From a virus, in the IMG/VR virus record IMGVR_UViG_3300006917_000048, positions 1-43,883 of that record: a DNA stretch of 43,883 bases. One strand, 5' to 3'. The position numbers were made by a program, and so were the translations under genes. Under the pieces are notes generated by a model, which had not been told where the DNA came from, ran no database searches, and saw only the letters and a program-made list of their open reading frames with translations. This document shows positions 1-43,883 of this stretch, in pieces. How positions within the stretch are numbered: the first letter of the stretch is position 1; every line of letters starts with the position of its first letter.

Positions 1-414
1 AACGATGCCATCAGCATTCCACCGAACCGTAAACAGTGAATTAGCCGGTGTTGTTTTGGTGCCGTCGAAGTTGATTGCCGCCACTGGTGGGCTATTTGCG
101 TCGGTGGTATTCACCAACAGCGCATGGGTTGCCGAAAGCGAGGACGATCCGGCAGTCCACTGAACGTCATCTGCATCGAATCGCGAATCAGTCGTGTTCG
201 CCTGCGCGAAGTTCACGCCTTGAAGCGTGGCCCCACCAGTGGTGTAACCATTGCCGTTGGCCACCTCGGTGTAGGTGATCTGCGACAGCTGGGTATGCGT
301 GGTGTTGATTGTCAACGCCGTGCACAGGATGAGCTTGTAGGTGTCGCTAGCCGCGTTGGCGCCAGACGCAAACCTGTTTATGGTGTGGTCGTAAAGCGTG
401 ATGGTCTCGGCCAC
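1..414 (-). CDS. Phage virion protein, N-terminal part (runs off left edge)
   Basis: An open frame of 138 codons starts at a GTG (412-414) preceded by an in-frame TAA, and continues past the window edge. The product begins VAETITLYDHTINRFASGAN and has the short beta-rich style of conserved tail-region proteins that follow tail hub genes in siphoviruses (Y-K-x-x-L-x-T at about residue 22, FDADDVxW near residue 85, NSPPVAAINFDG near 110). The family is known to me only as a conserved structural hypothetical. It is the last minus-strand gene in view, 66 bp after the tail hub gene, and has its own upstream CCGGAAAGCT element. The tail-region role is inferred from position. Confidence 0.7.
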   Translation of the reverse strand, partial: MAETITLYDHTINRFASGANAASDTYKLILCTALTINTTHTQLSQITYTEVANGNGYTTGGATLQGVNFAQANTTDSRFDADDVQWTAGSSSLSATHALLVNTTDANSPPVAAINFDGTKTTPANSLFTVRWNADGIV

Positions 415-432
415 GAGCGAGGGGCGGAAGCT

Positions 433-454
433 GCCTTAGCTTTCCGGCTAAGGC
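433..454 (-). promoter_or_regulatory. CCGGAAASCT element, copy a, in perfect inverted repeat
   Basis: The intergenic 415-480 contains GCCTTAGC-TTTCCG-GCTAAGGC, a perfect 8-bp inverted repeat around the core. Read on the minus strand the core is CCGGAAAGCT, 23 nt before the GTG of the next gene. Confidence 0.6.
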
Positions 455-480
455 CTCGGGCTTTACCGGTAGCGACGCCA

Positions 481-3836
<3,356 letters not shown>

Positions 3837-3837
<1 letters not shown>

Positions 3838-4580
3838 CAGACCTGCCCCAGCTCCAGCGTGATCAGATGGCGTGTGACCCGGGCGCCGGCCACGATCACC
3901 GGCGTCTGCTCGGTCGTTGGCGGCGACACCGGCCACCAGGAGCCAGCTGCTGGCGTGGCTGCGATCTGCTGCTCATACCAAGTCCGGATGGTGGCTCCGG
4001 CGTTGGCCGCATGGGTCCAACCCTGCACCTTGCGCAGTCGGGTCGCCATCAGGGGCCCTCGAATCACGTGGGTGCCCGTGGCCGCCAGCTCCATCCGAGG
4101 CCCGTCCTGGTAGGCCTCCACCGCCGCGGTGAGGTTCAGGGTCAGCCCGGCAATCGAGTAGGTGCCATAGGTGGACTCGTTGTCCTGCAGCTGCTGCGAG
4201 ATCTCATCGCTGCGGGTCAGCACCGCCAGTTGCTGCGCCGCGTCGATCAGCTCGAACGAAACCGACAGCATGCCCCCTGCAGCTGCTGCCGCTGGCGGGG
4301 AGGCAAACCATGCGGGCACGTTGGACCAGGTGAGCCCGTAGGCCTTGCCGCTGGTGCTGACCGTGGTGCCGACCGACAGCGACACCATCGTGTCGGGTTC
4401 GGCGATCCGGGCCGCCCGCCAGGCGAGATAGACGCTCTCCAGCGCCAGCCACTCCGACGGCCGCATGATTGCTTTCACGGGCCAGCGCCGCGCCGTTCGC
4501 CCATTGAGGCTGTCTCCCGCATGGCCGTAGGGGAACTCCTGAAGCGCCCGGATCGTCAGCCCGCCAACCGTGATCGCCAT
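3837..4580 (-). CDS. Distal-tail-like protein
   Basis: A protein of 247 residues starting MAITVGGLTIRALQEFPYG. It lies directly after the tape measure gene (4 bp gap) and its stop overlaps the start of the hub gene, so translation is probably coupled. The N-terminus (ITVGGLTI, then a short domain with RPSEWLALESVYLAWRAARI) and the position are as expected for a distal tail or minor tail protein linking tail tube and hub. No catalytic motif seen. Function is inferred from position and general composition. Confidence 0.65.
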
Positions 4581-4584
4581 GGGA

Positions 4585-7500
4585 TCACCTCAGCCGTTGA
4601 ATCTGCTGCATCACCTGGCTTGCGGTGGGGCCTGTCCGTTGCTGCACGTGGATGCTCCAGTCCCGCCGGGCCAGGACGCCGACTTCCTGCCGAAGCTTTC
4701 CAACCTCAAGGGCCAGTTCAGCAACGCCGGCCGGTGCCGCGGCGCCTGCGGCGATCGTGGTGCCCGTGGCCTGGATCCGTGCGCTGATCCCGGCGGGGAT
4801 CACGGTTCCACTGGAGGGTGCCCGCCAGAGGCTGTTGGTCGGGGCGTCGATGGGCATCAACCGCCCGGCTGCCAGCAGCATCTCCTGACCAAGCTCGTTG
4901 ACGCGATAGGTTTCGCCGGCCTCCACGGGGCCCCCGGTCCATCGGGAACCGGGGAGGTTCGCTGCTTGCTGCAGGTAGCCGTAGAAGTCCCGGGCCGAGC
5001 TGGCGGCGCTACTCATGCTGCCGCTGACCGATTGGAACTTGCCTTCGAGGTTGATCCCCTTGATGTCGTTCGCGTAGCCGCCAGCCTGCGCCAGGTACTC
5101 GGCGAAGCCCTGGGCGCCCTGAAGGAGCGCCGGGGCCTTGTCGCCTGTCTGGGTGAAGGCCTGCGCCAGGGCGGCGGCCGGGCTTGCGGCATCCGAGGCC
5201 TTCCGCGCCGTGTCGTCGAAGCCGACCTTGGACCGATCGAGGAGGGCGTTCATCTCCGCCACGGCGGCGTTCACCTCCGCCTGGCTGCGCCCAACCGCCA
5301 GTGTGCCTTGGCTGTTCTGGCCGATGGCCAAGCCGGCATCGGCGGCGATCCGCCGGTAGCGATCCTGCTCGTCAGCCGTGAGCTTGGAGTAGGTGGCTAC
5401 GCCCCTGAGTCCGCTGGTCATGCCAGAGATAGCCTCCAGCGTGCCATTCGCGGCGATCTTGAACCCCTTCGCCGCGGCTTCGGCTTGCAGGTTGTTGCGT
5501 GCGGTTTCGGCTGTGAGCTGGCTGATGGCCGCTTCAATCGGCTGGGTGCTGGCCGTCAGCGCCACCTGCTCCCGCGCGATGGTGAGCGCCTGGCCCTGCT
5601 TGTCGACCACTTCTTGCAGGCTGGCCCGCTTGGCCTGATCGGTTTCCTTGGCCAGCTCGGCCTCTGCCTTCAACAGATCGAGCTGTGCGGTGTTCACCGC
5701 CTTCTGCCCCTCCAGTCGGGCCTTGGCCTGGTTGATTTCCAGGATCCGCTGCTCTAGGGACTGCTGGAGTAGGAGGTTCTGATAGCGGGCTGATAGCGCA
5801 GCGCGGTCCAGTCGATCGGCTTCATCGCGCTTGGCCTTCAGCACGTCTTCCCCGGCGCCGATCTCCTGGAGCTTTGAGAGCTCGAACTGCAGCCTGGCCC
5901 GCACCACGCCGTAGCGCGACTGCTCCACATCACCCAGGCCCTTGGCCAGCCCCGCCAGGGATTGACCGATGGCGATGCGGTTCTGAAGGCGGCTGCTCAG
6001 CAGCTCCTCCGCCTGGATCGTTTGCCGGATCGGCCCCAGGCGATCAACTGCCGCCGCGGTTGCCGCCCTGGTCTCGGCGGTGAGCGCCTTCATGGCTGCT
6101 GCGGCCTTGCGGGAGCCCCGCTCCTCATCCTCGGCGGCCTTGGCGAGGATGAGGAGCTGACTCGCCAGCCTGTCGTCGCCTGCGCGGTCGGCTTCCACTG
6201 CCCGACCGCGCAGGGTTGTGGCCTGCGCCTTAGCGATGTCGGCGATCTTCTGCAGTTGATCGATGTATTCCTTGGCCTGGGTTTTCTGCTGATCGGTGAT
6301 AAACCGCGAACCACGCAGCGACGAATAGAAGGCAAGCGCAGACTGCTGAACCTTGGCGAATCCGCCCTGCATCTTCTCAAACTCTTGCGATGTGCGCAGC
6401 ATGGTGAGCTCCTCGCGGCTGTTGCGGATCCACGCCAAGACCAGCGGCCCGGTATCCCTGGCAGCCTTACCTTGGTCGCTGATGGCAGCGGCTGCTTTCT
6501 TGGTGGACTTCTCGACCTGCCCGACGATCTCATCTAGCGTTTTCTGTGATGCCGCAAAGTCGTTGGTCGCATCACCAGCACCACTGAGCAGATACTGAAT
6601 GCCCGCTATCGCTCCCGCGATTGCGGCGAACCTTAAAGCTACAACGGCCATGGAAGCTGCAAGCTTACCGAAGCCGACCGCGTACCCACCGATCGCGGAC
6701 AACATGCCTTCTGTTTGTACGGCCTTGCTAAAGATAATCCACTCAATCTTAGCGGCAACGATTGCCTTGGCAAAAACGCCTGTGAATATCCTGGACATCT
6801 CAAGTATCTCTCTACCGGCTGTTTGGATCATGTCATATGTCAACGCCCGTTTAAATATCGCGTATGCCGCCGTAGCGGCAACAGTAGCGGTGGTGAATAG
6901 ACCCAGGGAGATGGCGGTGTACTTGATCGGATCCGGCAGCCCAGCCACGGCACCCACGGCGGCATTGGCCAGGTTCAGCAGCGGCAACAGGGCTGTAGCG
7001 CCGACCTTGCCGACTGAGTTTCCGAGGCTGTCCAGGGTGCCGCCCAACTGCTTGGTGACCATCTCAAAGCCCTGCATGGCATCGCGGGCTGTGTCGGTCG
7101 CCCCCTTGGTGTTTGCCATGGTGGCGCTGAGGGTCTTGATCTCTTCAACCGTCAGCCCCAGCAGCGAAAGCCACTTGGCCCCGTCGTCCTCCCCGCCGAA
7201 CAGGTTGGCGGCCATGCGAATCTTGGTCGCCGGATCCAGCTGACCGAACGCTGCTTTGAGCTTCAGCAGCGTTTCTTGCATCGGCTTGAGCGTGCCGTCG
7301 ACGTTGTAGATGTCGAGATTCAGCGCCTTCATCGTCCTGGCTGCTGCCGCCGCCTGGCCAGTGAGATCCCCCATGCCCTTGCCGGCCTGGGGGGCAGCGG
7401 ACGCCAGCTTCGACAGGCCATTACGCAGGGTCACACCAGCCTCTGCCGCGGGGATGCCGGCGTTGGCCAACAGGCCCACGGCTACCCCGAGCTCTTCAAT

Positions 7501-8466
7501 CGAGACACCGAGGATCTTGGCGACGGGCCCCGCGTACTTGAATGCCATGCCCATCTCGCTGGCGCTGGTCGCCGAAGCGTTGGCCCCCTGCACCAGGGCA
7601 TCCACAACCCGGGTTGCATCGCCGGCCTGAAGCCCGAAGATCTTGATTGATGCCGCCGTCACCTCAGCCATGCGGGAGTAGGCGGTTCCCGTGGCCTCTG
7701 CCCCCCGCACGATCGCCGCAAGCGCCTGGGTGGCCTGGGTGACGGTCATGCCGCCGCGGACCAGCTCGGTCGTCAGCTGGGCGACTTCCTGCTGGGTGCC
7801 GGCCGCCTCGATGCCGACCTTGTCGATGGCCTGCGCGAGCTTGTCGTAGCCGCCTGACTCACCACCGGCAGCAGCGGCTTTCCTGATCTCGGTGTCAAGG
7901 GCCGCATAGCCGCCGACAAACTGCTGCAGCTTGGCGAAGGCGGCCCCGAGGGCGCCCATCACACTGTTGGTGAGGCTGAACGCGATGCCCTGGATCACGC
8001 CATCGAGCAGGCGGAACTGATCAGCCGATTCGCCAGCCTTCTGCAGCTCTCGTTCCGTGTCGCGGACGGCGGCCTGCAGCTCCCTGAATCGCTGGCTGCC
8101 GATAGCGACCCGCTCCAGTTCGCTGCGGAGATCACCCAGGCGGGCATTCAGCGCAACGATGCTGGAGGGATCAGCCTGTAGGGTGACTTTCTGGCGCTTG
8201 AGTTCATTGATCTGGCGTCCGAGATCCTCGATGTCGCGCTGGGCTTTCTTGTACTCGCTGGAATCGACCGGCAGCTTGGCCTGAACCGCCTTCAGTGCTC
8301 GGATCTGGCTTGCCAGGTCGCCGATGTTCTTCTCTGCGTCGGTGATGCCGGCCCCCAGCCCCTTCCCGATCGCCTCGCCGGCCCGCTGCGCCTCCCCTGG
8401 CAGGCTGCGGAAACCCTTGAGAACTTCGCTGAAATCCGCGCCTGCTGTTACAACGAAGTCGCTCAT
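4585..8466 (-). CDS. Tail tape measure protein
   Basis: A protein of 1293 residues, the largest gene in the window. The N-terminus (1-150) is a coiled coil rich in Ala, Gln and Lys. Residues about 180-420 match the TP901-type tape measure core (AGPVAKILGVSIEELGVAVG, GIPAAEAGVTLRNGLSKLA). Hydrophobic segments follow near 500-630, then further coiled coil. In siphoviruses tail length scales with this protein at about 0.15 nm per residue, so a tail near 190 nm would be predicted. It overlaps the upstream gene by 4 bp (ATGA), giving translational coupling. Confidence 0.95.
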   Translation of the reverse strand: MSDFVVTAGADFSEVLKGFRSLPGEAQRAGEAIGKGLGAGITDAEKNIGDLASQIRALKAVQAKLPVDSSEYKKAQRDIEDLGRQINELKRQKVTLQADPSSIVALNARLGDLRSELERVAIGSQRFRELQAAVRDTERELQKAGESADQFRLLDGVIQGIAFSLTNSVMGALGAAFAKLQQFVGGYAALDTEIRKAAAAGGESGGYDKLAQAIDKVGIEAAGTQQEVAQLTTELVRGGMTVTQATQALAAIVRGAEATGTAYSRMAEVTAASIKIFGLQAGDATRVVDALVQGANASATSASEMGMAFKYAGPVAKILGVSIEELGVAVGLLANAGIPAAEAGVTLRNGLSKLASAAPQAGKGMGDLTGQAAAAARTMKALNLDIYNVDGTLKPMQETLLKLKAAFGQLDPATKIRMAANLFGGEDDGAKWLSLLGLTVEEIKTLSATMANTKGATDTARDAMQGFEMVTKQLGGTLDSLGNSVGKVGATALLPLLNLANAAVGAVAGLPDPIKYTAISLGLFTTATVAATAAYAIFKRALTYDMIQTAGREILEMSRIFTGVFAKAIVAAKIEWIIFSKAVQTEGMLSAIGGYAVGFGKLAASMAVVALRFAAIAGAIAGIQYLLSGAGDATNDFAASQKTLDEIVGQVEKSTKKAAAAISDQGKAARDTGPLVLAWIRNSREELTMLRTSQEFEKMQGGFAKVQQSALAFYSSLRGSRFITDQQKTQAKEYIDQLQKIADIAKAQATTLRGRAVEADRAGDDRLASQLLILAKAAEDEERGSRKAAAAMKALTAETRAATAAAVDRLGPIRQTIQAEELLSSRLQNRIAIGQSLAGLAKGLGDVEQSRYGVVRARLQFELSKLQEIGAGEDVLKAKRDEADRLDRAALSARYQNLLLQQSLEQRILEINQAKARLEGQKAVNTAQLDLLKAEAELAKETDQAKRASLQEVVDKQGQALTIAREQVALTASTQPIEAAISQLTAETARNNLQAEAAAKGFKIAANGTLEAISGMTSGLRGVATYSKLTADEQDRYRRIAADAGLAIGQNSQGTLAVGRSQAEVNAAVAEMNALLDRSKVGFDDTARKASDAASPAAALAQAFTQTGDKAPALLQGAQGFAEYLAQAGGYANDIKGINLEGKFQSVSGSMSSAASSARDFYGYLQQAANLPGSRWTGGPVEAGETYRVNELGQEMLLAAGRLMPIDAPTNSLWRAPSSGTVIPAGISARIQATGTTIAAGAAAPAGVAELALEVGKLRQEVGVLARRDWSIHVQQRTGPTASQVMQQIQRLR

Positions 8467-8897
8467 TCAATCCCCTCCAGCACAACAGCGGGATTCATCC
8501 AGGTGATCACCACCTGCTCAAGCACCCCCAGCCCCTCCCCTGGCGGGTCGGCCTGAAGCCCCATCGCGGTGGCGCCGGGCAGCAGGGCGATCACGCGCTG
8601 AGCCACGGCCTGCAACTCGCCCAGGGCATCCCAGGTGATCACGTAGATGCGCCAGGTGGGATTCAGCATCGTGTCCCCGCCCAGGGTCAGCTGCGGCGCC
8701 AGGCTCGGCATCCGGGTGATGGTGATCTCGATGCCGCCGGCCACGGTGCCAGGCGGAAGGTTCTCGTTGGCTGCGAGCACCGAGATCGCCGGCAGGCTGG
8801 ACCCACCAGGGGAGAGGTAGGTGCCAAGCTCGGCGCTGATCACCGGATCGGCGGCCAGCAGGTCGTAGATCTCCTGTGAACTGGTGGGCGTGGTCAT
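8463..8897 (-). CDS. Putative tail terminator/tail completion protein
   Basis: A protein of 144 residues between the major tail protein and the tape measure gene, with an ATGA overlap to the latter. It starts MTTPTSSQEIYDLLAADP and later has a WRIYVITWDALGELQAVAQ segment, beta strands and a helix in the order seen in small tail-terminator folds. Similarity is by eye only. The ATG lies just 5 nt after a CCGGAAACCT element, closer than in most other copies, and no better in-frame start lies downstream. Confidence 0.5.
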   Translation of the reverse strand: MTTPTSSQEIYDLLAADPVISAELGTYLSPGGSSLPAISVLAANENLPPGTVAGGIEITITRMPSLAPQLTLGGDTMLNPTWRIYVITWDALGELQAVAQRVIALLPGATAMGLQADPPGEGLGVLEQVVITWMNPAVVLEGIE

Positions 8898-8901
8898 GCC
8901 T

Positions 8902-8919
8902 CAGGTTTCCGGCAACCTG
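8902..8919 (-). promoter_or_regulatory. CCGGAAASCT element, copy b, with inverted repeat
   Basis: CAGGTT-TCCGGC-AACCTG is a perfect 6-bp inverted repeat around the core, immediately upstream of the putative tail terminator gene and oriented toward it. Confidence 0.55.
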
Positions 8920-8938
8920 CCTCAACTGCTCACTGCTC

Positions 8939-9184
8939 ATGGCGTCCCGTCAGCTGCTGCCGCTTCACTGGCAGTTCCGGTATCAGCACATTGAGGCGAT
9001 GATCAAGGTGGCGGGCCCCGGCGATCTGGAAAGTTTGCGACAGCTGGCGCTGCGGGTGCTGGAGATGGCGGAAGCCAACCAGGCTCAAGCTTTGCTGATG
9101 GCCCGGCAGCAGCTCCCAACGCAAAACGCCCCGGCTTCTTCGGATGCCGGGGCGGTGAGTCGCGCCTTGTGCGGCAACGATTAA
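8939..9184 (+). CDS. Small conserved-looking hypothetical protein
   Basis: An 81-residue protein on the strand opposite its neighbours, filling the gap between two minus-strand tail genes. It begins MASRQLLPLHWQFRYQHIE and has a helical middle (DLESLRQLALRVLEMAEANQ), with protein-like rather than shadow composition. Its last codons overlap the end of the major tail protein gene and contain that gene's terminator hairpin. Function unknown; it looks like an inserted accessory gene. Confidence 0.55.
   Translation: MASRQLLPLHWQFRYQHIEAMIKVAGPGDLESLRQLALRVLEMAEANQAQALLMARQQLPTQNAPASSDAGAVSRALCGND
9123..9153 (-). terminator. Intrinsic terminator after the major tail protein gene
   Basis: Minus-strand GCCCCGGC, a 10-nt loop, GCCGGGGC (perfect 8-bp stem), then G and TTTT, 28 bp after the tail protein stop. 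It lies inside the convergent small gene. Confidence 0.7.
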
Positions 9185-10014
9185 CTGGTGAAGTCCAGCT
9201 CGTAGGGTCCGTAGACCTTGATCCCGCTGGAGAACTTCACCACCGAACCCACGGCAGGGTTCTCCTGGAAGTTGGTGAAGCGGCCATAGCCGTAGGTGGC
9301 CTCGTCGAAGCCGCGCGGGCCGACGCGGGCCCACTTGATCATCAGGCCTTCGCTGACGCTGTTCCTGCTGGCGATGCGGAACAGGTGATAGGCGGCATCA
9401 CGGTGATCCAGGTTGGCCTCAAGCGCCCACGACAGGGTTTTGCCCGTGGCGATGCTGAGATCAAAGCCCTGCGCTTCGTCGTCGTAGTCGCGCACCGATT
9501 CCTCGGTCTCGGCTTCGTTCGGCGCGGCATTGGTGAGGCCCAGGAACCGCACCGGGGCGTCGGTGCCGTCCAGTGTAAGGAAGGAGCTCACCAGCTTGCC
9601 CTTGCTCACCGTGGCCTCGGCCTGGTTGGTTGCTGTGACGGCGAAGGAGAGCGTGAACGGCGCCGACGTGGTGACGGCGGTCACCGTGAAGTTGCCGTTA
9701 AGCTTCGTGAAGGGTGCCGGCAGCTGGGTGACGCTCACCGATGCGCCAACGGCGATCCCATGGGCGGCGCCAAAGGTCAAGGTGCCGACGTTGGAGGCGA
9801 TAGCCGCCTTGGTGATGGTCTTCGCGGTACCAGCGGCGATCTTGAGCGTGGATCCCGTTCCGGTCTTAATCACCGTGGCGTCGTTGCTCAGCAACGTGGC
9901 GATGTCCATGAAATCGGACAGCTCACCGTTGAGAGTACCGAAATCAATTGCCGTTGGTTTGATGATCTGGATGTAGAACCTGTAGCCAAATCCCCTGGTG
10001 TACTGCTTGGCCAT
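9181..10014 (-). CDS. Major tail protein
   Basis: A protein of 277 residues starting MAKQYTRGFGYRFYIQ. The architecture fits a tail tube protein: an N-terminal subdomain, an inserted Ig-like segment (about 70-140, Thr/Ala/Val-rich, VTQLPAPFTKLNGNFTVTAV), and a C-terminal part (TGKTLSWALEANLDHRDAAY, then FTNFQENPAVGSVVKFSSGI). It follows the tail chaperone genes and has its own terminator, fitting a highly expressed monocistronic gene. No clear Shine-Dalgarno before the ATG. Confidence 0.8.
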   Translation of the reverse strand: MAKQYTRGFGYRFYIQIIKPTAIDFGTLNGELSDFMDIATLLSNDATVIKTGTGSTLKIAAGTAKTITKAAIASNVGTLTFGAAHGIAVGASVSVTQLPAPFTKLNGNFTVTAVTTSAPFTLSFAVTATNQAEATVSKGKLVSSFLTLDGTDAPVRFLGLTNAAPNEAETEESVRDYDDEAQGFDLSIATGKTLSWALEANLDHRDAAYHLFRIASRNSVSEGLMIKWARVGPRGFDEATYGYGRFTNFQENPAVGSVVKFSSGIKVYGPYELDFTS

Positions 10015-10082
10015 GTGCTGACGGAATGGTCAGCGCTAGTGATCCCGGATCGGTTAAGCCACAGCAGCGGCTTAGGAATCGG

Positions 10083-10092
10083 CCGGAAAGCT
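10083..10092 (+). promoter_or_regulatory. CCGGAAASCT element, copy c (plus orientation)
   Basis: CCGGAAAGCT reads on the plus strand, 24 nt before the GTG of the plus-strand AP2-like gene, so orientation follows the gene. Confidence 0.55.
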
Positions 10093-10116
10093 TGCAGCAA
10101 CTGAGAGCGTTAAGCC

Positions 10117-10446
10117 GTGGCGGGGTGCTACCCAAAGGGCGTGTGCCACTGCCCCCAGAGCCGCAGCCGGCCATTTCAGGCGCGGGTGTGGTTCCAGGGG
10201 CGGTATTGGAGCCTGGGCTATTTCCAGACGATCACAGAGGCGGAGCTGGAGGCGGCTCGGGTTCGTGCGGAGCGGGACGAATGGAAAGCGATGCGGCTTC
10301 CGCCGCCCACACTGCTGCGGCTTCGGCAGCGGCAGGGACTGCCAGCCACTCCGCAGGCTCTGAATCCCCAGGCCAGCGAAACGCCCGCACCTGCCCCGCC
10401 GCCTCGTGTTCAGCGATCAGGAACCCCTGCCAACCTTGCGGCGTAG
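10117..10446 (+). CDS. AP2-like DNA-binding domain protein
   Basis: A protein of 109 residues from GTG 10117, the only start after an in-frame TAA. Residues 16-55 (RPFQARVWFQGRYWSLGYFQ, then TITEAELEAARVRAERDEW) match an AP2-type fold: three strands carrying R-x-W-x-G-R-x-W-x-L-G-x-F, then a helix. In phages such domains occur alone or as DNA-binding parts of homing endonucleases; no nuclease domain is present. The rest is Pro/Ala-rich. It is antisense to the last 215 bp of the tail chaperone fusion frame, which there encodes low-complexity sequence, so both can be real. Confidence 0.6.
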   Translation: MAGCYPKGVCHCPQSRSRPFQARVWFQGRYWSLGYFQTITEAELEAARVRAERDEWKAMRLPPPTLLRLRQRQGLPATPQALNPQASETPAPAPPPRVQRSGTPANLAA

Positions 10447-11469
10447 CGCGGGGCGCCAGGAGCACGGCATCGTCGGCGATCAAGGCCAGCTGCCGCGGCG
10501 GCGGCTGATCCCGACCGGCCCGCTCCAGCGGTTCGTAGGCCACCAAGGCGAACGACGGCAGCAGATCGGCCTGAATCAGGGCCAGCATCGCGGCGCCAGC
10601 TTCCGCCGGGGGGCGCTCACCCTCCTGCAGCTGCCGGAACAGGCAGTAGTCGGCAAGCGGCGGGATGGTCGTCCCTTCGCGGGCGTGCATGGCCTCGAAC
10701 CGCCGCGCCAGGGCGGCGATGGGGAGCTCAGCCCACTCCAGCTGTTGGGCTAGCCACGCTTCACCCTCCTCGATCGCGCGGTTGATGTAGTCGATGCCGA
10801 GCTCGCCGAATCGTTCGGGGGTGAACTCGGGGGCGTTGGGCCAGAGTCGCCGGCATCGCCAGAAGAGACCGTCCCAGTCGGTGGGTTCGGCCCGCCAGCT
10901 CCCGGTCCGAGCTTTCCCAGGATGTCCACCATCCCGTCGACCATCTCCTCGGGCGTCTTCTCGGGTTGGTCGCCGCCGCGTTCGTCCATGGCGAACGCCA
11001 GCACGGCGGCCTGCACGGGTTCCGGCAACCCGTCGGTGTCGTCGTCGGTCCAGGCCTCGCAACCCTCCAGGCGGGAAGCGATCAGGGCGGTGATCGTGCG
11101 TTGGCGCTGCAGCGCGTAGGCGTCCTGCAGCTTGCAGCTGAGATCAGCGATCAGGGCGGCGTGTTGGATCAGGGCCCGCTTCTCGATCGGCTCCAACGGG
11201 ATCGGGATCCCCATGCGGGTGCTGATGATGCGGATCGCGATCCGCTGCGCCTGGGTTTCCTCGATGCCTTCACCCAGCAGGGCATCAGCGAGGCGCGAGG
11301 ATTCGCGGTACATCGCCGCCTGATACTCGTGCTCACGGATGTGCGCCAGCTCTCGGCCTTTGAGGCAGCCGAGCACGGGGAACACCAGGGTGCAATCCTG
11401 GCCATCGACCGTGGCGGAGACGCTGCGGGTCCTGATCGTCGGGGTGACGACCCACGGAAGCTGGGGCAT
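10232..11469 (-). CDS. Tail assembly chaperone, long frameshifted form (gpGT-like)
   Basis: If ribosomes slip by -1 at the minus-strand heptamer (10918 down to 10912), the first 186 residues of the upstream frame join 226 residues of the -1 frame, giving about 412 residues. The downstream part begins ARTGSWRAEPTDWDGLFW and continues with helical protein-like sequence (ELGIDYINRAIEEGEAWLAQ), while its upstream extension in that frame is Arg-rich shadow. This matches lambda gpG/gpGT-type chaperones, which bind the tape measure and tail tube protein during tail assembly. Here they lie before, not after, the major tail protein gene. Confidence 0.8.
10750..11469 (-). CDS. Tail assembly chaperone, short form (gpG-like)
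   Basis: A protein of 239 residues, MPQLPWVVTPTIRTRSVSAT. It is mostly helical to residue 186, with Ser/Pro/Gly low complexity after the slip site, as expected for the unshifted product. Start ATG 11469 lies 24 nt after a CCGGAAACCT element. In known systems the short form is made in large excess over the fusion; the ratio cannot be read here. Confidence 0.8.
   Translation of the reverse strand: MPQLPWVVTPTIRTRSVSATVDGQDCTLVFPVLGCLKGRELAHIREHEYQAAMYRESSRLADALLGEGIEETQAQRIAIRIISTRMGIPIPLEPIEKRALIQHAALIADLSCKLQDAYALQRQRTITALIASRLEGCEAWTDDDTDGLPEPVQAAVLAFAMDERGGDQPEKTPEEMVDGMVDILGKLGPGAGGPNPPTGTVSSGDAGDSGPTPPSSPPNDSASSASTTSTARSRRVKRG
10912..10918 (-). other. Programmed -1 frameshift site GGGAAAG
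   Basis: On the minus strand the zero frame reads ctG GGA AAG (codon 186 is AAG). The heptamer G GGA AAG fits X XXY YYZ and is the sequence used by the lambda G-T frameshift. After slippage the frame stays open for 226 codons. Confidence 0.85.
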
Positions 11470-11493
11470 GGGTGAGCGGTGGGGAGCTGCGGG

Positions 11494-11503
11494 AGGTTTC
11501 CGG
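11494..11503 (-). promoter_or_regulatory. CCGGAAASCT element, copy d
   Basis: Minus-strand CCGGAAACCT, 24 nt upstream of the tail chaperone ATG. Confidence 0.5.
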
Positions 11504-11594
11504 GTTAGCGCTGGCTGGATGGTTGCCAGGCACGTGCATCAGTGGTTATGATTCATTCAGCGGGCACAGCCTGCTATCCACCGCATCAACACCC

Positions 11595-11795
11595 ATGTTC
11601 ACCATCCTCCTCAGCACCCCCCACGGCTGGACCGACAACCTTGGCCAGCACGAGGCCACCGCCAACGAGTGGCCCACGGAGGTCGCCGCCAACGAAGCGA
11701 TCAAAGAGCTTCAGGGTGTTGGCTTTCCGGCTGACCGTGACAGCTGGAAGGTTGTCAACACTGAAGACCTTGACAACTACAGCCTCGTCTCCTGA
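11595..11795 (+). CDS. Small hypothetical protein
   Basis: A protein of 66 residues, MFTILLSTPHGWTDNLGQHE, with normal composition. Its stop overlaps the start of the next plus gene (TGATG), so the two probably form a small operon inserted opposite the virion genes. Leader is C-rich (CAACACCC before ATG). Function unknown. Confidence 0.6.
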   Translation: MFTILLSTPHGWTDNLGQHEATANEWPTEVAANEAIKELQGVGFPADRDSWKVVNTEDLDNYSLVS

Positions 11796-12166
11796 TGGCT
11801 CTGACCAGGGCTGAATACGCCAGCATTTACAGGGCTAGGCAGCGCGGCGAGCTGCCTATGCCTACTTATTCCATTTGCGCGTCTTGTGGAGCAAAGCGGA
11901 AAGACTCCCGCGTCAACCCTCTGCATGGCGATCTATGCGCCAGGTGCTGGCGCAAGAGTCCTGACGGTAGGGACGCCGAACGAGAGCGAATCTTGCAAGT
12001 GGCTAGGCGTCGCAGCGAAGCAGAGTACGCGGCTCGCATCAAAAAAGCTGGCGAGATCCTTCAGTCCATAGGGGTAAAGCGCTTTATATCAGAGAACAGC
12101 GACGAAGCAGAGCGGTTCTACGGTTTACTTGATTCAATCCTGCAACAAGCTGAATCTAAGCGCTAA
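11795..12166 (+). CDS. Small putative zinc-binding protein
   Basis: A protein of 123 residues with two CxxC pairs (CASC, residues 28-31; CARC, 48-51), which would form a zinc ribbon, followed by a basic helical region (RDAERERILQVARRRSEAEY). It is coupled to the preceding gene by TGATG. The stop overlaps the convergent stop of the next minus gene by 3 bp. AT content rises toward the 3' end compared with neighbours. Possibly nucleic-acid binding; function not known. Confidence 0.65.
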   Translation: MALTRAEYASIYRARQRGELPMPTYSICASCGAKRKDSRVNPLHGDLCARCWRKSPDGRDAERERILQVARRRSEAEYAARIKKAGEILQSIGVKRFISENSDEAERFYGLLDSILQQAESKR

Positions 12167-13020
12167 GAAGCTTTGCGCCTGTTTCTCCGCCTGATCGCGC
12201 TGATATGGCCCTTGCTTCCCCTTGCTTGCATTCTTGCTTTTCTTGTAATTCCCGCTGCGACACTGCGGACCAATCGATCAGCATCGCGCTGCTTGTTACC
12301 AAACGCGCCAGGCGTCAGTAATTCCACTTTCTTTTTCTTGGCATCATAGTATACCTTGCTTCTATTGATGTAGTCCATCATTTCCCCGGCGGCTGAGTTG
12401 CTAAGGTGCCTTCCGCGTAGGGTCGCTGAGCTGATGTTCCCCGTCTTGTAGCGATCCGTCTTAATGCCGCCAAGCACGGAGATATTATTGAAATAGTAGC
12501 GATCATTCCCGTTCTTCTGCCAGCGCTTCCCGCCAAGCTGGCGTATTCGTGACGCAAGGATTGGCGGAGTGATTGAGCCCGCCGGTTTTTTGCCTCTGAT
12601 CTTTATCCTTGGAGTGTCCAGCATCTTGGTCACATTCTGCGGCTTTGCGCCGGCATTCACCCCCTTCCCCTTCTTCCTCCCAACCCTCACCGCTCCTTTC
12701 ATCTTCGGCAGCTTGACTGTCCCCGCCTCCTTCGCCGCCTTCAGCTTGTTCCTCGCCCTGGTCACCGCAGCCTTCTGCGCCCGCTTGCTCAGCGCTCCCT
12801 TGATGCTCTGATCGGCCGGGTCCATCGCCGCGAGCTTCCGCTTCGTGCTGGCCACGGCTCGCCGCTGGGTCACCAGCCCCTGGCGCCGCGTCGGCTTGGT
12901 CCCCTGCTTCCTCCCCCTGGCGGGTGACGCTGGTCCCGATGGCCGGCTGGCGCGACTGCCGCCAGATCCCCCGCCAGAGGCGAAGCGACCACGGGAGTCG
13001 CGTTTGTAGGTGCGGGCCAT
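12163..13020 (-). CDS. GRFASGG-family basic protein with distinct C-terminal domain
   Basis: A protein of 285 residues starting MARTYKRDSRGRFASGGG, the tag shared with genes at 13357, 19319 and 20471. A basic Lys/Arg/Ala/Pro linker follows, including RRQGLVTQRRAVASTKRKLA, close to the linkers of the 13357 and 19319 products. Residues about 145-240 form a compact domain (LGGKRWQKNGNDRYYFNN, then TLRGRHLSNSAAGEMM), and the tail is strongly basic. I do not recognise the C-terminal domain. Possible roles are DNA-binding internal virion protein or ejected effector; both are inference. Confidence 0.7.
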   Translation of the reverse strand: MARTYKRDSRGRFASGGGSGGSRASRPSGPASPARGRKQGTKPTRRQGLVTQRRAVASTKRKLAAMDPADQSIKGALSKRAQKAAVTRARNKLKAAKEAGTVKLPKMKGAVRVGRKKGKGVNAGAKPQNVTKMLDTPRIKIRGKKPAGSITPPILASRIRQLGGKRWQKNGNDRYYFNNISVLGGIKTDRYKTGNISSATLRGRHLSNSAAGEMMDYINRSKVYYDAKKKKVELLTPGAFGNKQRDADRLVRSVAAGITRKARMQARGSKGHISAIRRRNRRKAS

Positions 13021-13035
13021 CCCTGCGCATCTGCT

Positions 13036-13050
13036 GCCTCAGCTTTCCGG
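13036..13050 (-). promoter_or_regulatory. CCGGAAASCT element, copy e
   Basis: Minus-strand CCGGAAAGCTGAGGC, 20 nt before the ATG of the GRFASGG gene. It lies between two divergent genes (the other starts at 13078). Confidence 0.55.
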
Positions 13051-13077
13051 CAACCTCACCCAAACGAGACCCTTGCT

Positions 13078-13356
13078 GTGGCTGCCATCCGCCGTGGGCG
13101 CGAGACATTCGCCGGGTTCAACAAGCCCAAGCGCACCCCCAACCACCCCACGAAATCCCATGCCGTGCTGGCGCGGGAGGGTGGCACCACGAAACTGATC
13201 AGGTTTGGGCAGCAGGGCGTCAGCGGCAGCCCTGCCAGGAAGGGAGAGAGCAAGGCGGACAAGCAGCGCCGGGCCAGCTTCAAGGCCAGGCACGCGGCGA
13301 ACATCGCTAAGGGCAAACTCAGCGCCGCGTACTGGGCGAACCGGGTGAAGTGGTGA
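13078..13356 (+). CDS. Conserved phage hypothetical protein
   Basis: A protein of 92 residues from GTG 13078 (VAAIRRGRETFAGFNKPKRT). It has strong family-like patterning: N-KPKRTPNHPTKSHAV, LIRFGQQGVSGSP, then KRRASF-type basic motifs ending SAAYWANRVKW. I know this sequence style from conserved hypothetical proteins in cyanophage and other phage genomes, with no established function. It is highly basic. It is divergent from the 12163 gene and its end abuts the next minus gene. Confidence 0.75.
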   Translation: MAAIRRGRETFAGFNKPKRTPNHPTKSHAVLAREGGTTKLIRFGQQGVSGSPARKGESKADKQRRASFKARHAANIAKGKLSAAYWANRVKW

Positions 13357-14337
13357 TCAGCCCTTCGGCTTTGGCTTCCGCTTGCGCTTCGGCTTCTGCG
13401 GCCCCTGAGTGTTCCGCGGCCCGGGCTTGATCACGTTCTTTCCCTTGCCCTTGCCCTTCGGGAGCACCGGCGCCAGCTGACGGTCGTAGATCTCCATGGC
13501 GCGTGCGGCCGGCTTGCTGCCCCGTGCGGCGGCGGCTGCGGCGCGTTTGGCTCGGCCCCGGATGATCGCTCGGGCAGCCCGCCTCTCGCGCTCGGGAGCG
13601 GCCCGAACCACGCCACGCATTGCGTCGGCGACAATCCCGTGCCCGGTGGCCCTGGCCATGTCCCTGGCCGTCCGCATCGCCCACTTGCGGGTGAGCTCAT
13701 CGCCAGCCGCCTTGATCCGCTTCAGGGAATCCTTTACGTCGCGAATCTCATCGCGAATGTCGCCACTAATCCCGGCAATGCGCCCGCGCAGATAATCGAC
13801 CTTCGCCTGCCGGCCCTTGCGGGTGACAGGGGTGCGGATGATCTTGTTCGTTGCTGGCTGAGCGTTGCCGTAGCGGGCGGCATTGCGCTCCTCCTGCGCC
13901 AGGAACTGCTGCGGCGTCAGCTTGAGCTGCCGCTGGATGTGGAGCTTGGCGCTCAGCTGGCGGATGTTGTTGCTCGGCGGCTGAACAGGCGGCTTCGGCG
14001 TGCGCTGCTTGGGCCGGAGCTTGGTCGCCACCTTCAGCGCTGGGGCCTTGATCCGCCGGGTGATGGTGTCCGAGAACAGGCGGTTCTTCGCCTTGGTCAC
14101 CGCACCCTTCAAGCCACCCCGGCGCCGTGCGCTGGTGGTCTCATCCGCAGCCCTCAAGTTCGCCTTGGCCTTGGCCACCGCTCGACGCTGCGGCACCAGG
14201 CCCCTGCGCTTCGGTGGTGGCGTGCCCCGCTGCCGTGGCTTGGCCGGGGAGCTGGGGGCTGAGGCGCGACTGGGCTTACTGGAGCCCCCGCCAGAGGCGA
14301 AGCGACCACGGGCATCCCGCTTGTAAGTCCTCGCCAC
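13357..14337 (-). CDS. GRFASGG-family basic protein
   Basis: A protein of 326 residues from GTG 14337, starting MARTYKRDARGRFASGGG, followed by a basic linker with RRGLVPQRRAVAKAKANL and KGAVTKAKNRL, near-identical to the J-domain paralogue at 19319. The C-terminal two thirds are helical and Arg/Ala-rich (DIRDEIRDVKDSLKRIKAAG; RAAPERERRAARAIIRGRAK), ending KPKRKRKPKPKG. No enzyme motif seen. Composition resembles histone H1-like or packaged DNA-binding proteins; function unknown. Confidence 0.7.
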   Translation of the reverse strand: MARTYKRDARGRFASGGGSSKPSRASAPSSPAKPRQRGTPPPKRRGLVPQRRAVAKAKANLRAADETTSARRRGGLKGAVTKAKNRLFSDTITRRIKAPALKVATKLRPKQRTPKPPVQPPSNNIRQLSAKLHIQRQLKLTPQQFLAQEERNAARYGNAQPATNKIIRTPVTRKGRQAKVDYLRGRIAGISGDIRDEIRDVKDSLKRIKAAGDELTRKWAMRTARDMARATGHGIVADAMRGVVRAAPERERRAARAIIRGRAKRAAAAAARGSKPAARAMEIYDRQLAPVLPKGKGKGKNVIKPGPRNTQGPQKPKRKRKPKPKG

Positions 14338-14355
14338 AGCGCCGCATCAACCGAC

Positions 14356-14370
14356 GCCTCAGCTTTCCGA
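14356..14370 (-). promoter_or_regulatory. CCGGAAASCT element, copy f (one mismatch)
   Basis: Minus-strand TCGGAAAGCTGAGGC, 23 nt before the GTG of the 326-residue gene. The TGA inside it is the stop of the upstream gene. Confidence 0.5.
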
Positions 14371-14901
14371 TTGCCCCCGGCGGAAGTGCGCCAGCCAGAC
14401 ATCCTTGAGCCGCTGCTCCAGCGGGAACGGTTGGATCACGGGGTTCAGCTCCTGCCCCAGGACCGCCCGCGTCCAGGGTCGAGGGGGCAGGTAGACCGGC
14501 CTGGCGCCCTTCCGCGGTGGGCGGCGGCCCCAGGCCCAGATCCAAGCCCCTTCATGCACCGCCGTGGCGTAGTTGGCCGACCACGCGAAGCGAGCTTGGT
14601 AGGGGCTGGTCATACCCCAGTGGCCGGTCTGGCGCAGGTTCCCGAAGTCGATCAGGTTCCGCGGATTGCCGGCCCGCGTCCCCTCGCCGGCCCGGTAGCT
14701 TGCCAGCTTCTCCCGCAACGTGGCGCCGCTGAGCTTCCGGGTCGGCAGATCACGGGGCCAGTTCCAAGCCTTGGCGGTGAAGCTCTGCTGAAACGCGGCG
14801 AACAGCTCCCCCATCGCGGCCTTGGTCGCCGCTTGCGCCGCTGCTACGGCCTTGGCCTCCAGGTCGGCCATCTCCACCTGCACCCTGACCCGGGAGCTCA
14901 C
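14359..14901 (-). CDS. HK97 gp10-like neck/tail-completion protein
   Basis: A protein of 180 residues. It has the layout of the HK97 gp10 / minor tail Z family: N-terminal helix (LEAKAVAAAQAATKAAMGEL), central NLIDFGNLRQTGHWG and FAWSANYATAVHEG, then PPRPWTRAVLGQELNPVI. In that family the middle H-E-G segment and the (P)xRPW(F) segment are conserved. Role: joining head and tail. It overlaps the preceding gene by 4 bp. Confidence 0.75.
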   Translation of the reverse strand: MSSRVRVQVEMADLEAKAVAAAQAATKAAMGELFAAFQQSFTAKAWNWPRDLPTRKLSGATLREKLASYRAGEGTRAGNPRNLIDFGNLRQTGHWGMTSPYQARFAWSANYATAVHEGAWIWAWGRRPPRKGARPVYLPPRPWTRAVLGQELNPVIQPFPLEQRLKDVWLAHFRRGQSES

Positions 14902-15374
14902 GCCGGCACCTCAAAAGCAACGGCGATGGCATCGCCCAGGTTCTGGCGCAGTTCGTCGCCGATGCCGCCGACCCCGAAGGCGCCGAACAGCTCCGAGATC
15001 GTGGCCTGGCCGAGCATCCCGCCAGAGGATCGGGTGGGGAGGTTCTCAAGCTTCCCGAGGAACGCGCGGGCCTTCACTCCGGGCAGCAGCCCATCAGGCG
15101 CCAGGCCTGTGGTGTTCCAGCTGAACGCCGATTGCGCTGCCAGCCAATTCACGCCGCTCGGCACCGTTGCCCACTGGGTGATGAAGCCCGATCGACTGCC
15201 GCTGGTGGCCTTGACGCTGGGCAACGCCTGGGGTGCCCCCACCTGCCCCTTCAGGAACACCTCGATCACGATCGGAGCGCCAGCTGCTGGCACGCCATCG
15301 CGGAAGCTGGTCACTACCCCCGGCGGTGTCCACACCATGCGGAGGTTGGCGTAGGGGGCGAAGTCGGTAGCCAT
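14898..15374 (-). CDS. Putative head-tail connector region protein
   Basis: A protein of 158 residues, MATDFAPYANLRMVWTPPGV, beta-rich with a helical end. It sits immediately before the gp10-like gene with an ATGA overlap, a position usually taken by small neck or head-closure proteins. I see no decisive family motif. The ATG is 6 nt after a CCGGAAACCT element; an in-frame Met at residue 13 would give the more usual spacing. Confidence 0.5.
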   Translation of the reverse strand: MATDFAPYANLRMVWTPPGVVTSFRDGVPAAGAPIVIEVFLKGQVGAPQALPSVKATSGSRSGFITQWATVPSGVNWLAAQSAFSWNTTGLAPDGLLPGVKARAFLGKLENLPTRSSGGMLGQATISELFGAFGVGGIGDELRQNLGDAIAVAFEVPA

Positions 15375-15380
15375 GCCCTG

Positions 15381-15390
15381 AGGTTTCCGG
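15381..15390 (-). promoter_or_regulatory. CCGGAAASCT element, copy g
   Basis: Minus-strand CCGGAAACCT just upstream of the connector-region gene. Confidence 0.5.
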
Positions 15391-15406
15391 GCTGGTTTCG
15401 CTCAAG

Positions 15407-15432
15407 CAAAAGCCCCGGCGGTGGGCCGGGGC
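15407..15432 (-). terminator. Intrinsic terminator, copy 1
   Basis: Minus-strand GCCCCGGC-CCACC-GCCGGGGC followed by TTTTG, 22 bp after the stop of the 58-residue gene. Identical hairpins recur at 15706 and 16175. Confidence 0.75.
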
Positions 15433-15454
15433 GGAGGGGTGGTTGCTGCAGCCT

Positions 15455-15631
15455 TCAGGCCGCTTTCCCGTAGATCCTGATCATCAGGAGCTTGCGGGCG
15501 TCAATGGGGCAAGCCAGGGCGGTCTTTTCGATTTCCTTGGGCCAGTAGGCGTTGTCGTCTGCGCAGTAGCTTTCGATGGTTTCGGTGTAAACGGAGCCGA
15601 TGCGTTCGGCATAGGCGAGGTTGTTGGCCAT
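15455..15631 (-). CDS. Small accessory protein
   Basis: A protein of 58 residues, MANNLAYAERIGSVYTETIE, with protein-like composition. I chose ATG 15631 because it aligns with the starts of two neighbouring cassettes that share the leader (hairpin, then CCACCCA, then start); an upstream ATG lies inside the -10 region. It forms a one-gene transcription unit with its own promoter, hairpin leader and terminator. Function unknown. Confidence 0.65.
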   Translation of the reverse strand: MANNLAYAERIGSVYTETIESYCADDNAYWPKEIEKTALACPIDARKLLMIRIYGKAA

Positions 15632-15648
15632 GGGTGGTTCGTGGGTGG

Positions 15649-15700
15649 CGGAAGGTCTCCCTTCCGATGAACCAACCATAACACACGGTTGCCGGAAATG
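15649..15700 (-). promoter_or_regulatory. Promoter and 5' GAGA-hairpin leader, cassette 1
   Basis: The -10 TATGGT (15680-15675) lies in the shared string TGTGTTATGGTTGG; the -35 is weak. Eight nt downstream is a perfect 7-bp stem, CGGAAGG-GAGA-CCTTCCG (15666-15649), with a GNRA tetraloop, then GCCACCCA and the start codon. The stem would be at the very 5' end of the transcript. Confidence 0.65.
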
Positions 15701-15728
15701 AAAAAGCCCCGGCGGTGGGCCGGGGCGG
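15667..15728. repeat. 62-bp perfect repeat, copy A
   Basis: Identical to 16136-16197. It contains a complete minus-strand terminator for one cassette followed by the promoter core of the next. Confidence 0.85.
15701..15726 (-). terminator. Intrinsic terminator, copy 2
   Basis: Minus-strand GCCCCGGC-CCACC-GCCGGGGC then TTTTT, 5 bp after the stop of the 123-residue zinc protein gene. Confidence 0.8.
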
Positions 15729-15730
15729 GA

Positions 15731-16102
15731 TCAGATGGTCACCCCAAGGGCGCGATCCTGAAGCCACTGAGAGAAGCTGCCGTGAACGCCATGGCCGCCG
15801 GTTTGGTGGTAGTTGGTCAGCTGGGTTTTCAGGACTGGGTTGGCGTGATCATCGGCCTGCCAGGCAGCAAGCGCCTCTGCATTGGCTGCCATCTTGATTA
15901 GGCGCCTTTGGCGGCGGGCCTCTTCCGCAAACACTTCTTGGCGGATCTGCTTGTCGGTCTTGCCGCTATTCCGTGCGGCACAGGTCCGGCCGTAATGAAG
16001 GATCCCTCCGTTACTGAGCCGCATGGCGACCGTGGCTTTTAGCTCGGAGCGACCGCAGCAGTCGCAGGTGTCGATTTCGTCTGTGATGTAGAGAGCTTTC
16101 AT
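15731..16102 (-). CDS. Small zinc-binding accessory protein
   Basis: A protein of 123 residues, MKALYITDEIDTCDCCGRSE. It has the pattern CxCCGRxxLKATVAMRL, YGRTCAARN, a cysteine arrangement frequent in short phage and bacterial proteins of unknown role, which probably binds zinc. A helical region (KQIRQEVFAEEARRQRRLIK) follows. It is a single-gene unit with hairpin leader and terminator, framed by the two 62-bp repeats. Function unknown. Confidence 0.7.
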   Translation of the reverse strand: MKALYITDEIDTCDCCGRSELKATVAMRLSNGGILHYGRTCAARNSGKTDKQIRQEVFAEEARRQRRLIKMAANAEALAAWQADDHANPVLKTQLTNYHQTGGHGVHGSFSQWLQDRALGVTI

Positions 16103-16118
16103 GGTTCCGATGGGTGGC

Positions 16119-16169
16119 GCAGGGTCTCCCCTGCAATGAACCAACCATAACACACGGTTGCCGGAAATG
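16119..16169 (-). promoter_or_regulatory. Promoter and 5' GAGA-hairpin leader, cassette 2
   Basis: The -10 TATGGT (16149-16144), then 9 nt, then GCAGGG-GAGA-CCCTGC (16134-16119), then GCCACCCATCGGAACC and the ATG at 16102. Stem sequence differs from cassette 1 but pairing is kept. Confidence 0.7.
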
Positions 16170-16197
16170 AAAAAGCCCCGGCGGTGGGCCGGGGCGG
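16136..16197. repeat. 62-bp perfect repeat, copy B
   Basis: Second copy of the terminator-promoter junction at 15667-15728. Confidence 0.85.
16170..16195 (-). terminator. Intrinsic terminator, copy 3
   Basis: Same hairpin as copies 1 and 2 with TTTTT, 22 bp after the stop of the 72-residue gene. Confidence 0.8.
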
Positions 16198-16216
16198 AAT
16201 AATGAGGCCAGCAAGA

Positions 16217-16435
16217 TCAGGGCTTGCGATAGCCCTTTGTTTTAAGATTGGCGTAATAACTGCGTGCATCGCCAATCCAGTTATATCCGCCTTCGTAAAG
16301 CTTCCAGCCGCTATCAATAGCTTTGTAATGCTGCATCATTATTTGATGATTCCCAGCATCCGTAAAGCAAACAATATGCTTGCCGCTTGGGGCCATCAGC
16401 AGATGGCCGGCAATCTCAGTCTGAGCAGTGATCAT
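16217..16435 (-). CDS. Small accessory protein
   Basis: A protein of 72 residues, MITAQTEIAGHLLMAPSGKH, ending YYANLKTKGYRKP. More AT-rich than its neighbours, suggesting recent acquisition. Start chosen by alignment with the leaders of the other two cassettes (GGAACC-ATG). Own promoter, hairpin leader and terminator. Function unknown. Confidence 0.65.
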   Translation of the reverse strand: MITAQTEIAGHLLMAPSGKHIVCFTDAGNHQIMMQHYKAIDSGWKLYEGGYNWIGDARSYYANLKTKGYRKP

Positions 16436-16451
16436 GGTTCCGTTGGGTGGT

Positions 16452-16488
16452 GCAGGGTCTCCCCTGCGTTGACCCAACCCTAACACAC
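16452..16488 (-). promoter_or_regulatory. Promoter and 5' GAGA-hairpin leader, cassette 3
   Basis: The -10 TAGGGT (16482-16477) in TGTGTTAGGGTTGGG, then 9 nt, then GCAGGG-GAGA-CCCTGC (16467-16452), then ACCACCCAACGGAACC-ATG. Confidence 0.65.
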
Positions 16489-16491
16489 GAT

Positions 16492-16695
16492 TCACCCCTT
16501 GGCGCCATCCCGCTGCTTCCGCTGCTTCCGCTGCCATCGGGCCTGCCGATCAGCTCGGTAGGCCCGCCCCTCCGGCGCCAGCCGCTCCCAACACCTGGGG
16601 CACAGCAGCTCTGACCGCGTGCCCTTGTGGCGGGCCTGGCAGGTGGTGCAGATAAGGGCGCAGCCGTAGGGGGCCTGGGGGATGGGGTCAGGCAT
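16492..16695 (-). CDS. Small zinc-ribbon protein
   Basis: A protein of 67 residues starting MPDPIPQAPYGCALICTTCQ. Cysteines CTTC (17-20) and CPRC (32-35) would form a zinc ribbon; a very basic end (RADRQARWQRKQRKQRDG) suggests nucleic-acid binding. Its start ATGCCTGACCC overlaps the stop (TGA) of the upstream gene by 8 bp. Confidence 0.6.
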   Translation of the reverse strand: MPDPIPQAPYGCALICTTCQARHKGTRSELLCPRCWERLAPEGRAYRADRQARWQRKQRKQRDGAKG

Positions 16696-16882
16696 TGCGG
16701 TCCCTAATCGCCTTCAGGCCTGCCGCCACCTGCCGCAGGCGAGCCCGCTGCTCGGGATCGAGCATGGCTTGCTGGAATGTCGCGACGATCGTGTCGGCCA
16801 TCTTCTGGAAGGTGGCGCCGATCAAACGAATCGCCTGGATCTGCTCAGGGGTTGGGATGGCCTGGGGGATTGGGTCAGGCAT
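16688..16882 (-). CDS. Small helical hypothetical protein
   Basis: A protein of 64 residues, MPDPIPQAIPTPEQIQAIRL, with a long predicted helix (EQRARLRQVAAGLKAIRDRN). The first eight residues and their DNA (24 bp, one mismatch) duplicate those of the next gene. The start overlaps the stop of the upstream gene in the same ATGCCTGACCC arrangement. Function unknown. Confidence 0.6.
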   Translation of the reverse strand: MPDPIPQAIPTPEQIQAIRLIGATFQKMADTIVATFQQAMLDPEQRARLRQVAAGLKAIRDRNA

Positions 16883-17144
16883 CGGCCTGCTCCTGGCCAA
16901 CCTGGATCGCGTCAACCAGCGCGAAAAACTTAGCCCGGATTCTATAGCGCTCGTCTTGCCGGACTATCTCAGATTCAGGCCCCTTGGCTAAGATTGGCTC
17001 ATCCGGCACAATCACATGGATGGCGGCTCGGATAGCAGCCAAACGATCGCCATTGACACCTGGACGTATTTCACCAAAGGTGCTCATACTTCTGAGCACA
17101 GAATCGTAGGAGGCGCGAAGCTCACCAGGGGTGGGGATGGTCAT
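16875..17144 (-). CDS. Small hypothetical protein
   Basis: A protein of 89 residues, MTIPTPGELRASYDSVLRSM, with regular composition and a helical end (YRIRAKFFALVDAIQ). First of three overlapping genes (with 16688 and 16492). Leader is C-rich (CAACCCATCCCACCGCA) with no Shine-Dalgarno. Function unknown. Confidence 0.6.
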   Translation of the reverse strand: MTIPTPGELRASYDSVLRSMSTFGEIRPGVNGDRLAAIRAAIHVIVPDEPILAKGPESEIVRQDERYRIRAKFFALVDAIQVGQEQADA

Positions 17145-17179
17145 GGCGTGTTGCTGCGGTGGGATGGGTTGCGGGTGGG

Positions 17180-17341
17180 TCAGGCGGCGGTCGGCCCCTG
17201 TGGGTAGAAGTCGCGGCCGTTGCAGGTTGCCGCCAGGAGTCGAGCTGCGGCGGCTTGCAGGGCCTCGGAGAGAGCCTGGTATTCGGCCCTGAGGGTTTCA
17301 GCCCCAGTGCCGTTGATGTGAATTGTTGGCAGGGTCGTCAT
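17180..17341 (-). CDS. Small conserved-looking protein (53 residues)
   Basis: An open frame of 53 codons: MTTLPTIHINGTGAETLRAE, a helix (EYQALSEALQAAAARLLAAT), then NGRDFYPQG near the end. The pattern I-x-x-NGTG-xx-L and NGRDFYPQG is one I recognise from short phage and bacterial hypothetical proteins without assigned function. It fills the space between two minus-strand genes. Its stop is followed by a C-rich stretch leading into the next gene. Confidence 0.65.
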   Translation of the reverse strand: MTTLPTIHINGTGAETLRAEYQALSEALQAAAARLLAATCNGRDFYPQGPTAA

Positions 17342-17377
17342 GCAAGGGGTGCGGCGGGGTGAGTCGGCGAATGGGCT

Positions 17378-17647
17378 TCAACGGGCCAGAAGGTTGGCGG
17401 GTACAATCCGCAGATTATGGTCATGCTTCCAACCGTGGACCCTTTCGCAACTGGATAGCAACCGTTCGGCTTCTTCTCTTGACACAGGCTTTGGTGGGTT
17501 GTCCATACCAAGAAAGACAGGCCTGTGTCTTAACTGAGGCACGCTATGCCATGTAACATACGCATCGCGGGGAAAATCGCTTTGTAGGTTTTTACCCATA
17601 GTGTGCATGCCCCTAGGCTCTTGCAGTGTTGCCAGAACGTAAAACAT
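17378..17647 (-). CDS. Small hypothetical protein
   Basis: A protein of 89 residues, MFYVLATLQEPRGMHTMGKN, with DAYVTWHSVPQLRHRPVFLG and a C-terminal helix (SREEAERLLSSCERVHGWKH). Good protein-like composition; AT-richer than the neighbouring virion genes. Preceded by copy 1 of a repeated hairpin element. Not recognised. Confidence 0.6.
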   Translation of the reverse strand: MFYVLATLQEPRGMHTMGKNLQSDFPRDAYVTWHSVPQLRHRPVFLGMDNPPKPVSREEAERLLSSCERVHGWKHDHNLRIVPANLLAR

Positions 17648-17656
17648 TGATCACAA

Positions 17657-17698
17657 TGCGGTGGAATGGTTGCCGGATAGGCTCCGGCGGGCCGGGAG
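17657..17698 (-). repeat. Intergenic GCCGGA-N5-TCCGGC hairpin repeat, copy 1
   Basis: Contains a perfect 6-bp inverted repeat (17672-17688) and on the minus strand ends in CAACCATTCCACCGCA before the downstream gene. Near-identical to the copies at 18058 and 18301. Confidence 0.7.
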
Positions 17699-17704
17699 AT
17701 GGAA

Positions 17705-18040
17705 TCAGTTAAAAATCGCTCCTTCCCTGCCAAAGGTAACACTAATCCGGTTTTTATTTGCAATATCACAAGCTTCCGCCAATGCGCTTTTGACATACAC
17801 GCCAAAAGCGCTCATACCAGGGCTAATTTCAATGTTTCTTATTTGATCGGGAAGCGCAACAAAACAGGACCATCCTTCACCAAACAAGCGAATAAGCTCC
17901 CTAGGGTTATCCCTAGATTGATCGGCGTTTTGCCAGAGTGTGATTACTTTTTCGAACAGCTCCTTATCTTTTTGATCTTGGAAGCAAATCAGCCTCTGCG
18001 TGATCATGAGTGAGCTGTATGCGGGGTTGATCCAGTTCAT
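17705..18040 (-). CDS. Hypothetical protein
   Basis: A protein of 111 residues, MNWINPAYSSLMITQRLICF, with LFEKVITLWQNADQ and WSCFVALPDQIRNIEISPG. It is markedly more AT-rich than the tail genes. Repeat copy 2 lies upstream and copy 1 downstream. The N-terminal half and general style faintly resemble the plus-strand gene at 21719 (LLSLKQSPKFW, VYLAIDPIVD). Function unknown. Confidence 0.6.
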   Translation of the reverse strand: MNWINPAYSSLMITQRLICFQDQKDKELFEKVITLWQNADQSRDNPRELIRLFGEGWSCFVALPDQIRNIEISPGMSAFGVYVKSALAEACDIANKNRISVTFGREGAIFN

Positions 18041-18057
18041 GGTGACGTGAGCTTGGG

Positions 18058-18101
18058 GGTGCGGTGGAATGGTTGCCGGACAGGCTCCGGCGGGCCGGGG
18101 G
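18058..18101 (-). repeat. Intergenic GCCGGA-N5-TCCGGC hairpin repeat, copy 2
   Basis: Hairpin at 18075-18091; the loop differs from copy 1 (caggc against taggc on the plus strand). Confidence 0.7.
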
Positions 18102-18106
18102 TGGGG

Positions 18107-18292
18107 TCAGGCGTCAACAACACCAGCGGCGGCGTTGATTACACGCCACTGCTCTGGCCAGGTACCGGCGGTGCGATTGCAAGACGACCACCACCAGCGA
18201 GCGGCGGAGCGGCGGTAGCGGCGGGGTGCAGTTGGCCACCAGGCGGCGACTTGGGCGGCCCTGCGGGTGGCGCGGGCGGATGCGGGAAGCAT
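18107..18292 (-). CDS. Small Trp/Arg-rich protein
   Basis: A protein of 61 residues, MLPASARATRRAAQVAAWWP, with WWWSSCNRTAGTWPEQW. Rich in Arg, Ala and Trp. Reading frame is clean between two repeat copies and starts after the same kind of C-rich leader (CCACCGCACCC-ATG). Function unknown; GC-rich composition makes it less certain than its neighbours. Confidence 0.5.
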   Translation of the reverse strand: MLPASARATRRAAQVAAWWPTAPRRYRRSAARWWWSSCNRTAGTWPEQWRVINAAAGVVDA

Positions 18293-18300
18293 GGGTGCGG

Positions 18301-18343
18301 TGGGCGTGGGGTGGGTGCCGGATGGGCTCCGGCGGGCCGGGGG
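18301..18343 (-). repeat. Intergenic GCCGGA-N5-TCCGGC hairpin repeat, copy 3
   Basis: Hairpin at 18317-18333, loop tgggc on the plus strand. Flanks diverge more than between copies 1 and 2. Confidence 0.6.
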
Positions 18344-18364
18344 ATGGCTTCTGTGGATTGCGCC

Positions 18365-18553
18365 TCAAGCCGCATGGAGATCATCAAAGATTTGGACCTC
18401 GGGCCGATATGGATAGTGAGACATCAGGGCCAGCTCCTTTTGCAGCCTGATGCGGCCCTCGGTTTTGTCTTTGGCGAAGAAGGACCGCAGGATGTCAGCG
18501 GGACCCGTGGTATTGGGGCGGCGGATGATGACGTGGAAGCGAGCGGCGGGCAT
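18365..18553 (-). CDS. Small hypothetical protein
   Basis: A protein of 62 residues, MPAARFHVIIRRPNTTGPAD, with ILRSFFAKDKTEGRIRLQKE. Normal composition. It has a hairpin leader of the GNRA type and a strong promoter overlapped by a TTGCGCAA-like operator, so it is probably regulated with the phage's early/late switch. Function unknown. Confidence 0.6.
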   Translation of the reverse strand: MPAARFHVIIRRPNTTGPADILRSFFAKDKTEGRIRLQKELALMSHYPYRPEVQIFDDLHAA

Positions 18554-18571
18554 GGCTTGGTCGTGGGTGGT

Positions 18572-18658
18572 CGGGGTCGTCTCCGCCCCGTTAAATCAAC
18601 CCTAACACATGGTTGCACGATGCGCAACCATCACCCCCGCTGTTCACATTGCGCAATG
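18572..18658 (-). promoter_or_regulatory. Promoter, twin operators and 5' hairpin leader
   Basis: Minus-strand TTGCGC (18627-18622), 17-bp spacer, TAGGGT (18604-18599), then 8 nt and a hairpin CGGGGCG-GAGA-CGACCCCG with one bulged A (18590-18572). Operators: GGTTGCACGATGCGCAACC (18611-18629) over the -35, and the perfect palindrome CATTGCGCAATG (18647-18658). Confidence 0.7.
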
Positions 18659-18767
18659 GGACGCCCGGCCTTCGATACCGTTTCAAGCTGGCCCCAACGA
18701 AAACCAGCCACGGCTCCCCCCTTGCGGATGATGGGCCGACCGGACGCTGGGGGCAGGGTAGCCCCCC

Positions 18768-19283
18768 TCAGCTCCTGACCAGAGTCATCCCCCCGCCAGT
18801 AGGGGAGGCAGGCTCCAGGCCCAGGGTCTGCAGGATCCTCCCCCGGAGCTGGGCGATTCGCGCGGCCAGCACCCCGCCAGCGGTGGAGTCAGCACGGCCG
18901 CCGGACTCGAACTTCACCTGTAGGAGGCTGGTGTCCCACTCCAGAACATCAGCCTTGCGCTTGATGTCGTCCCGGGTGAGCGTGGTTCCCGGCATTGGCC
19001 CCTGGTAGCTCTGCACATTGCCCAGGTGTGCCGTGCCATCGCTCACCTGATCCGCCCAGGTCAGCTCCAGCTCTTCCGCCTCATCGATCCAGGCCTGCAC
19101 CTTCCGCACCGTGGCGGGGCTGGTGTCGGCCGCCCGGTTCATCGCCACGGTGAGCTGGATCAGGTTGTGATTCGCGATCGGCCAGCCCAGGTAGCCCCGG
19201 ATCAGTTCGCGGTCCTCAACGTCGCTGTCGTCGTTGGGTCGCCATAGGGCGTTGAGCTCGGGGACCGGGGATAGAAGAGGCAT
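18768..19283 (-). CDS. Virion-module hypothetical protein
   Basis: A protein of 171 residues, MPLLSPVPELNALWRPNDDS, acidic and helical (TVRKVQAWIDEAEELELTWA), ending GGGMTLVRS. Placed between the MuF/portal block and the neck genes, where head-completion or connector proteins are normal. No diagnostic motif seen. A degenerate element (CCGGCAACCTCCACC) precedes it. Confidence 0.5.
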   Translation of the reverse strand: MPLLSPVPELNALWRPNDDSDVEDRELIRGYLGWPIANHNLIQLTVAMNRAADTSPATVRKVQAWIDEAEELELTWADQVSDGTAHLGNVQSYQGPMPGTTLTRDDIKRKADVLEWDTSLLQVKFESGGRADSTAGGVLAARIAQLRGRILQTLGLEPASPTGGGMTLVRS

Positions 19284-19318
19284 CGGTGGGGTGGGGCTGG
19301 TGGAGGTTGCCGGGAGGG

Positions 19319-20407
19319 TCAGGAGCGCTTGCGGCGAGGTTTGCGGCGGGGCTTGGGCGCCGCTCCCTTCGCCGCCGGCAACAGCAACGGCCCACGGGGC
19401 TTGGCCGGAGCCCCCGCTTTCGCCTTGCCGCCCTTGGCACCCTTGGCGGGTTTCGGCTTCGGGAGCTGAGCAAGCAGGCTGTCGCGCATCTGGGTCAGCC
19501 GGGCCAGATCCTTGGCGCGGCCGCCTGCATCTGGGTGGGCCCGCTTGGCGAGCTTGCGATAGGCCTGATTGATCTCGTCGCGGCTGGCACCGGGCTGCAG
19601 GCCGAACACGTACCGAACACGGTCGTTTTTGTGGATGTCGATCCCACGGAAGACGCCAGGGCCGTCCTTGCGGTTGCGCTCGGACTGCGGCACGCCGATG
19701 TTGTTTCTGTAAATCCGCTCCCAGTCGCTGCGGGTGCGTGGTTGGCGACCCATGGCAACGCCATTGGGGCCATTGCCGGTGACGCCGGCTACAAGGGCAT
19801 ACATCATTTCGAAGTCTTTCTTGCTCCTGACACCCCGCTCTCGCGCGTGCTTGCGCACTGCAGACCTCAGCTCAGCCATGCTCATCGTCTCCACTGCCTT
19901 GCCGTCCTGGAATCGCTCCCCGGCCACGGTGCCGCGGCGCTGAACCGTGGCCTTGATCCGCCGGGCCTTCTCGGATCTGGTGGGCTTCACGGGAGGCTTC
20001 ACTGGAGCTGGCGCAGGCTTGCCGGTCTTACCCCGCTTGAATGCCACATCGAGGCGCTTGAGCTTCACCCTGCCGGTCTTCGTCGCTTCGCGCAGCTTGT
20101 TCCGAGCCTTGGTCACCGCACCCTTGCGGGCCCCCTTGGATCGCGTGCTTGCCGTGGTGTCAGCCTCAGCTGCAGCGAGCTTGGCCTTGGCCGCCGATAC
20201 CGCCCGCCGCTGCGGCACGAGACCGCGGCGCTTGGGTGGCGGTGATCCCTTGCGCCTGGCGGGCACCGAGGGCATGGAGGCTGCCGAAGGCTTGGCCGGG
20301 CCCACAGCCTTCGCGGCCTTCGCGGTCTTGGCCTTGCCGCCGCCAGAGCGAACCGTCCCACCAGAGGCGAAGCGTCCGCTGTTGTCTCGCTTGTAAGTGC
20401 GGGCCAT
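19319..20407 (-). CDS. GRFASGG-family protein with J-domain
   Basis: A protein of 362 residues. Residues 1-17 are the tag MARTYKRDNSGRFASGG; 60-120 is the basic linker shared with the 13357 product (RRGLVPQRRAVSAAKAKL, KGAVTKARNKL). Residues about 266-316 read as a J-domain: FGLQPGASRDEINQAYRKLA with K-R-A-HPD at 289-293, then DLARLTQMRDSLL. The HPD tripeptide is what stimulates Hsp70/DnaK ATPase in J-proteins. The C-terminus is Lys/Arg/Pro-rich. Inferred role: recruits host DnaK for virion assembly, or after ejection. It occupies a slot where scaffold or capsid genes are usual. Confidence 0.75.
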   Translation of the reverse strand: MARTYKRDNSGRFASGGTVRSGGGKAKTAKAAKAVGPAKPSAASMPSVPARRKGSPPPKRRGLVPQRRAVSAAKAKLAAAEADTTASTRSKGARKGAVTKARNKLREATKTGRVKLKRLDVAFKRGKTGKPAPAPVKPPVKPTRSEKARRIKATVQRRGTVAGERFQDGKAVETMSMAELRSAVRKHARERGVRSKKDFEMMYALVAGVTGNGPNGVAMGRQPRTRSDWERIYRNNIGVPQSERNRKDGPGVFRGIDIHKNDRVRYVFGLQPGASRDEINQAYRKLAKRAHPDAGGRAKDLARLTQMRDSLLAQLPKPKPAKGAKGGKAKAGAPAKPRGPLLLPAAKGAAPKPRRKPRRKRS

Positions 20408-20427
20408 TCACCATGCGCCTGGTATCG

Positions 20428-20445
20428 CAGTTTTCCGGAAAACTG
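20428..20445. promoter_or_regulatory. Perfect 18-bp palindrome between divergent GRFASGG genes
   Basis: CAGTTTTCCGGAAAACTG contains the CCGGAAAnCT core in both orientations, 21 nt from the minus ATG and 26 nt from the plus ATG, exactly where single copies sit at other genes. Confidence 0.75.
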
Positions 20446-20470
20446 AGGCATTCGATGCAACCCCCTCCCT

Positions 20471-20929
20471 ATGGCCGCCCGCACCTACAAGCGCGATGCA
20501 AACGGTCGCTTTGCCGGGGGAGGTGGCGGTAGCAGTGGCAAGGGTCGCGGCGGAGCGAAGCCAGTCAAAGCGGCCAAGGCGAGCAAGCCGGCCAAGGCGA
20601 GCAAGGGCCGCCCCAAGGGCGCCAGCGGCGGTAAGACCGGCGGCAGCGTGAAGCAGAAGAAGGCAGCAGCTGAACAGGCCGCGCGGTCTGCGCAGTTCAA
20701 GGGCAAGGCGCCCGTCAGCAAGGCAAAGGCTGCTTACAAGGCGGCAAAGTCGAAGATGCGCGAGATCGCCATGCTTGCAGGTGGCAACCCCAGCGCCAAG
20801 GGCGTGAAGGGCCGGACGGATGCCTACGCTCAACGCAAGCGGGAGCAAGCGAAGGCTTATTCCGCCGCGAAGGCACGGGTGAAGCAGCTGGAGAAAACGC
20901 GAGGCGCGAAGGGCAGGAAGAAGCGCTGA
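20471..20929 (+). CDS. GRFASGG-family small basic protein
   Basis: A protein of 152 residues, MAARTYKRDANGRFAGGGGG, then Lys/Ala/Gly-rich sequence throughout (KAAKASKPAKASKGRPKG; KAAYKAAKSKMREIAMLAGG) ending in KGRKKR. Composition is like histone H1 or mycobacterial-type nucleoid tails. It shares only the tag with its three paralogues and lies divergent from the J-domain member. Likely DNA-binding; function inferred from charge. Confidence 0.7.
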   Translation: MAARTYKRDANGRFAGGGGGSSGKGRGGAKPVKAAKASKPAKASKGRPKGASGGKTGGSVKQKKAAAEQAARSAQFKGKAPVSKAKAAYKAAKSKMREIAMLAGGNPSAKGVKGRTDAYAQRKREQAKAYSAAKARVKQLEKTRGAKGRKKR

Positions 20930-21139
20930 TCACCCCGCCAGGCGAGAAAGCCACAGCCTGCCAGTGCCGCTGATCGTGGTGCTCAGCAGGCTGGCCACCT
21001 TGTGGCTTTCGGACTGCGGCAGGTTCAGGGCCGCATCGCGCAGCACCTGCCTGGTGGCGTCCTCATCGCGGGCGGAAACGCAGGCATGGGCCATCAAGTA
21101 GGAGACCAGGCTTTCAGGCAAACGATTGTCGTTGCTCAT
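20930..21139 (-). CDS. Small hypothetical protein
   Basis: A protein of 69 residues, MSNDNRLPESLVSYLMAHAC. I choose ATG 21139; a much longer frame from 21508 lies antisense to the AbrB gene and its N-terminal part reads as shadow. Helical (SARDEDATRQVLRDAALNLP), no known motif. A degenerate CCGGAAASCT copy lies upstream. Its stop directly abuts the end of the convergent basic-protein gene. Confidence 0.6.
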   Translation of the reverse strand: MSNDNRLPESLVSYLMAHACVSARDEDATRQVLRDAALNLPQSESHKVASLLSTTISGTGRLWLSRLAG

Positions 21140-21157
21140 GCGCAAGCTAGAATAACG

Positions 21158-21180
21158 GCTTAGGCCAGCTTTCCAAGCCT
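21158..21180 (-). promoter_or_regulatory. CCGGAAASCT element, copy k (degenerate)
   Basis: Minus-strand TTGGAAAGCT, bounded by GGCTT...AAGCC, 27 nt before the minus ATG at 21139; it also abuts the divergent plus ATG at 21182. Confidence 0.35.
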
Positions 21181-21181
21181 G

Positions 21182-21658
21182 ATGACCGCAACACCAACCG
21201 CTCCAACCACGCCTCTTGTCGGCGCCGAACTCCTTGCGAAGATCACGGAGATCGGACAAGCGCCGAAGGATCACGTCGTGATCGCCTGCGGCTACGTCCG
21301 TAAGGACGGCAGGCCGGCGTACGCCGCCTTCTACGAGGCACACATGGCCGCCCATGGCCTCACGCTGCAACCACCCACCAAGCCCGCGAAAGCCGGCAAG
21401 CCGCTGAGCTTTCGCGCCAAGGTCACCAAGGCCGGCATGGTGCCGATCGGTGCGGCCTACTGCGGCCTGATCGGTGCTGGCGAGGGCAACACCATCACCA
21501 TTGAGCACATTGGCGACTCGTTGGTGTTGCGCAAGGAGGTGGCGGCCCCGGTGAGCTGCCCCGCTCCTGCCGCTCCTGTGCCCGCCGCTCCGGCATCGGT
21601 GGATCCTGACGATGAGTCCGACGACGAAGAGGAGCTGGAGACCACCGCGCCGTTCTGA
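21182..21658 (+). CDS. cyAbrB-type transcriptional regulator
   Basis: A protein of 158 residues. Residues 12-120 follow the cyanobacterial AbrB layout: LVGAELLAKITEIG, an N-terminal domain with CGYVRKDGRPAYAAFYEAHM, then FRAKVTKAGMVPIGAAY and a swapped-hairpin-like end with IEHIGDSLVLRK. Cyanobacterial cyAbrBs regulate nitrogen/carbon and redox genes and bind DNA broadly; a phage-borne one could rewire host transcription or act on phage promoters. Unusual is the extra tail of about 38 residues, Pro/Ala-rich then acidic (DDESDDEEELE), unlike the basic tail I would expect for DNA binding. Confidence 0.75.
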   Translation: MTATPTAPTTPLVGAELLAKITEIGQAPKDHVVIACGYVRKDGRPAYAAFYEAHMAAHGLTLQPPTKPAKAGKPLSFRAKVTKAGMVPIGAAYCGLIGAGEGNTITIEHIGDSLVLRKEVAAPVSCPAPAAPVPAAPASVDPDDESDDEEELETTAPF

Positions 21659-21718
21659 TCAGCACATCGGCCGGGGGCTGCGGCCCCTGGTCTTGAATCC
21701 ACTTCGCCACGCATCGCC

Positions 21719-22258
21719 ATGTCACCAAAGCCGTTTCACGTCATCCACATCACATCGGAGAGCGCAAAGATCCAACGAAATCCAGAATACAAAGAAAACC
21801 TCTATGAACTTTTAGATTCTGGTGTAGAGTGCCCGTTGATAATCAGAAACTCGCCTATTGATCAAAAATTTCTCGATCAACTACTTTCCCTTAAGCAAAG
21901 CCCTAAGTTCTGGAAGGCAAACTGGGAGGAGGGCTCTCCTGTCTACGCATATCTTAAGGACGGATGGAATCGCTTCACTGGGCGCGATACGTCTTGCAAG
22001 CAAAACTGTGTCTACCTAGCAATAGACCCCATAGTCGATATTCTCCTTAAGCTTCACTACGGCAACGAGTTATGGATGGCTGAAGCCGAACTCAGAAAAG
22101 AAGCAAAACTAGCAAACGAGGCAACCACTGAACTCGAAACAGCAAAAACCCGCATCGCAGAGCTCGAAGCCGATCTAGCGGCAGCGCTGCGAAGCCTGAG
22201 GATGCTGGGGCAGGGCGATGATCACTCAAACAACGGCACCGATTCCCCTAGCGACTGA
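21719..22258 (+). CDS. Hypothetical protein with C-terminal coiled coil
   Basis: A protein of 179 residues, MSPKPFHVIHITSESAKIQR. The first 120 residues are AT-rich in codon use and probably globular; 120-165 is an obvious coiled coil (KEAKLANEATTELETAKTRI). It overlaps the end of the convergent MuF-like gene by 37 bp. Base composition contrasts with both neighbours, a sign of recent transfer. Function unknown. Confidence 0.65.
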   Translation: MSPKPFHVIHITSESAKIQRNPEYKENLYELLDSGVECPLIIRNSPIDQKFLDQLLSLKQSPKFWKANWEEGSPVYAYLKDGWNRFTGRDTSCKQNCVYLAIDPIVDILLKLHYGNELWMAEAELRKEAKLANEATTELETAKTRIAELEADLAAALRSLRMLGQGDDHSNNGTDSPSD

Positions 22259-23415
22259 GTCCGCCCCGGGAACAGGCGCCGTTCTGATGCGGTAGGGGTG
22301 CGCAAGGCCCGCGCCAGCTCCATTCTGGCCTTCACTATGTCCGGCCCGCGTTCCTGCAGCTTCAGGATCTTGGCGTCCATCGCGTCGATGAGATCGGGAT
22401 CCCTGAGTCGGTCGCGTTGGCGCTGCAGGCCATCAAGCCGCGCCTTGTGCTGGCCTTCGGCGTAGGCCTCAACGCCCCGCTCGTGCTCTGCCTGCCAGCG
22501 TTCGGAGTCGAGCAGCACGCCGCGCAGGGCTTTGTCGCGCTCTTGCACCGCTTCGTCGGCAGCGGGCACCACCACGCACCGGCAGCGAGGATGCCAGGGC
22601 ACCGGAACCCGATCAATCGGGTAGATCCTGCCGTTCCGGCTGGCGCACGTCGGGCAGACCCGTTCATCGTTGCTCGCCAGGACCCGGGCATAGCTGTAGC
22701 CCTGTTCGCGGGAGCGCATCAGGGTGCCTTGGGTGTAGGCATTGGCCAGCTCCGACCGGGCGATGATCGCGGCCCGTTGCTCCAGCCCCAGCCGCTGGGT
22801 GATGCCGTTCGGATCCTTGGCGCCGCGCAGGGCCCGCCTGATCTGGGTTTCCAGCCGGCTGGCCCCCCATCCCCGCGTTGCACCCTCACCCACGATGTTC
22901 ACCAGGGCATCGCGGAATCGGGCTGTTTCGCCCTGGATCAGGGCCGAGGTCGTCAGCGCCGCGGCGCGGATCGCGAAGGGGTCGGCGCCGGTGAAGGGAA
23001 CATCCTCCTCGGGGCGTCGCACCATGGCCACCAGCTGGGCGCCAAGGTTCCCGCCAAGGCGGGCGGCTTCCTTCAGATCCTGCTCATAGCGGGCGGCCCA
23101 CTGCTGCAGCTCGGCCTCCCCGAAGAAGCCTTGAGCGTCCTGGAGGATCGCTCGAAACTTCGCGGTGGTCTCCGCTGCTGAGTAGGCCCCGGGCCGCCGG
23201 ATGGCATTGCGGTTGGGGTCGTAACCCTGGGGGCCGAGCGCGTCAATGTATTGGCTGTAGTGGCGCCGCAGGTCAAATAAAACCCGTTGCATCGACCGGC
23301 GGATCAATGCAACGGTGTTTTTTGTGGCGCGTTTCTCCAGCTCATCCAGGGCCTTGGCGAAGTCATCGACGACGCCAACGATTCGCCTCGGCTCTGGCAG
23401 CTGGGGGTCAGCCAT
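22222..23415 (-). CDS. MuF-like minor head protein
   Basis: A protein of 397 residues. A helical N-terminal half leads to the SPP1 gp7 / Mu gpF module at about 170-285 (GATRGWGASRLETQIRRALR, then IARSELANAYTQG) with the metal-site signature C254, C257, H275, C278, C280 (WHPRCRC). This family binds the portal and DNA and helps head assembly; some members are ejected. It follows the portal gene after one small gene, as usual. Confidence 0.85.
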   Translation of the reverse strand: MADPQLPEPRRIVGVVDDFAKALDELEKRATKNTVALIRRSMQRVLFDLRRHYSQYIDALGPQGYDPNRNAIRRPGAYSAAETTAKFRAILQDAQGFFGEAELQQWAARYEQDLKEAARLGGNLGAQLVAMVRRPEEDVPFTGADPFAIRAAALTTSALIQGETARFRDALVNIVGEGATRGWGASRLETQIRRALRGAKDPNGITQRLGLEQRAAIIARSELANAYTQGTLMRSREQGYSYARVLASNDERVCPTCASRNGRIYPIDRVPVPWHPRCRCVVVPAADEAVQERDKALRGVLLDSERWQAEHERGVEAYAEGQHKARLDGLQRQRDRLRDPDLIDAMDAKILKLQERGPDIVKARMELARALRTPTASERRLFPGRTQSLGESVPLFE

Positions 23416-23420
23416 TCAGA

Positions 23421-23642
23421 TCAAGACTCGAAATCGAGTTCGGTCCCGTCCTCATCATCGCCTTCATCGCCTTCATCGCCTTCGGGATCCACATCTTCAT
23501 TAACGGCGATGCTGAGGTGCAGGTCGTGCTTGATTTTGTCGAGCACGTAGACGACCTCAGGCAGGCTGGCGCCAGCTTTGTTGTCTTCAAACTCGGCAGT
23601 GACTTCCGCGAGGATCGCGGCTTCCAGGGTTTCGAGGCTCAT
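23421..23642 (-). CDS. Small acidic hypothetical protein
   Basis: A protein of 73 residues, MSLETLEAAILAEVTAEFED, ending in an Asp/Glu/Gly run. It lies between portal and MuF-like genes, 5 bp before the latter, and has a CCGGAAAGCT element 22 nt upstream. The acidic end could mimic DNA or bind one of the basic GRFASGG proteins; this is speculation. No family recognised. Confidence 0.6.
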   Translation of the reverse strand: MSLETLEAAILAEVTAEFEDNKAGASLPEVVYVLDKIKHDLHLSIAVNEDVDPEGDEGDEGDDEDGTELDFES

Positions 23643-23662
23643 GGATGGAGTGAGCGGACGGC

Positions 23663-25126
23663 TTAGCTTTCCGGAGGGAGGCCTCCATCTGCATTCACGT
23701 CCGGCATGTCAGCCGGCGGCGGCTCCTCGTCCTGGATCCGCTGCAGCTCGTCCTCCGCCGTGGTGTTTAGGCGCAGGCGGCCACGGCGCATCAGCTCCTC
23801 AATCGCCGACTGCCTGCTCAGCAGGGTGGCCCCGCCGGTCAGCTTCTGGATTTCGTCGGTGTCGGCTGCCGTCATCGGTGGCTCGAACAGCGTCGCGCTC
23901 ATCTGAATGCCAGCATCAGGCGACAAGGTTTCGCCGGTGAACATGCACCAGAGCTTCATCAGGCTCTGCACCATCGACGCCTTCTGCTGAGCCACGCTTT
24001 CCACCGTGGCTTCGGTCTGAGCCCCCTCCAGACCGGCCTGTGTGGCTGTTTTGGTGGCGCCAGGGTCGCCATAGAGGAAGCCAAGGGTTTGGCGGCTGAT
24101 CAGCTTCTCCACCTCAGCGATCTGCGCGCGTTGCTCAGCCAGGCTGCTGGCCGATGGCTCGGCGAAATTAAAGGATCCGCCGGGTTGAAGCTCCACGACG
24201 CTGTTGGGCCCCAGCACCAGCTGACGCGGCGGCTCGCCAGGGGCGGGCGGTGTCAGGCCCATGGCCACCGGCACCGGCATCGCGCACTTGTGGGTCTTCT
24301 CCCGAAGGTCTGAACGCTGCTGAAAGTGCTCGATGGAGTGCTCCACAACCTGGCGCAGCAGCATGGCGCCATTGCCGAACAGGTCTCCATCTGGCGAGTA
24401 CCAGATGACTGGCGCTACAGCCAGCGGCTCACCGCCGGGGCCGAGATAGGAGCCCTGGTCATCGGGATCTGGGACGGCTTCCAGGTTGCTGCCAACTCGC
24501 TTGATTTCGTAGACCTGCCAGCCCTCGCGAGTGATCACGCGATACCGAGGCTCGGTCTTCACACCGAAAGGGGGATCCCTGACTTCCTTGAGTTCCAGGA
24601 TCGTCACCTGATCCAAGGTCTCAACCCCGTTCACGATCGTGGTAAACCAGTTCAACACCCTGGCCCGTTCGCGCAGGATCAGGTAGGGCCTGATACCGTC
24701 GGCGATCTCTGCAGCTCTGTTGACCGCTTGATTCTGTGGCATGTCCACCTGAATCACCACAGCGCCATCGCGCAGGGCGTAGGTGTCGGCCTTGATCAGC
24801 GCTGCGGCAAGGCTGTTGCCGGCCCGATCAATGTTGTTCTGCGCGTCCAGCATCGTTTGTGGTGCGTCCACAAGTTCGTACTTGGACAGCACACCAGCAA
24901 ATGCCGTGATCGACCCCCTGAAAAAGTCAGCGAAGACGGAGCGATCCAAGCGGGATTTATAGGCTTCAGGTGGCTCCTTTGATTCCTGCGGCAGGTATCT
25001 CTCCTTCACCCCTCGCATCATGTTGAATGCGTCGTAGGCGCGTTGCAAATCGCCTGCAACCTCACGCAACACCGGATGCTGATAGCTCGGCAGCTTGGGA
25101 TCATCTATTGGGTGCTGAAGCTCCAC
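23663..25126 (-). CDS. Portal protein (DUF4055-like)
   Basis: A protein of 487 residues from GTG 25126. Typical portal architecture of the DUF4055 type: N-terminal YDAFNMMRGVKERYLPQESK, a clip/wing region (LDQVTILELKEVRDPPFGVK), a stem helix part with GGSFNFAEPSASSLAEQRAQ and QTLGFLYGDPGATKTATQAG, and an acidic/Pro-rich end. Forms the dodecameric DNA gate at the head vertex. The CCGGAAAGC-TAA at its 3' end is itself the regulatory element for the next gene. Confidence 0.85.
   Translation of the reverse strand: MELQHPIDDPKLPSYQHPVLREVAGDLQRAYDAFNMMRGVKERYLPQESKEPPEAYKSRLDRSVFADFFRGSITAFAGVLSKYELVDAPQTMLDAQNNIDRAGNSLAAALIKADTYALRDGAVVIQVDMPQNQAVNRAAEIADGIRPYLILRERARVLNWFTTIVNGVETLDQVTILELKEVRDPPFGVKTEPRYRVITREGWQVYEIKRVGSNLEAVPDPDDQGSYLGPGGEPLAVAPVIWYSPDGDLFGNGAMLLRQVVEHSIEHFQQRSDLREKTHKCAMPVPVAMGLTPPAPGEPPRQLVLGPNSVVELQPGGSFNFAEPSASSLAEQRAQIAEVEKLISRQTLGFLYGDPGATKTATQAGLEGAQTEATVESVAQQKASMVQSLMKLWCMFTGETLSPDAGIQMSATLFEPPMTAADTDEIQKLTGGATLLSRQSAIEELMRRGRLRLNTTAEDELQRIQDEEPPPADMPDVNADGGLPPES
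23665..23674 (-). promoter_or_regulatory. CCGGAAASCT element, copy i
   Basis: Overlaps the last codons and stop of the portal gene (CCG GAA AGC TAA), 22 nt before the acidic-protein ATG. Confidence 0.5.
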
Positions 25127-25149
25127 CAGGCCGTAATGGCTGCTGGTGG

Positions 25150-25159
25150 AGCTTTCCGG
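25150..25159 (-). promoter_or_regulatory. CCGGAAASCT element, copy j
   Basis: Minus-strand CCGGAAAGCT, 23 nt before the portal GTG and just after the stop of the ribbon-helix-helix gene. Confidence 0.55.
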
Positions 25160-25162
25160 ATC

Positions 25163-25333
25163 TCATCGGATTCCGGCGCCAGCCTGCAAGGTGCGGGCTG
25201 CCTGGTTCGACAGGCTGCGGCCTTCGTGCTCGCATTGCTCAGCAAGCCACACGTAGATCGACCACGGGACTGTGATCGTGATTCGTCGCGGGGTCCGCAG
25301 GTGAGGGGGAATGACAGGGGCCTGGTTGTGCAT
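25163..25333 (-). CDS. Small ribbon-helix-helix (CopG-like) protein
   Basis: A protein of 56 residues from ATG 25333 (MHNQAPVIPPHLRTPRRITI). The strand RRITITVP followed by two helices (WSIYVWLAEQCEHEG, SLSNQAARTLQAG) fits a ribbon-helix-helix DNA-binding fold. An upstream in-frame ATG would add 15 poorly coding residues. Placed directly before the portal gene; it may regulate it. Target unknown. Confidence 0.65.
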   Translation of the reverse strand: MHNQAPVIPPHLRTPRRITITVPWSIYVWLAEQCEHEGRSLSNQAARTLQAGAGIR

Positions 25334-25425
25334 GGTGGTGATGCGGCGGGAAAGGGCCGAGGGTTCGGCCCACACCATGGCTATCAGAACGGTTGCTCAA
25401 CAACAACCGATGCAGCGGAATTGCA

Positions 25426-25569
25426 TCACCTCTGCAGCACGGCCGGCGGTGGCGATGCTGTTGGGATAGTGAGCGTCTGCAGCGCCCAGAGACCGACGAC
25501 ACCGGCCAGCACCGTGAGGGCCAGCGCGTTGAGCAGTCCCCGGTAAACGGGGGGCATGGTGGGATTCAT
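25426..25569 (-). CDS. Small single-pass membrane protein
   Basis: A 47-residue frame, MNPTMPPVYRGLLNALALTV, with one hydrophobic segment (about 12-33: LLNALALTVLAGVVGLWAL) and a short Pro-rich tail. GGAAG lies 4 nt before the ATG. A TGCGCACC-N6-GGTGCGCA operator lies upstream. Such small membrane proteins in phages may be holin-like or superinfection factors; no lysis gene is beside it, so the role is open. Confidence 0.5.
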   Translation of the reverse strand: MNPTMPPVYRGLLNALALTVLAGVVGLWALQTLTIPTASPPPAVLQR

Positions 25570-25595
25570 GGCTTCCACGAGGGTAGGAGGGTTGT

Positions 25596-25620
25596 GGTTG
25601 CGCACCGCGCTGGGTGCGCA
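25596..25620 (-). promoter_or_regulatory. TTGCGCA-type operator
   Basis: TGCGCACC-GCGCTG-GGTGCGCA, a perfect 8-bp inverted repeat, upstream of the small membrane-protein gene and just past the stop of the KilA-N gene. Confidence 0.5.
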
Positions 25621-25633
25621 TTGTGCTGCGAAA

Positions 25634-26407
25634 TCAGCAGATCGGCCGCCAGCCGTATTCAGTGGAGGCAGGCAGGGCCAAGGGATGGCCGGCTTGATGC
25701 TGCAGACCCAGCTGGTGGGCAATTGCCCGGGTCGAGGCGCTGAGCACCGCATCACGCCAGAGGATCGCGGCTTCTTCGCGGCTCCTGGCGTAGACCACGA
25801 TGCCACCCCATGGCGCTACCCCCTGCGCTGCTGGGCTGAAGGCCTGATGCGGCTGCGGAGGAGCCTGCAAAGACTCCAGGAACCAGCCATCCATCCAGAC
25901 GGCGAACGCCGGGGAGATCCAACGGGCGAGGTCCACGGCGAGGCGGGGGTGGATCCAGGTGCCCTGCTGGTGGGGCAGCCCGCCCTGGCGCACGTCAACA
26001 AGGCCAGATCCCGTAGCCGGAAATCCGGCAACGGCTGCGCCGCAAGGCTTCTCAGTCGAAATACTGGCAGCCAGCGCGACGATGTATTCCTGGGTGCGCT
26101 CGTTGGCGAGGTAGTGGTTCAGCCGCTTGCCATTGGCCTGGCAGATCGCCGTGGCGTTGACGAACCCGTCGGCCTGCCGGCGCTCGATCGCGGTCCCGTT
26201 CCAGGTGCGGGCGTCGACGCCGAGCCCGCGACCGTCCAGCTGCTCCGGCGTGGTGGGCAGGCCCGCCAGGGGAGTGAGCTGGGTCTGGCGCTGGCGGTAG
26301 GCCTCTTGCTTGCATGCGCTGCTGCAGTAGAGGGCGTTGGAGCCGCGGGCGGCAAAGGACAGGCCGCAGGTGCTGCAGGTGAACTGATGGCGTTGTGTGC
26401 GCTTCAT
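25634..26407 (-). CDS. KilA-N domain protein with N-terminal zinc finger
   Basis: A protein of 257 residues. Residues 11-32 carry CSTC and CSSAC-type cysteines (C11, C14, C28, C32), a zinc finger. Residues about 64-178 are a KilA-N domain (IERRQADGFVNATAICQANG; GTWIHPRLAVDLARWISPAF; WMDGWF). KilA-N is a DNA-binding domain of phage antirepressors and of the P1 KilA toxin. The C-terminal 80 residues are not recognised. Overlaps the preceding gene by 4 bp. Confidence 0.85.
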   Translation of the reverse strand: MKRTQRHQFTCSTCGLSFAARGSNALYCSSACKQEAYRQRQTQLTPLAGLPTTPEQLDGRGLGVDARTWNGTAIERRQADGFVNATAICQANGKRLNHYLANERTQEYIVALAASISTEKPCGAAVAGFPATGSGLVDVRQGGLPHQQGTWIHPRLAVDLARWISPAFAVWMDGWFLESLQAPPQPHQAFSPAAQGVAPWGGIVVYARSREEAAILWRDAVLSASTRAIAHQLGLQHQAGHPLALPASTEYGWRPIC

Positions 26408-26595
26408 TGTGCGGAGGTAAAGCGGAGGGGAAGGATGCGAAGTTCTGGCCGTTCACGCAAGACGTGCGCGACAGCTGCCTTGGCTTCGCTGATGTCTGCG
26501 AAGTCGTTGGGATAGCCCAGCTCCCACAACGCGCGTTCCATCGCGTCGGCGAACGGGCTCCGGTCCCCAGGAGGGGACGGAAGGCAGGTTTTCAT
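26404..26595 (-). CDS. Small hypothetical protein
   Basis: A protein of 63 residues, MKTCLPSPPGDRSPFADAME, with a helical middle (FADISEAKAAVAHVLRERPE). Translationally coupled (ATGA) to the KilA-N gene, so it may be its partner. Preceded by a promoter and a GNRA-loop hairpin leader. Not recognised. Confidence 0.6.
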   Translation of the reverse strand: MKTCLPSPPGDRSPFADAMERALWELGYPNDFADISEAKAAVAHVLRERPELRILPLRFTSAQ

Positions 26596-26616
26596 TGGCC
26601 TGTATCGAAATGGCGC

Positions 26617-26676
26617 TCAGCATCCCTGCTGAACATCCACACCATACACCAACAGGAAAGGGGCTGGCAATGCCAA
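26617..26676 (-). promoter_or_regulatory. Promoter and 5' hairpin leader of the KilA-N operon
   Basis: Minus-strand TTGCCA, 18-bp spacer, TATGGT (26646-26641), then 8 nt and a perfect hairpin TCAGCA-GGGA-TGCTGA (26632-26617). GGGA is a GNRA loop. Layout matches the four leaders in 15649-18590 with unrelated stem sequence. Confidence 0.6.
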
Positions 26677-26680
26677 CCCC
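26657..26680 (-). terminator. Putative terminator after the sigma factor gene
   Basis: Minus-strand GGGGTTGG-CATTG-CCAGCCCC (one U-G pair) followed by TTTCC. Region 26596-26804 otherwise has no gene. Confidence 0.5.
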
Positions 26681-26804
26681 TCACCCGACCGGGCCCCGGA
26701 TAGCGGTTACAGAGCAGGCTTTCGATGAACCCACTCACCGCTGCCCATCCTTACGGGTAGGGACAGACCCGGCAGGGGCAGGCTACCGCCCTCCGCTCAC
26801 CGGA

Positions 26805-27656
26805 TCATAGAGCCTGCGGTTGCGGATCCGCAACGGGAGATGCAACGGGCTCCCAGGTCAGCAACCCCAGCTGAGCCACCCGATCATCGAGCTCCCGCCG
26901 CACTCGCCGCTGACGCTTCACCTTCTCCACCGCGACCGCTTCCACGTCAAGAGCGAGAGCCAGCTGCAGCACCTCGGTAGGCCGCCGACCCTGCAGCAGG
27001 GTCTTGAGTCGCCGGTGGAACTGCTGCATGGGCCCCGATGGGAACGCCAGCCGCCGCGGCTTCTCCCACCAGAGCAGGATCTGATCGCGATCGCCGGGGT
27101 ACAGCAGGGCCAAGGCCCGCAACACCAAATCCCGCAGCGGCTGCAGCCGATCCAGTTCGGGCTCAGCGTCGCTCACCCCATCGGCGCCGATGTGGTCGTC
27201 CAGGTTGCTGGTGCCGGTCATCGCCCCCAGCATCTCCCGCAGCTCATCGAGGGTCATCCCAGCCCGTTCGGCGACCTCCTCGGCGGGCACGTCCGGATCG
27301 GCCATCAGGCGCTGGATCCTGCCCCACTGCTCGCGCCACCGCGATGGGTATTTGATCGTGTGCCCGTGATCCCGAAACCAGTGGAGGACCTCACCCTGCA
27401 CAAACGGCACCACCGCCGTGGAGAGCTTGTAAGGCTCACCAGTTGCTGGGTTGATTCGTTCTGGGTTGTACTTGCGGCAACCACGGATCAACCCCAGATA
27501 AGCGACAGCCTCCAGTTCGTCGTAAGGCTGGCCGGTTTTGCCCGCGTACCGGGTCGCCACCATCCGCGCCAGGCCAAGATTCTCGGTGATCAGCTCTTCA
27601 CTGGTTGCGGTAGGCGGCGGGAACGGGGCCGCCGCCTGGCGCTTGGTGGTGGTCAT
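26805..27656 (-). CDS. Phage-encoded sigma-70 family factor
   Basis: A protein of 283 residues. Region 2 is clear at 20-100: LITENLGLARMVATRYAGKT, DELEAVAYLGLIRGCRKYNP (the LxxxGxxGL-like segment), KLSTAVVPFVQGEVLHWFRD, then KYPSRWRE. A region 3-like helix set follows (VPAEEVAERAGMTLDELREM, about 123-142). Region 4 is not obvious; LLWWEKPRRLAFPSGPMQQF does not look like a standard -35 reader. It would redirect host RNA polymerase to phage promoters. Overlaps the preceding gene by 4 bp; part of the operon led by the terminase genes. Confidence 0.85.
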   Translation of the reverse strand: MTTTKRQAAAPFPPPTATSEELITENLGLARMVATRYAGKTGQPYDELEAVAYLGLIRGCRKYNPERINPATGEPYKLSTAVVPFVQGEVLHWFRDHGHTIKYPSRWREQWGRIQRLMADPDVPAEEVAERAGMTLDELREMLGAMTGTSNLDDHIGADGVSDAEPELDRLQPLRDLVLRALALLYPGDRDQILLWWEKPRRLAFPSGPMQQFHRRLKTLLQGRRPTEVLQLALALDVEAVAVEKVKRQRRVRRELDDRVAQLGLLTWEPVASPVADPQPQAL

Positions 27657-28057
27657 GGCGGGGGAGGCTGAAGTTTCACCATCACCCAGCGGTAACGGTT
27701 GCGGCCACGGGCACGGCGAGCGCGACGCTTCCGACCGAAGTACGACATCCCGGATAGTGGCACTAGGTCTGGATGTATTCTCCGCCGGATATTCATCAGT
27801 GTTCTATATCGTATAAAACAGTATTTTGGAGCAGGTTCCAATTCAGCCGTGTCGAGCAACTCATCAAGCGCTGCAAGTGATAGCGTACTACGATTGCTTG
27901 AATCATCCTGCTGTCCAAGTGAATCTGAATTTAAAAAACCTTGGATTTGCTTAAATGTCAGTCGCCTGGGCGAGCAAGGAATAAACAGCTCCTCTGGATC
28001 CAGCTTCACCCAAACAGCGCCATCTGGCACAGGTCCGCCGGGGATTGAGATGGTCAC
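27653..28057 (-). CDS. Hypothetical protein with basic C-terminus
   Basis: A protein of 134 residues, MTISIPGGPVPDGAVWVKLD, with SPRRLTFKQIQGFLNSDSLG and a basic end (GRKRRARRARGRNRYRW). AT-richer centre than the flanks. It overlaps both neighbours by 4 bp (ATGA), so it is tightly coupled to the sigma factor and could be its modulator; this is position-only inference. Confidence 0.6.
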   Translation of the reverse strand: MTISIPGGPVPDGAVWVKLDPEELFIPCSPRRLTFKQIQGFLNSDSLGQQDDSSNRSTLSLAALDELLDTAELEPAPKYCFIRYRTLMNIRRRIHPDLVPLSGMSYFGRKRRARRARGRNRYRWVMVKLQPPPP

Positions 28058-28353
28058 GGCTGCACCCCATTCACGGGCTGGCGCCGCAAAGCCGCCTGCT
28101 TCTCCCTAATCTCTCTGAGATTCCTGATATCTAAAGCAAGCTCACCATTTCGCACTACAAGCACAGACATCGCTTCGTCAATCAGGTCTTTTTGATCCGA
28201 GATTACCCTTTCAAGCTCCAAGCGCCGCCGCGCCTGTGCGGTTGCGCCGCGAATCGCGTAGAGCTTCTCGGCTTTGGTGTACTTGCGGCGCCAACGCTTG
28301 GCGGGGAGCTTGGGCTGGAGGGCTTGGGAGAGCCAGGTGAGGGGGTTAAGCAT
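28054..28353 (-). CDS. Small basic helical protein
   Basis: A protein of 99 residues, MLNPLTWLSQALQPKLPAKR, basic N-terminal third, then helix (IRNLREIREKQAALRRQ at the end). Lies between TerL and the sigma operon members, 20 bp after TerL. No family recognised. Confidence 0.55.
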   Translation of the reverse strand: MLNPLTWLSQALQPKLPAKRWRRKYTKAEKLYAIRGATAQARRRLELERVISDQKDLIDEAMSVLVVRNGELALDIRNLREIREKQAALRRQPVNGVQP

Positions 28354-28373
28354 GGTGGCGGTGGAGACGTGAA

Positions 28374-29936
28374 CTACCGAAACGCGACAGCATTCCGGCG
28401 ACGGGCCGGCGCGGGCGGATCCGCGCTGGCGCCGTGGCCATAGTGAACGGTGCTGACGCGCATGGGGCCCGTGCCTTGCATGAAGTTGATCGCCTGACTG
28501 AGCGCATCGACCTGGTCGTCGTAGGTGTCGCCGGGAAACTTCAGCAGCTGGCTGGTGAGCAGTGGCGTCAGCGGGTGGTGGCGCGGGAAGAACACACGCC
28601 CCTGATTGAACTCAGGCGTTGCCGCGTTGGCCCTGGCCACCTTCCCGCCAACGGGGTTGATCGCGTGGACGATGAAGCCCGCGGCGGCACGCTGGAGGGT
28701 GCTGATCACAGCGCTGCCGTTCGCCTTGTCCTCCACCAGCAGCTCCCCAAAGCCCCAGGTGGGCCAGAGCGTCGCCACCTGATCTGTCGTCGCGGCGAAG
28801 TCCAGTCGCTGGTTCATCAGGTCCAGCAACCAGGCACCGGCCGAGTCCTGGCCCCAGAGCTGCAGGGCCACCATGTCGGCGCCAGGGGAATCTTTGAAGC
28901 TGCAATCCAGGCTTGCGAGCTTGCGCACGAACCGATCAGGCAGCACCGCGTCACCCTTCAGGCCGGGGCGCTCCCGGGTGCCGTAGAACCGGAACATCCC
29001 GGCGTTGAACACCGTGCCGCCATCGGGCTGGGGGCGCTGCTGGTAGAGGGCCGCCCAGTCCCGCTCCGGGGTGTTCAGGCGCTTACGCCGGGCCCATTCC
29101 TCGTTGTAGCGAGTGGGATCGAGTGCTTCGCCGGGCTGGCGATCATCGATCTCCCGAGTCACCAAGGCTGGCAGGGGCTTGATGATCGGCTCGGCAATGA
29201 TCGGCAAGCTGATCACGTGCCAGGGCTCAGCCGCGTCGCCATTGCCCTCGCGCTCCAGCTCTTCAACGATGGACAGGAGCCAGCCGATGAGATCACCATC
29301 AGCCCAGCGGGTGTGGGTGATGACCTTGATCGCCCCGGGTTCTTCGCGGGTGTTGAGCACACCGGTCCACCAGCTCTGGAGCTGCCTCCGGTAGGCCGCT
29401 GATTCCGCCTGCTCCCTGTTCTTGATCGGGTCGTCAACGTTCAACGCATGGGCCGGCAGGCCCGTGCCCTTGCCGACACCGGCGCCCCACCAGCCGCCGA
29501 TGCCCTGGGCGGTCTTCCACCTGCCCTTGCCCTGGCTGGAAGGCGACAGCACCCCGCCAGAGGCGACGTAGTAATCACGGGCCGCTTCACCAAACTCCTC
29601 CGCCAGCGCCTGGGTGTTGGCGCCCTGGCCCCAGGTGCGATCCGGGAACCGTCGCAGGAACCACCCCGACAGCAACCGGGTGAAGATCGTGGTTTTGAAA
29701 TGCCGCGGCGGCAGCTCGATCATCAGCCGCGGCGGCAGATCGCCATCGATGAGCCGCTGCCCGATGCTCACCAGCCTGGTGGTGTGGCGCGTCCAGGGGA
29801 ACGTTGGACAGGCGTCGCTGATGTAGTCGCCGAACGACTTGGCGTAGGGCTCCTGGGTGGCTGGCGTGTTCCTCAGCTGCTCCAGCTGCACCCTCGCCAG
29901 GGCGGTATCGATGGGGTCGGCGAGGGTGTGGGTCAT
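28374..29936 (-). CDS. terL: Terminase large subunit
   Basis: A protein of 520 residues. ATPase: deviant Walker A PPRHFKTT (76-83) and Walker B-like HALNVDDP (163-170). RNase H-like nuclease: D344 (LASLDCSFKD), D403 (LLVEDKANG) and D473-D477 (YDDQVDAL). Length and order of motifs match phage TerL. It cuts and translocates DNA into the prohead through the portal. Overlaps the upstream gene by 4 bp. Confidence 0.95.
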   Translation of the reverse strand: MTHTLADPIDTALARVQLEQLRNTPATQEPYAKSFGDYISDACPTFPWTRHTTRLVSIGQRLIDGDLPPRLMIELPPRHFKTTIFTRLLSGWFLRRFPDRTWGQGANTQALAEEFGEAARDYYVASGGVLSPSSQGKGRWKTAQGIGGWWGAGVGKGTGLPAHALNVDDPIKNREQAESAAYRRQLQSWWTGVLNTREEPGAIKVITHTRWADGDLIGWLLSIVEELEREGNGDAAEPWHVISLPIIAEPIIKPLPALVTREIDDRQPGEALDPTRYNEEWARRKRLNTPERDWAALYQQRPQPDGGTVFNAGMFRFYGTRERPGLKGDAVLPDRFVRKLASLDCSFKDSPGADMVALQLWGQDSAGAWLLDLMNQRLDFAATTDQVATLWPTWGFGELLVEDKANGSAVISTLQRAAAGFIVHAINPVGGKVARANAATPEFNQGRVFFPRHHPLTPLLTSQLLKFPGDTYDDQVDALSQAINFMQGTGPMRVSTVHYGHGASADPPAPARRRNAVAFR

Positions 29937-30568
29937 GCGGCACCTCGCAACCGCTCGAACCGCAACCCCAGCGCTGCTACCGGGCGCTGCTCAAGGATCG
30001 CTAGGCAGATGGCTGATCGGCTGACGAATAGCTCATTGGCGGCTTGGCGAGCATTGGGCCAGGTCTGGCCTGTTTCAATGCATCGAATCCTGTAGTCGCC
30101 TCGCTGATAAGGATGGGCTGCAGCGACGGCATCAGCCAACTCACGATCCTCTAGCAGCTGAAACAAGCGATCAGCACCAAACCCACCAAGCACATCGGGG
30201 CGTTCGTGTGCCAGCCGACGCCAACCACGGCGAGACACATAGCGCCTGCGGCCCCCCAGAACTGGCCTGAGCAGTTTCTGGAGCTGCGGCTCATAAAGCC
30301 AGCGAACGATGCGCGGAGCTGGGCAACCGAGGATTAGCGCAGCACCACCGGGGCTGACCAGATCGTCGATGCGGATTCTGCTGCTACCGCTGGTGAAGCC
30401 AAGCTTCCCAAGCTTGAGGCGAATAGCTTTCTCGCTCCGATCCGGCCAACCTTTAGCTCTGGCCTGACGTTGAAACCGCCTTATCAGGATCGCAGGCGGA
30501 AGCGAATCGCCCATGTCACTGAGGAACTCAACCTCAGTGACGCTCCAGTTGGGAGGCTTGATCCCCAT
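29933..30568 (-). CDS. Putative DNA-binding protein (multi-HTH)
   Basis: A protein of 211 residues. N-terminal segment SVTEVEFLSDMGDSLPPAIL with RSEKAIRLKLGKLGF resembles SANT/Myb-like DNA binding; the middle (ALILGCPAPRIVRWLYEPQL) resembles a MerR-like helix pair; the end (IRCIETGQTWPNARQAANEL, VSRSAICLAI) matches NUMOD1-like repeats of homing endonucleases. No nuclease motif. Located between the two terminase genes, so it may assist packaging-site recognition; inference. Confidence 0.6.
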   Translation of the reverse strand: MGIKPPNWSVTEVEFLSDMGDSLPPAILIRRFQRQARAKGWPDRSEKAIRLKLGKLGFTSGSSRIRIDDLVSPGGAALILGCPAPRIVRWLYEPQLQKLLRPVLGGRRRYVSRRGWRRLAHERPDVLGGFGADRLFQLLEDRELADAVAAAHPYQRGDYRIRCIETGQTWPNARQAANELFVSRSAICLAILEQRPVAALGLRFERLRGAA

Positions 30569-30630
30569 GGCTCACCGCCAACGGTCCAACCCGCCAGGGG
30601 AGGAGTCGTGGGGCTGGGTGGCGGCGACCA

Positions 30631-31101
30631 TCACTCCCCACTCTCCACTTGCACCCCAATGCCTTGCGCCTGGATCCCCAGCAGCAGGCGCATGCGCTGG
30701 TCGTCGCTGAGCCCCGCCCCATCGATGGCTGTGACCACGCCGGTCATCGCACGCTGCACGGCGCGACGTTCGGCGGCGGCGTCGCTGAACTGGTCACGGG
30801 TGATCGGGTGATGCGTCAGTAGCCAGGTAATGGCGTTCACGTTGCCGTTTTCCGCCTGACCATGAAGCGAGCTGAGGTATCGCTCTGCAATTTTTGAAGC
30901 CCCCTTATTGATGATGGCCCACAAACGACCTTCATCGGTTGATTCATCAGATTCGCGACCTTGCTTAATCCACCGCTTCCACGTGGTGATCGAAATCCCA
31001 AGGCGCGACGCCATGAGCTCGTGCGGGAGGCCGAGATCCGCCATCTCCCGGGCTTTGGCGATCAGCTCATCGGTGAGCAGGGATGGCCGACCACGAGACA
31101 C
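30631..31101 (-). CDS. Putative terminase small subunit
   Basis: A protein of 156 residues, MSRGRPSLLTDELIAKAREM, with an HTH (LPHELMASRLGISITTWKRW) and an oligomerisation-like middle with AITWLLTHHPITR. This is the usual layout of small terminases of the HTH type. It starts the long minus-strand operon, just downstream of a promoter with two TTGCGCAA operators and next to the GTTAC repeat region. Confidence 0.7.
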   Translation of the reverse strand: MSRGRPSLLTDELIAKAREMADLGLPHELMASRLGISITTWKRWIKQGRESDESTDEGRLWAIINKGASKIAERYLSSLHGQAENGNVNAITWLLTHHPITRDQFSDAAAERRAVQRAMTGVVTAIDGAGLSDDQRMRLLLGIQAQGIGVQVESGE

Positions 31102-31110
31102 AGGACAACA

Positions 31111-31160
31111 CGATGCGCAATGTCAACAGCTTAGCCGGGTTTGTGGCAGTTGCGCAAGCC
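31111..31160 (-). promoter_or_regulatory. Late-operon promoter with two TTGCGCAA operators
   Basis: Minus-strand TTGCGC (31156-31151), 18-bp spacer, TAAGCT (31132-31127), predicted start about 20 nt before the ATG at 31101. Operators: AGTTGCGCAAGCC over the -35 and ATGCGCAATG downstream of the -10. GGCTAAGCTGTTGA is identical to the early promoter at 34427. Confidence 0.65.
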
Positions 31161-31182
31161 CAAGGGCAAGCCACGGCAGGGC

Positions 31183-31439
31183 GTTACAAGCGAAACAGGC
31201 TGTAACACCAAGCGTAACGCCCGGATCCCTTGCGCTGCAGTGGATCTCCCCCTCTTGTTACCATGTTACATCTATAAAGAGAGAAATATATATATAGGGG
31301 GAAGGGGAAAACCGTTACTTCACGCGCGCGCACGCATATGGGTCTCCAAACCTGCGACCGTTACAAAAAGCGAAACAACCCAGTCCCTGCAAGGGATCTG
31401 GGCTGTTACCACCGGTTACCTTGTAACAAAAACCGTAAC
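31183..31439. repeat. GTTAC/GTAAC repeat cluster with AT-rich core
   Basis: Eleven copies: GTTAC at 31183, 31257, 31265, 31314, 31360, 31405, 31415 and GTAAC at 31202, 31214, 31423, 31435. Longer shared strings include GCGAAACA and GTAACGCC, each twice. An AT-rich stretch (31269-31296, ending in tatatata) lies in the middle. Candidate packaging site, replication origin or regulator-binding array. Region 31102-31442 has no gene. Confidence 0.65.
31379..31402 (-). terminator. Terminator after the primase-helicase gene
   Basis: Minus-strand CCCAG-A-TCCCT-TGC-AGGGA-CTGGG (bulged A), followed by TTGTTTCGCTTTTT. It stops primase transcription before the late promoter. Confidence 0.65.
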
Positions 31440-31442
31440 GCC

Positions 31443-34166
31443 TTATTCCCCGAAAACCCTGATGGAGACTGACCTACTCACCCCGGCGATGCCTTGAAAC
31501 CGGGTTGGCCCCGCTTTCTCTGCCCCATCCAATCGCCCCAGCACGGTGCTCCAGCTGGCGCCCCAGGGCGTGTCGCGCAGGATGCCGCGGACGCCCTCTG
31601 CAGTGTTGGAGACCAGCAAGCGGTCCCCGTCTACGCGGAACCCTAGCCGCCCCAGGTGGGCCACAGCAGCATCCGCCGGCACATCAGCCCGCTCATTGCC
31701 GTTGCGCACGGCTTCCGCGAGTTCCCAGACCGATCTGGTAATGATCGTGCTGCGTGCATTGACCCTGGCCCCATCGACCACGATGCGCTCGACCTCGACG
31801 CGGACCTGGTGCTGCAGCAGCTTCTGGAGGCACCGCTGCTCATCGGACTGCTCCGCAGCTTCCCGATACGGCTCCCAGTCCTGCTCATTGATGAGCTGGA
31901 GTGCTTCAGCTTCGCTCGGCACGCGATCATGCATCAAGCACCACGCGCCCGCCAGCAGGGTGCCGTACTGATCACCCTGTCGCTGGCTACCGAGCCGCTT
32001 GGCTGCTGCGGAGCGAAACACGGCGACCGCATCGCGCACCACGGGGATGAGCCGCACCATGCGGGCCGCCAGGGCGTGGCCGATGCCCGGGGTGATCTCA
32101 GCTGTCAGCCGCTGATCCAGATCCCGCCAGTGGGCTTCCCGCTGCCCTGGCGGGAGGGTGGAAGGGTTCCGCATGGTGAGCTGGGCGAACCGACTTTCGT
32201 CGGCGCCGTGCTTCAGGGCTGGGTTGATGGAACAGAGCAGGAACATCGAGCGCACCATGAACCGCTGCGCGATGCCATCGGCGCCGCCGCGCCCCACGAA
32301 CCCACGGCTGGAGCTGGAGCTGACGCGAGCTAGCGCCAGGATCGACTGCATCCGCGTCCGGTCGCTCTGCTCATTGGACTCGGCTTCATCCATCACCACG
32401 GGCAGGGCATCGCAGCGCAGTTCCTGCCGCAGGCTGGCCTCGGTGCTGCTGCCCTCGGGCCAGAGCGCCAGATCCTCCAGCAGGGTGCCCAGGAACCTGT
32501 CGAGGAGGGTGCTCTTGCCGCTCCCCTTCCCCGCGGTGAGCCACAGGTGCGGACGCCACATCAGCGCCCCGCCGATCGGTGCAAGTGCTGTCCAGCCCGC
32601 CAGGAGCAGGCCACTGGCCGGCACGTCCCAGAGGAACCCGCCAGCGATGGTGGTGATCTCTGCGCCTTGCTCGGAGCTGAGCGGCACCACGTCCGCCGGG
32701 AGCTCGATCGCTGCCAGCCGCTGATATTTGAACCGCGACCCTGGCAGCTGCAGGGGCTGCTCGACGCCATCGACCAGCAGCCGATCGCCCAGGTGAAGGA
32801 TCGACCGACCGTCGTCCCACCAGGCCCCGCGTCCGCGGATCCGCCCCGGGTCGAAGATGCCGACCTGATGCTGCAGGTGGTAGAGATGCGACGCGGCTTC
32901 GACGTAGTTGGGCCCCGATCGCCCACCCGGGAATACCGCCTCCCACCACTGCAGGGGCGCGAGCATGTTCAGGTGAGCGGCGTTGTGACTGGCAGCCGTG
33001 AGCCGCATCACCTGCCCGGTGTTGTGCGGCTGGTAGAAATACGACCCGTTGTCGAACCCCAGCAGGTCGAAGGGGTATCGGGGTTGCTCCGGTCGCCCCG
33101 GCTCGCTGGCGGTGGGCGCAGGGGGCTTCGGCGGCTCTGGCGCCCCACCGCTCAGCACAGGTTGCGCCAACCGCTCCAGCTCCGCCGCGGCACGCTCTAG
33201 GGTCCAGCCCATCGCAGCAGCATCGCCCAGATCCCATTTCGCGGGCACCCCCTCGGGAGGGGTGACCACCGCCACGGTGCAGCCCAGGCTCTGTAGGTGC
33301 TTCGCCAGCCAGGCCATCACCGCCCGGCCGTCGCGGTCGTTATCAGGCCACAGGGTGACGGTCCGGCCCGCCATCGGCTGCCAGTCCGTGTGTTGCTTCC
33401 CCTCTTTCCCGTGGCACCAGCTGACCACCACATGGTCGGGAAAGAGCAGGGCAGCCCGGTTGGCAGTGCGCTCCCCCTCGACCATCAACACCGGAGCATC
33501 GGGTGCCGCCAGGAGCTGGGGCAGCCGGTAGATGGGCCGGGGCGCCGGCCACTCACTGGTGAAGTCGTCGCGCTTGCTGGGCCTGTGCCAGCGGCCATCG
33601 AGCCAGGTGCGGTGAATGAACACCTTGTCGGGCTTCCCCCCGGCCACCTTCGGCGGACGCGGGATCCGCTGGATCCAGAAATCAGGGTTTTCCAGATCGG
33701 CCCCATAGGGGTACTGCTCCTCAGCTCCCCCCAGCTCTGGCGGCGGAGTGCCCGCAGGTGGCGCCGTCGGGATGCGCGCGGGCTTGCGGCTGCGCTTGGC
33801 GGGAGCTGGAGCGCTGGGCCCTGGTGTCACCGGCCGAGCCGTGGTCACCAGCCCGCAGTAGGCCTCAGCTTTGGCCGCCGCCTGGGGGAACTCACAGCCC
33901 AGCATCCGCATGAGCAGATCAGCCCCGTTGCCGCCGCCACCAGAGCCGCGCTTGCCGCCGCACTGGTTGCAGTACCAGGCGCCCATGCCGTCGCTCTGAT
34001 CCCAGCGGAACCGATCGACGTTGCGGCCCTGCCCCTGGGCGATGCCGTTGCGTTCGCAGGCGGGGCATGCCTGCGCCTGGCCGTTGAAGACATGCGGCGG
34101 CAGGCCCGCCAGGGCGCTGAGGATCTCCGGCCATCGTCCGGCCGTGATCCGCTCCAGATTGCCCAC
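31443..34166 (-). CDS. Primase-helicase
   Basis: A protein of 907 residues. Zinc-binding primase head with C34, C37, C66, C69. TOPRIM-like nucleotidyl domain with E230 (APVLMVEGERTANRA) and D275/D277/D279 (LWPDNDRDG). Helicase with Walker A AGKGSGKS (545-552), Walker B PVVMDEAE (589-596) and a sensor-like FLLCSINPA. The fold order is that of phage/plasmid primase-helicases such as P4 alpha-like proteins with DUF927-type helicase parts. It would load at the phage origin, unwind and prime. It is transcribed away from the other replication genes. Confidence 0.85.
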   Translation of the reverse strand: MGNLERITAGRWPEILSALAGLPPHVFNGQAQACPACERNGIAQGQGRNVDRFRWDQSDGMGAWYCNQCGGKRGSGGGGNGADLLMRMLGCEFPQAAAKAEAYCGLVTTARPVTPGPSAPAPAKRSRKPARIPTAPPAGTPPPELGGAEEQYPYGADLENPDFWIQRIPRPPKVAGGKPDKVFIHRTWLDGRWHRPSKRDDFTSEWPAPRPIYRLPQLLAAPDAPVLMVEGERTANRAALLFPDHVVVSWCHGKEGKQHTDWQPMAGRTVTLWPDNDRDGRAVMAWLAKHLQSLGCTVAVVTPPEGVPAKWDLGDAAAMGWTLERAAAELERLAQPVLSGGAPEPPKPPAPTASEPGRPEQPRYPFDLLGFDNGSYFYQPHNTGQVMRLTAASHNAAHLNMLAPLQWWEAVFPGGRSGPNYVEAASHLYHLQHQVGIFDPGRIRGRGAWWDDGRSILHLGDRLLVDGVEQPLQLPGSRFKYQRLAAIELPADVVPLSSEQGAEITTIAGGFLWDVPASGLLLAGWTALAPIGGALMWRPHLWLTAGKGSGKSTLLDRFLGTLLEDLALWPEGSSTEASLRQELRCDALPVVMDEAESNEQSDRTRMQSILALARVSSSSSRGFVGRGGADGIAQRFMVRSMFLLCSINPALKHGADESRFAQLTMRNPSTLPPGQREAHWRDLDQRLTAEITPGIGHALAARMVRLIPVVRDAVAVFRSAAAKRLGSQRQGDQYGTLLAGAWCLMHDRVPSEAEALQLINEQDWEPYREAAEQSDEQRCLQKLLQHQVRVEVERIVVDGARVNARSTIITRSVWELAEAVRNGNERADVPADAAVAHLGRLGFRVDGDRLLVSNTAEGVRGILRDTPWGASWSTVLGRLDGAEKAGPTRFQGIAGVSRSVSIRVFGE

Positions 34167-34170
34167 GGCC

Positions 34171-34365
34171 TCAGGCCGTAATCGGGTTGTAGGGGGCTGC
34201 GCCGTTCTCCATGTGCTTCTCGATCAGCAGCCGGAGATAGACCGACTTCGGGACCCCCCGCTTCCTGGCTACGCGATTCAGGAACTCGTCCTGATCAACG
34301 GTCACGCGCAGGCCTAGGACCCGCATCGTCTGGCGGGGGAGGCTGTCTGGACTATCGGGCGGCAT
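34171..34365 (-). CDS. Small ribbon-helix-helix regulator
   Basis: A protein of 64 residues with MRVLGLRVTVDQDEFLNRVA and KRGVPKSVYLRLLIEKHMEN, a strand-helix-helix layout of Arc/CopG type. It is the first gene of the primase operon, 4 bp ahead, and adjacent to the divergent promoter with TTGCGCAA. A good candidate for the repressor that binds those operators. Confidence 0.65.
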   Translation of the reverse strand: MPPDSPDSLPRQTMRVLGLRVTVDQDEFLNRVARKRGVPKSVYLRLLIEKHMENGAAPYNPITA

Positions 34366-34382
34366 GTTGCTGAGGGCGCTTC

Positions 34383-34440
34383 GCTTTGCACACTAGCGGT
34401 TGCCTCTTGCATTGCGCAAGCACAACGGCTAAGCTGTTGA
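34383..34440. promoter_or_regulatory. Divergent early promoters with TTGCGCAA operator
   Basis: Plus: TTGCAT (34407-34412), 17-bp spacer, TAAGCT (34430-34435), with TTGCGCAA (34412-34419) in the spacer. Minus: TTGCGC overlapping the same operator, 18-bp spacer, TAGTGT. One bound repressor would block both directions. Confidence 0.65.
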
Positions 34441-34497
34441 GGCCACCCAGCAAGCGCCCGCTCCCATGCGCACGCCAGCCACTGCCCGGATCAAGCG

Positions 34498-34686
34498 GTG
34501 GTCGTCGGTTCCCCAATGGACCCGACCTGGCCTCTGCGCAACCACAACGGGACCCGTCGAGGTTCGCCGGTGACCCCAGGCCGTGCGGCAGACATGGCCG
34601 GCGACAAGCGGGGGGTGGCACCCAATCCCACGGCCGTGGGCATCACCAGGGCTGCGGAGAGTCTGCACGTGGTCGCAGACAGGTGA
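34498..34686 (+). CDS. Possible small leader-position gene
   Basis: A frame of 62 codons (GTG 34498; ATG 34516 is alternative, MDPTWPLRNHNGTRRGSPVT) with stop overlapping the helicase GTG as GTGA. Composition is acceptable (AVGITRAAESLHVVADR) but no family is recognised, and a competing 35-codon frame starts at 34466. Uncertain. Confidence 0.4.
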   Translation: MVVGSPMDPTWPLRNHNGTRRGSPVTPGRAADMAGDKRGVAPNPTAVGITRAAESLHVVADR

Positions 34687-36152
34687 CCACCCTCCACCCC
34701 CACCAGTCCGACCTGATCCACCGCACCCGCGTCAACGGGTTTCAGGCCGGCCACCGCCGTGTGCTGACCCAGTCACCCACGGGTTCAGGTAAAGGCACGA
34801 TGCTGGCCTTCCAGGTTCACCGGCTGGCCAGCCATGGCGCCCGGGTCCTGGCCTTGGCTCACCGCAAGGAGCTGGTGGCTGACCTGTCGGGTCGGATTAC
34901 CCGGGCTGGCGTGGAACATGGGCTGATCGTGCCCAAGGCCTGGGCACCGTTTCAGCCTGAGCTGCGGGTGCAGGTCGGCAGCGTCGACACCATCGGTCGG
35001 CGCTTGGACTCCACCCCGCCGCCGGACTGGCTGATCATCGATGAAGCCCACCACCTGGTTGAAGGGAACAAGTGGGGCCGGGTTGTTGACGCCTGGCCTG
35101 ATGCCTACCTCTGGGGGCTGACCGCAACACCGGAGCGCCTCGACGGTCGCGGGCTTGGCGTCGGCTACGGCGGCTACTTCCAGCACCTGGAGATCGGGCC
35201 ATCGGTGGAGTGGCTGGTGGATCAGGGTTTTCTGGCCCGGCCGCATTGTTACTCGATCCCGAGTGTCAATCTGGACAACATCCGCAACCCCGACACCTTG
35301 GCGGGCCAGCAGTTGCAGGCCGAGATGCTGGCCACCCGTCAGGTGATGGGCGATGTCGTCAGCCAGTACCGCAAGCGCGTCGCCGATCACTTCAATGGCA
35401 CCTGCATCACTTTCGCCCCGAGTGTGGAGCGTGCGGAGGCCTACGCCATCGCGTTTCGGGATGCCGGGATTCCAGCGGCTGCGGTCCACGGAAAGACCCC
35501 GCCAGACGAGCGGGCCGCCATGTTCCGCGACCTAGGCGATGCAACCCTCAAGGTGCTGGTGAACTGCGAGCTGATCACCGAAGGCGTCGATGTCCCCGGC
35601 GTCGCCGCGGTTCAGCTGGTGCGCCGCACGGCCAGCCTCTCGCTCTACCTGCAGATGCTGGGGCGTGGCCTGCGCACGGCCAACGGCAAGTCCCACGCCG
35701 TGTTTCTTGACCACTGCGGAAACATGCGCCAGCCGGGTTTCGGTTCGCCGCTGCGGGAGCGCGAATGGAACCTGCAAGGCCGGACCGCACGCCCCCGTGA
35801 AACCCTGCCAGCCGGCAAGGAGTGCCCACGTTGTGACGCATTCCTGCCAGGTAAGCCCACCGTTTGCCCCGAGTGCGGGCATGAGTTCAGGATCTGGAGC
35901 CGCCCCACCGAAGAAATCGATGGTGATCTGGTGTTCGTTGACCCGAGGATGGAAAAGCTGCGTGAACAGGAGCGCCGCCGCGCAGAGCGCCGTGAGTTGA
36001 TTCGCGCTTGCGATGGCTCGATAACAGGCCTGATGGATCTGGCGAAGATTCTCGGCCATAAGCCCGGCTGGGCTCGGATTCAGCACGACTTGCCGTGTTG
36101 GCAGCGCAAACGAGCCGCCAACGGGCACCGTGCTGTTTCCATTGCTCAATGA
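34683..36152 (+). CDS. DEAH-box superfamily 2 helicase
   Basis: A protein of 489 residues from GTG 34683; the frame continues upstream but that part is non-coding in character. Motif I PTGSGKG (32-38), motif II DEAH (120-123), motif III LTATPER (about 145-151), motif VI QMLGRGLRT. A C-terminal zinc ribbon with CPRC and CPEC follows. Such helicases in phages act in replication or recombination; the superfamily also includes restriction subunits, but none are here. Followed by the VRR-NUC gene with an ATGA overlap. Confidence 0.85.
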   Translation: MTTLHPHQSDLIHRTRVNGFQAGHRRVLTQSPTGSGKGTMLAFQVHRLASHGARVLALAHRKELVADLSGRITRAGVEHGLIVPKAWAPFQPELRVQVGSVDTIGRRLDSTPPPDWLIIDEAHHLVEGNKWGRVVDAWPDAYLWGLTATPERLDGRGLGVGYGGYFQHLEIGPSVEWLVDQGFLARPHCYSIPSVNLDNIRNPDTLAGQQLQAEMLATRQVMGDVVSQYRKRVADHFNGTCITFAPSVERAEAYAIAFRDAGIPAAAVHGKTPPDERAAMFRDLGDATLKVLVNCELITEGVDVPGVAAVQLVRRTASLSLYLQMLGRGLRTANGKSHAVFLDHCGNMRQPGFGSPLREREWNLQGRTARPRETLPAGKECPRCDAFLPGKPTVCPECGHEFRIWSRPTEEIDGDLVFVDPRMEKLREQERRRAERRELIRACDGSITGLMDLAKILGHKPGWARIQHDLPCWQRKRAANGHRAVSIAQ

Positions 36153-36595
36153 CCATGGCTACCGCCCCGAAATCTGAAGCTCGCGTCAGCCGCGAGATCA
36201 TTGCCACGATCAACGCCCCGAACAGTGGGGCCCGCGTCTTTCGGAATCACGTCGGCGGCAGCTGGCACGGCGAAAGCACCCGGGTCACGCCTCAGAACCT
36301 GAACTCAGCCCGCGCCAGCCTTCGCCCTGGTGACGTGATCGTGCGCCAGGGCCGTTTCTACGCCACTGGCCTGAAGCCCGGCAGCGGCGACTACATCGGC
36401 CTGGTGTCGGTGCTGGTGACTCCGGAGATGGTGGGCCAGACCGTGGGTCTGTTCCTGAGCATCGAGACCAAGCGCCCAAAGAATGCCGAAGAACGCCAGG
36501 CGCAGCAGGACTGGGCGGCCAATGTCACCCGCGCCGGTGGCCGGGCCGGCTTTGCCCGCAGCGCTGAGGATGCCGCGGCGATCGCCTGGCCCTGA
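36149..36595 (+). CDS. VRR-NUC nuclease
   Basis: A protein of 148 residues from ATG 36149 (overlapping the helicase stop); ATG 36155 is possible. VRR-NUC features: GARVFRNHVGG at the start, a G-SGDYIG acid, E-x-K in SIETKRPKNAEERQAQQDW, and NVTRAGGRAGFARSAEDA at the end. Stand-alone VRR-NUC proteins are structure-specific nucleases often paired with SF2 helicases in phages. Confidence 0.85.
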   Translation: MTMATAPKSEARVSREIIATINAPNSGARVFRNHVGGSWHGESTRVTPQNLNSARASLRPGDVIVRQGRFYATGLKPGSGDYIGLVSVLVTPEMVGQTVGLFLSIETKRPKNAEERQAQQDWAANVTRAGGRAGFARSAEDAAAIAWP

Positions 36596-36596
36596 C

Positions 36597-36615
36597 CTGC
36601 TGCGTTGCGCAGCAG
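36597..36615. promoter_or_regulatory. 19-bp inverted repeat CTGCTGCG-TTG-CGCAGCAG
   Basis: A perfect 8-bp stem directly after the nuclease stop and 41 bp before the next gene. No T-run on the plus strand, so more likely an operator or processing site than a terminator; it contains TTGCGC. Confidence 0.45.
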
Positions 36616-36655
36616 CAGCAAAAGCGACAACGGGAACCGGCTTACGATCCGGGGA

Positions 36656-37492
36656 ATGGAAATCCACATCGGGGCCCACCCAGACCTCACGCCGTTCTCC
36701 AACGCTCCCGTCATGCCCAAGCCCGAGCCCCGCGGTCTGCCCTACCGCCCCCGCCTAGTCACCCAGCAAATGGAGCAAGGTGCCAGGCACACCAGGGCGA
36801 TGCTGGCCTACTGGATCGACCGTTGCGGGCTGACCTTGGGTCAGCTCCAGGCCGTTGCAAACTGGGGGCTGGGGGAGCGAGCCACCTTTGACCCCAGTTT
36901 CGTGAGCCGAGCAAAGAAGGGAACCATGGGAATCTCGATCCCGAACCTGCTGGCTTTCGACGCGCTGAACCGCGCGATCTGGACCTGGCAAGCGAAAGGG
37001 TCGGACGAGGCGTGGGCGGTGTTCGGCCCGCCAGGAGCGTGGAAGGTGGAGGATGCCTGGCTGGATCGGGCCTACTGGCTGCCGCTGCCGGAGGACGCCA
37101 AGCTGCCGATGGAGCTCCCGGACTTCCTGTTTGTCCTGGTGGGGCGGCTCGACCTGCCGTACATCTCCGACCGTCACCTGCTGCCGGCGAACCCGCGCCG
37201 CACATCCGAGCAGTTGAGCCAGCTGCTGAACCGCGTGATTCAGGATGCTGGCCTCCTTCCGCGCGATGGCATCCGCCAGCTGTTGGCGGCCTACCCGGTC
37301 GCCGACGAAACCCGCCGCGACCGGTTCAGGGGCGTGATCCTGGGCGAGGAGCTGCTGACCGCGGCGGAGCTGGAGTCTGAGCTCATGGCCGTGGCGGAAG
37401 CTATCCGAGCTGTTCGAGGCCTGGAGGTGGGCAGCTATGGCCCGTCTGAGCTGGCCATGGAGCTCGACCAGGAGGCGCCGGCGCAGGACTGA
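36656..37492 (+). CDS. Putative HTH regulator
   Basis: A protein of 278 residues from ATG 36656 (MEIHIGAHPDLTPFSNAPVM). Around residues 55-105 WIDRCGLTLGQLQAVANWGL and SFVSRAKKGTMGISIPNLLA look like an XRE-type helix-turn-helix with an extended loop. The rest is helical, with FDALNRAIWTWQAKG after it and a C-terminal acidic helix. Position beside early genes suggests a phage regulator, but no repressor hallmarks (for example a LexA-like protease domain) are seen. Confidence 0.55.
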   Translation: MEIHIGAHPDLTPFSNAPVMPKPEPRGLPYRPRLVTQQMEQGARHTRAMLAYWIDRCGLTLGQLQAVANWGLGERATFDPSFVSRAKKGTMGISIPNLLAFDALNRAIWTWQAKGSDEAWAVFGPPGAWKVEDAWLDRAYWLPLPEDAKLPMELPDFLFVLVGRLDLPYISDRHLLPANPRRTSEQLSQLLNRVIQDAGLLPRDGIRQLLAAYPVADETRRDRFRGVILGEELLTAAELESELMAVAEAIRAVRGLEVGSYGPSELAMELDQEAPAQD

Positions 37493-37649
37493 CGCCATGG
37501 GCAGCCCACCCGGCAATGATGACGGCCTTGGGATCTGAGCCGGGTTTCCCGACCAGGAACCGGCAGTCGAACGCGGTAAGCGCCCCACCCGCGAGGCAGC
37601 ACCACGCCGCGTCTGCCTCCTCCATGGTGTCGCAGTAGATCTGAATCAT
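37401..37649 (-). CDS. Possible small antisense gene
   Basis: A frame of 82 codons, MIQIYCDTMEEADAAWCCLA. The first 50 residues look protein-like (FDCRFLVGKPGSDPKAVIIA); the last 30 overlap the HTH gene antisense and are Pro/Gly-rich. The only plausible occupant of 37493-37688. Function unknown. Confidence 0.45.
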   Translation of the reverse strand: MIQIYCDTMEEADAAWCCLAGGALTAFDCRFLVGKPGSDPKAVIIAGWAAHGVSPAPAPPGRAPWPAQTGHSCPPPGLEQLG

Positions 37650-37688
37650 CGATCAGGGGAGCTGAAAGCACCCTGATCCTCGCCCATC

Positions 37689-37730
37689 GGTTGCTAGTGC
37701 GCAACCGTTGCGCTATGCTTTGCACAACCA
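37689..37730 (+). promoter_or_regulatory. Promoter with two TTGCGCAA-type operators
   Basis: TTGCTA (37691-37696), 17-bp spacer, TATGCT (37714-37719). Operator 1 GGTTGCTAGTGCGCAACC (37689-37706) covers the -35; operator 2 TTGCGCTATGCTTTGCACAA covers the -10. Predicted start about 22 nt before the ATG at 37749. Confidence 0.7.
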
Positions 37731-37748
37731 CCGCACGGCACAGCACCC

Positions 37749-39002
37749 ATGTTCACCAGGGCCACCAAGGAGGCGGCCAAGCTTCGAGCCGCCGTCTTCG
37801 GGCCATCCGGCGCCGGGAAAACCTTCACCAGCCTGCGCCTAGCAACAGGCATCGGTGGGCGCATCGCGCTGATCGACAGCGAACGGCGCACCGCTTCCAA
37901 GTACGCCGATCGTTTTAATTTCGATGTTGCTGATCTGGGCTCGGGTCAGCACAGCATTGACAACTACGTCAGGGCAATCAGAGCGGCCGCCGAGGCTGGC
38001 TACAACGTCCTGATTATTGACAGCCTTACCCACGCCTGGCAAGAACTCCTGGCTGAGGTTGACGCCATCGCAAAGGCCAAGTACCGGGGTAACACCTGGT
38101 CGGCTTGGAGTGATGGAACACCAAAGCAGCGAGCTTTGGTTGATTCGATCCTGGACTTTCCAGGTCACGTGATCGCAACGATGCGATCCAAGACTGAATG
38201 GACAACGGAAAGCGATGGCAGGGGAAAGTCAGCCCCCAAGAGGGTTGGACTTACCCCGGAGCAGGGCAAGGGTATTGAATACGAGTTCGACATGCTTTTT
38301 GAGCTGTCGGTTGAGCACATCCTAACGGTCATCAAAGACCGCTCAGGAAGGTTCCAGGATCAAGTAATCCAAAACCCGGACGAGCCTCTCGGCCGCTCCA
38401 TGGCCGCATGGCTTGACGAAGGTGCCCCGCCGATGAGCGTCCCGGATCAGATCGTGGCCAAGGCCCGCGCCGTTGGCCTGACGGAACTGGGCATGGCGTC
38501 TCTCCTCTGCCAGTGCAGGGCGAAGGTCCTCGGTGATCTGGCCCCTGCGATTCAGTTGCAGGTACTCAATACTGCGCTGAACAACCCTGAAACTATTTGG
38601 GCCTGGAATGCCGGCCTGGACAGCCGCAACGGGCAACCATTGAACAGTCATCCAACCGTTGCCGACAGTGACCCTGCAAACGTTTCAGTTAGCCCCGAGG
38701 GTGAAGACCCCCAAGAACCAGCCCCCAGCCTGGCCGAGTTTCGCGCACAGGCATCCATTGCCTGTCGCGAGGCCGGGCTGACTATCGAAGGCCTTCAGGC
38801 CTTCTGCTCCGAGCTCACCAGCGGCGATGGGGTGACCCTGTTATCCCTCTCGCCGGAGCTCCTGGCCAAGATCGTCCGCAACGGCATCAGCCCCGAAACC
38901 GTTGCCCGCTGCAACGCCGCTGGCGAAGCCCTGACCGTTGCTGCCGACAACGAACCCCCTGCCACCTGGCAAGCGACTGAACTCACTGAAACCCTCCAAT
39001 GA
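37749..39002 (+). CDS. Sak4-like RecA-family ATPase
   Basis: A protein of 417 residues. Walker A GPSGAGKT (18-25), Walker B YNVLIIDSLTH (D91), LIDSERRTASKYAD after the second strand, and a Q-loop region with SKTEWTTESDGRGKSAP. This is the Sak4-like/AAA_24 family of phage single-strand annealing and recombination ATPases, commonly next to SSB, as here (ATGA overlap). The C-terminal 180 residues are variable with an acidic Pro stretch. Role: recombination-dependent replication. Confidence 0.85.
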   Translation: MFTRATKEAAKLRAAVFGPSGAGKTFTSLRLATGIGGRIALIDSERRTASKYADRFNFDVADLGSGQHSIDNYVRAIRAAAEAGYNVLIIDSLTHAWQELLAEVDAIAKAKYRGNTWSAWSDGTPKQRALVDSILDFPGHVIATMRSKTEWTTESDGRGKSAPKRVGLTPEQGKGIEYEFDMLFELSVEHILTVIKDRSGRFQDQVIQNPDEPLGRSMAAWLDEGAPPMSVPDQIVAKARAVGLTELGMASLLCQCRAKVLGDLAPAIQLQVLNTALNNPETIWAWNAGLDSRNGQPLNSHPTVADSDPANVSVSPEGEDPQEPAPSLAEFRAQASIACREAGLTIEGLQAFCSELTSGDGVTLLSLSPELLAKIVRNGISPETVARCNAAGEALTVAADNEPPATWQATELTETLQ

Positions 39003-39442
39003 ACACCATCACCCTTGTTGGTCGCGCCGGCCGCGATCCAGAAGTCCGCTACTTCGAATCTGGCAGCGTCGTGGCCAACCTCACCCTGGCCGTGAACCGC
39101 CGCAGCCGCGATGAGGAGCCGGACTGGTTCAATCTCGAGATCTGGGGGAAACAAGCCCAGGTCGCTGCGGACTACGTCCGCAAGGGTTCCTTGCTGGGCA
39201 TCATCGGATCCATGCAGTTCCAAAAATGGACCGACAAAACCACGGGAGAAGAGCGCTCCAAGTCTGTTGTGCGCGTCGACCGCCTGCAGCTTCTCGGCGG
39301 CAAGCGGGATGGCTCTAGTGATGCCGCGCCACAGGCCGATCCCCCCGCTGCCGCGCCCCGGCCACGCGCCACCGCTCCAGCCGCCCCGCCAGCGTGGGAT
39401 GGAAGCGGTGGGGTTGCTGGTGGCGACGACATTCCGTTCTGA
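38999..39442 (+). CDS. ssb: Single-stranded DNA-binding protein
   Basis: A protein of 147 residues. OB fold at 1-105 (MNTITLVGRAGRDPEVRYFE; VANLTLAVNRR; DWFNLEIWGKQAQVAADYVR; KGSLLGIIGSMQ), then a Pro/Ala linker and the partner-binding tip DDIPF at the C-terminus. Standard SSB layout and length. Binds replication intermediates; overlap with the ATPase gene suggests joint production. Confidence 0.95.
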   Translation: MNTITLVGRAGRDPEVRYFESGSVVANLTLAVNRRSRDEEPDWFNLEIWGKQAQVAADYVRKGSLLGIIGSMQFQKWTDKTTGEERSKSVVRVDRLQLLGGKRDGSSDAAPQADPPAAAPRPRATAPAAPPAWDGSGGVAGGDDIPF

Positions 39443-39450
39443 GCACTGCC

Positions 39451-39816
39451 ATGCCAGCTCCAGACTTCTACGAAATGGCCGCCAGGGAGGCGGAATCTCT
39501 TCCGACAGATTGGACGCCGCGCATCTACCGGACGTGCGGGACTATTGGGTTTGAGTTGATCGGAGCAGTTCCGATTGGCTATGTCAGCCGCGGGATTCGC
39601 GCGGGAAAGCCCAAGTTTCCGCCGCTTCGGGAGATGCTGCATGTCTACGTCAGTCGTGAACAGCTGGAAAAAACCAAGGCCGCCTGGCAGCAGCAAACTG
39701 GACTCTGCATCCGCTGCGGTGGCGATGGACAACAGATCGCAATGATCAACAGCTCCGGCACCACGTACCGCCCTTGCGGTATCTGCCACGGCAGTGGTAA
39801 GGGGGTAGCGGCATGA
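39451..39816 (+). CDS. Small protein with DnaJ-type zinc finger
   Basis: A protein of 121 residues from ATG 39451 (MPAPDFYEMAAREAESLPTD). Two CxxCxGxG-like elements at the end (CIRCGGDG, CGICHGSGKG) form a DnaJ-like cysteine-rich zinc module without a J-domain. The N-terminal part is unrecognised. Overlaps the next gene by 4 bp. Confidence 0.7.
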   Translation: MPAPDFYEMAAREAESLPTDWTPRIYRTCGTIGFELIGAVPIGYVSRGIRAGKPKFPPLREMLHVYVSREQLEKTKAAWQQQTGLCIRCGGDGQQIAMINSSGTTYRPCGICHGSGKGVAA

Positions 39817-39956
39817 CCCACACCTACCGCACGCTGGCCTACATCGTGCCGTTCGTCGCGATCATCGCCGCCACGGCCGCCTTTGCCTGGCGGCTCAACC
39901 ACACCAGCCCTTGCTCTGCAGCTCCGGAGACCTGTCGACCGGCCTGGCGGAGGTGA
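39813..39956 (+). CDS. Small membrane protein (47 residues)
   Basis: An open frame MTHTYRTLAYIVPFVAIIAA with one membrane segment (about 8-26), followed by a short extracytoplasmic-like tail containing CSAAPETCRPAW. The same tail motif recurs at the end of the 41234 gene. Fits between two genes with an ATGA overlap at its start. Function unknown. Confidence 0.65.
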   Translation: MTHTYRTLAYIVPFVAIIAATAAFAWRLNHTSPCSAAPETCRPAWRR

Positions 39957-39960
39957 AGCG

Positions 39961-40227
39961 ATGAGCATTCCCAACCGCGACCACCAGCACGGCGGCTTGG
40001 AAAATGTGGGCGCGATGGCACAAAGCCTCAAGATCGCGATTCGTACCGGCATGAACTGGCACCTGTTGACGCCAGGTGAACAAGAGGCGCTGGACATGAT
40101 CGCCCACAAGATCAGCCGCATCCTCAGCGGCGCCGACCCGCACGACCCCGAACACTGGACCGACTTGGCGGGCTATGCCCATGCAGCGATGCGGGGCCTT
40201 GATGCCATCACCAAGGAGGCACCATGA
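39961..40227 (+). CDS. DUF6378-like phage protein
   Basis: A protein of 88 residues, MSIPNRDHQHGGLENVGAMA. Pattern R-x-x-xHG-xx-N near the start, LTPGEQEALDMIAHKISRIL in the middle, then NPHDPExWTDLAGYAHAA-type ending. This is the layout I know for short phage DUF6378 proteins, whose function is not established. Overlaps the next gene by 4 bp. Confidence 0.75.
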   Translation: MSIPNRDHQHGGLENVGAMAQSLKIAIRTGMNWHLLTPGEQEALDMIAHKISRILSGADPHDPEHWTDLAGYAHAAMRGLDAITKEAP

Positions 40228-40451
40228 CCACCCCAACCCCCGCCGATCGCCTGGCGCTGGCGGTGTGCGCTAGCACCAGCCCGCTACCGCTGCCCCTGTG
40301 TCGATTCCCCTGCACTCACTGCCGCCGCATCAGCCAGGCCCACGCCCACGAACTGGCCGCCATCCTCCGGGAGCGGCATGGCGGCAGCTCAGCTACCGCC
40401 GACTGGCTGGAAGCGATCGGTAGCCATCAACCAATCACGGAGCAGCCATGA
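40224..40451 (+). CDS. Small hypothetical protein
   Basis: A protein of 75 residues, MTTPTPADRLALAVCASTSP, with CTHC in the middle and a helical C-terminal part (AHELAAILRERHGG). Coupled on both sides by 4-bp overlaps. Function unknown. Confidence 0.6.
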   Translation: MTTPTPADRLALAVCASTSPLPLPLCRFPCTHCRRISQAHAHELAAILRERHGGSSATADWLEAIGSHQPITEQP

Positions 40452-40927
40452 CCAACTATCGCGCCCTGTGCGTTGAGCTAGTGCAACACATTAACTCTGA
40501 CGTAGTCGCGGTCGAAGATCCCGTGCGTTTTGAAGCATTATTGGCCCGCGCCCGCGCTGAGCTCAACAAGCCGGAGCCGGTGGAGCCGACAAATGAGCAG
40601 CTGGAGCCCATTGACGAGCAGCTGGCCCAAATTTTAGATGGGTTGCAACACTGCTTTGTTAAACAATCCAAATACGTGTATTTGCGTAACTGGATCAGAG
40701 ATTGGACACGTCACAAGCTCGCCCGCTGGGGCCGCCCCGCCATCACCCCCACCCCGGTGAGCGAGCGGCCATGGGAGCGCAATGGGTGGCGCGATGCGCA
40801 GGGCACCTGCTGGATGTGGCATCCAGTCAATTTCCACTACTGCCTTTGCCTTCCTGATCCAAGCGTGCATACCCACTCGCTCCCCCACTGGGCCTTGCAC
40901 CTCCCCCCCACCACGGAGGCACCATGA
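40448..40927 (+). CDS. Hypothetical protein
   Basis: A protein of 159 residues, MTNYRALCVELVQHINSDVV, with an acidic region NEQLEPIDEQLAQILDGLQ, then VYLRNWIRDWTRHKLARWGR and a C-terminal part with GTCWMWHPVNFHYCLCLPDP. The start VELVxxI...LLARARAEL style is common in short phage proteins of unknown role. Overlaps neighbours by 4 bp. Confidence 0.65.
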   Translation: MTNYRALCVELVQHINSDVVAVEDPVRFEALLARARAELNKPEPVEPTNEQLEPIDEQLAQILDGLQHCFVKQSKYVYLRNWIRDWTRHKLARWGRPAITPTPVSERPWERNGWRDAQGTCWMWHPVNFHYCLCLPDPSVHTHSLPHWALHLPPTTEAP

Positions 40928-41241
40928 ACCCCAGCTGGCCTCAATTCGCCAGGATTCCATTCGACAGCACCGTCGCCGCGGTGGTTCGAGCCCTGGGCGT
41001 GGAGATCCCGCCAGAGGGGAAGCCGCGGTCATTCTTTGGGCCCGCAGGGTTCATCGCACACCACACCGGCGACGGCCGTTGGTTGGTGCGTGACGGTCGC
41101 GCGGCTCGCTATGTCGATGGTCCCGACGAAGTGCGCAGGGTTGCCAAGCTGCCAGCCGGTACCCCCAGCGGCGATGCCCTCCGGCAGTGGCTTACCTGGT
41201 GGGGGTGGGAGCAGAAGAAGCGGGAGGCGCCCCATGCCTGA
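40924..41241 (+). CDS. Hypothetical protein
   Basis: A protein of 105 residues, MNPSWPQFARIPFDSTVAAV, with alternating short strands (FIAHHTGDGRWLVRDGRAAR) and an aromatic end (WLTWWGWEQKK). 4-bp overlap upstream and 8-bp overlap downstream. Not recognised. Confidence 0.6.
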   Translation: MNPSWPQFARIPFDSTVAAVVRALGVEIPPEGKPRSFFGPAGFIAHHTGDGRWLVRDGRAARYVDGPDEVRRVAKLPAGTPSGDALRQWLTWWGWEQKKREAPHA

Positions 41242-41596
41242 CCACCTGATCATCGACGCCAGCCGCCAGCCAAATCAGATCCGCTGCCCGCATTGCGGGT
41301 TCGCTCAGGATCTGCAGCTGCCCGTGGCGATCCGTGAGCTGGTGGCCCTGGAACGGCGGATCAATGCCGAACACAAGGGCTGCAAGCCTCAGCAAGCGGG
41401 GTTGGAGATTGAAGCCGCCGATCTCCGGCGTCGCCTATACCGCCGCTTTACCTACGTTGCAGGCTTCGCCTACGCCGCAGGCTTCCTGGTGTCGGGTCTC
41501 ATCCTGAGCGCCTGGCCCCGGAACCTGCATCACCCCGGCCCATGCGCCGTGCCGCCGGAGGCGTGCCGCCCGGCTGGCGGGGAGGTGCAACCGTGA
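41234..41596 (+). CDS. Zinc-finger plus membrane-anchor fusion protein
   Basis: A protein of 120 residues. Residues 17-55 (QIRCPHCGFAQDLQLPVAIR ... EHKGC) resemble a small stand-alone C-x-x-C zinc protein; residues about 72-94 are a membrane segment (FAYAAGFLVSGLILSAW), and the end CAVPPEACRPAGG mirrors the tail of the 39813 membrane protein. Apparently two small phage proteins fused. Function unknown. Confidence 0.65.
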   Translation: MPDHLIIDASRQPNQIRCPHCGFAQDLQLPVAIRELVALERRINAEHKGCKPQQAGLEIEAADLRRRLYRRFTYVAGFAYAAGFLVSGLILSAWPRNLHHPGPCAVPPEACRPAGGEVQP

Positions 41597-41967
41597 GCAC
41601 TCTGAACCTTTATCGGGTCACCGTGACCCAGGAGTGGAGCGCCGAGGCAGAGGCATTGGTATGGGCGCCGGATAAAGACTCTGCAAGGCGACTCGCCCAA
41701 AAATGGGTTGAGCTTGACATTGAAGAAGCCGAATCAGGGTTCTGCCGGTCTAGCGCCAGGCCCGAGCCGCTTGATCCCGGCGTGATGGATCGCATGAACG
41801 ATGATGATTTGTGGCTGATCCTGCCAAATGGTGACATTTGCGCCAACAACCGAGCTGGCCTTGCCAAGTTTCAGGCCTTGCTAGACCCTGATCGCCTGGA
41901 AGCCCTGCGACTGGCGCGCATTGAGGCCGGCAACGGCCAACTGAAGCTGCTGGAGGCGCAACCGTGA
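41593..41967 (+). CDS. Small hypothetical protein
   Basis: A protein of 124 residues from GTG 41593 overlapping the previous stop. YRVTVTQEWSAEAEALVWAP and ARRLAQKWVELDIEEAE form a small alpha/beta unit, like short phage proteins that begin with x-V-x-EW; the C-terminal half has LWLILPNGDICANN. No known function. Confidence 0.6.
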   Translation: MSTLNLYRVTVTQEWSAEAEALVWAPDKDSARRLAQKWVELDIEEAESGFCRSSARPEPLDPGVMDRMNDDDLWLILPNGDICANNRAGLAKFQALLDPDRLEALRLARIEAGNGQLKLLEAQP

Positions 41968-42479
41968 GCACCACCACCAACCGCCTGCCGCTGGCTGAGG
42001 CTCGCAGCATCGCCGTCGGCGTGATGCTCCAGCTGGAGCCCCATTGCGAGATGATCAGCCTGGCAGGCTCCATCCGCCGTGATCGCCCCACGATCGGCGA
42101 CATCGAGATCGTCTGCGTCCCCAAGCCCTACGACGCCTCACCGCTGTTTGCCTCAGGGCTTGCCACGGTGGTGAACCAGTGGCCGAAGGTCAGGGGGGAG
42201 CTCCCCTGCCGCTACACCCAGCGGATCCTGCCGGAGGGGATCCGGCTCGATCTGTTCATGGTCGAGGTAGACGGTTACGGCCTGCAGCGGGCCATCCGCA
42301 CCGGCTCGGCTGACTGGTGCCGCACGGTGCTGGCGCCGGCCTGGGTGCGGGCTGGCTACCACTCCGAGGGCGGCCTTCTGCGCCAGCAGGATCACACAAT
42401 TGTGCCCTGCCGCACAGAGCCAGAGCTGTTTGCCCGCATTGGACTGCGCTGGAAGGATCCGCGGGATCGGGAGGTGTAG
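41964..42479 (+). CDS. PolX-like nucleotidyltransferase-fold protein
   Basis: A protein of 171 residues from GTG 41964. LAGSIRRDRPTIGDIEIVCV shows the Pol beta-type palm signature: GSxRR (35-39), paired acids D46 and E48, and a third acid in IRLDLFMVE (D96). The C-terminal part (GLQRAIRTGSADWCRTVLAP) matches the end of PolX palms. There is no separate HhH or thumb domain, so this is a stand-alone NTase, common in phages but of unproven activity; repair or nucleotide transfer is possible. Confidence 0.75.
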   Translation: MSTTTNRLPLAEARSIAVGVMLQLEPHCEMISLAGSIRRDRPTIGDIEIVCVPKPYDASPLFASGLATVVNQWPKVRGELPCRYTQRILPEGIRLDLFMVEVDGYGLQRAIRTGSADWCRTVLAPAWVRAGYHSEGGLLRQQDHTIVPCRTEPELFARIGLRWKDPRDREV

Positions 42480-42488
42480 CCATGCCCT

Positions 42489-42503
42489 AACCCCGCGGCC
42501 CGC
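42489..42503. repeat. 15-bp intergenic repeat AACCCCGCGGCCCGC, copy 1
   Basis: Identical to 42868-42882; both lie between small genes, 55 and 56 bp from the start of the first following gene. Contains CCGCGG. Confidence 0.6.
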
Positions 42504-42543
42504 TAGCCGACCAGCCCGAACAAACCACACCGGAGATCTAACC

Positions 42544-42861
42544 ATGAAACGCGATCCGCATCTTCCGCCCCCTGCCGTTGTTGACTGGCTACTAGAGCAA
42601 GCCTGGTCAAGTTGGATACCCGAAACTCGCATTGACTATTGCGGGTGCGTTGCAGACGGAATGTACAAGACTACTTTGTTTGCCCAACAGTTAGCACGCG
42701 CTGAAATCGGCGCTGATGCAGGAGCCCGTATCTTCTTGTGTAGCGATGGGTTAGACGTTCTCGGCAAGGATCGCGCAGCGCGAAGGGCTGGCGCCTATGA
42801 CACCCCAGGATCAGAAGCCCCCCTCAGCGAGTTCGGACCTAACGAGATGCCGCTGGGCTGA
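42544..42861 (+). CDS. Small hypothetical protein
   Basis: A protein of 105 residues from ATG 42544 (MKRDPHLPPPAVVDWLLEQA). FDYCG-like and helical segments (YKTTLFAQQLARAEIG), C-terminal Gly/Pro-rich. AT-richer than neighbours. Not recognised. Confidence 0.6.
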   Translation: MKRDPHLPPPAVVDWLLEQAWSSWIPETRIDYCGCVADGMYKTTLFAQQLARAEIGADAGARIFLCSDGLDVLGKDRAARRAGAYDTPGSEAPLSEFGPNEMPLG

Positions 42862-42867
42862 CCGTTC

Positions 42868-42882
42868 AACCCCGCGGCCCGC
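42868..42882. repeat. 15-bp intergenic repeat AACCCCGCGGCCCGC, copy 2
   Basis: Second copy, between the 42544 and 42924 genes. Confidence 0.6.
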
Positions 42883-42923
42883 CGGGAGCCCATCCCGGCA
42901 ACCATCCCATCTCATCATTCTCA

Positions 42924-43328
42924 ATGAACGACGACAAAATCGATTTCATCGCTTGGTTGATCATCATTGGCACGGCAGGCGCAGCACTTGCTTTTGTGAT
43001 CTGGCTGCTACCGCAAATCGGCATTTACTATGCCACGAGCAATGGCCGAGCTGCACTGATGGAGGCTGAATCCACTCGGCAAGTGCGGGTACTTGAATCC
43101 AAGGCAAAAAAGGATGCAGCCACTTTCGAGGCTGAGGCCGAAGTCGAACGGGCCCGCGGCGTTGCGCAGGCCAACAAGATCATCGGTGACAGCCTGAAGG
43201 ATAATCCTCGCTATTTGCAATACCTCTACATCACTGGCCTTCAGGAAGGATCCGAGAAAGGCAATCGCACTATCTACGTCCCCACCGAGGGCGGCATGCC
43301 TGTGCCGACCCTGGAAGTCGGGAAGTGA
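42924..43328 (+). CDS. Membrane-anchored SPFH-tail-like protein
   Basis: A protein of 134 residues. One N-terminal membrane segment (about 9-32, WLIIIGTAGAALAFVIWLLP), then a charged coiled coil (RVLESKAKKDAATFEAEAEV) and the end NPRYLQYLYITGLQEGSEKG, YVPTEGGMPVP. The second half is the style of band-7/prohibitin C-termini without the SPFH core. Phages carry such proteins, possibly to touch host membrane protease complexes (FtsH-HflKC); inference. Confidence 0.7.
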   Translation: MNDDKIDFIAWLIIIGTAGAALAFVIWLLPQIGIYYATSNGRAALMEAESTRQVRVLESKAKKDAATFEAEAEVERARGVAQANKIIGDSLKDNPRYLQYLYITGLQEGSEKGNRTIYVPTEGGMPVPTLEVGK

Positions 43329-43386
43329 TCTGTGGTCACTGCGTGGGAACGCCCGCCGGAGCCGCACTCATCTCACCCCCCACCCC

Positions 43387-43883
43387 ATGAAACTCATTTG
43401 CTCCCAGACCGACTTCAACAACGCCCTCTCCCGGGTGGGCCGAGCCATTTCAAGCCGCCCAAGCCACCCGATCCTGACCACAGTGTTGTTGCAGGCCGAC
43501 GCCACATCCGGGCGTCTCACCCTCACGGGATACGATTTGGCCCTGGGGATTCAGGCCAGCATCCCTGCCACCATCGAATCAGGCGGCACGGCAGCGTTGC
43601 CAGCTCTTCTCATGGGCGACATCATTGCCAAGCTGCCCAGCTCCAGCCCGGTCACCCTCCAGGTAGAGGACCAGCAGGCGACGATCACCAGCTTGTCGAG
43701 CGTTTGCGCCTTGCAGACTGCCGACCCGGACGATTATCCAGACCTACCCACTCCGGCTGGCGAAGCCCTGACACTGGATCCAGAGGCTATCTGCCGCGCG
43801 ATCCGCGGCACAGCATTTTGCGCCAGCACCAATGAGGATAAGCCAATCATCACCGGCGTGCACCTGCAGCTCGATGATGCTGG
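43387..43883 (+). CDS. dnaN: DNA polymerase III beta clamp, N-terminal part
   Basis: A partial frame of 165 codons from ATG 43387 running off the right edge: MKLICSQTDFNNALSRVGRA, SRPSHPILTTVLLQAD, LTLTGYDLALGIQASIPA, then the second-domain start (LTLDPEAICRAIRGTAFCAS). This is the DnaN first-domain pattern, close to picocyanobacterial clamps. Whether it is a phage-encoded clamp or a host copy next to the element cannot be settled from the fragment. The continuous run of small phage genes ahead of it favours a phage copy. C-rich leader, no Shine-Dalgarno. Confidence 0.9.
   Translation, partial: MKLICSQTDFNNALSRVGRAISSRPSHPILTTVLLQADATSGRLTLTGYDLALGIQASIPATIESGGTAALPALLMGDIIAKLPSSSPVTLQVEDQQATITSLSSVCALQTADPDDYPDLPTPAGEALTLDPEAICRAIRGTAFCASTNEDKPIITGVHLQLDDA

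Follow-up and report, generated by a model that had tools for sequence, protein, structure and literature searches.

A short N-terminal peptide on basic proteins with exchangeable cargo among phage head genes: a candidate label for packed proteins

Tagged genes of the window and their upstream element

The window, the whole stretch of 43,883 nucleotides analysed here, is one IMG/VR phage record (IMGVR_UViG_3300006917_000048), and the host of the virus is probably a cyanobacterium. The preliminary description of this DNA reported four genes that open with M/V-A(A)-RTYKRDxxGRFAxGG and continue into different C-terminal parts; all four open reading frames (ORFs) are present and both statements were borne out, the parts behind the tag being cargo A, B, C and H (Table 1). 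Back-translation of the tag core R-x-YKRD gave a pattern that matched the window exactly four times and whose reversed control never matched, and the reversed control of YKRDxxGRFA gave no match in any of 81 further records. The four proteins scored 37.5-42.9 bits against a tag profile, and across 46 records, about ten of them covered by their first 20,000 or 40,000 bases only, a gap separated tagged ORFs (15.1 bits or more) from the next matches (8.5 bits or less).

Table 1. Features of the tagged genes and their surroundings in the window
Feature	Position	Strand	Description and basis
Tagged protein 1 (P0001, 285 aa)	12163..13020	-	Tag + linker N2 + cargo A
Cargo A	12223..12579	-	Compact domain GGxRWQKNGxDRxYFNN; predicted alpha/beta, mean pLDDT 92
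Linker N2 of protein 1	12694..12885	-	RQGLVTQRRAV...KLPKMKG; boundaries approximate
Tag of protein 1	12967..13020	-	MARTYKRDSRGRFASGGG; core pattern and profile
Late-gene upstream element of protein 1	13036..13049	-	
Tagged protein 2 (P0002, 326 aa)	13357..14337	-	Tag + N2 + cargo B; GTG start, giving V/MARTYKRD
Cargo B	13360..13689	-	Arg/Ala-rich, NVIKPGPRN...RKRKPK tail
Linker N2 of protein 2	14068..14208	-	RRGLVPQRRAV...KGAVTKAKNRL; boundaries approximate
Tag of protein 2	14284..14337	-	VARTYKRDARGRFASGGG; core pattern and profile
Late-gene upstream element of protein 2	14356..14369	-	
Tagged protein 3 (P0003, 362 aa)	19319..20407	-	Tag + N2 + cargo C
Cargo C	19466..19933	-	J-domain with HPD motif and about 100 aa preceding; Pfam, fold search
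Linker N2 of protein 3	20048..20230	-	Boundaries approximate
Tag of protein 3	20354..20407	-	MARTYKRDNSGRFASGGT; core pattern and profile
Late-gene upstream element of protein 3	20424..20437	-	Overlaps the element of protein 4
Late-gene upstream element of protein 4	20436..20449	+	
Tagged protein 4 (P0004, 152 aa)	20471..20929	+	Tag + cargo H; opposite strand
Tag of protein 4	20471..20527	+	MAARTYKRDANGRFAGGGG; core pattern and profile
Cargo H	20705..20926	+	Lys/Ala-rich basic tail (KAKAAYK...GGNPSAKG); boundaries approximate
MuF head protein, short (397 aa)	22222..23415	-	Context
Portal (DUF4055)	23663..25126	-	Context; late element upstream
Phage sigma-factor-like gene	26805..27656	-	Adjoins the terminase

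The linker that three of the genes were said to share is present, although it is not confined to RRxGLVxQRRAV: module N2 spans about 50-65 aa and runs through KGAVTKARNKL. The J-domain proposed for the third protein was confirmed with Pfam (PF00226, E 7.8e-7, above its cut-off). All four proteins are highly basic (pI 11.6-12.0, net charge +38 to +70); the median pI was 12.0 for 123 tagged proteins against 6.4 for 20 hand-chosen untagged window proteins, and the net charge of tagged proteins is about +0.2 per residue. Since no major capsid protein was recognised among the window proteins scanned, a tagged protein was tried in that role and rejected: G001, a longer record that is 99.997% identical to the window over 32,630 bases, encodes a major head protein (phrog_212, E 4e-64) and a scaffold (phrog_206, E 2e-12) left of the window start.

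The upstream element (CGGAAANCTGAGGCA) precedes all four tagged genes, 28-34 nt before the start, as described previously, but as a mark of tagged genes it was ruled out, because it stands before late genes in general. In the window it is also found upstream of the portal and of the untagged genes at 23421-23642, 14898-15374, 8463-8897 and 1-414, and in the window lineage its strict form precedes portal, connector and tail genes as well as 37 of 50 tagged genes, or 31 of 44 once the near-copies G001 and G073 are set aside. The window has ten sites, where 20 mononucleotide shuffles gave an expectation of 0.4. The dinucleotide control was weaker (13 matches at two mismatches or fewer, where shuffles averaged 4.5 and 1 in 100 got as high), and the 9-base core with one mismatch was not enriched (10 against 7.2; 24 of 100 dinucleotide shuffles). 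Among 24 records whose major head protein is of another type, that of G018 (phrog_247, E 2e-83), the element occurred only in G057, before one of its two tagged genes; records with other upstream sequences retain the same tag peptide. Judged by the genes that it precedes, the element is a late-gene signal of the window lineage, and the product of the sigma-factor-like gene is a possible, hypothetical reader of it.

Conservation of the tag and modularity of the cargo

The tag was found in at least 118 viral stretches, and a stricter pattern occurred at 2 loci in 84,980 cellular genomes. Of the 106 distinct matches listed in the viral scan, about ten lie in long or doubtful frames and 96 have an ATG or GTG within 12 codons. 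The family that bears it is large and modular and, in the collections scanned, nearly confined to phage contigs, and the possibility that it belongs mainly to non-phage housekeeping proteins, raised in the preliminary description, does not hold. No tag was seen in six annotated isolate regions of 19-31 kb each, four tagged queries found no match in the phage collection, where the low-complexity filter may hide some, and the open-access literature text searched contained none of the literal tag strings or motif spellings.

The consensus is Y-x-R-D-x-x-G-R-F-A/S followed by glycines, and the tag covers about 15 residues. In an alignment of 78 tagged proteins (four from the window and 74 of 80 references, with six near-copies or fragments omitted; two further tagged ORFs have no reference), Y5, R7, D8, G11, R12 and F13 were invariant, an invariance that the search pattern itself partly imposes, and mean column identity was 10%, so that a conserved N-terminal segment stands on otherwise unrelated proteins. 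At the six conserved residues, 204 of 390 same-genome codon comparisons (52%) differ synonymously, which indicates that the peptide and not the DNA is conserved and disfavours a DNA-level repeat. Tag similarity averaged 64.3 within genomes (57 pairs), a value reached by 4 of 2000 shuffles, 66.2 between proteins with the same cargo in different genomes (201 pairs) and 59.5 for other pairs (4692). Both a genome signal and a cargo signal are thus present, and the values do not set one above the other; because similarity tracks genome and cargo family alike, they do not clearly point to a tag that co-evolved with a single receptor.

In the tagged family the N-terminal part is constant and the C-terminal cargo varies. 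For 101 distinct tagged proteins we defined three linkers and 16 cargo modules, which include the J-domain, an HExxH domain and compact domain A; 29 proteins have no definable cargo module, and 16 of these have no linker either. Modules B and E were seen with all three linkers (N1, N2 and N3), A and F with both N1 and N2, and C with both N2 and N3, which makes five modules with more than one linker type and 11 with no more than one, in counts corrected for the ability of linker N1 to match the tag itself. When the window is compared with G002, the cargo has been swapped at one slot, leaving an untagged cargo ORF.

Few of these modules are recognised by existing models. A Pfam scan of the 78 proteins found DnaJ in three and ATG16 in one, with a credible domain in only three; LPD and PolyVal models, MuF (PF04233, at E 0.01) and portal domains were each found in none of the 78. 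The HPD motif is invariant in the three J-domain sequences compared, and J-domain chains dominate the fold matches of cargo C, none of which reaches E 0.001, for a model of only moderate quality (pLDDT 75, pTM 0.47). A P0003 query of the phage collection matched only J-domains. In four regions of other phages the J-domain genes had no clear link to the head: in three they are surrounded by genes of replication or recombination or by unassigned ones, and the Polewnik gene is flanked by helicase-side genes and, on the opposite strand, by lysozyme-like and tip-attachment genes. One of those three genes is named a putative protease/scaffold protein. Cargo A matched no PDB entry at E 0.001 or below (best second-look Z 4.3), which does not prove that its predicted fold is new; at that threshold it matched four viral models, none functionally characterised. 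It is otherwise found in small or HTH-fused phage proteins (23 of 26 loci listed). Relatives of cargo D, in a survey that listed 18 of 25 loci, include fusions with an XkdF-type head protease (PF14550, E 1e-14) and, at an E of 0.011 that falls below the Pfam cut-off, with the C-terminus of MuF.

Genome position and comparison with known systems

Tagged genes lie among the genes that build the head. Within 6 kb of the portal were 48 of 57, compared with a random mean of 20.3 and a maximum of 34 over 5000 draws, in a test that omitted the window near-copies G001 and G073, records covered over less than 18 kb and those without a detected portal. Moreover, in the records where both ends of the terminase/portal-to-tape-measure span were found, all 23 tagged genes fell inside it (11.7 expected by length). 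In 37 of the 38 tagged records the MuF ORFs span 441 codons or less between stops; some are cut off at the record edge.

The core motif also occurs at the joints of head-protein fusions. The HPRDxxGRFA set comprises 58 rows, of which 51 proteins were scanned with Pfam (the other seven were truncated, duplicated, too short or, in our judgement, out of frame): MuF was found in four, two portal models in three each and prohead protease S78 in one, and others carry Zeta, ADP-ribosyltransferase or PBECR1 models. Such MuF/portal-effector fusions, like the MuF polymorphic toxins, resemble the tagged family in that a constant N-terminal part, encoded among head genes, is followed by C-terminal cargo that varies, and some of them share its RDxxGRFA. 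The tagged proteins differ in having neither a MuF nor a portal domain and a constant part of only about 15 residues.

P-SS2 is a related phage with an effector domain on MuF. Its ORF030 is a 1499-aa MuF with a Zeta domain, and PMC2784084 reports mass-spectrometric detection of this protein in virions (an average of 96.5 peptides) and places the small virion proteins encoded just after MuF in the particles. P-SS2 resembles the tagged phages in having a portal related to theirs, a sigma-factor gene adjoining terL and a MuF in the same cluster. It differs in carrying the effector in cis on MuF and in showing no tag in the 31-kb region examined; its ORFs 031-033, considered as equivalents of the tagged proteins, were rejected as acidic and untagged.

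The capsid targeting sequence (CTS) of T4 is removed by the prohead protease. The T4 internal proteins that bear it are diverse and have only this N-terminal segment in common, an arrangement like that of the tagged proteins with their own segment, and foreign proteins fused to the CTS are reported to be packaged (PMC3012670). The likeness drawn here is one of architecture; the tagged family differs in its modular linkers and cargo and in a core motif that also appears at portal/MuF joints. Polyvalent proteins, described as combining zincin-like peptidases with other domains, encoded among late genes and presumed to enter the host along with the DNA (PMC5512222), resemble the family in those domains and that position. 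The tagged proteins are in contrast mostly short, with one recognised cargo module and no LPD or PolyVal model.

A candidate address peptide for head-packed proteins

The reuse of the tag by related viruses on many parts among head-building genes suggests a label for packed proteins. We give a probability of roughly 55% to the reading that it is an N-terminal address peptide for late, highly basic proteins that would be built into the head and probably ejected with the DNA. The capsid-loading or ejection tag of the preliminary description stands as an idea, favoured by the head-gene position, the late element in the lineage, the swapped cargo, the fusion joints and the MuF-effector of P-SS2; it does not stand as established packaging, which we infer. 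Tagged proteins would be expressed late together with the structural genes, the tag may dock to a head component during assembly, and the cargo could be packed near the portal/MuF vertex alongside the DNA and then ejected into the host. There, the J-domain might act on host Hsp70, HExxH proteins might process targets and other cargo might bind DNA. Cargo would be exchanged behind the tag, partly via interchangeable linkers, and effector domains that elsewhere are fused to MuF or portal would have become separate proteins reaching the same place in trans. Our best reading of the family is a trans version of MuF-effector delivery. A wider proposal is tentative and, in our judgement, rather doubtful: that RDxxGRF[A/S] works across phages much as a signal peptide does, as an address or release mark on proteins or domains destined for carriage in the head and ejection. 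In some phages it would be joined to portal, MuF or protease, in others, as here, it would stand free at the N-terminus, and effectors could be swapped between phages like cassettes.

Late assembly or nucleoid factors that stay out of the particle, using the N-terminus to bind nucleic acid or a scaffold, would likewise be strongly basic and sit among head genes, and a J-domain could serve assembly; the swapping of cargo as diverse as HExxH, J-domain and compact domain A behind one tag makes this explanation unlikely. The motif might instead be a processing or separator site, cut by a peptidase of the phage or the host to free cargo from head proteins or to trim an N-terminal leader; the tagged HExxH proteins could themselves be that peptidase. 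In 52 of the 58 HPRDxxGRFA rows it is internal, preceded by at least 29 residues (mechanical start), in proteins with head or effector domains; a loose pattern finds a second, related copy (RDNxGRI/K), in most cases some 30 residues further along, in 22 of 78 tagged proteins, and two or more copies in 7 of 51 HPRD proteins, and HExxH cargo belongs to the family. Since portal or MuF already provides the address in such fusions, RDxxGRFA may there serve processing or spacing. As an account of the tag, however, this is improbable, because a free N-terminus a few residues from the Met leaves nothing to separate and the motif is still kept. Simple paralogy, in which a conserved 5' end of element and tag provides only expression and a recombination site for 3' swaps, fits the untagged ORF left by the G002 swap and is very unlikely given the synonymous divergence of the tags and the retention of the peptide behind other upstream sequences.

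If the address-peptide reading is correct, MuF-type delivery can work in trans, and the retention of several unrelated basic proteins among the head genes of tagged phages would be explained. At present Pfam and PHROGs detect almost nothing of the cargo of uncultured phages; if the tag loads heads, it would provide a handle of about 15 residues for listing their delivered proteins and a possible means to place chosen proteins in cyanophage particles.

Tagged proteins of the window and spread of the tag

The window comprises one complete IMG/VR virus record (43,883 bases). The preliminary description held that four genes begin with a common N-terminal tag (MA(A)RTYKRDxxGRFAxGG), and all four ORFs (P0001 to P0004) were recovered, with the back-translated pattern of the tag core matching exactly four times in the window and its reversed control not at all. 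The RRxGLVxQRRAV linker attributed to three of them is common to the three, but it is part of a longer linker (N2) than described, and the J-domain proposed for P0003 was confirmed by PF00226 (E 7.8e-7) and an HPD motif. All four proteins are strongly basic, with pI values of 11.6-12.0 and net charges from +38 to +70, the median pI being 6.4 in a hand-chosen set of 20 untagged window proteins. The predicted structure of cargo A is confident (pLDDT 92), and its comparison with the PDB gave no significant match.

Tagged ORFs, late element sites and sigma-factor-like gene of the window
Feature	Position	Strand	Remarks
Tagged ORF P0001	12163-13020	-	Linker N2, compact domain (cargo A)
Tagged ORF P0002	13357-14337	-	GTG start; linker N2, Arg/Ala-rich region with basic tail (cargo B)
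Tagged ORF P0003	19319-20407	-	Linker N2, J-domain
Tagged ORF P0004	20471-20929	+	Lys/Ala tail (cargo H)
CGGAAANCTNAGGCA-like element, example sites	25157, 23672, 15388, 8910, 445	-	
Phage sigma-factor-like gene	26805-27656	-	Adjoins terminase, conserved in lineage

When viral contigs were scanned with an exact DNA pattern of the tag, at least 118 stretches matched, and a start codon lies at most 12 codons upstream in 96 of 106 distinct matches. A stricter pattern, also fitted by 91 of the 118 viral stretches listed, occurred at two loci in 84,980 bacterial and archaeal genomes, namely a contig of an uncultured cyanobacterium MAG that also encodes a portal relative and a Frankia contig (L199:9003-9779) with ARTYKRDARGRFA followed by a HEAAH region. 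Across 46 records, assembled from pieces (about ten partial, and two of them, G001 and G073, almost identical to the window), the tag profile separated 91 tagged ORFs from other ORFs by a clear score gap, and 24 records carry two or more. Residues Y, R, D, G, R and F are invariant across 78 aligned tagged proteins, partly because the search pattern imposes it. Besides, 204 of 390 same-genome tag codon comparisons differ synonymously, so the peptide is conserved and not the DNA.

Modular linkers and cargo

Among 101 tagged proteins kept distinct at a similarity below 93%, three linkers and 16 cargo modules, as we defined them, form 33 arrangements including incomplete ones, and 29 proteins have no cargo assigned. 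All three linkers, N1 (NRLTRDNAGRITSVGGxGATARGGRL), N2 and N3, are found in front of cargo B and of cargo E; cargo A and F follow N1 or N2, and cargo C (the J-domain) follows N2 or N3, the remaining 11 modules occurring with at most one linker type each. At least two cargo families are present in 18 records, and in three of these (G011, G056, G070) both listed modules reside within one protein. Pfam identified DnaJ in 3 of 78 tagged proteins and a doubtful ATG16 in one, while PHROGs matched three to families of unknown function and one to a peptidase, besides isolated weak hits. In the relative G002, the P0002 slot keeps its neighbours (92% identity to window 14285-15442) and carries TAG-N2-F, then an untagged 234-codon ORF (TTG start) encoding the cargo-B end, a direct swap of cargo at this slot. 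In addition, cargo A relatives lack the RDxxGRF motif at 17 of 23 inspected loci, where they are small or HTH-fused phage proteins.

Genomic context, late element and host

PHROGs and Pfam assigned window genes to terminase, portal (DUF4055), MuF, tail protein, tape measure, primase, helicase, sigma factor, KilA-N and an AbrB-like protein (PF14250), a family typical of cyanobacteria. This gene, the tagged relative in the cyanobacterial MAG and the closest portals, from Synechococcus and Prochlorococcus phages, point to a cyanobacterial host. Overlapping frames at 10232-11062(-) and 10750-11469(-) resemble, in our reading, paired tail assembly chaperones and may include a frameshift. A small ORF at 13078-13356(+) encodes a protein that by eye resembles the KBS-S-2A and S-H1 head-slot genes (FNKPKRTPNHPTKSHAVLA) and had no match in a Pfam scan. 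A run of small ORFs (15400-18700) contains repeated stretches, 15635-15728 for example resembling 16102-16197 (92.7%), around GC-rich inverted repeats noted by eye.

Within 28 portal-bearing records of at least 18 kb, the portal is no more than 6 kb away from 48 of 57 tagged genes (mean 20.3 and maximum 34 in 5000 random draws) and no more than 12 kb away from 56. These figures serve as a guide and not a probability because genes that share a record are not independent of each other. Where both ends were found, 23/23 tagged genes fall between terminase or portal and tape measure (11.7 expected by length). The order in G018 is portal, MuF, tagged gene, scaffold-like gene and major head protein. 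The order in G001 is unusual, with major head and scaffold genes (left of the window; L135:10041-10964, 11049-11867) downstream of tail genes and not beside MuF.

A strict element, GGAAANCTN[AC][GA], precedes 37 of 50 tagged genes in the 16 records of the window's lineage and occurs in 32 of 84 distinct upstream regions overall, 31 of these 32 at 27-36 nt before the start. The element likewise stands upstream of portal, connector, chaperone-like, tail and tape-measure genes in this lineage, and the window holds ten CGGAAANCTNAGGCA-like sites 13-34 nt before starts, its enrichment there being weaker against dinucleotide controls than against the mononucleotide control. The element precedes late genes of the lineage in general. 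Of the 24 records whose major head protein is of the G018 type, only G057 carries it (one of two tagged genes), indicating that the signal is largely lineage-specific. The sigma gene beside terminase is a possible reader of the element; P-SS2 ORF003, likewise adjoining terL, is described in a passage of PMC2784084 as a group 3 sigma factor likely serving a particular regulon.

Proposed virion delivery and alternative roles

The product of phage P-SS2 ORF030 (L339:17522-22021) is a MuF of 1499 aa that includes a Zeta domain (E 9.8e-22). In passages of PMC2784084 it averages 96.5 peptides in virions and is labelled major capsid protein; despite this label, its domains identify it as a MuF-Zeta fusion. 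MED4-184 has a 761-aa MuF with, in our reading, a C-terminal HExxH region, whereas the MuF ORF has at most 441 codons in 37 of 38 tagged records (stop to stop, some cut by record ends). This contrast between effectors fused in cis and tagged in trans is not absolute, since isolates KBS-S-2A and S-H1 have a short MuF without long extension or tag, and encode small basic proteins in that slot.

In the most likely scenario, a late-expressed tagged protein would be docked by its tag, near the portal vertex of the growing head, to DNA or a head component; the basic linkers would keep it with the packaged DNA, and the protein would leave the head together with that DNA. The portal or MuF seems a better candidate receptor than the capsid lattice, because the tag and related portals are shared by two lineages whose major head proteins belong to different families (phrog_212, phrog_247). 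A pure nucleoid role would account for the charge of these proteins but leaves the cargo diversity unaccounted for, and we consider it unlikely.

The motif also occurs in other phage proteins. HPRDxxGRFA was found in 68 stretches of viral contigs, mostly internal to longer ORFs; the domains detected in 51 of these proteins were MuF (4), two portal models (3 each), prohead protease S78 (1), Zeta (2), three ADP-ribosylation-type models, PBECR1 and LPD3, and the same domain scan detected no head domain in most of them. In a 25,623-base record (L223/L225), differing C-termini follow an HPRDxxGRFAE joint in five ORFs, the same logic in another phage. A cargo D query, taken from tagged proteins but without the tag, recovered RDxxGRF upstream in 14 of 18 inspected ORFs (one from the query's own record, several near-alike), mostly in the variants YARD or YVRD, which the tag pattern would not detect. 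Cargo D relatives occur in fusions with an XkdF-type head protease (PF14550, E 1e-14) and with a MuF C-terminus (E 0.011, short of the cut-off) that has, in our reading, a CQC motif. That RDxxGRF is a processing site would account better for the motif at internal joints, but is improbable.

Virion delivery would follow the same logic as the T4 capsid-targeted internal proteins and MuF effectors. Searches of Pfam, PHROGs and open-access literature (the last by tag and motif strings) did not recover the tag family, its linkers or the trans arrangement; the tagged proteins may represent a variant of virion-delivered phage cargo.

Follow-up and report, generated by a model that had tools for sequence, protein, structure and literature searches.

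A heptamer iteron array next to a phage primase-helicase gene is a probable replication origin whose repeats vary with the primase C-terminus

The window, meaning the whole 43,883-bp IMG/VR virus record analysed here (which may be incomplete), contains a single dense cluster of GTTAC repeats, located between a primase-helicase gene and a small-terminase-like gene. What such a cluster does, and which protein reads it, is the question raised by this locus. With a probability of roughly 0.86, we consider that it is a replication origin, and that the C-terminus of the adjacent primase-helicase would bind and read its iterons and open its core. The sequence-derived support comes from the array itself, its conserved layout, its adjacency to the primase gene, the covariation between residues and bases and the concerted switching of sites, from which we infer physical binding, assembly on each half of the array, strand opening and the start of replication at this place.

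A sequence-only reading of this DNA had reported 11 GTTAC/GTAAC sites in 257 bp, and we recovered exactly that number at 31183-31439. The same 11 sites in the intergenic region 31102-31442 compare with a mean of 0.95 and a maximum of 5 in 2000 dinucleotide-preserving shuffles, and the commonest pentamer there, whatever its sequence, occurs 11 times versus 4.3 (1000 shuffles, maximum 8). GTTAC/GTAAC is also the densest pentamer pair per 257 bp across the 43.9-kb record, the next one reaching 10. The AT-rich core described in that reading was confirmed, with 27.5% GC at 31260-31299 against about 63% for the genome, and so were the longer shared strings. Comparison with L019 (relatives are cited by locus number), whose primase is 86% identical to that of the window and whose array has 13 clean sites, showed that two of these strings, AAGCGAAACA, contain degenerate copies of a heptamer. 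Since the two positions missing with respect to L019 are degenerate TGTTTCG copies, the array of the window is made up of 13 heptamers at 31182-31440 (11 GTTAC/GTAAC sites and two TGTTTCG variants), beginning 2 bp past the stop codon of the primase-helicase gene. Two other elements that had been proposed, a primase terminator and a late promoter, were both absent from a sigma-70 and terminator consensus scan of 30900-31600. An Rfam search of the array region gave no match. Cumulative GC skew, which had been suggested as a check, was calculated for the window and for Synechococcus phage S-H1; it showed no clear change of direction at the array and is uninformative here. The features of the array are as follows (where no strand is given, the feature has none).

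31182..31440: iteron array, proposed replication origin; two halves with 13 heptamers around an AT-rich core; L019 (13 clean sites) and many relatives share the layout
31434..31440, minus strand: site 1, CGTTACG, 2 bp from the primase stop codon
31422..31428, minus strand: site 2, TGTTACA
31414..31420, plus strand: site 3, GGTTACC, inverted relative to the primase
31404..31410, plus strand: site 4, TGTTACC, inverted
31379..31402: imperfect inverted repeat CCCAGTCCCTgcaaGGGATCTGGG between the outer and inner sites; relatives have a similar sequence at the same place
31371..31377, minus strand: site 5, TGTTTCG, degenerate (TGTTACG in L019)
31359..31365, minus strand: site 6, TGTAACG; with site 5, makes up the inner direct pair that flanks the core on one side
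31313..31319, plus strand: site 7, single site within the core region
31271..31312: AT-rich core with ATATATATATA, candidate strand-opening element; most relatives have a low-GC core at the same place
31264..31270, plus strand: site 8, TGTTACA, part of the inner inverted pair, across the core from sites 5 and 6
31256..31262, plus strand: site 9, TGTTACC, inner inverted pair
31213..31219, minus strand: site 10, CGTTACG
31201..31207, minus strand: site 11, TGTTACA
31191..31197, minus strand: site 12, TGTTTCG, degenerate (TGTTACC in L019)
31182..31188, minus strand: site 13, TGTAACG, the final site

Among the proteins that the sequence-only reading had named for binding assays, the primase-helicase is the best candidate binder. 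It matches phrog_35358 (E 1e-124), and the domains found in the aligned primase homologs were Zn_Ribbon_Prim (40/40), Toprim_3 (22/40) and AAA_16 (17/40). Three features of its gene are relevant here.

31443..34166, minus strand: primase-helicase, 907 aa, proposed initiator, with Zn-ribbon, Toprim-like, P-loop ATPase and C-terminal domains
31446..31700, minus strand: C-terminal domain, residues 823-907, proposed origin-binding domain (last 160 aa modelled, mean pLDDT 92)
31485..31508, minus strand: residues 887-894 (PTRFQGIA), proposed base-reading hairpin, holding the top mutual-information columns for iteron bases 1, 2, 4 and 5

The model of the full-length protein (mean pLDDT 81) matched SCCmec Cch (5dgk, 5e-7), SaPI PriRep1 (7pds, 1e-5) and poxvirus D5/E5 helicases (about 2e-5) in Foldseek searches, with NrS-1 also among the matches. 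These results suggest an initiator-helicase fold of the D5/Cch-like AAA+ type, an assignment of moderate confidence because the pTM of the full model is 0.48. In the model of the C-terminal 160 aa, the last element is a hairpin whose two strands span 883-889 and 896-903; the first strand finishes with residues 887-889, and the turn consists of residues 890-895. This segment alone had no PDB match by fold or profile search, hence the label of winged helix is not supported by these searches. A search of a viral library with the C-terminal domain found only two convincing homologs, S-CAM8 G8EY43 and H9C0J7. The domain was found in no phage record beyond the primase homologs, nor on any other protein (for instance, an origin-directed nuclease) in all the loci fetched. 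One named-phage row was left out of the structure-model alignments. Elsewhere in the window, a KilA-N domain protein is encoded at 25634-26407, within the structural-gene region.

Relatives were collected with the primase protein and comprised viral contigs, bacterial genome contigs (many of them from Cyanobium/Synechococcus) and Synechococcus phage S-H1. For the bacterial genome contigs, a single-sequence query found no relatives, while an alignment query found 64. Defining an iteron-like array as at least six sites, we detected one after the primase in 158 of 183 regions, versus 24 of 549 regions of 400 bp picked at random from the same loci. The core pentamer proper to each locus had a median density of 28.6 per kb after the primase and 0.8 per kb elsewhere. 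Past the primase stop codon, the outer sites come first, and then two or three direct repeats, 8-9 bp apart. The core that follows measures about 90-110 bp and is usually GC-poor; beyond it are two inverted sites, with the same 8-9 bp spacing, and, after about 44 bp, three to four further sites. This layout was seen, for example, in L019, L008, L011, L013, L022 and L128, and also in the distant L357 and in Bdellovibrio phage phi1422, with 12 GTTACC sites. Distant homologs in PBb002, Dolphis, ZRG1, MQ-4, Touem01 and Mwe-JY13 had no array within 400 bp downstream. The GTTACC array of phi1422 (L372), just past the primase, is unannotated and likely an origin, as are the unannotated GTTACA-type repeats located upstream of the primase in Acinetobacter phage Acjo_20 (L373). 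The cores of many relatives (for example L013 and L021) contain long alternating purine-pyrimidine runs, GTGCGCGTGTGTGTG, that could favour non-B DNA. Loci L304-L342 are Cyanobium/Synechococcus genome loci with this primase, possibly prophages or satellites, and many of them have weaker arrays with mixtures of TGTAACG and TGTGACG and the tail RFCGAG.

The letters of the heptamer vary wholesale among the relatives. Most carry TGTTACG or TGTAACG; the others are TGTCCCG (L013, L014, L017 and L021), TGTTCCG (L009, L015 and L056), TGTACCG (L007 and L059), TGTTGCG (L083), TCTTACG (L005, L108 and L122), TCTCACG (L063, L086 and their relatives), TCTAACR (L092 and L239) and CCTAACG (S-H1 and its relatives). 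In S-H1 (MK105819), a phage of Synechococcus sp. WH 7803, the candidate origin is at about 17.7 kb. The type of repeat follows the last 20 or so residues of the primase. We assigned the motifs from DNA alone with a loose heptamer grammar and compared them with every column of the primase alignment in 119 dereplicated loci. Mutual information was highest at R889 for bases 1 and 2, at A894 for base 4 and at P887 for base 5, the lead over other columns being narrower for bases 4 and 5 than for base 2. Where residue 889 is R, base 2 is G in 81 loci and C in four, and base 2 is C in 14/14 loci with Y, 11/11 with W and six of seven with H (G in the other). Base 5 is C in all 10 loci with K887 and in only one of the 109 without it. 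Among the natural variants, the window and L019 carry R889, L005 H889, L063 Y889 and S-H1 W889, and L013 has both K887 and R889. Three of the four exceptions with R and C (L070, L317 and L331) have low-complexity or ambiguous motif calls, and the fourth (L363) is only distantly homologous and has another repeat; L212, with H889 and GTTAC sites, is a genuine exception.

To take descent into account we used a FastTree phylogeny of primase residues 201-840, which excludes the tail and has some long branches. Base 2 and the class of residue 889 each change 11 times on it, and independent pairs changed in the same direction 7.2 times versus 0.0 on average (median p 0.016). For K887 and base 5, five pairs agreed, none was opposite and one had no difference; five informative pairs are too few for the base-5 rule to be significant on its own. 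The association of residues with bases persists when the distal half of the array is used alone. The clearest case is the comparison of L019 with L005, two loci with closely related primases in which L005 carries H889 in place of R889. Base 2 differs at 11 of the 13 aligned sites, ten of the changes being G to C, whereas the remaining 52 core bases are all unchanged and 56 of 313 positions outside differ (Fisher 8e-7 and 9e-11). Altogether, the covariation suggests a readable code between the primase tail and the repeats of the origin.

Two groups of arrays depart from these letters. Base 3 is G (TGGAACG, TGGGACG) in L322, L323, L324 and L336, which have the tails GAGSKARAC or GAGAKDRAC, a possible further position of the code. 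The arrays of L057 and L070 are made up of TGTCTAC/TGTAGAC, near-palindromic and outside the TGTnnCG register despite the presence of R889.

An origin could, however, be read by another factor of the phage or the host, with the link between tail and iteron reflecting linked inheritance. Tail and array lie only about 60-300 bp apart, and this physical linkage makes their joint transfer by recombination a possible confounder of the association. Nevertheless, joint transfer is unlikely to be the whole explanation, since identical pairings are found with several different tails and the changes between L005 and L019 are point changes, one base per site, in arrays with spacers that can still be aligned. 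H889 is found with C at base 2 in the distinct tails THFRGIAG, VHFRGLGSS, VVHFAGIG and THFRGLTSS, and the same is true for Y889 in IYFKGAG, VIYFKGSG, EPIYFGAH and KPVYFKGAG. We therefore regard a different reader as improbable.

Packaging is a still weaker candidate, and we consider it very unlikely that the array is a pac/cos site read by the small-terminase-like protein encoded at 30631-31101. It is common for TerS proteins to bind repeats close to the gene that encodes them; the array is directly upstream of this terminase-like gene, whose product has weak matches to terminase small subunits (phrog_309 and phrog_4102). However, L003 has an array with 97% identity (256/264) but a terminase whose DNA-binding part has only 29% identity (31/106), and in other relatives (L128, L338, L077, L088 and L017) the next gene codes for a DNA clamp, a methylase, a PD-(D/E)XK-like nuclease, an RHH protein or a tail-like protein. 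A packaging site is disfavoured because the array is kept with a divergent terminase and next to different downstream genes, and because the repeat type follows the tail of the primase. Of the three options that the sequence-only reading had left side by side, the evidence strongly favours the iteron-type origin and speaks against the pac/cos site. The terminase-like genes of the window and L003 (8656-9114) seem to have undergone a domain swap, confined to the N-terminal part, since their C-termini are 94% identical and the two phages are otherwise near-identical. The last option, an operator array through which a phage regulator would control the downstream gene, fits the presence of short sites, in either orientation, ahead of a gene, but is the least credible, since the array stays with the primase while the downstream gene varies, the consensus scan found no sigma-70-type promoter and the covariation is with the primase; as a secondary role, regulation is possible though not needed.

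Under the reading that we favour, the primase-helicase would bind the heptamers through its C-terminal domain, with residues 887-894 of the beta-hairpin at the extreme C-terminus reading the bases. Residue 889 would read base 2 of the TGTnnCG-type heptamer (R for G; H, Y or W for C), residue 887 would read base 5 (K for C), and the turn after F890 may contribute to base 4. The two-sided layout around the AT-rich core suggests two protein assemblies, one per half of the array, and bidirectional opening. These assemblies would open the core, which is flanked by the two inner pairs, one direct and one inverted, load the helicase ring and prime.

As an origin, the array is not categorically new, because origins of this architecture are already known. 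SaPI Rep and SCCmec Cch2 use their C-terminal domain to recognise several short iterons that lie immediately past the initiator's own gene (PMC7581432). The window has the same arrangement of a short iteron array directly downstream of the proposed initiator gene, and the full-length fold matches both systems (5dgk and 7pds); binding by the C-terminal domain is proposed here from covariation. Unlike them, the protein has a DnaG-like Zn-ribbon/Toprim primase fused to the helicase and a C-terminal domain for which fold and profile searches of the PDB gave no homologous DNA-binding domain, the heptamers have other sequences and the hosts are mainly cyanobacterial.

P4 alpha joins a Toprim-type primase, a helicase and a C-terminal origin-binding domain that acts on repeats, and P4 replication needs two separate regions, ori and crr. 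The fusion of a Zn-ribbon and Toprim primase to a helicase is shared with our protein, but the window has one compact array and, in a record that may be incomplete, no second crr-like cluster. The C-terminal domain had no sequence match to a P4 origin-binding structure. P4 alpha has been compared to ORF904 of the archaeal plasmid pRN1, a primase-helicase that has a C-terminal DNA-binding domain and an origin directly downstream of its gene (PMC4234260). The pRN1 origin is nevertheless a 100-nt stem-loop without iterons and its primase is archaeo-eukaryotic, in contrast to the iterons and Toprim-type primase described here.

A correspondence between residues and iterons is known for geminivirus Rep. 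In these viruses even closely related members have different iterons near rep, which their own Rep recognises (PMC12548392), although this is a rolling-circle protein, unrelated to ours, of plant ssDNA viruses, and the likeness is one of analogy only. Concerning what drives the switches, the origin-directed nuclease Odn of ICP1 and the RepA of PLE illustrate one selective force able to switch origin repeats and initiator domains (PMC8263062), even if PLE combines a RepA_N initiator with iterons of about 30 bp and the phage array is made up of heptamers. By analogy, origin-directed nucleases or satellites are a plausible driver here. We consider it evenly balanced whether the C-terminus holds a compact, near-modular code by which lineages have repeatedly reprogrammed their whole origin, through small changes in the tail and stepwise conversion of a dozen or so iterons, probably under pressure from satellites, origin-directed nucleases or replicon incompatibility.

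In the literature that could be searched we found no description of a residue-iteron correspondence in this primase-helicase family, and the widespread occurrence of such arrays beside it, the wholesale switching of repeats and the residue-base correspondence appear to be undescribed. The origins of such phages are rarely located, and here they become predictable from sequence in more than 100 genomes, with a named candidate binder, while the correspondence is a proposal that a simple binding assay could confirm or kill. The relatives also provide a natural series of switches in origin specificity, including the pair with one base changed at 11 of 13 sites, for asking how the specificity of an essential protein-DNA pair can shift while its function is kept. 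Finally, in L082 the 350 bp past the primase stop codon combine a near half with TCTCACG, like L072, and a far half with TGTAACG that, together with the downstream gene, resembles L088; recombination within the AT-rich core could explain this, as could an assembly chimera.
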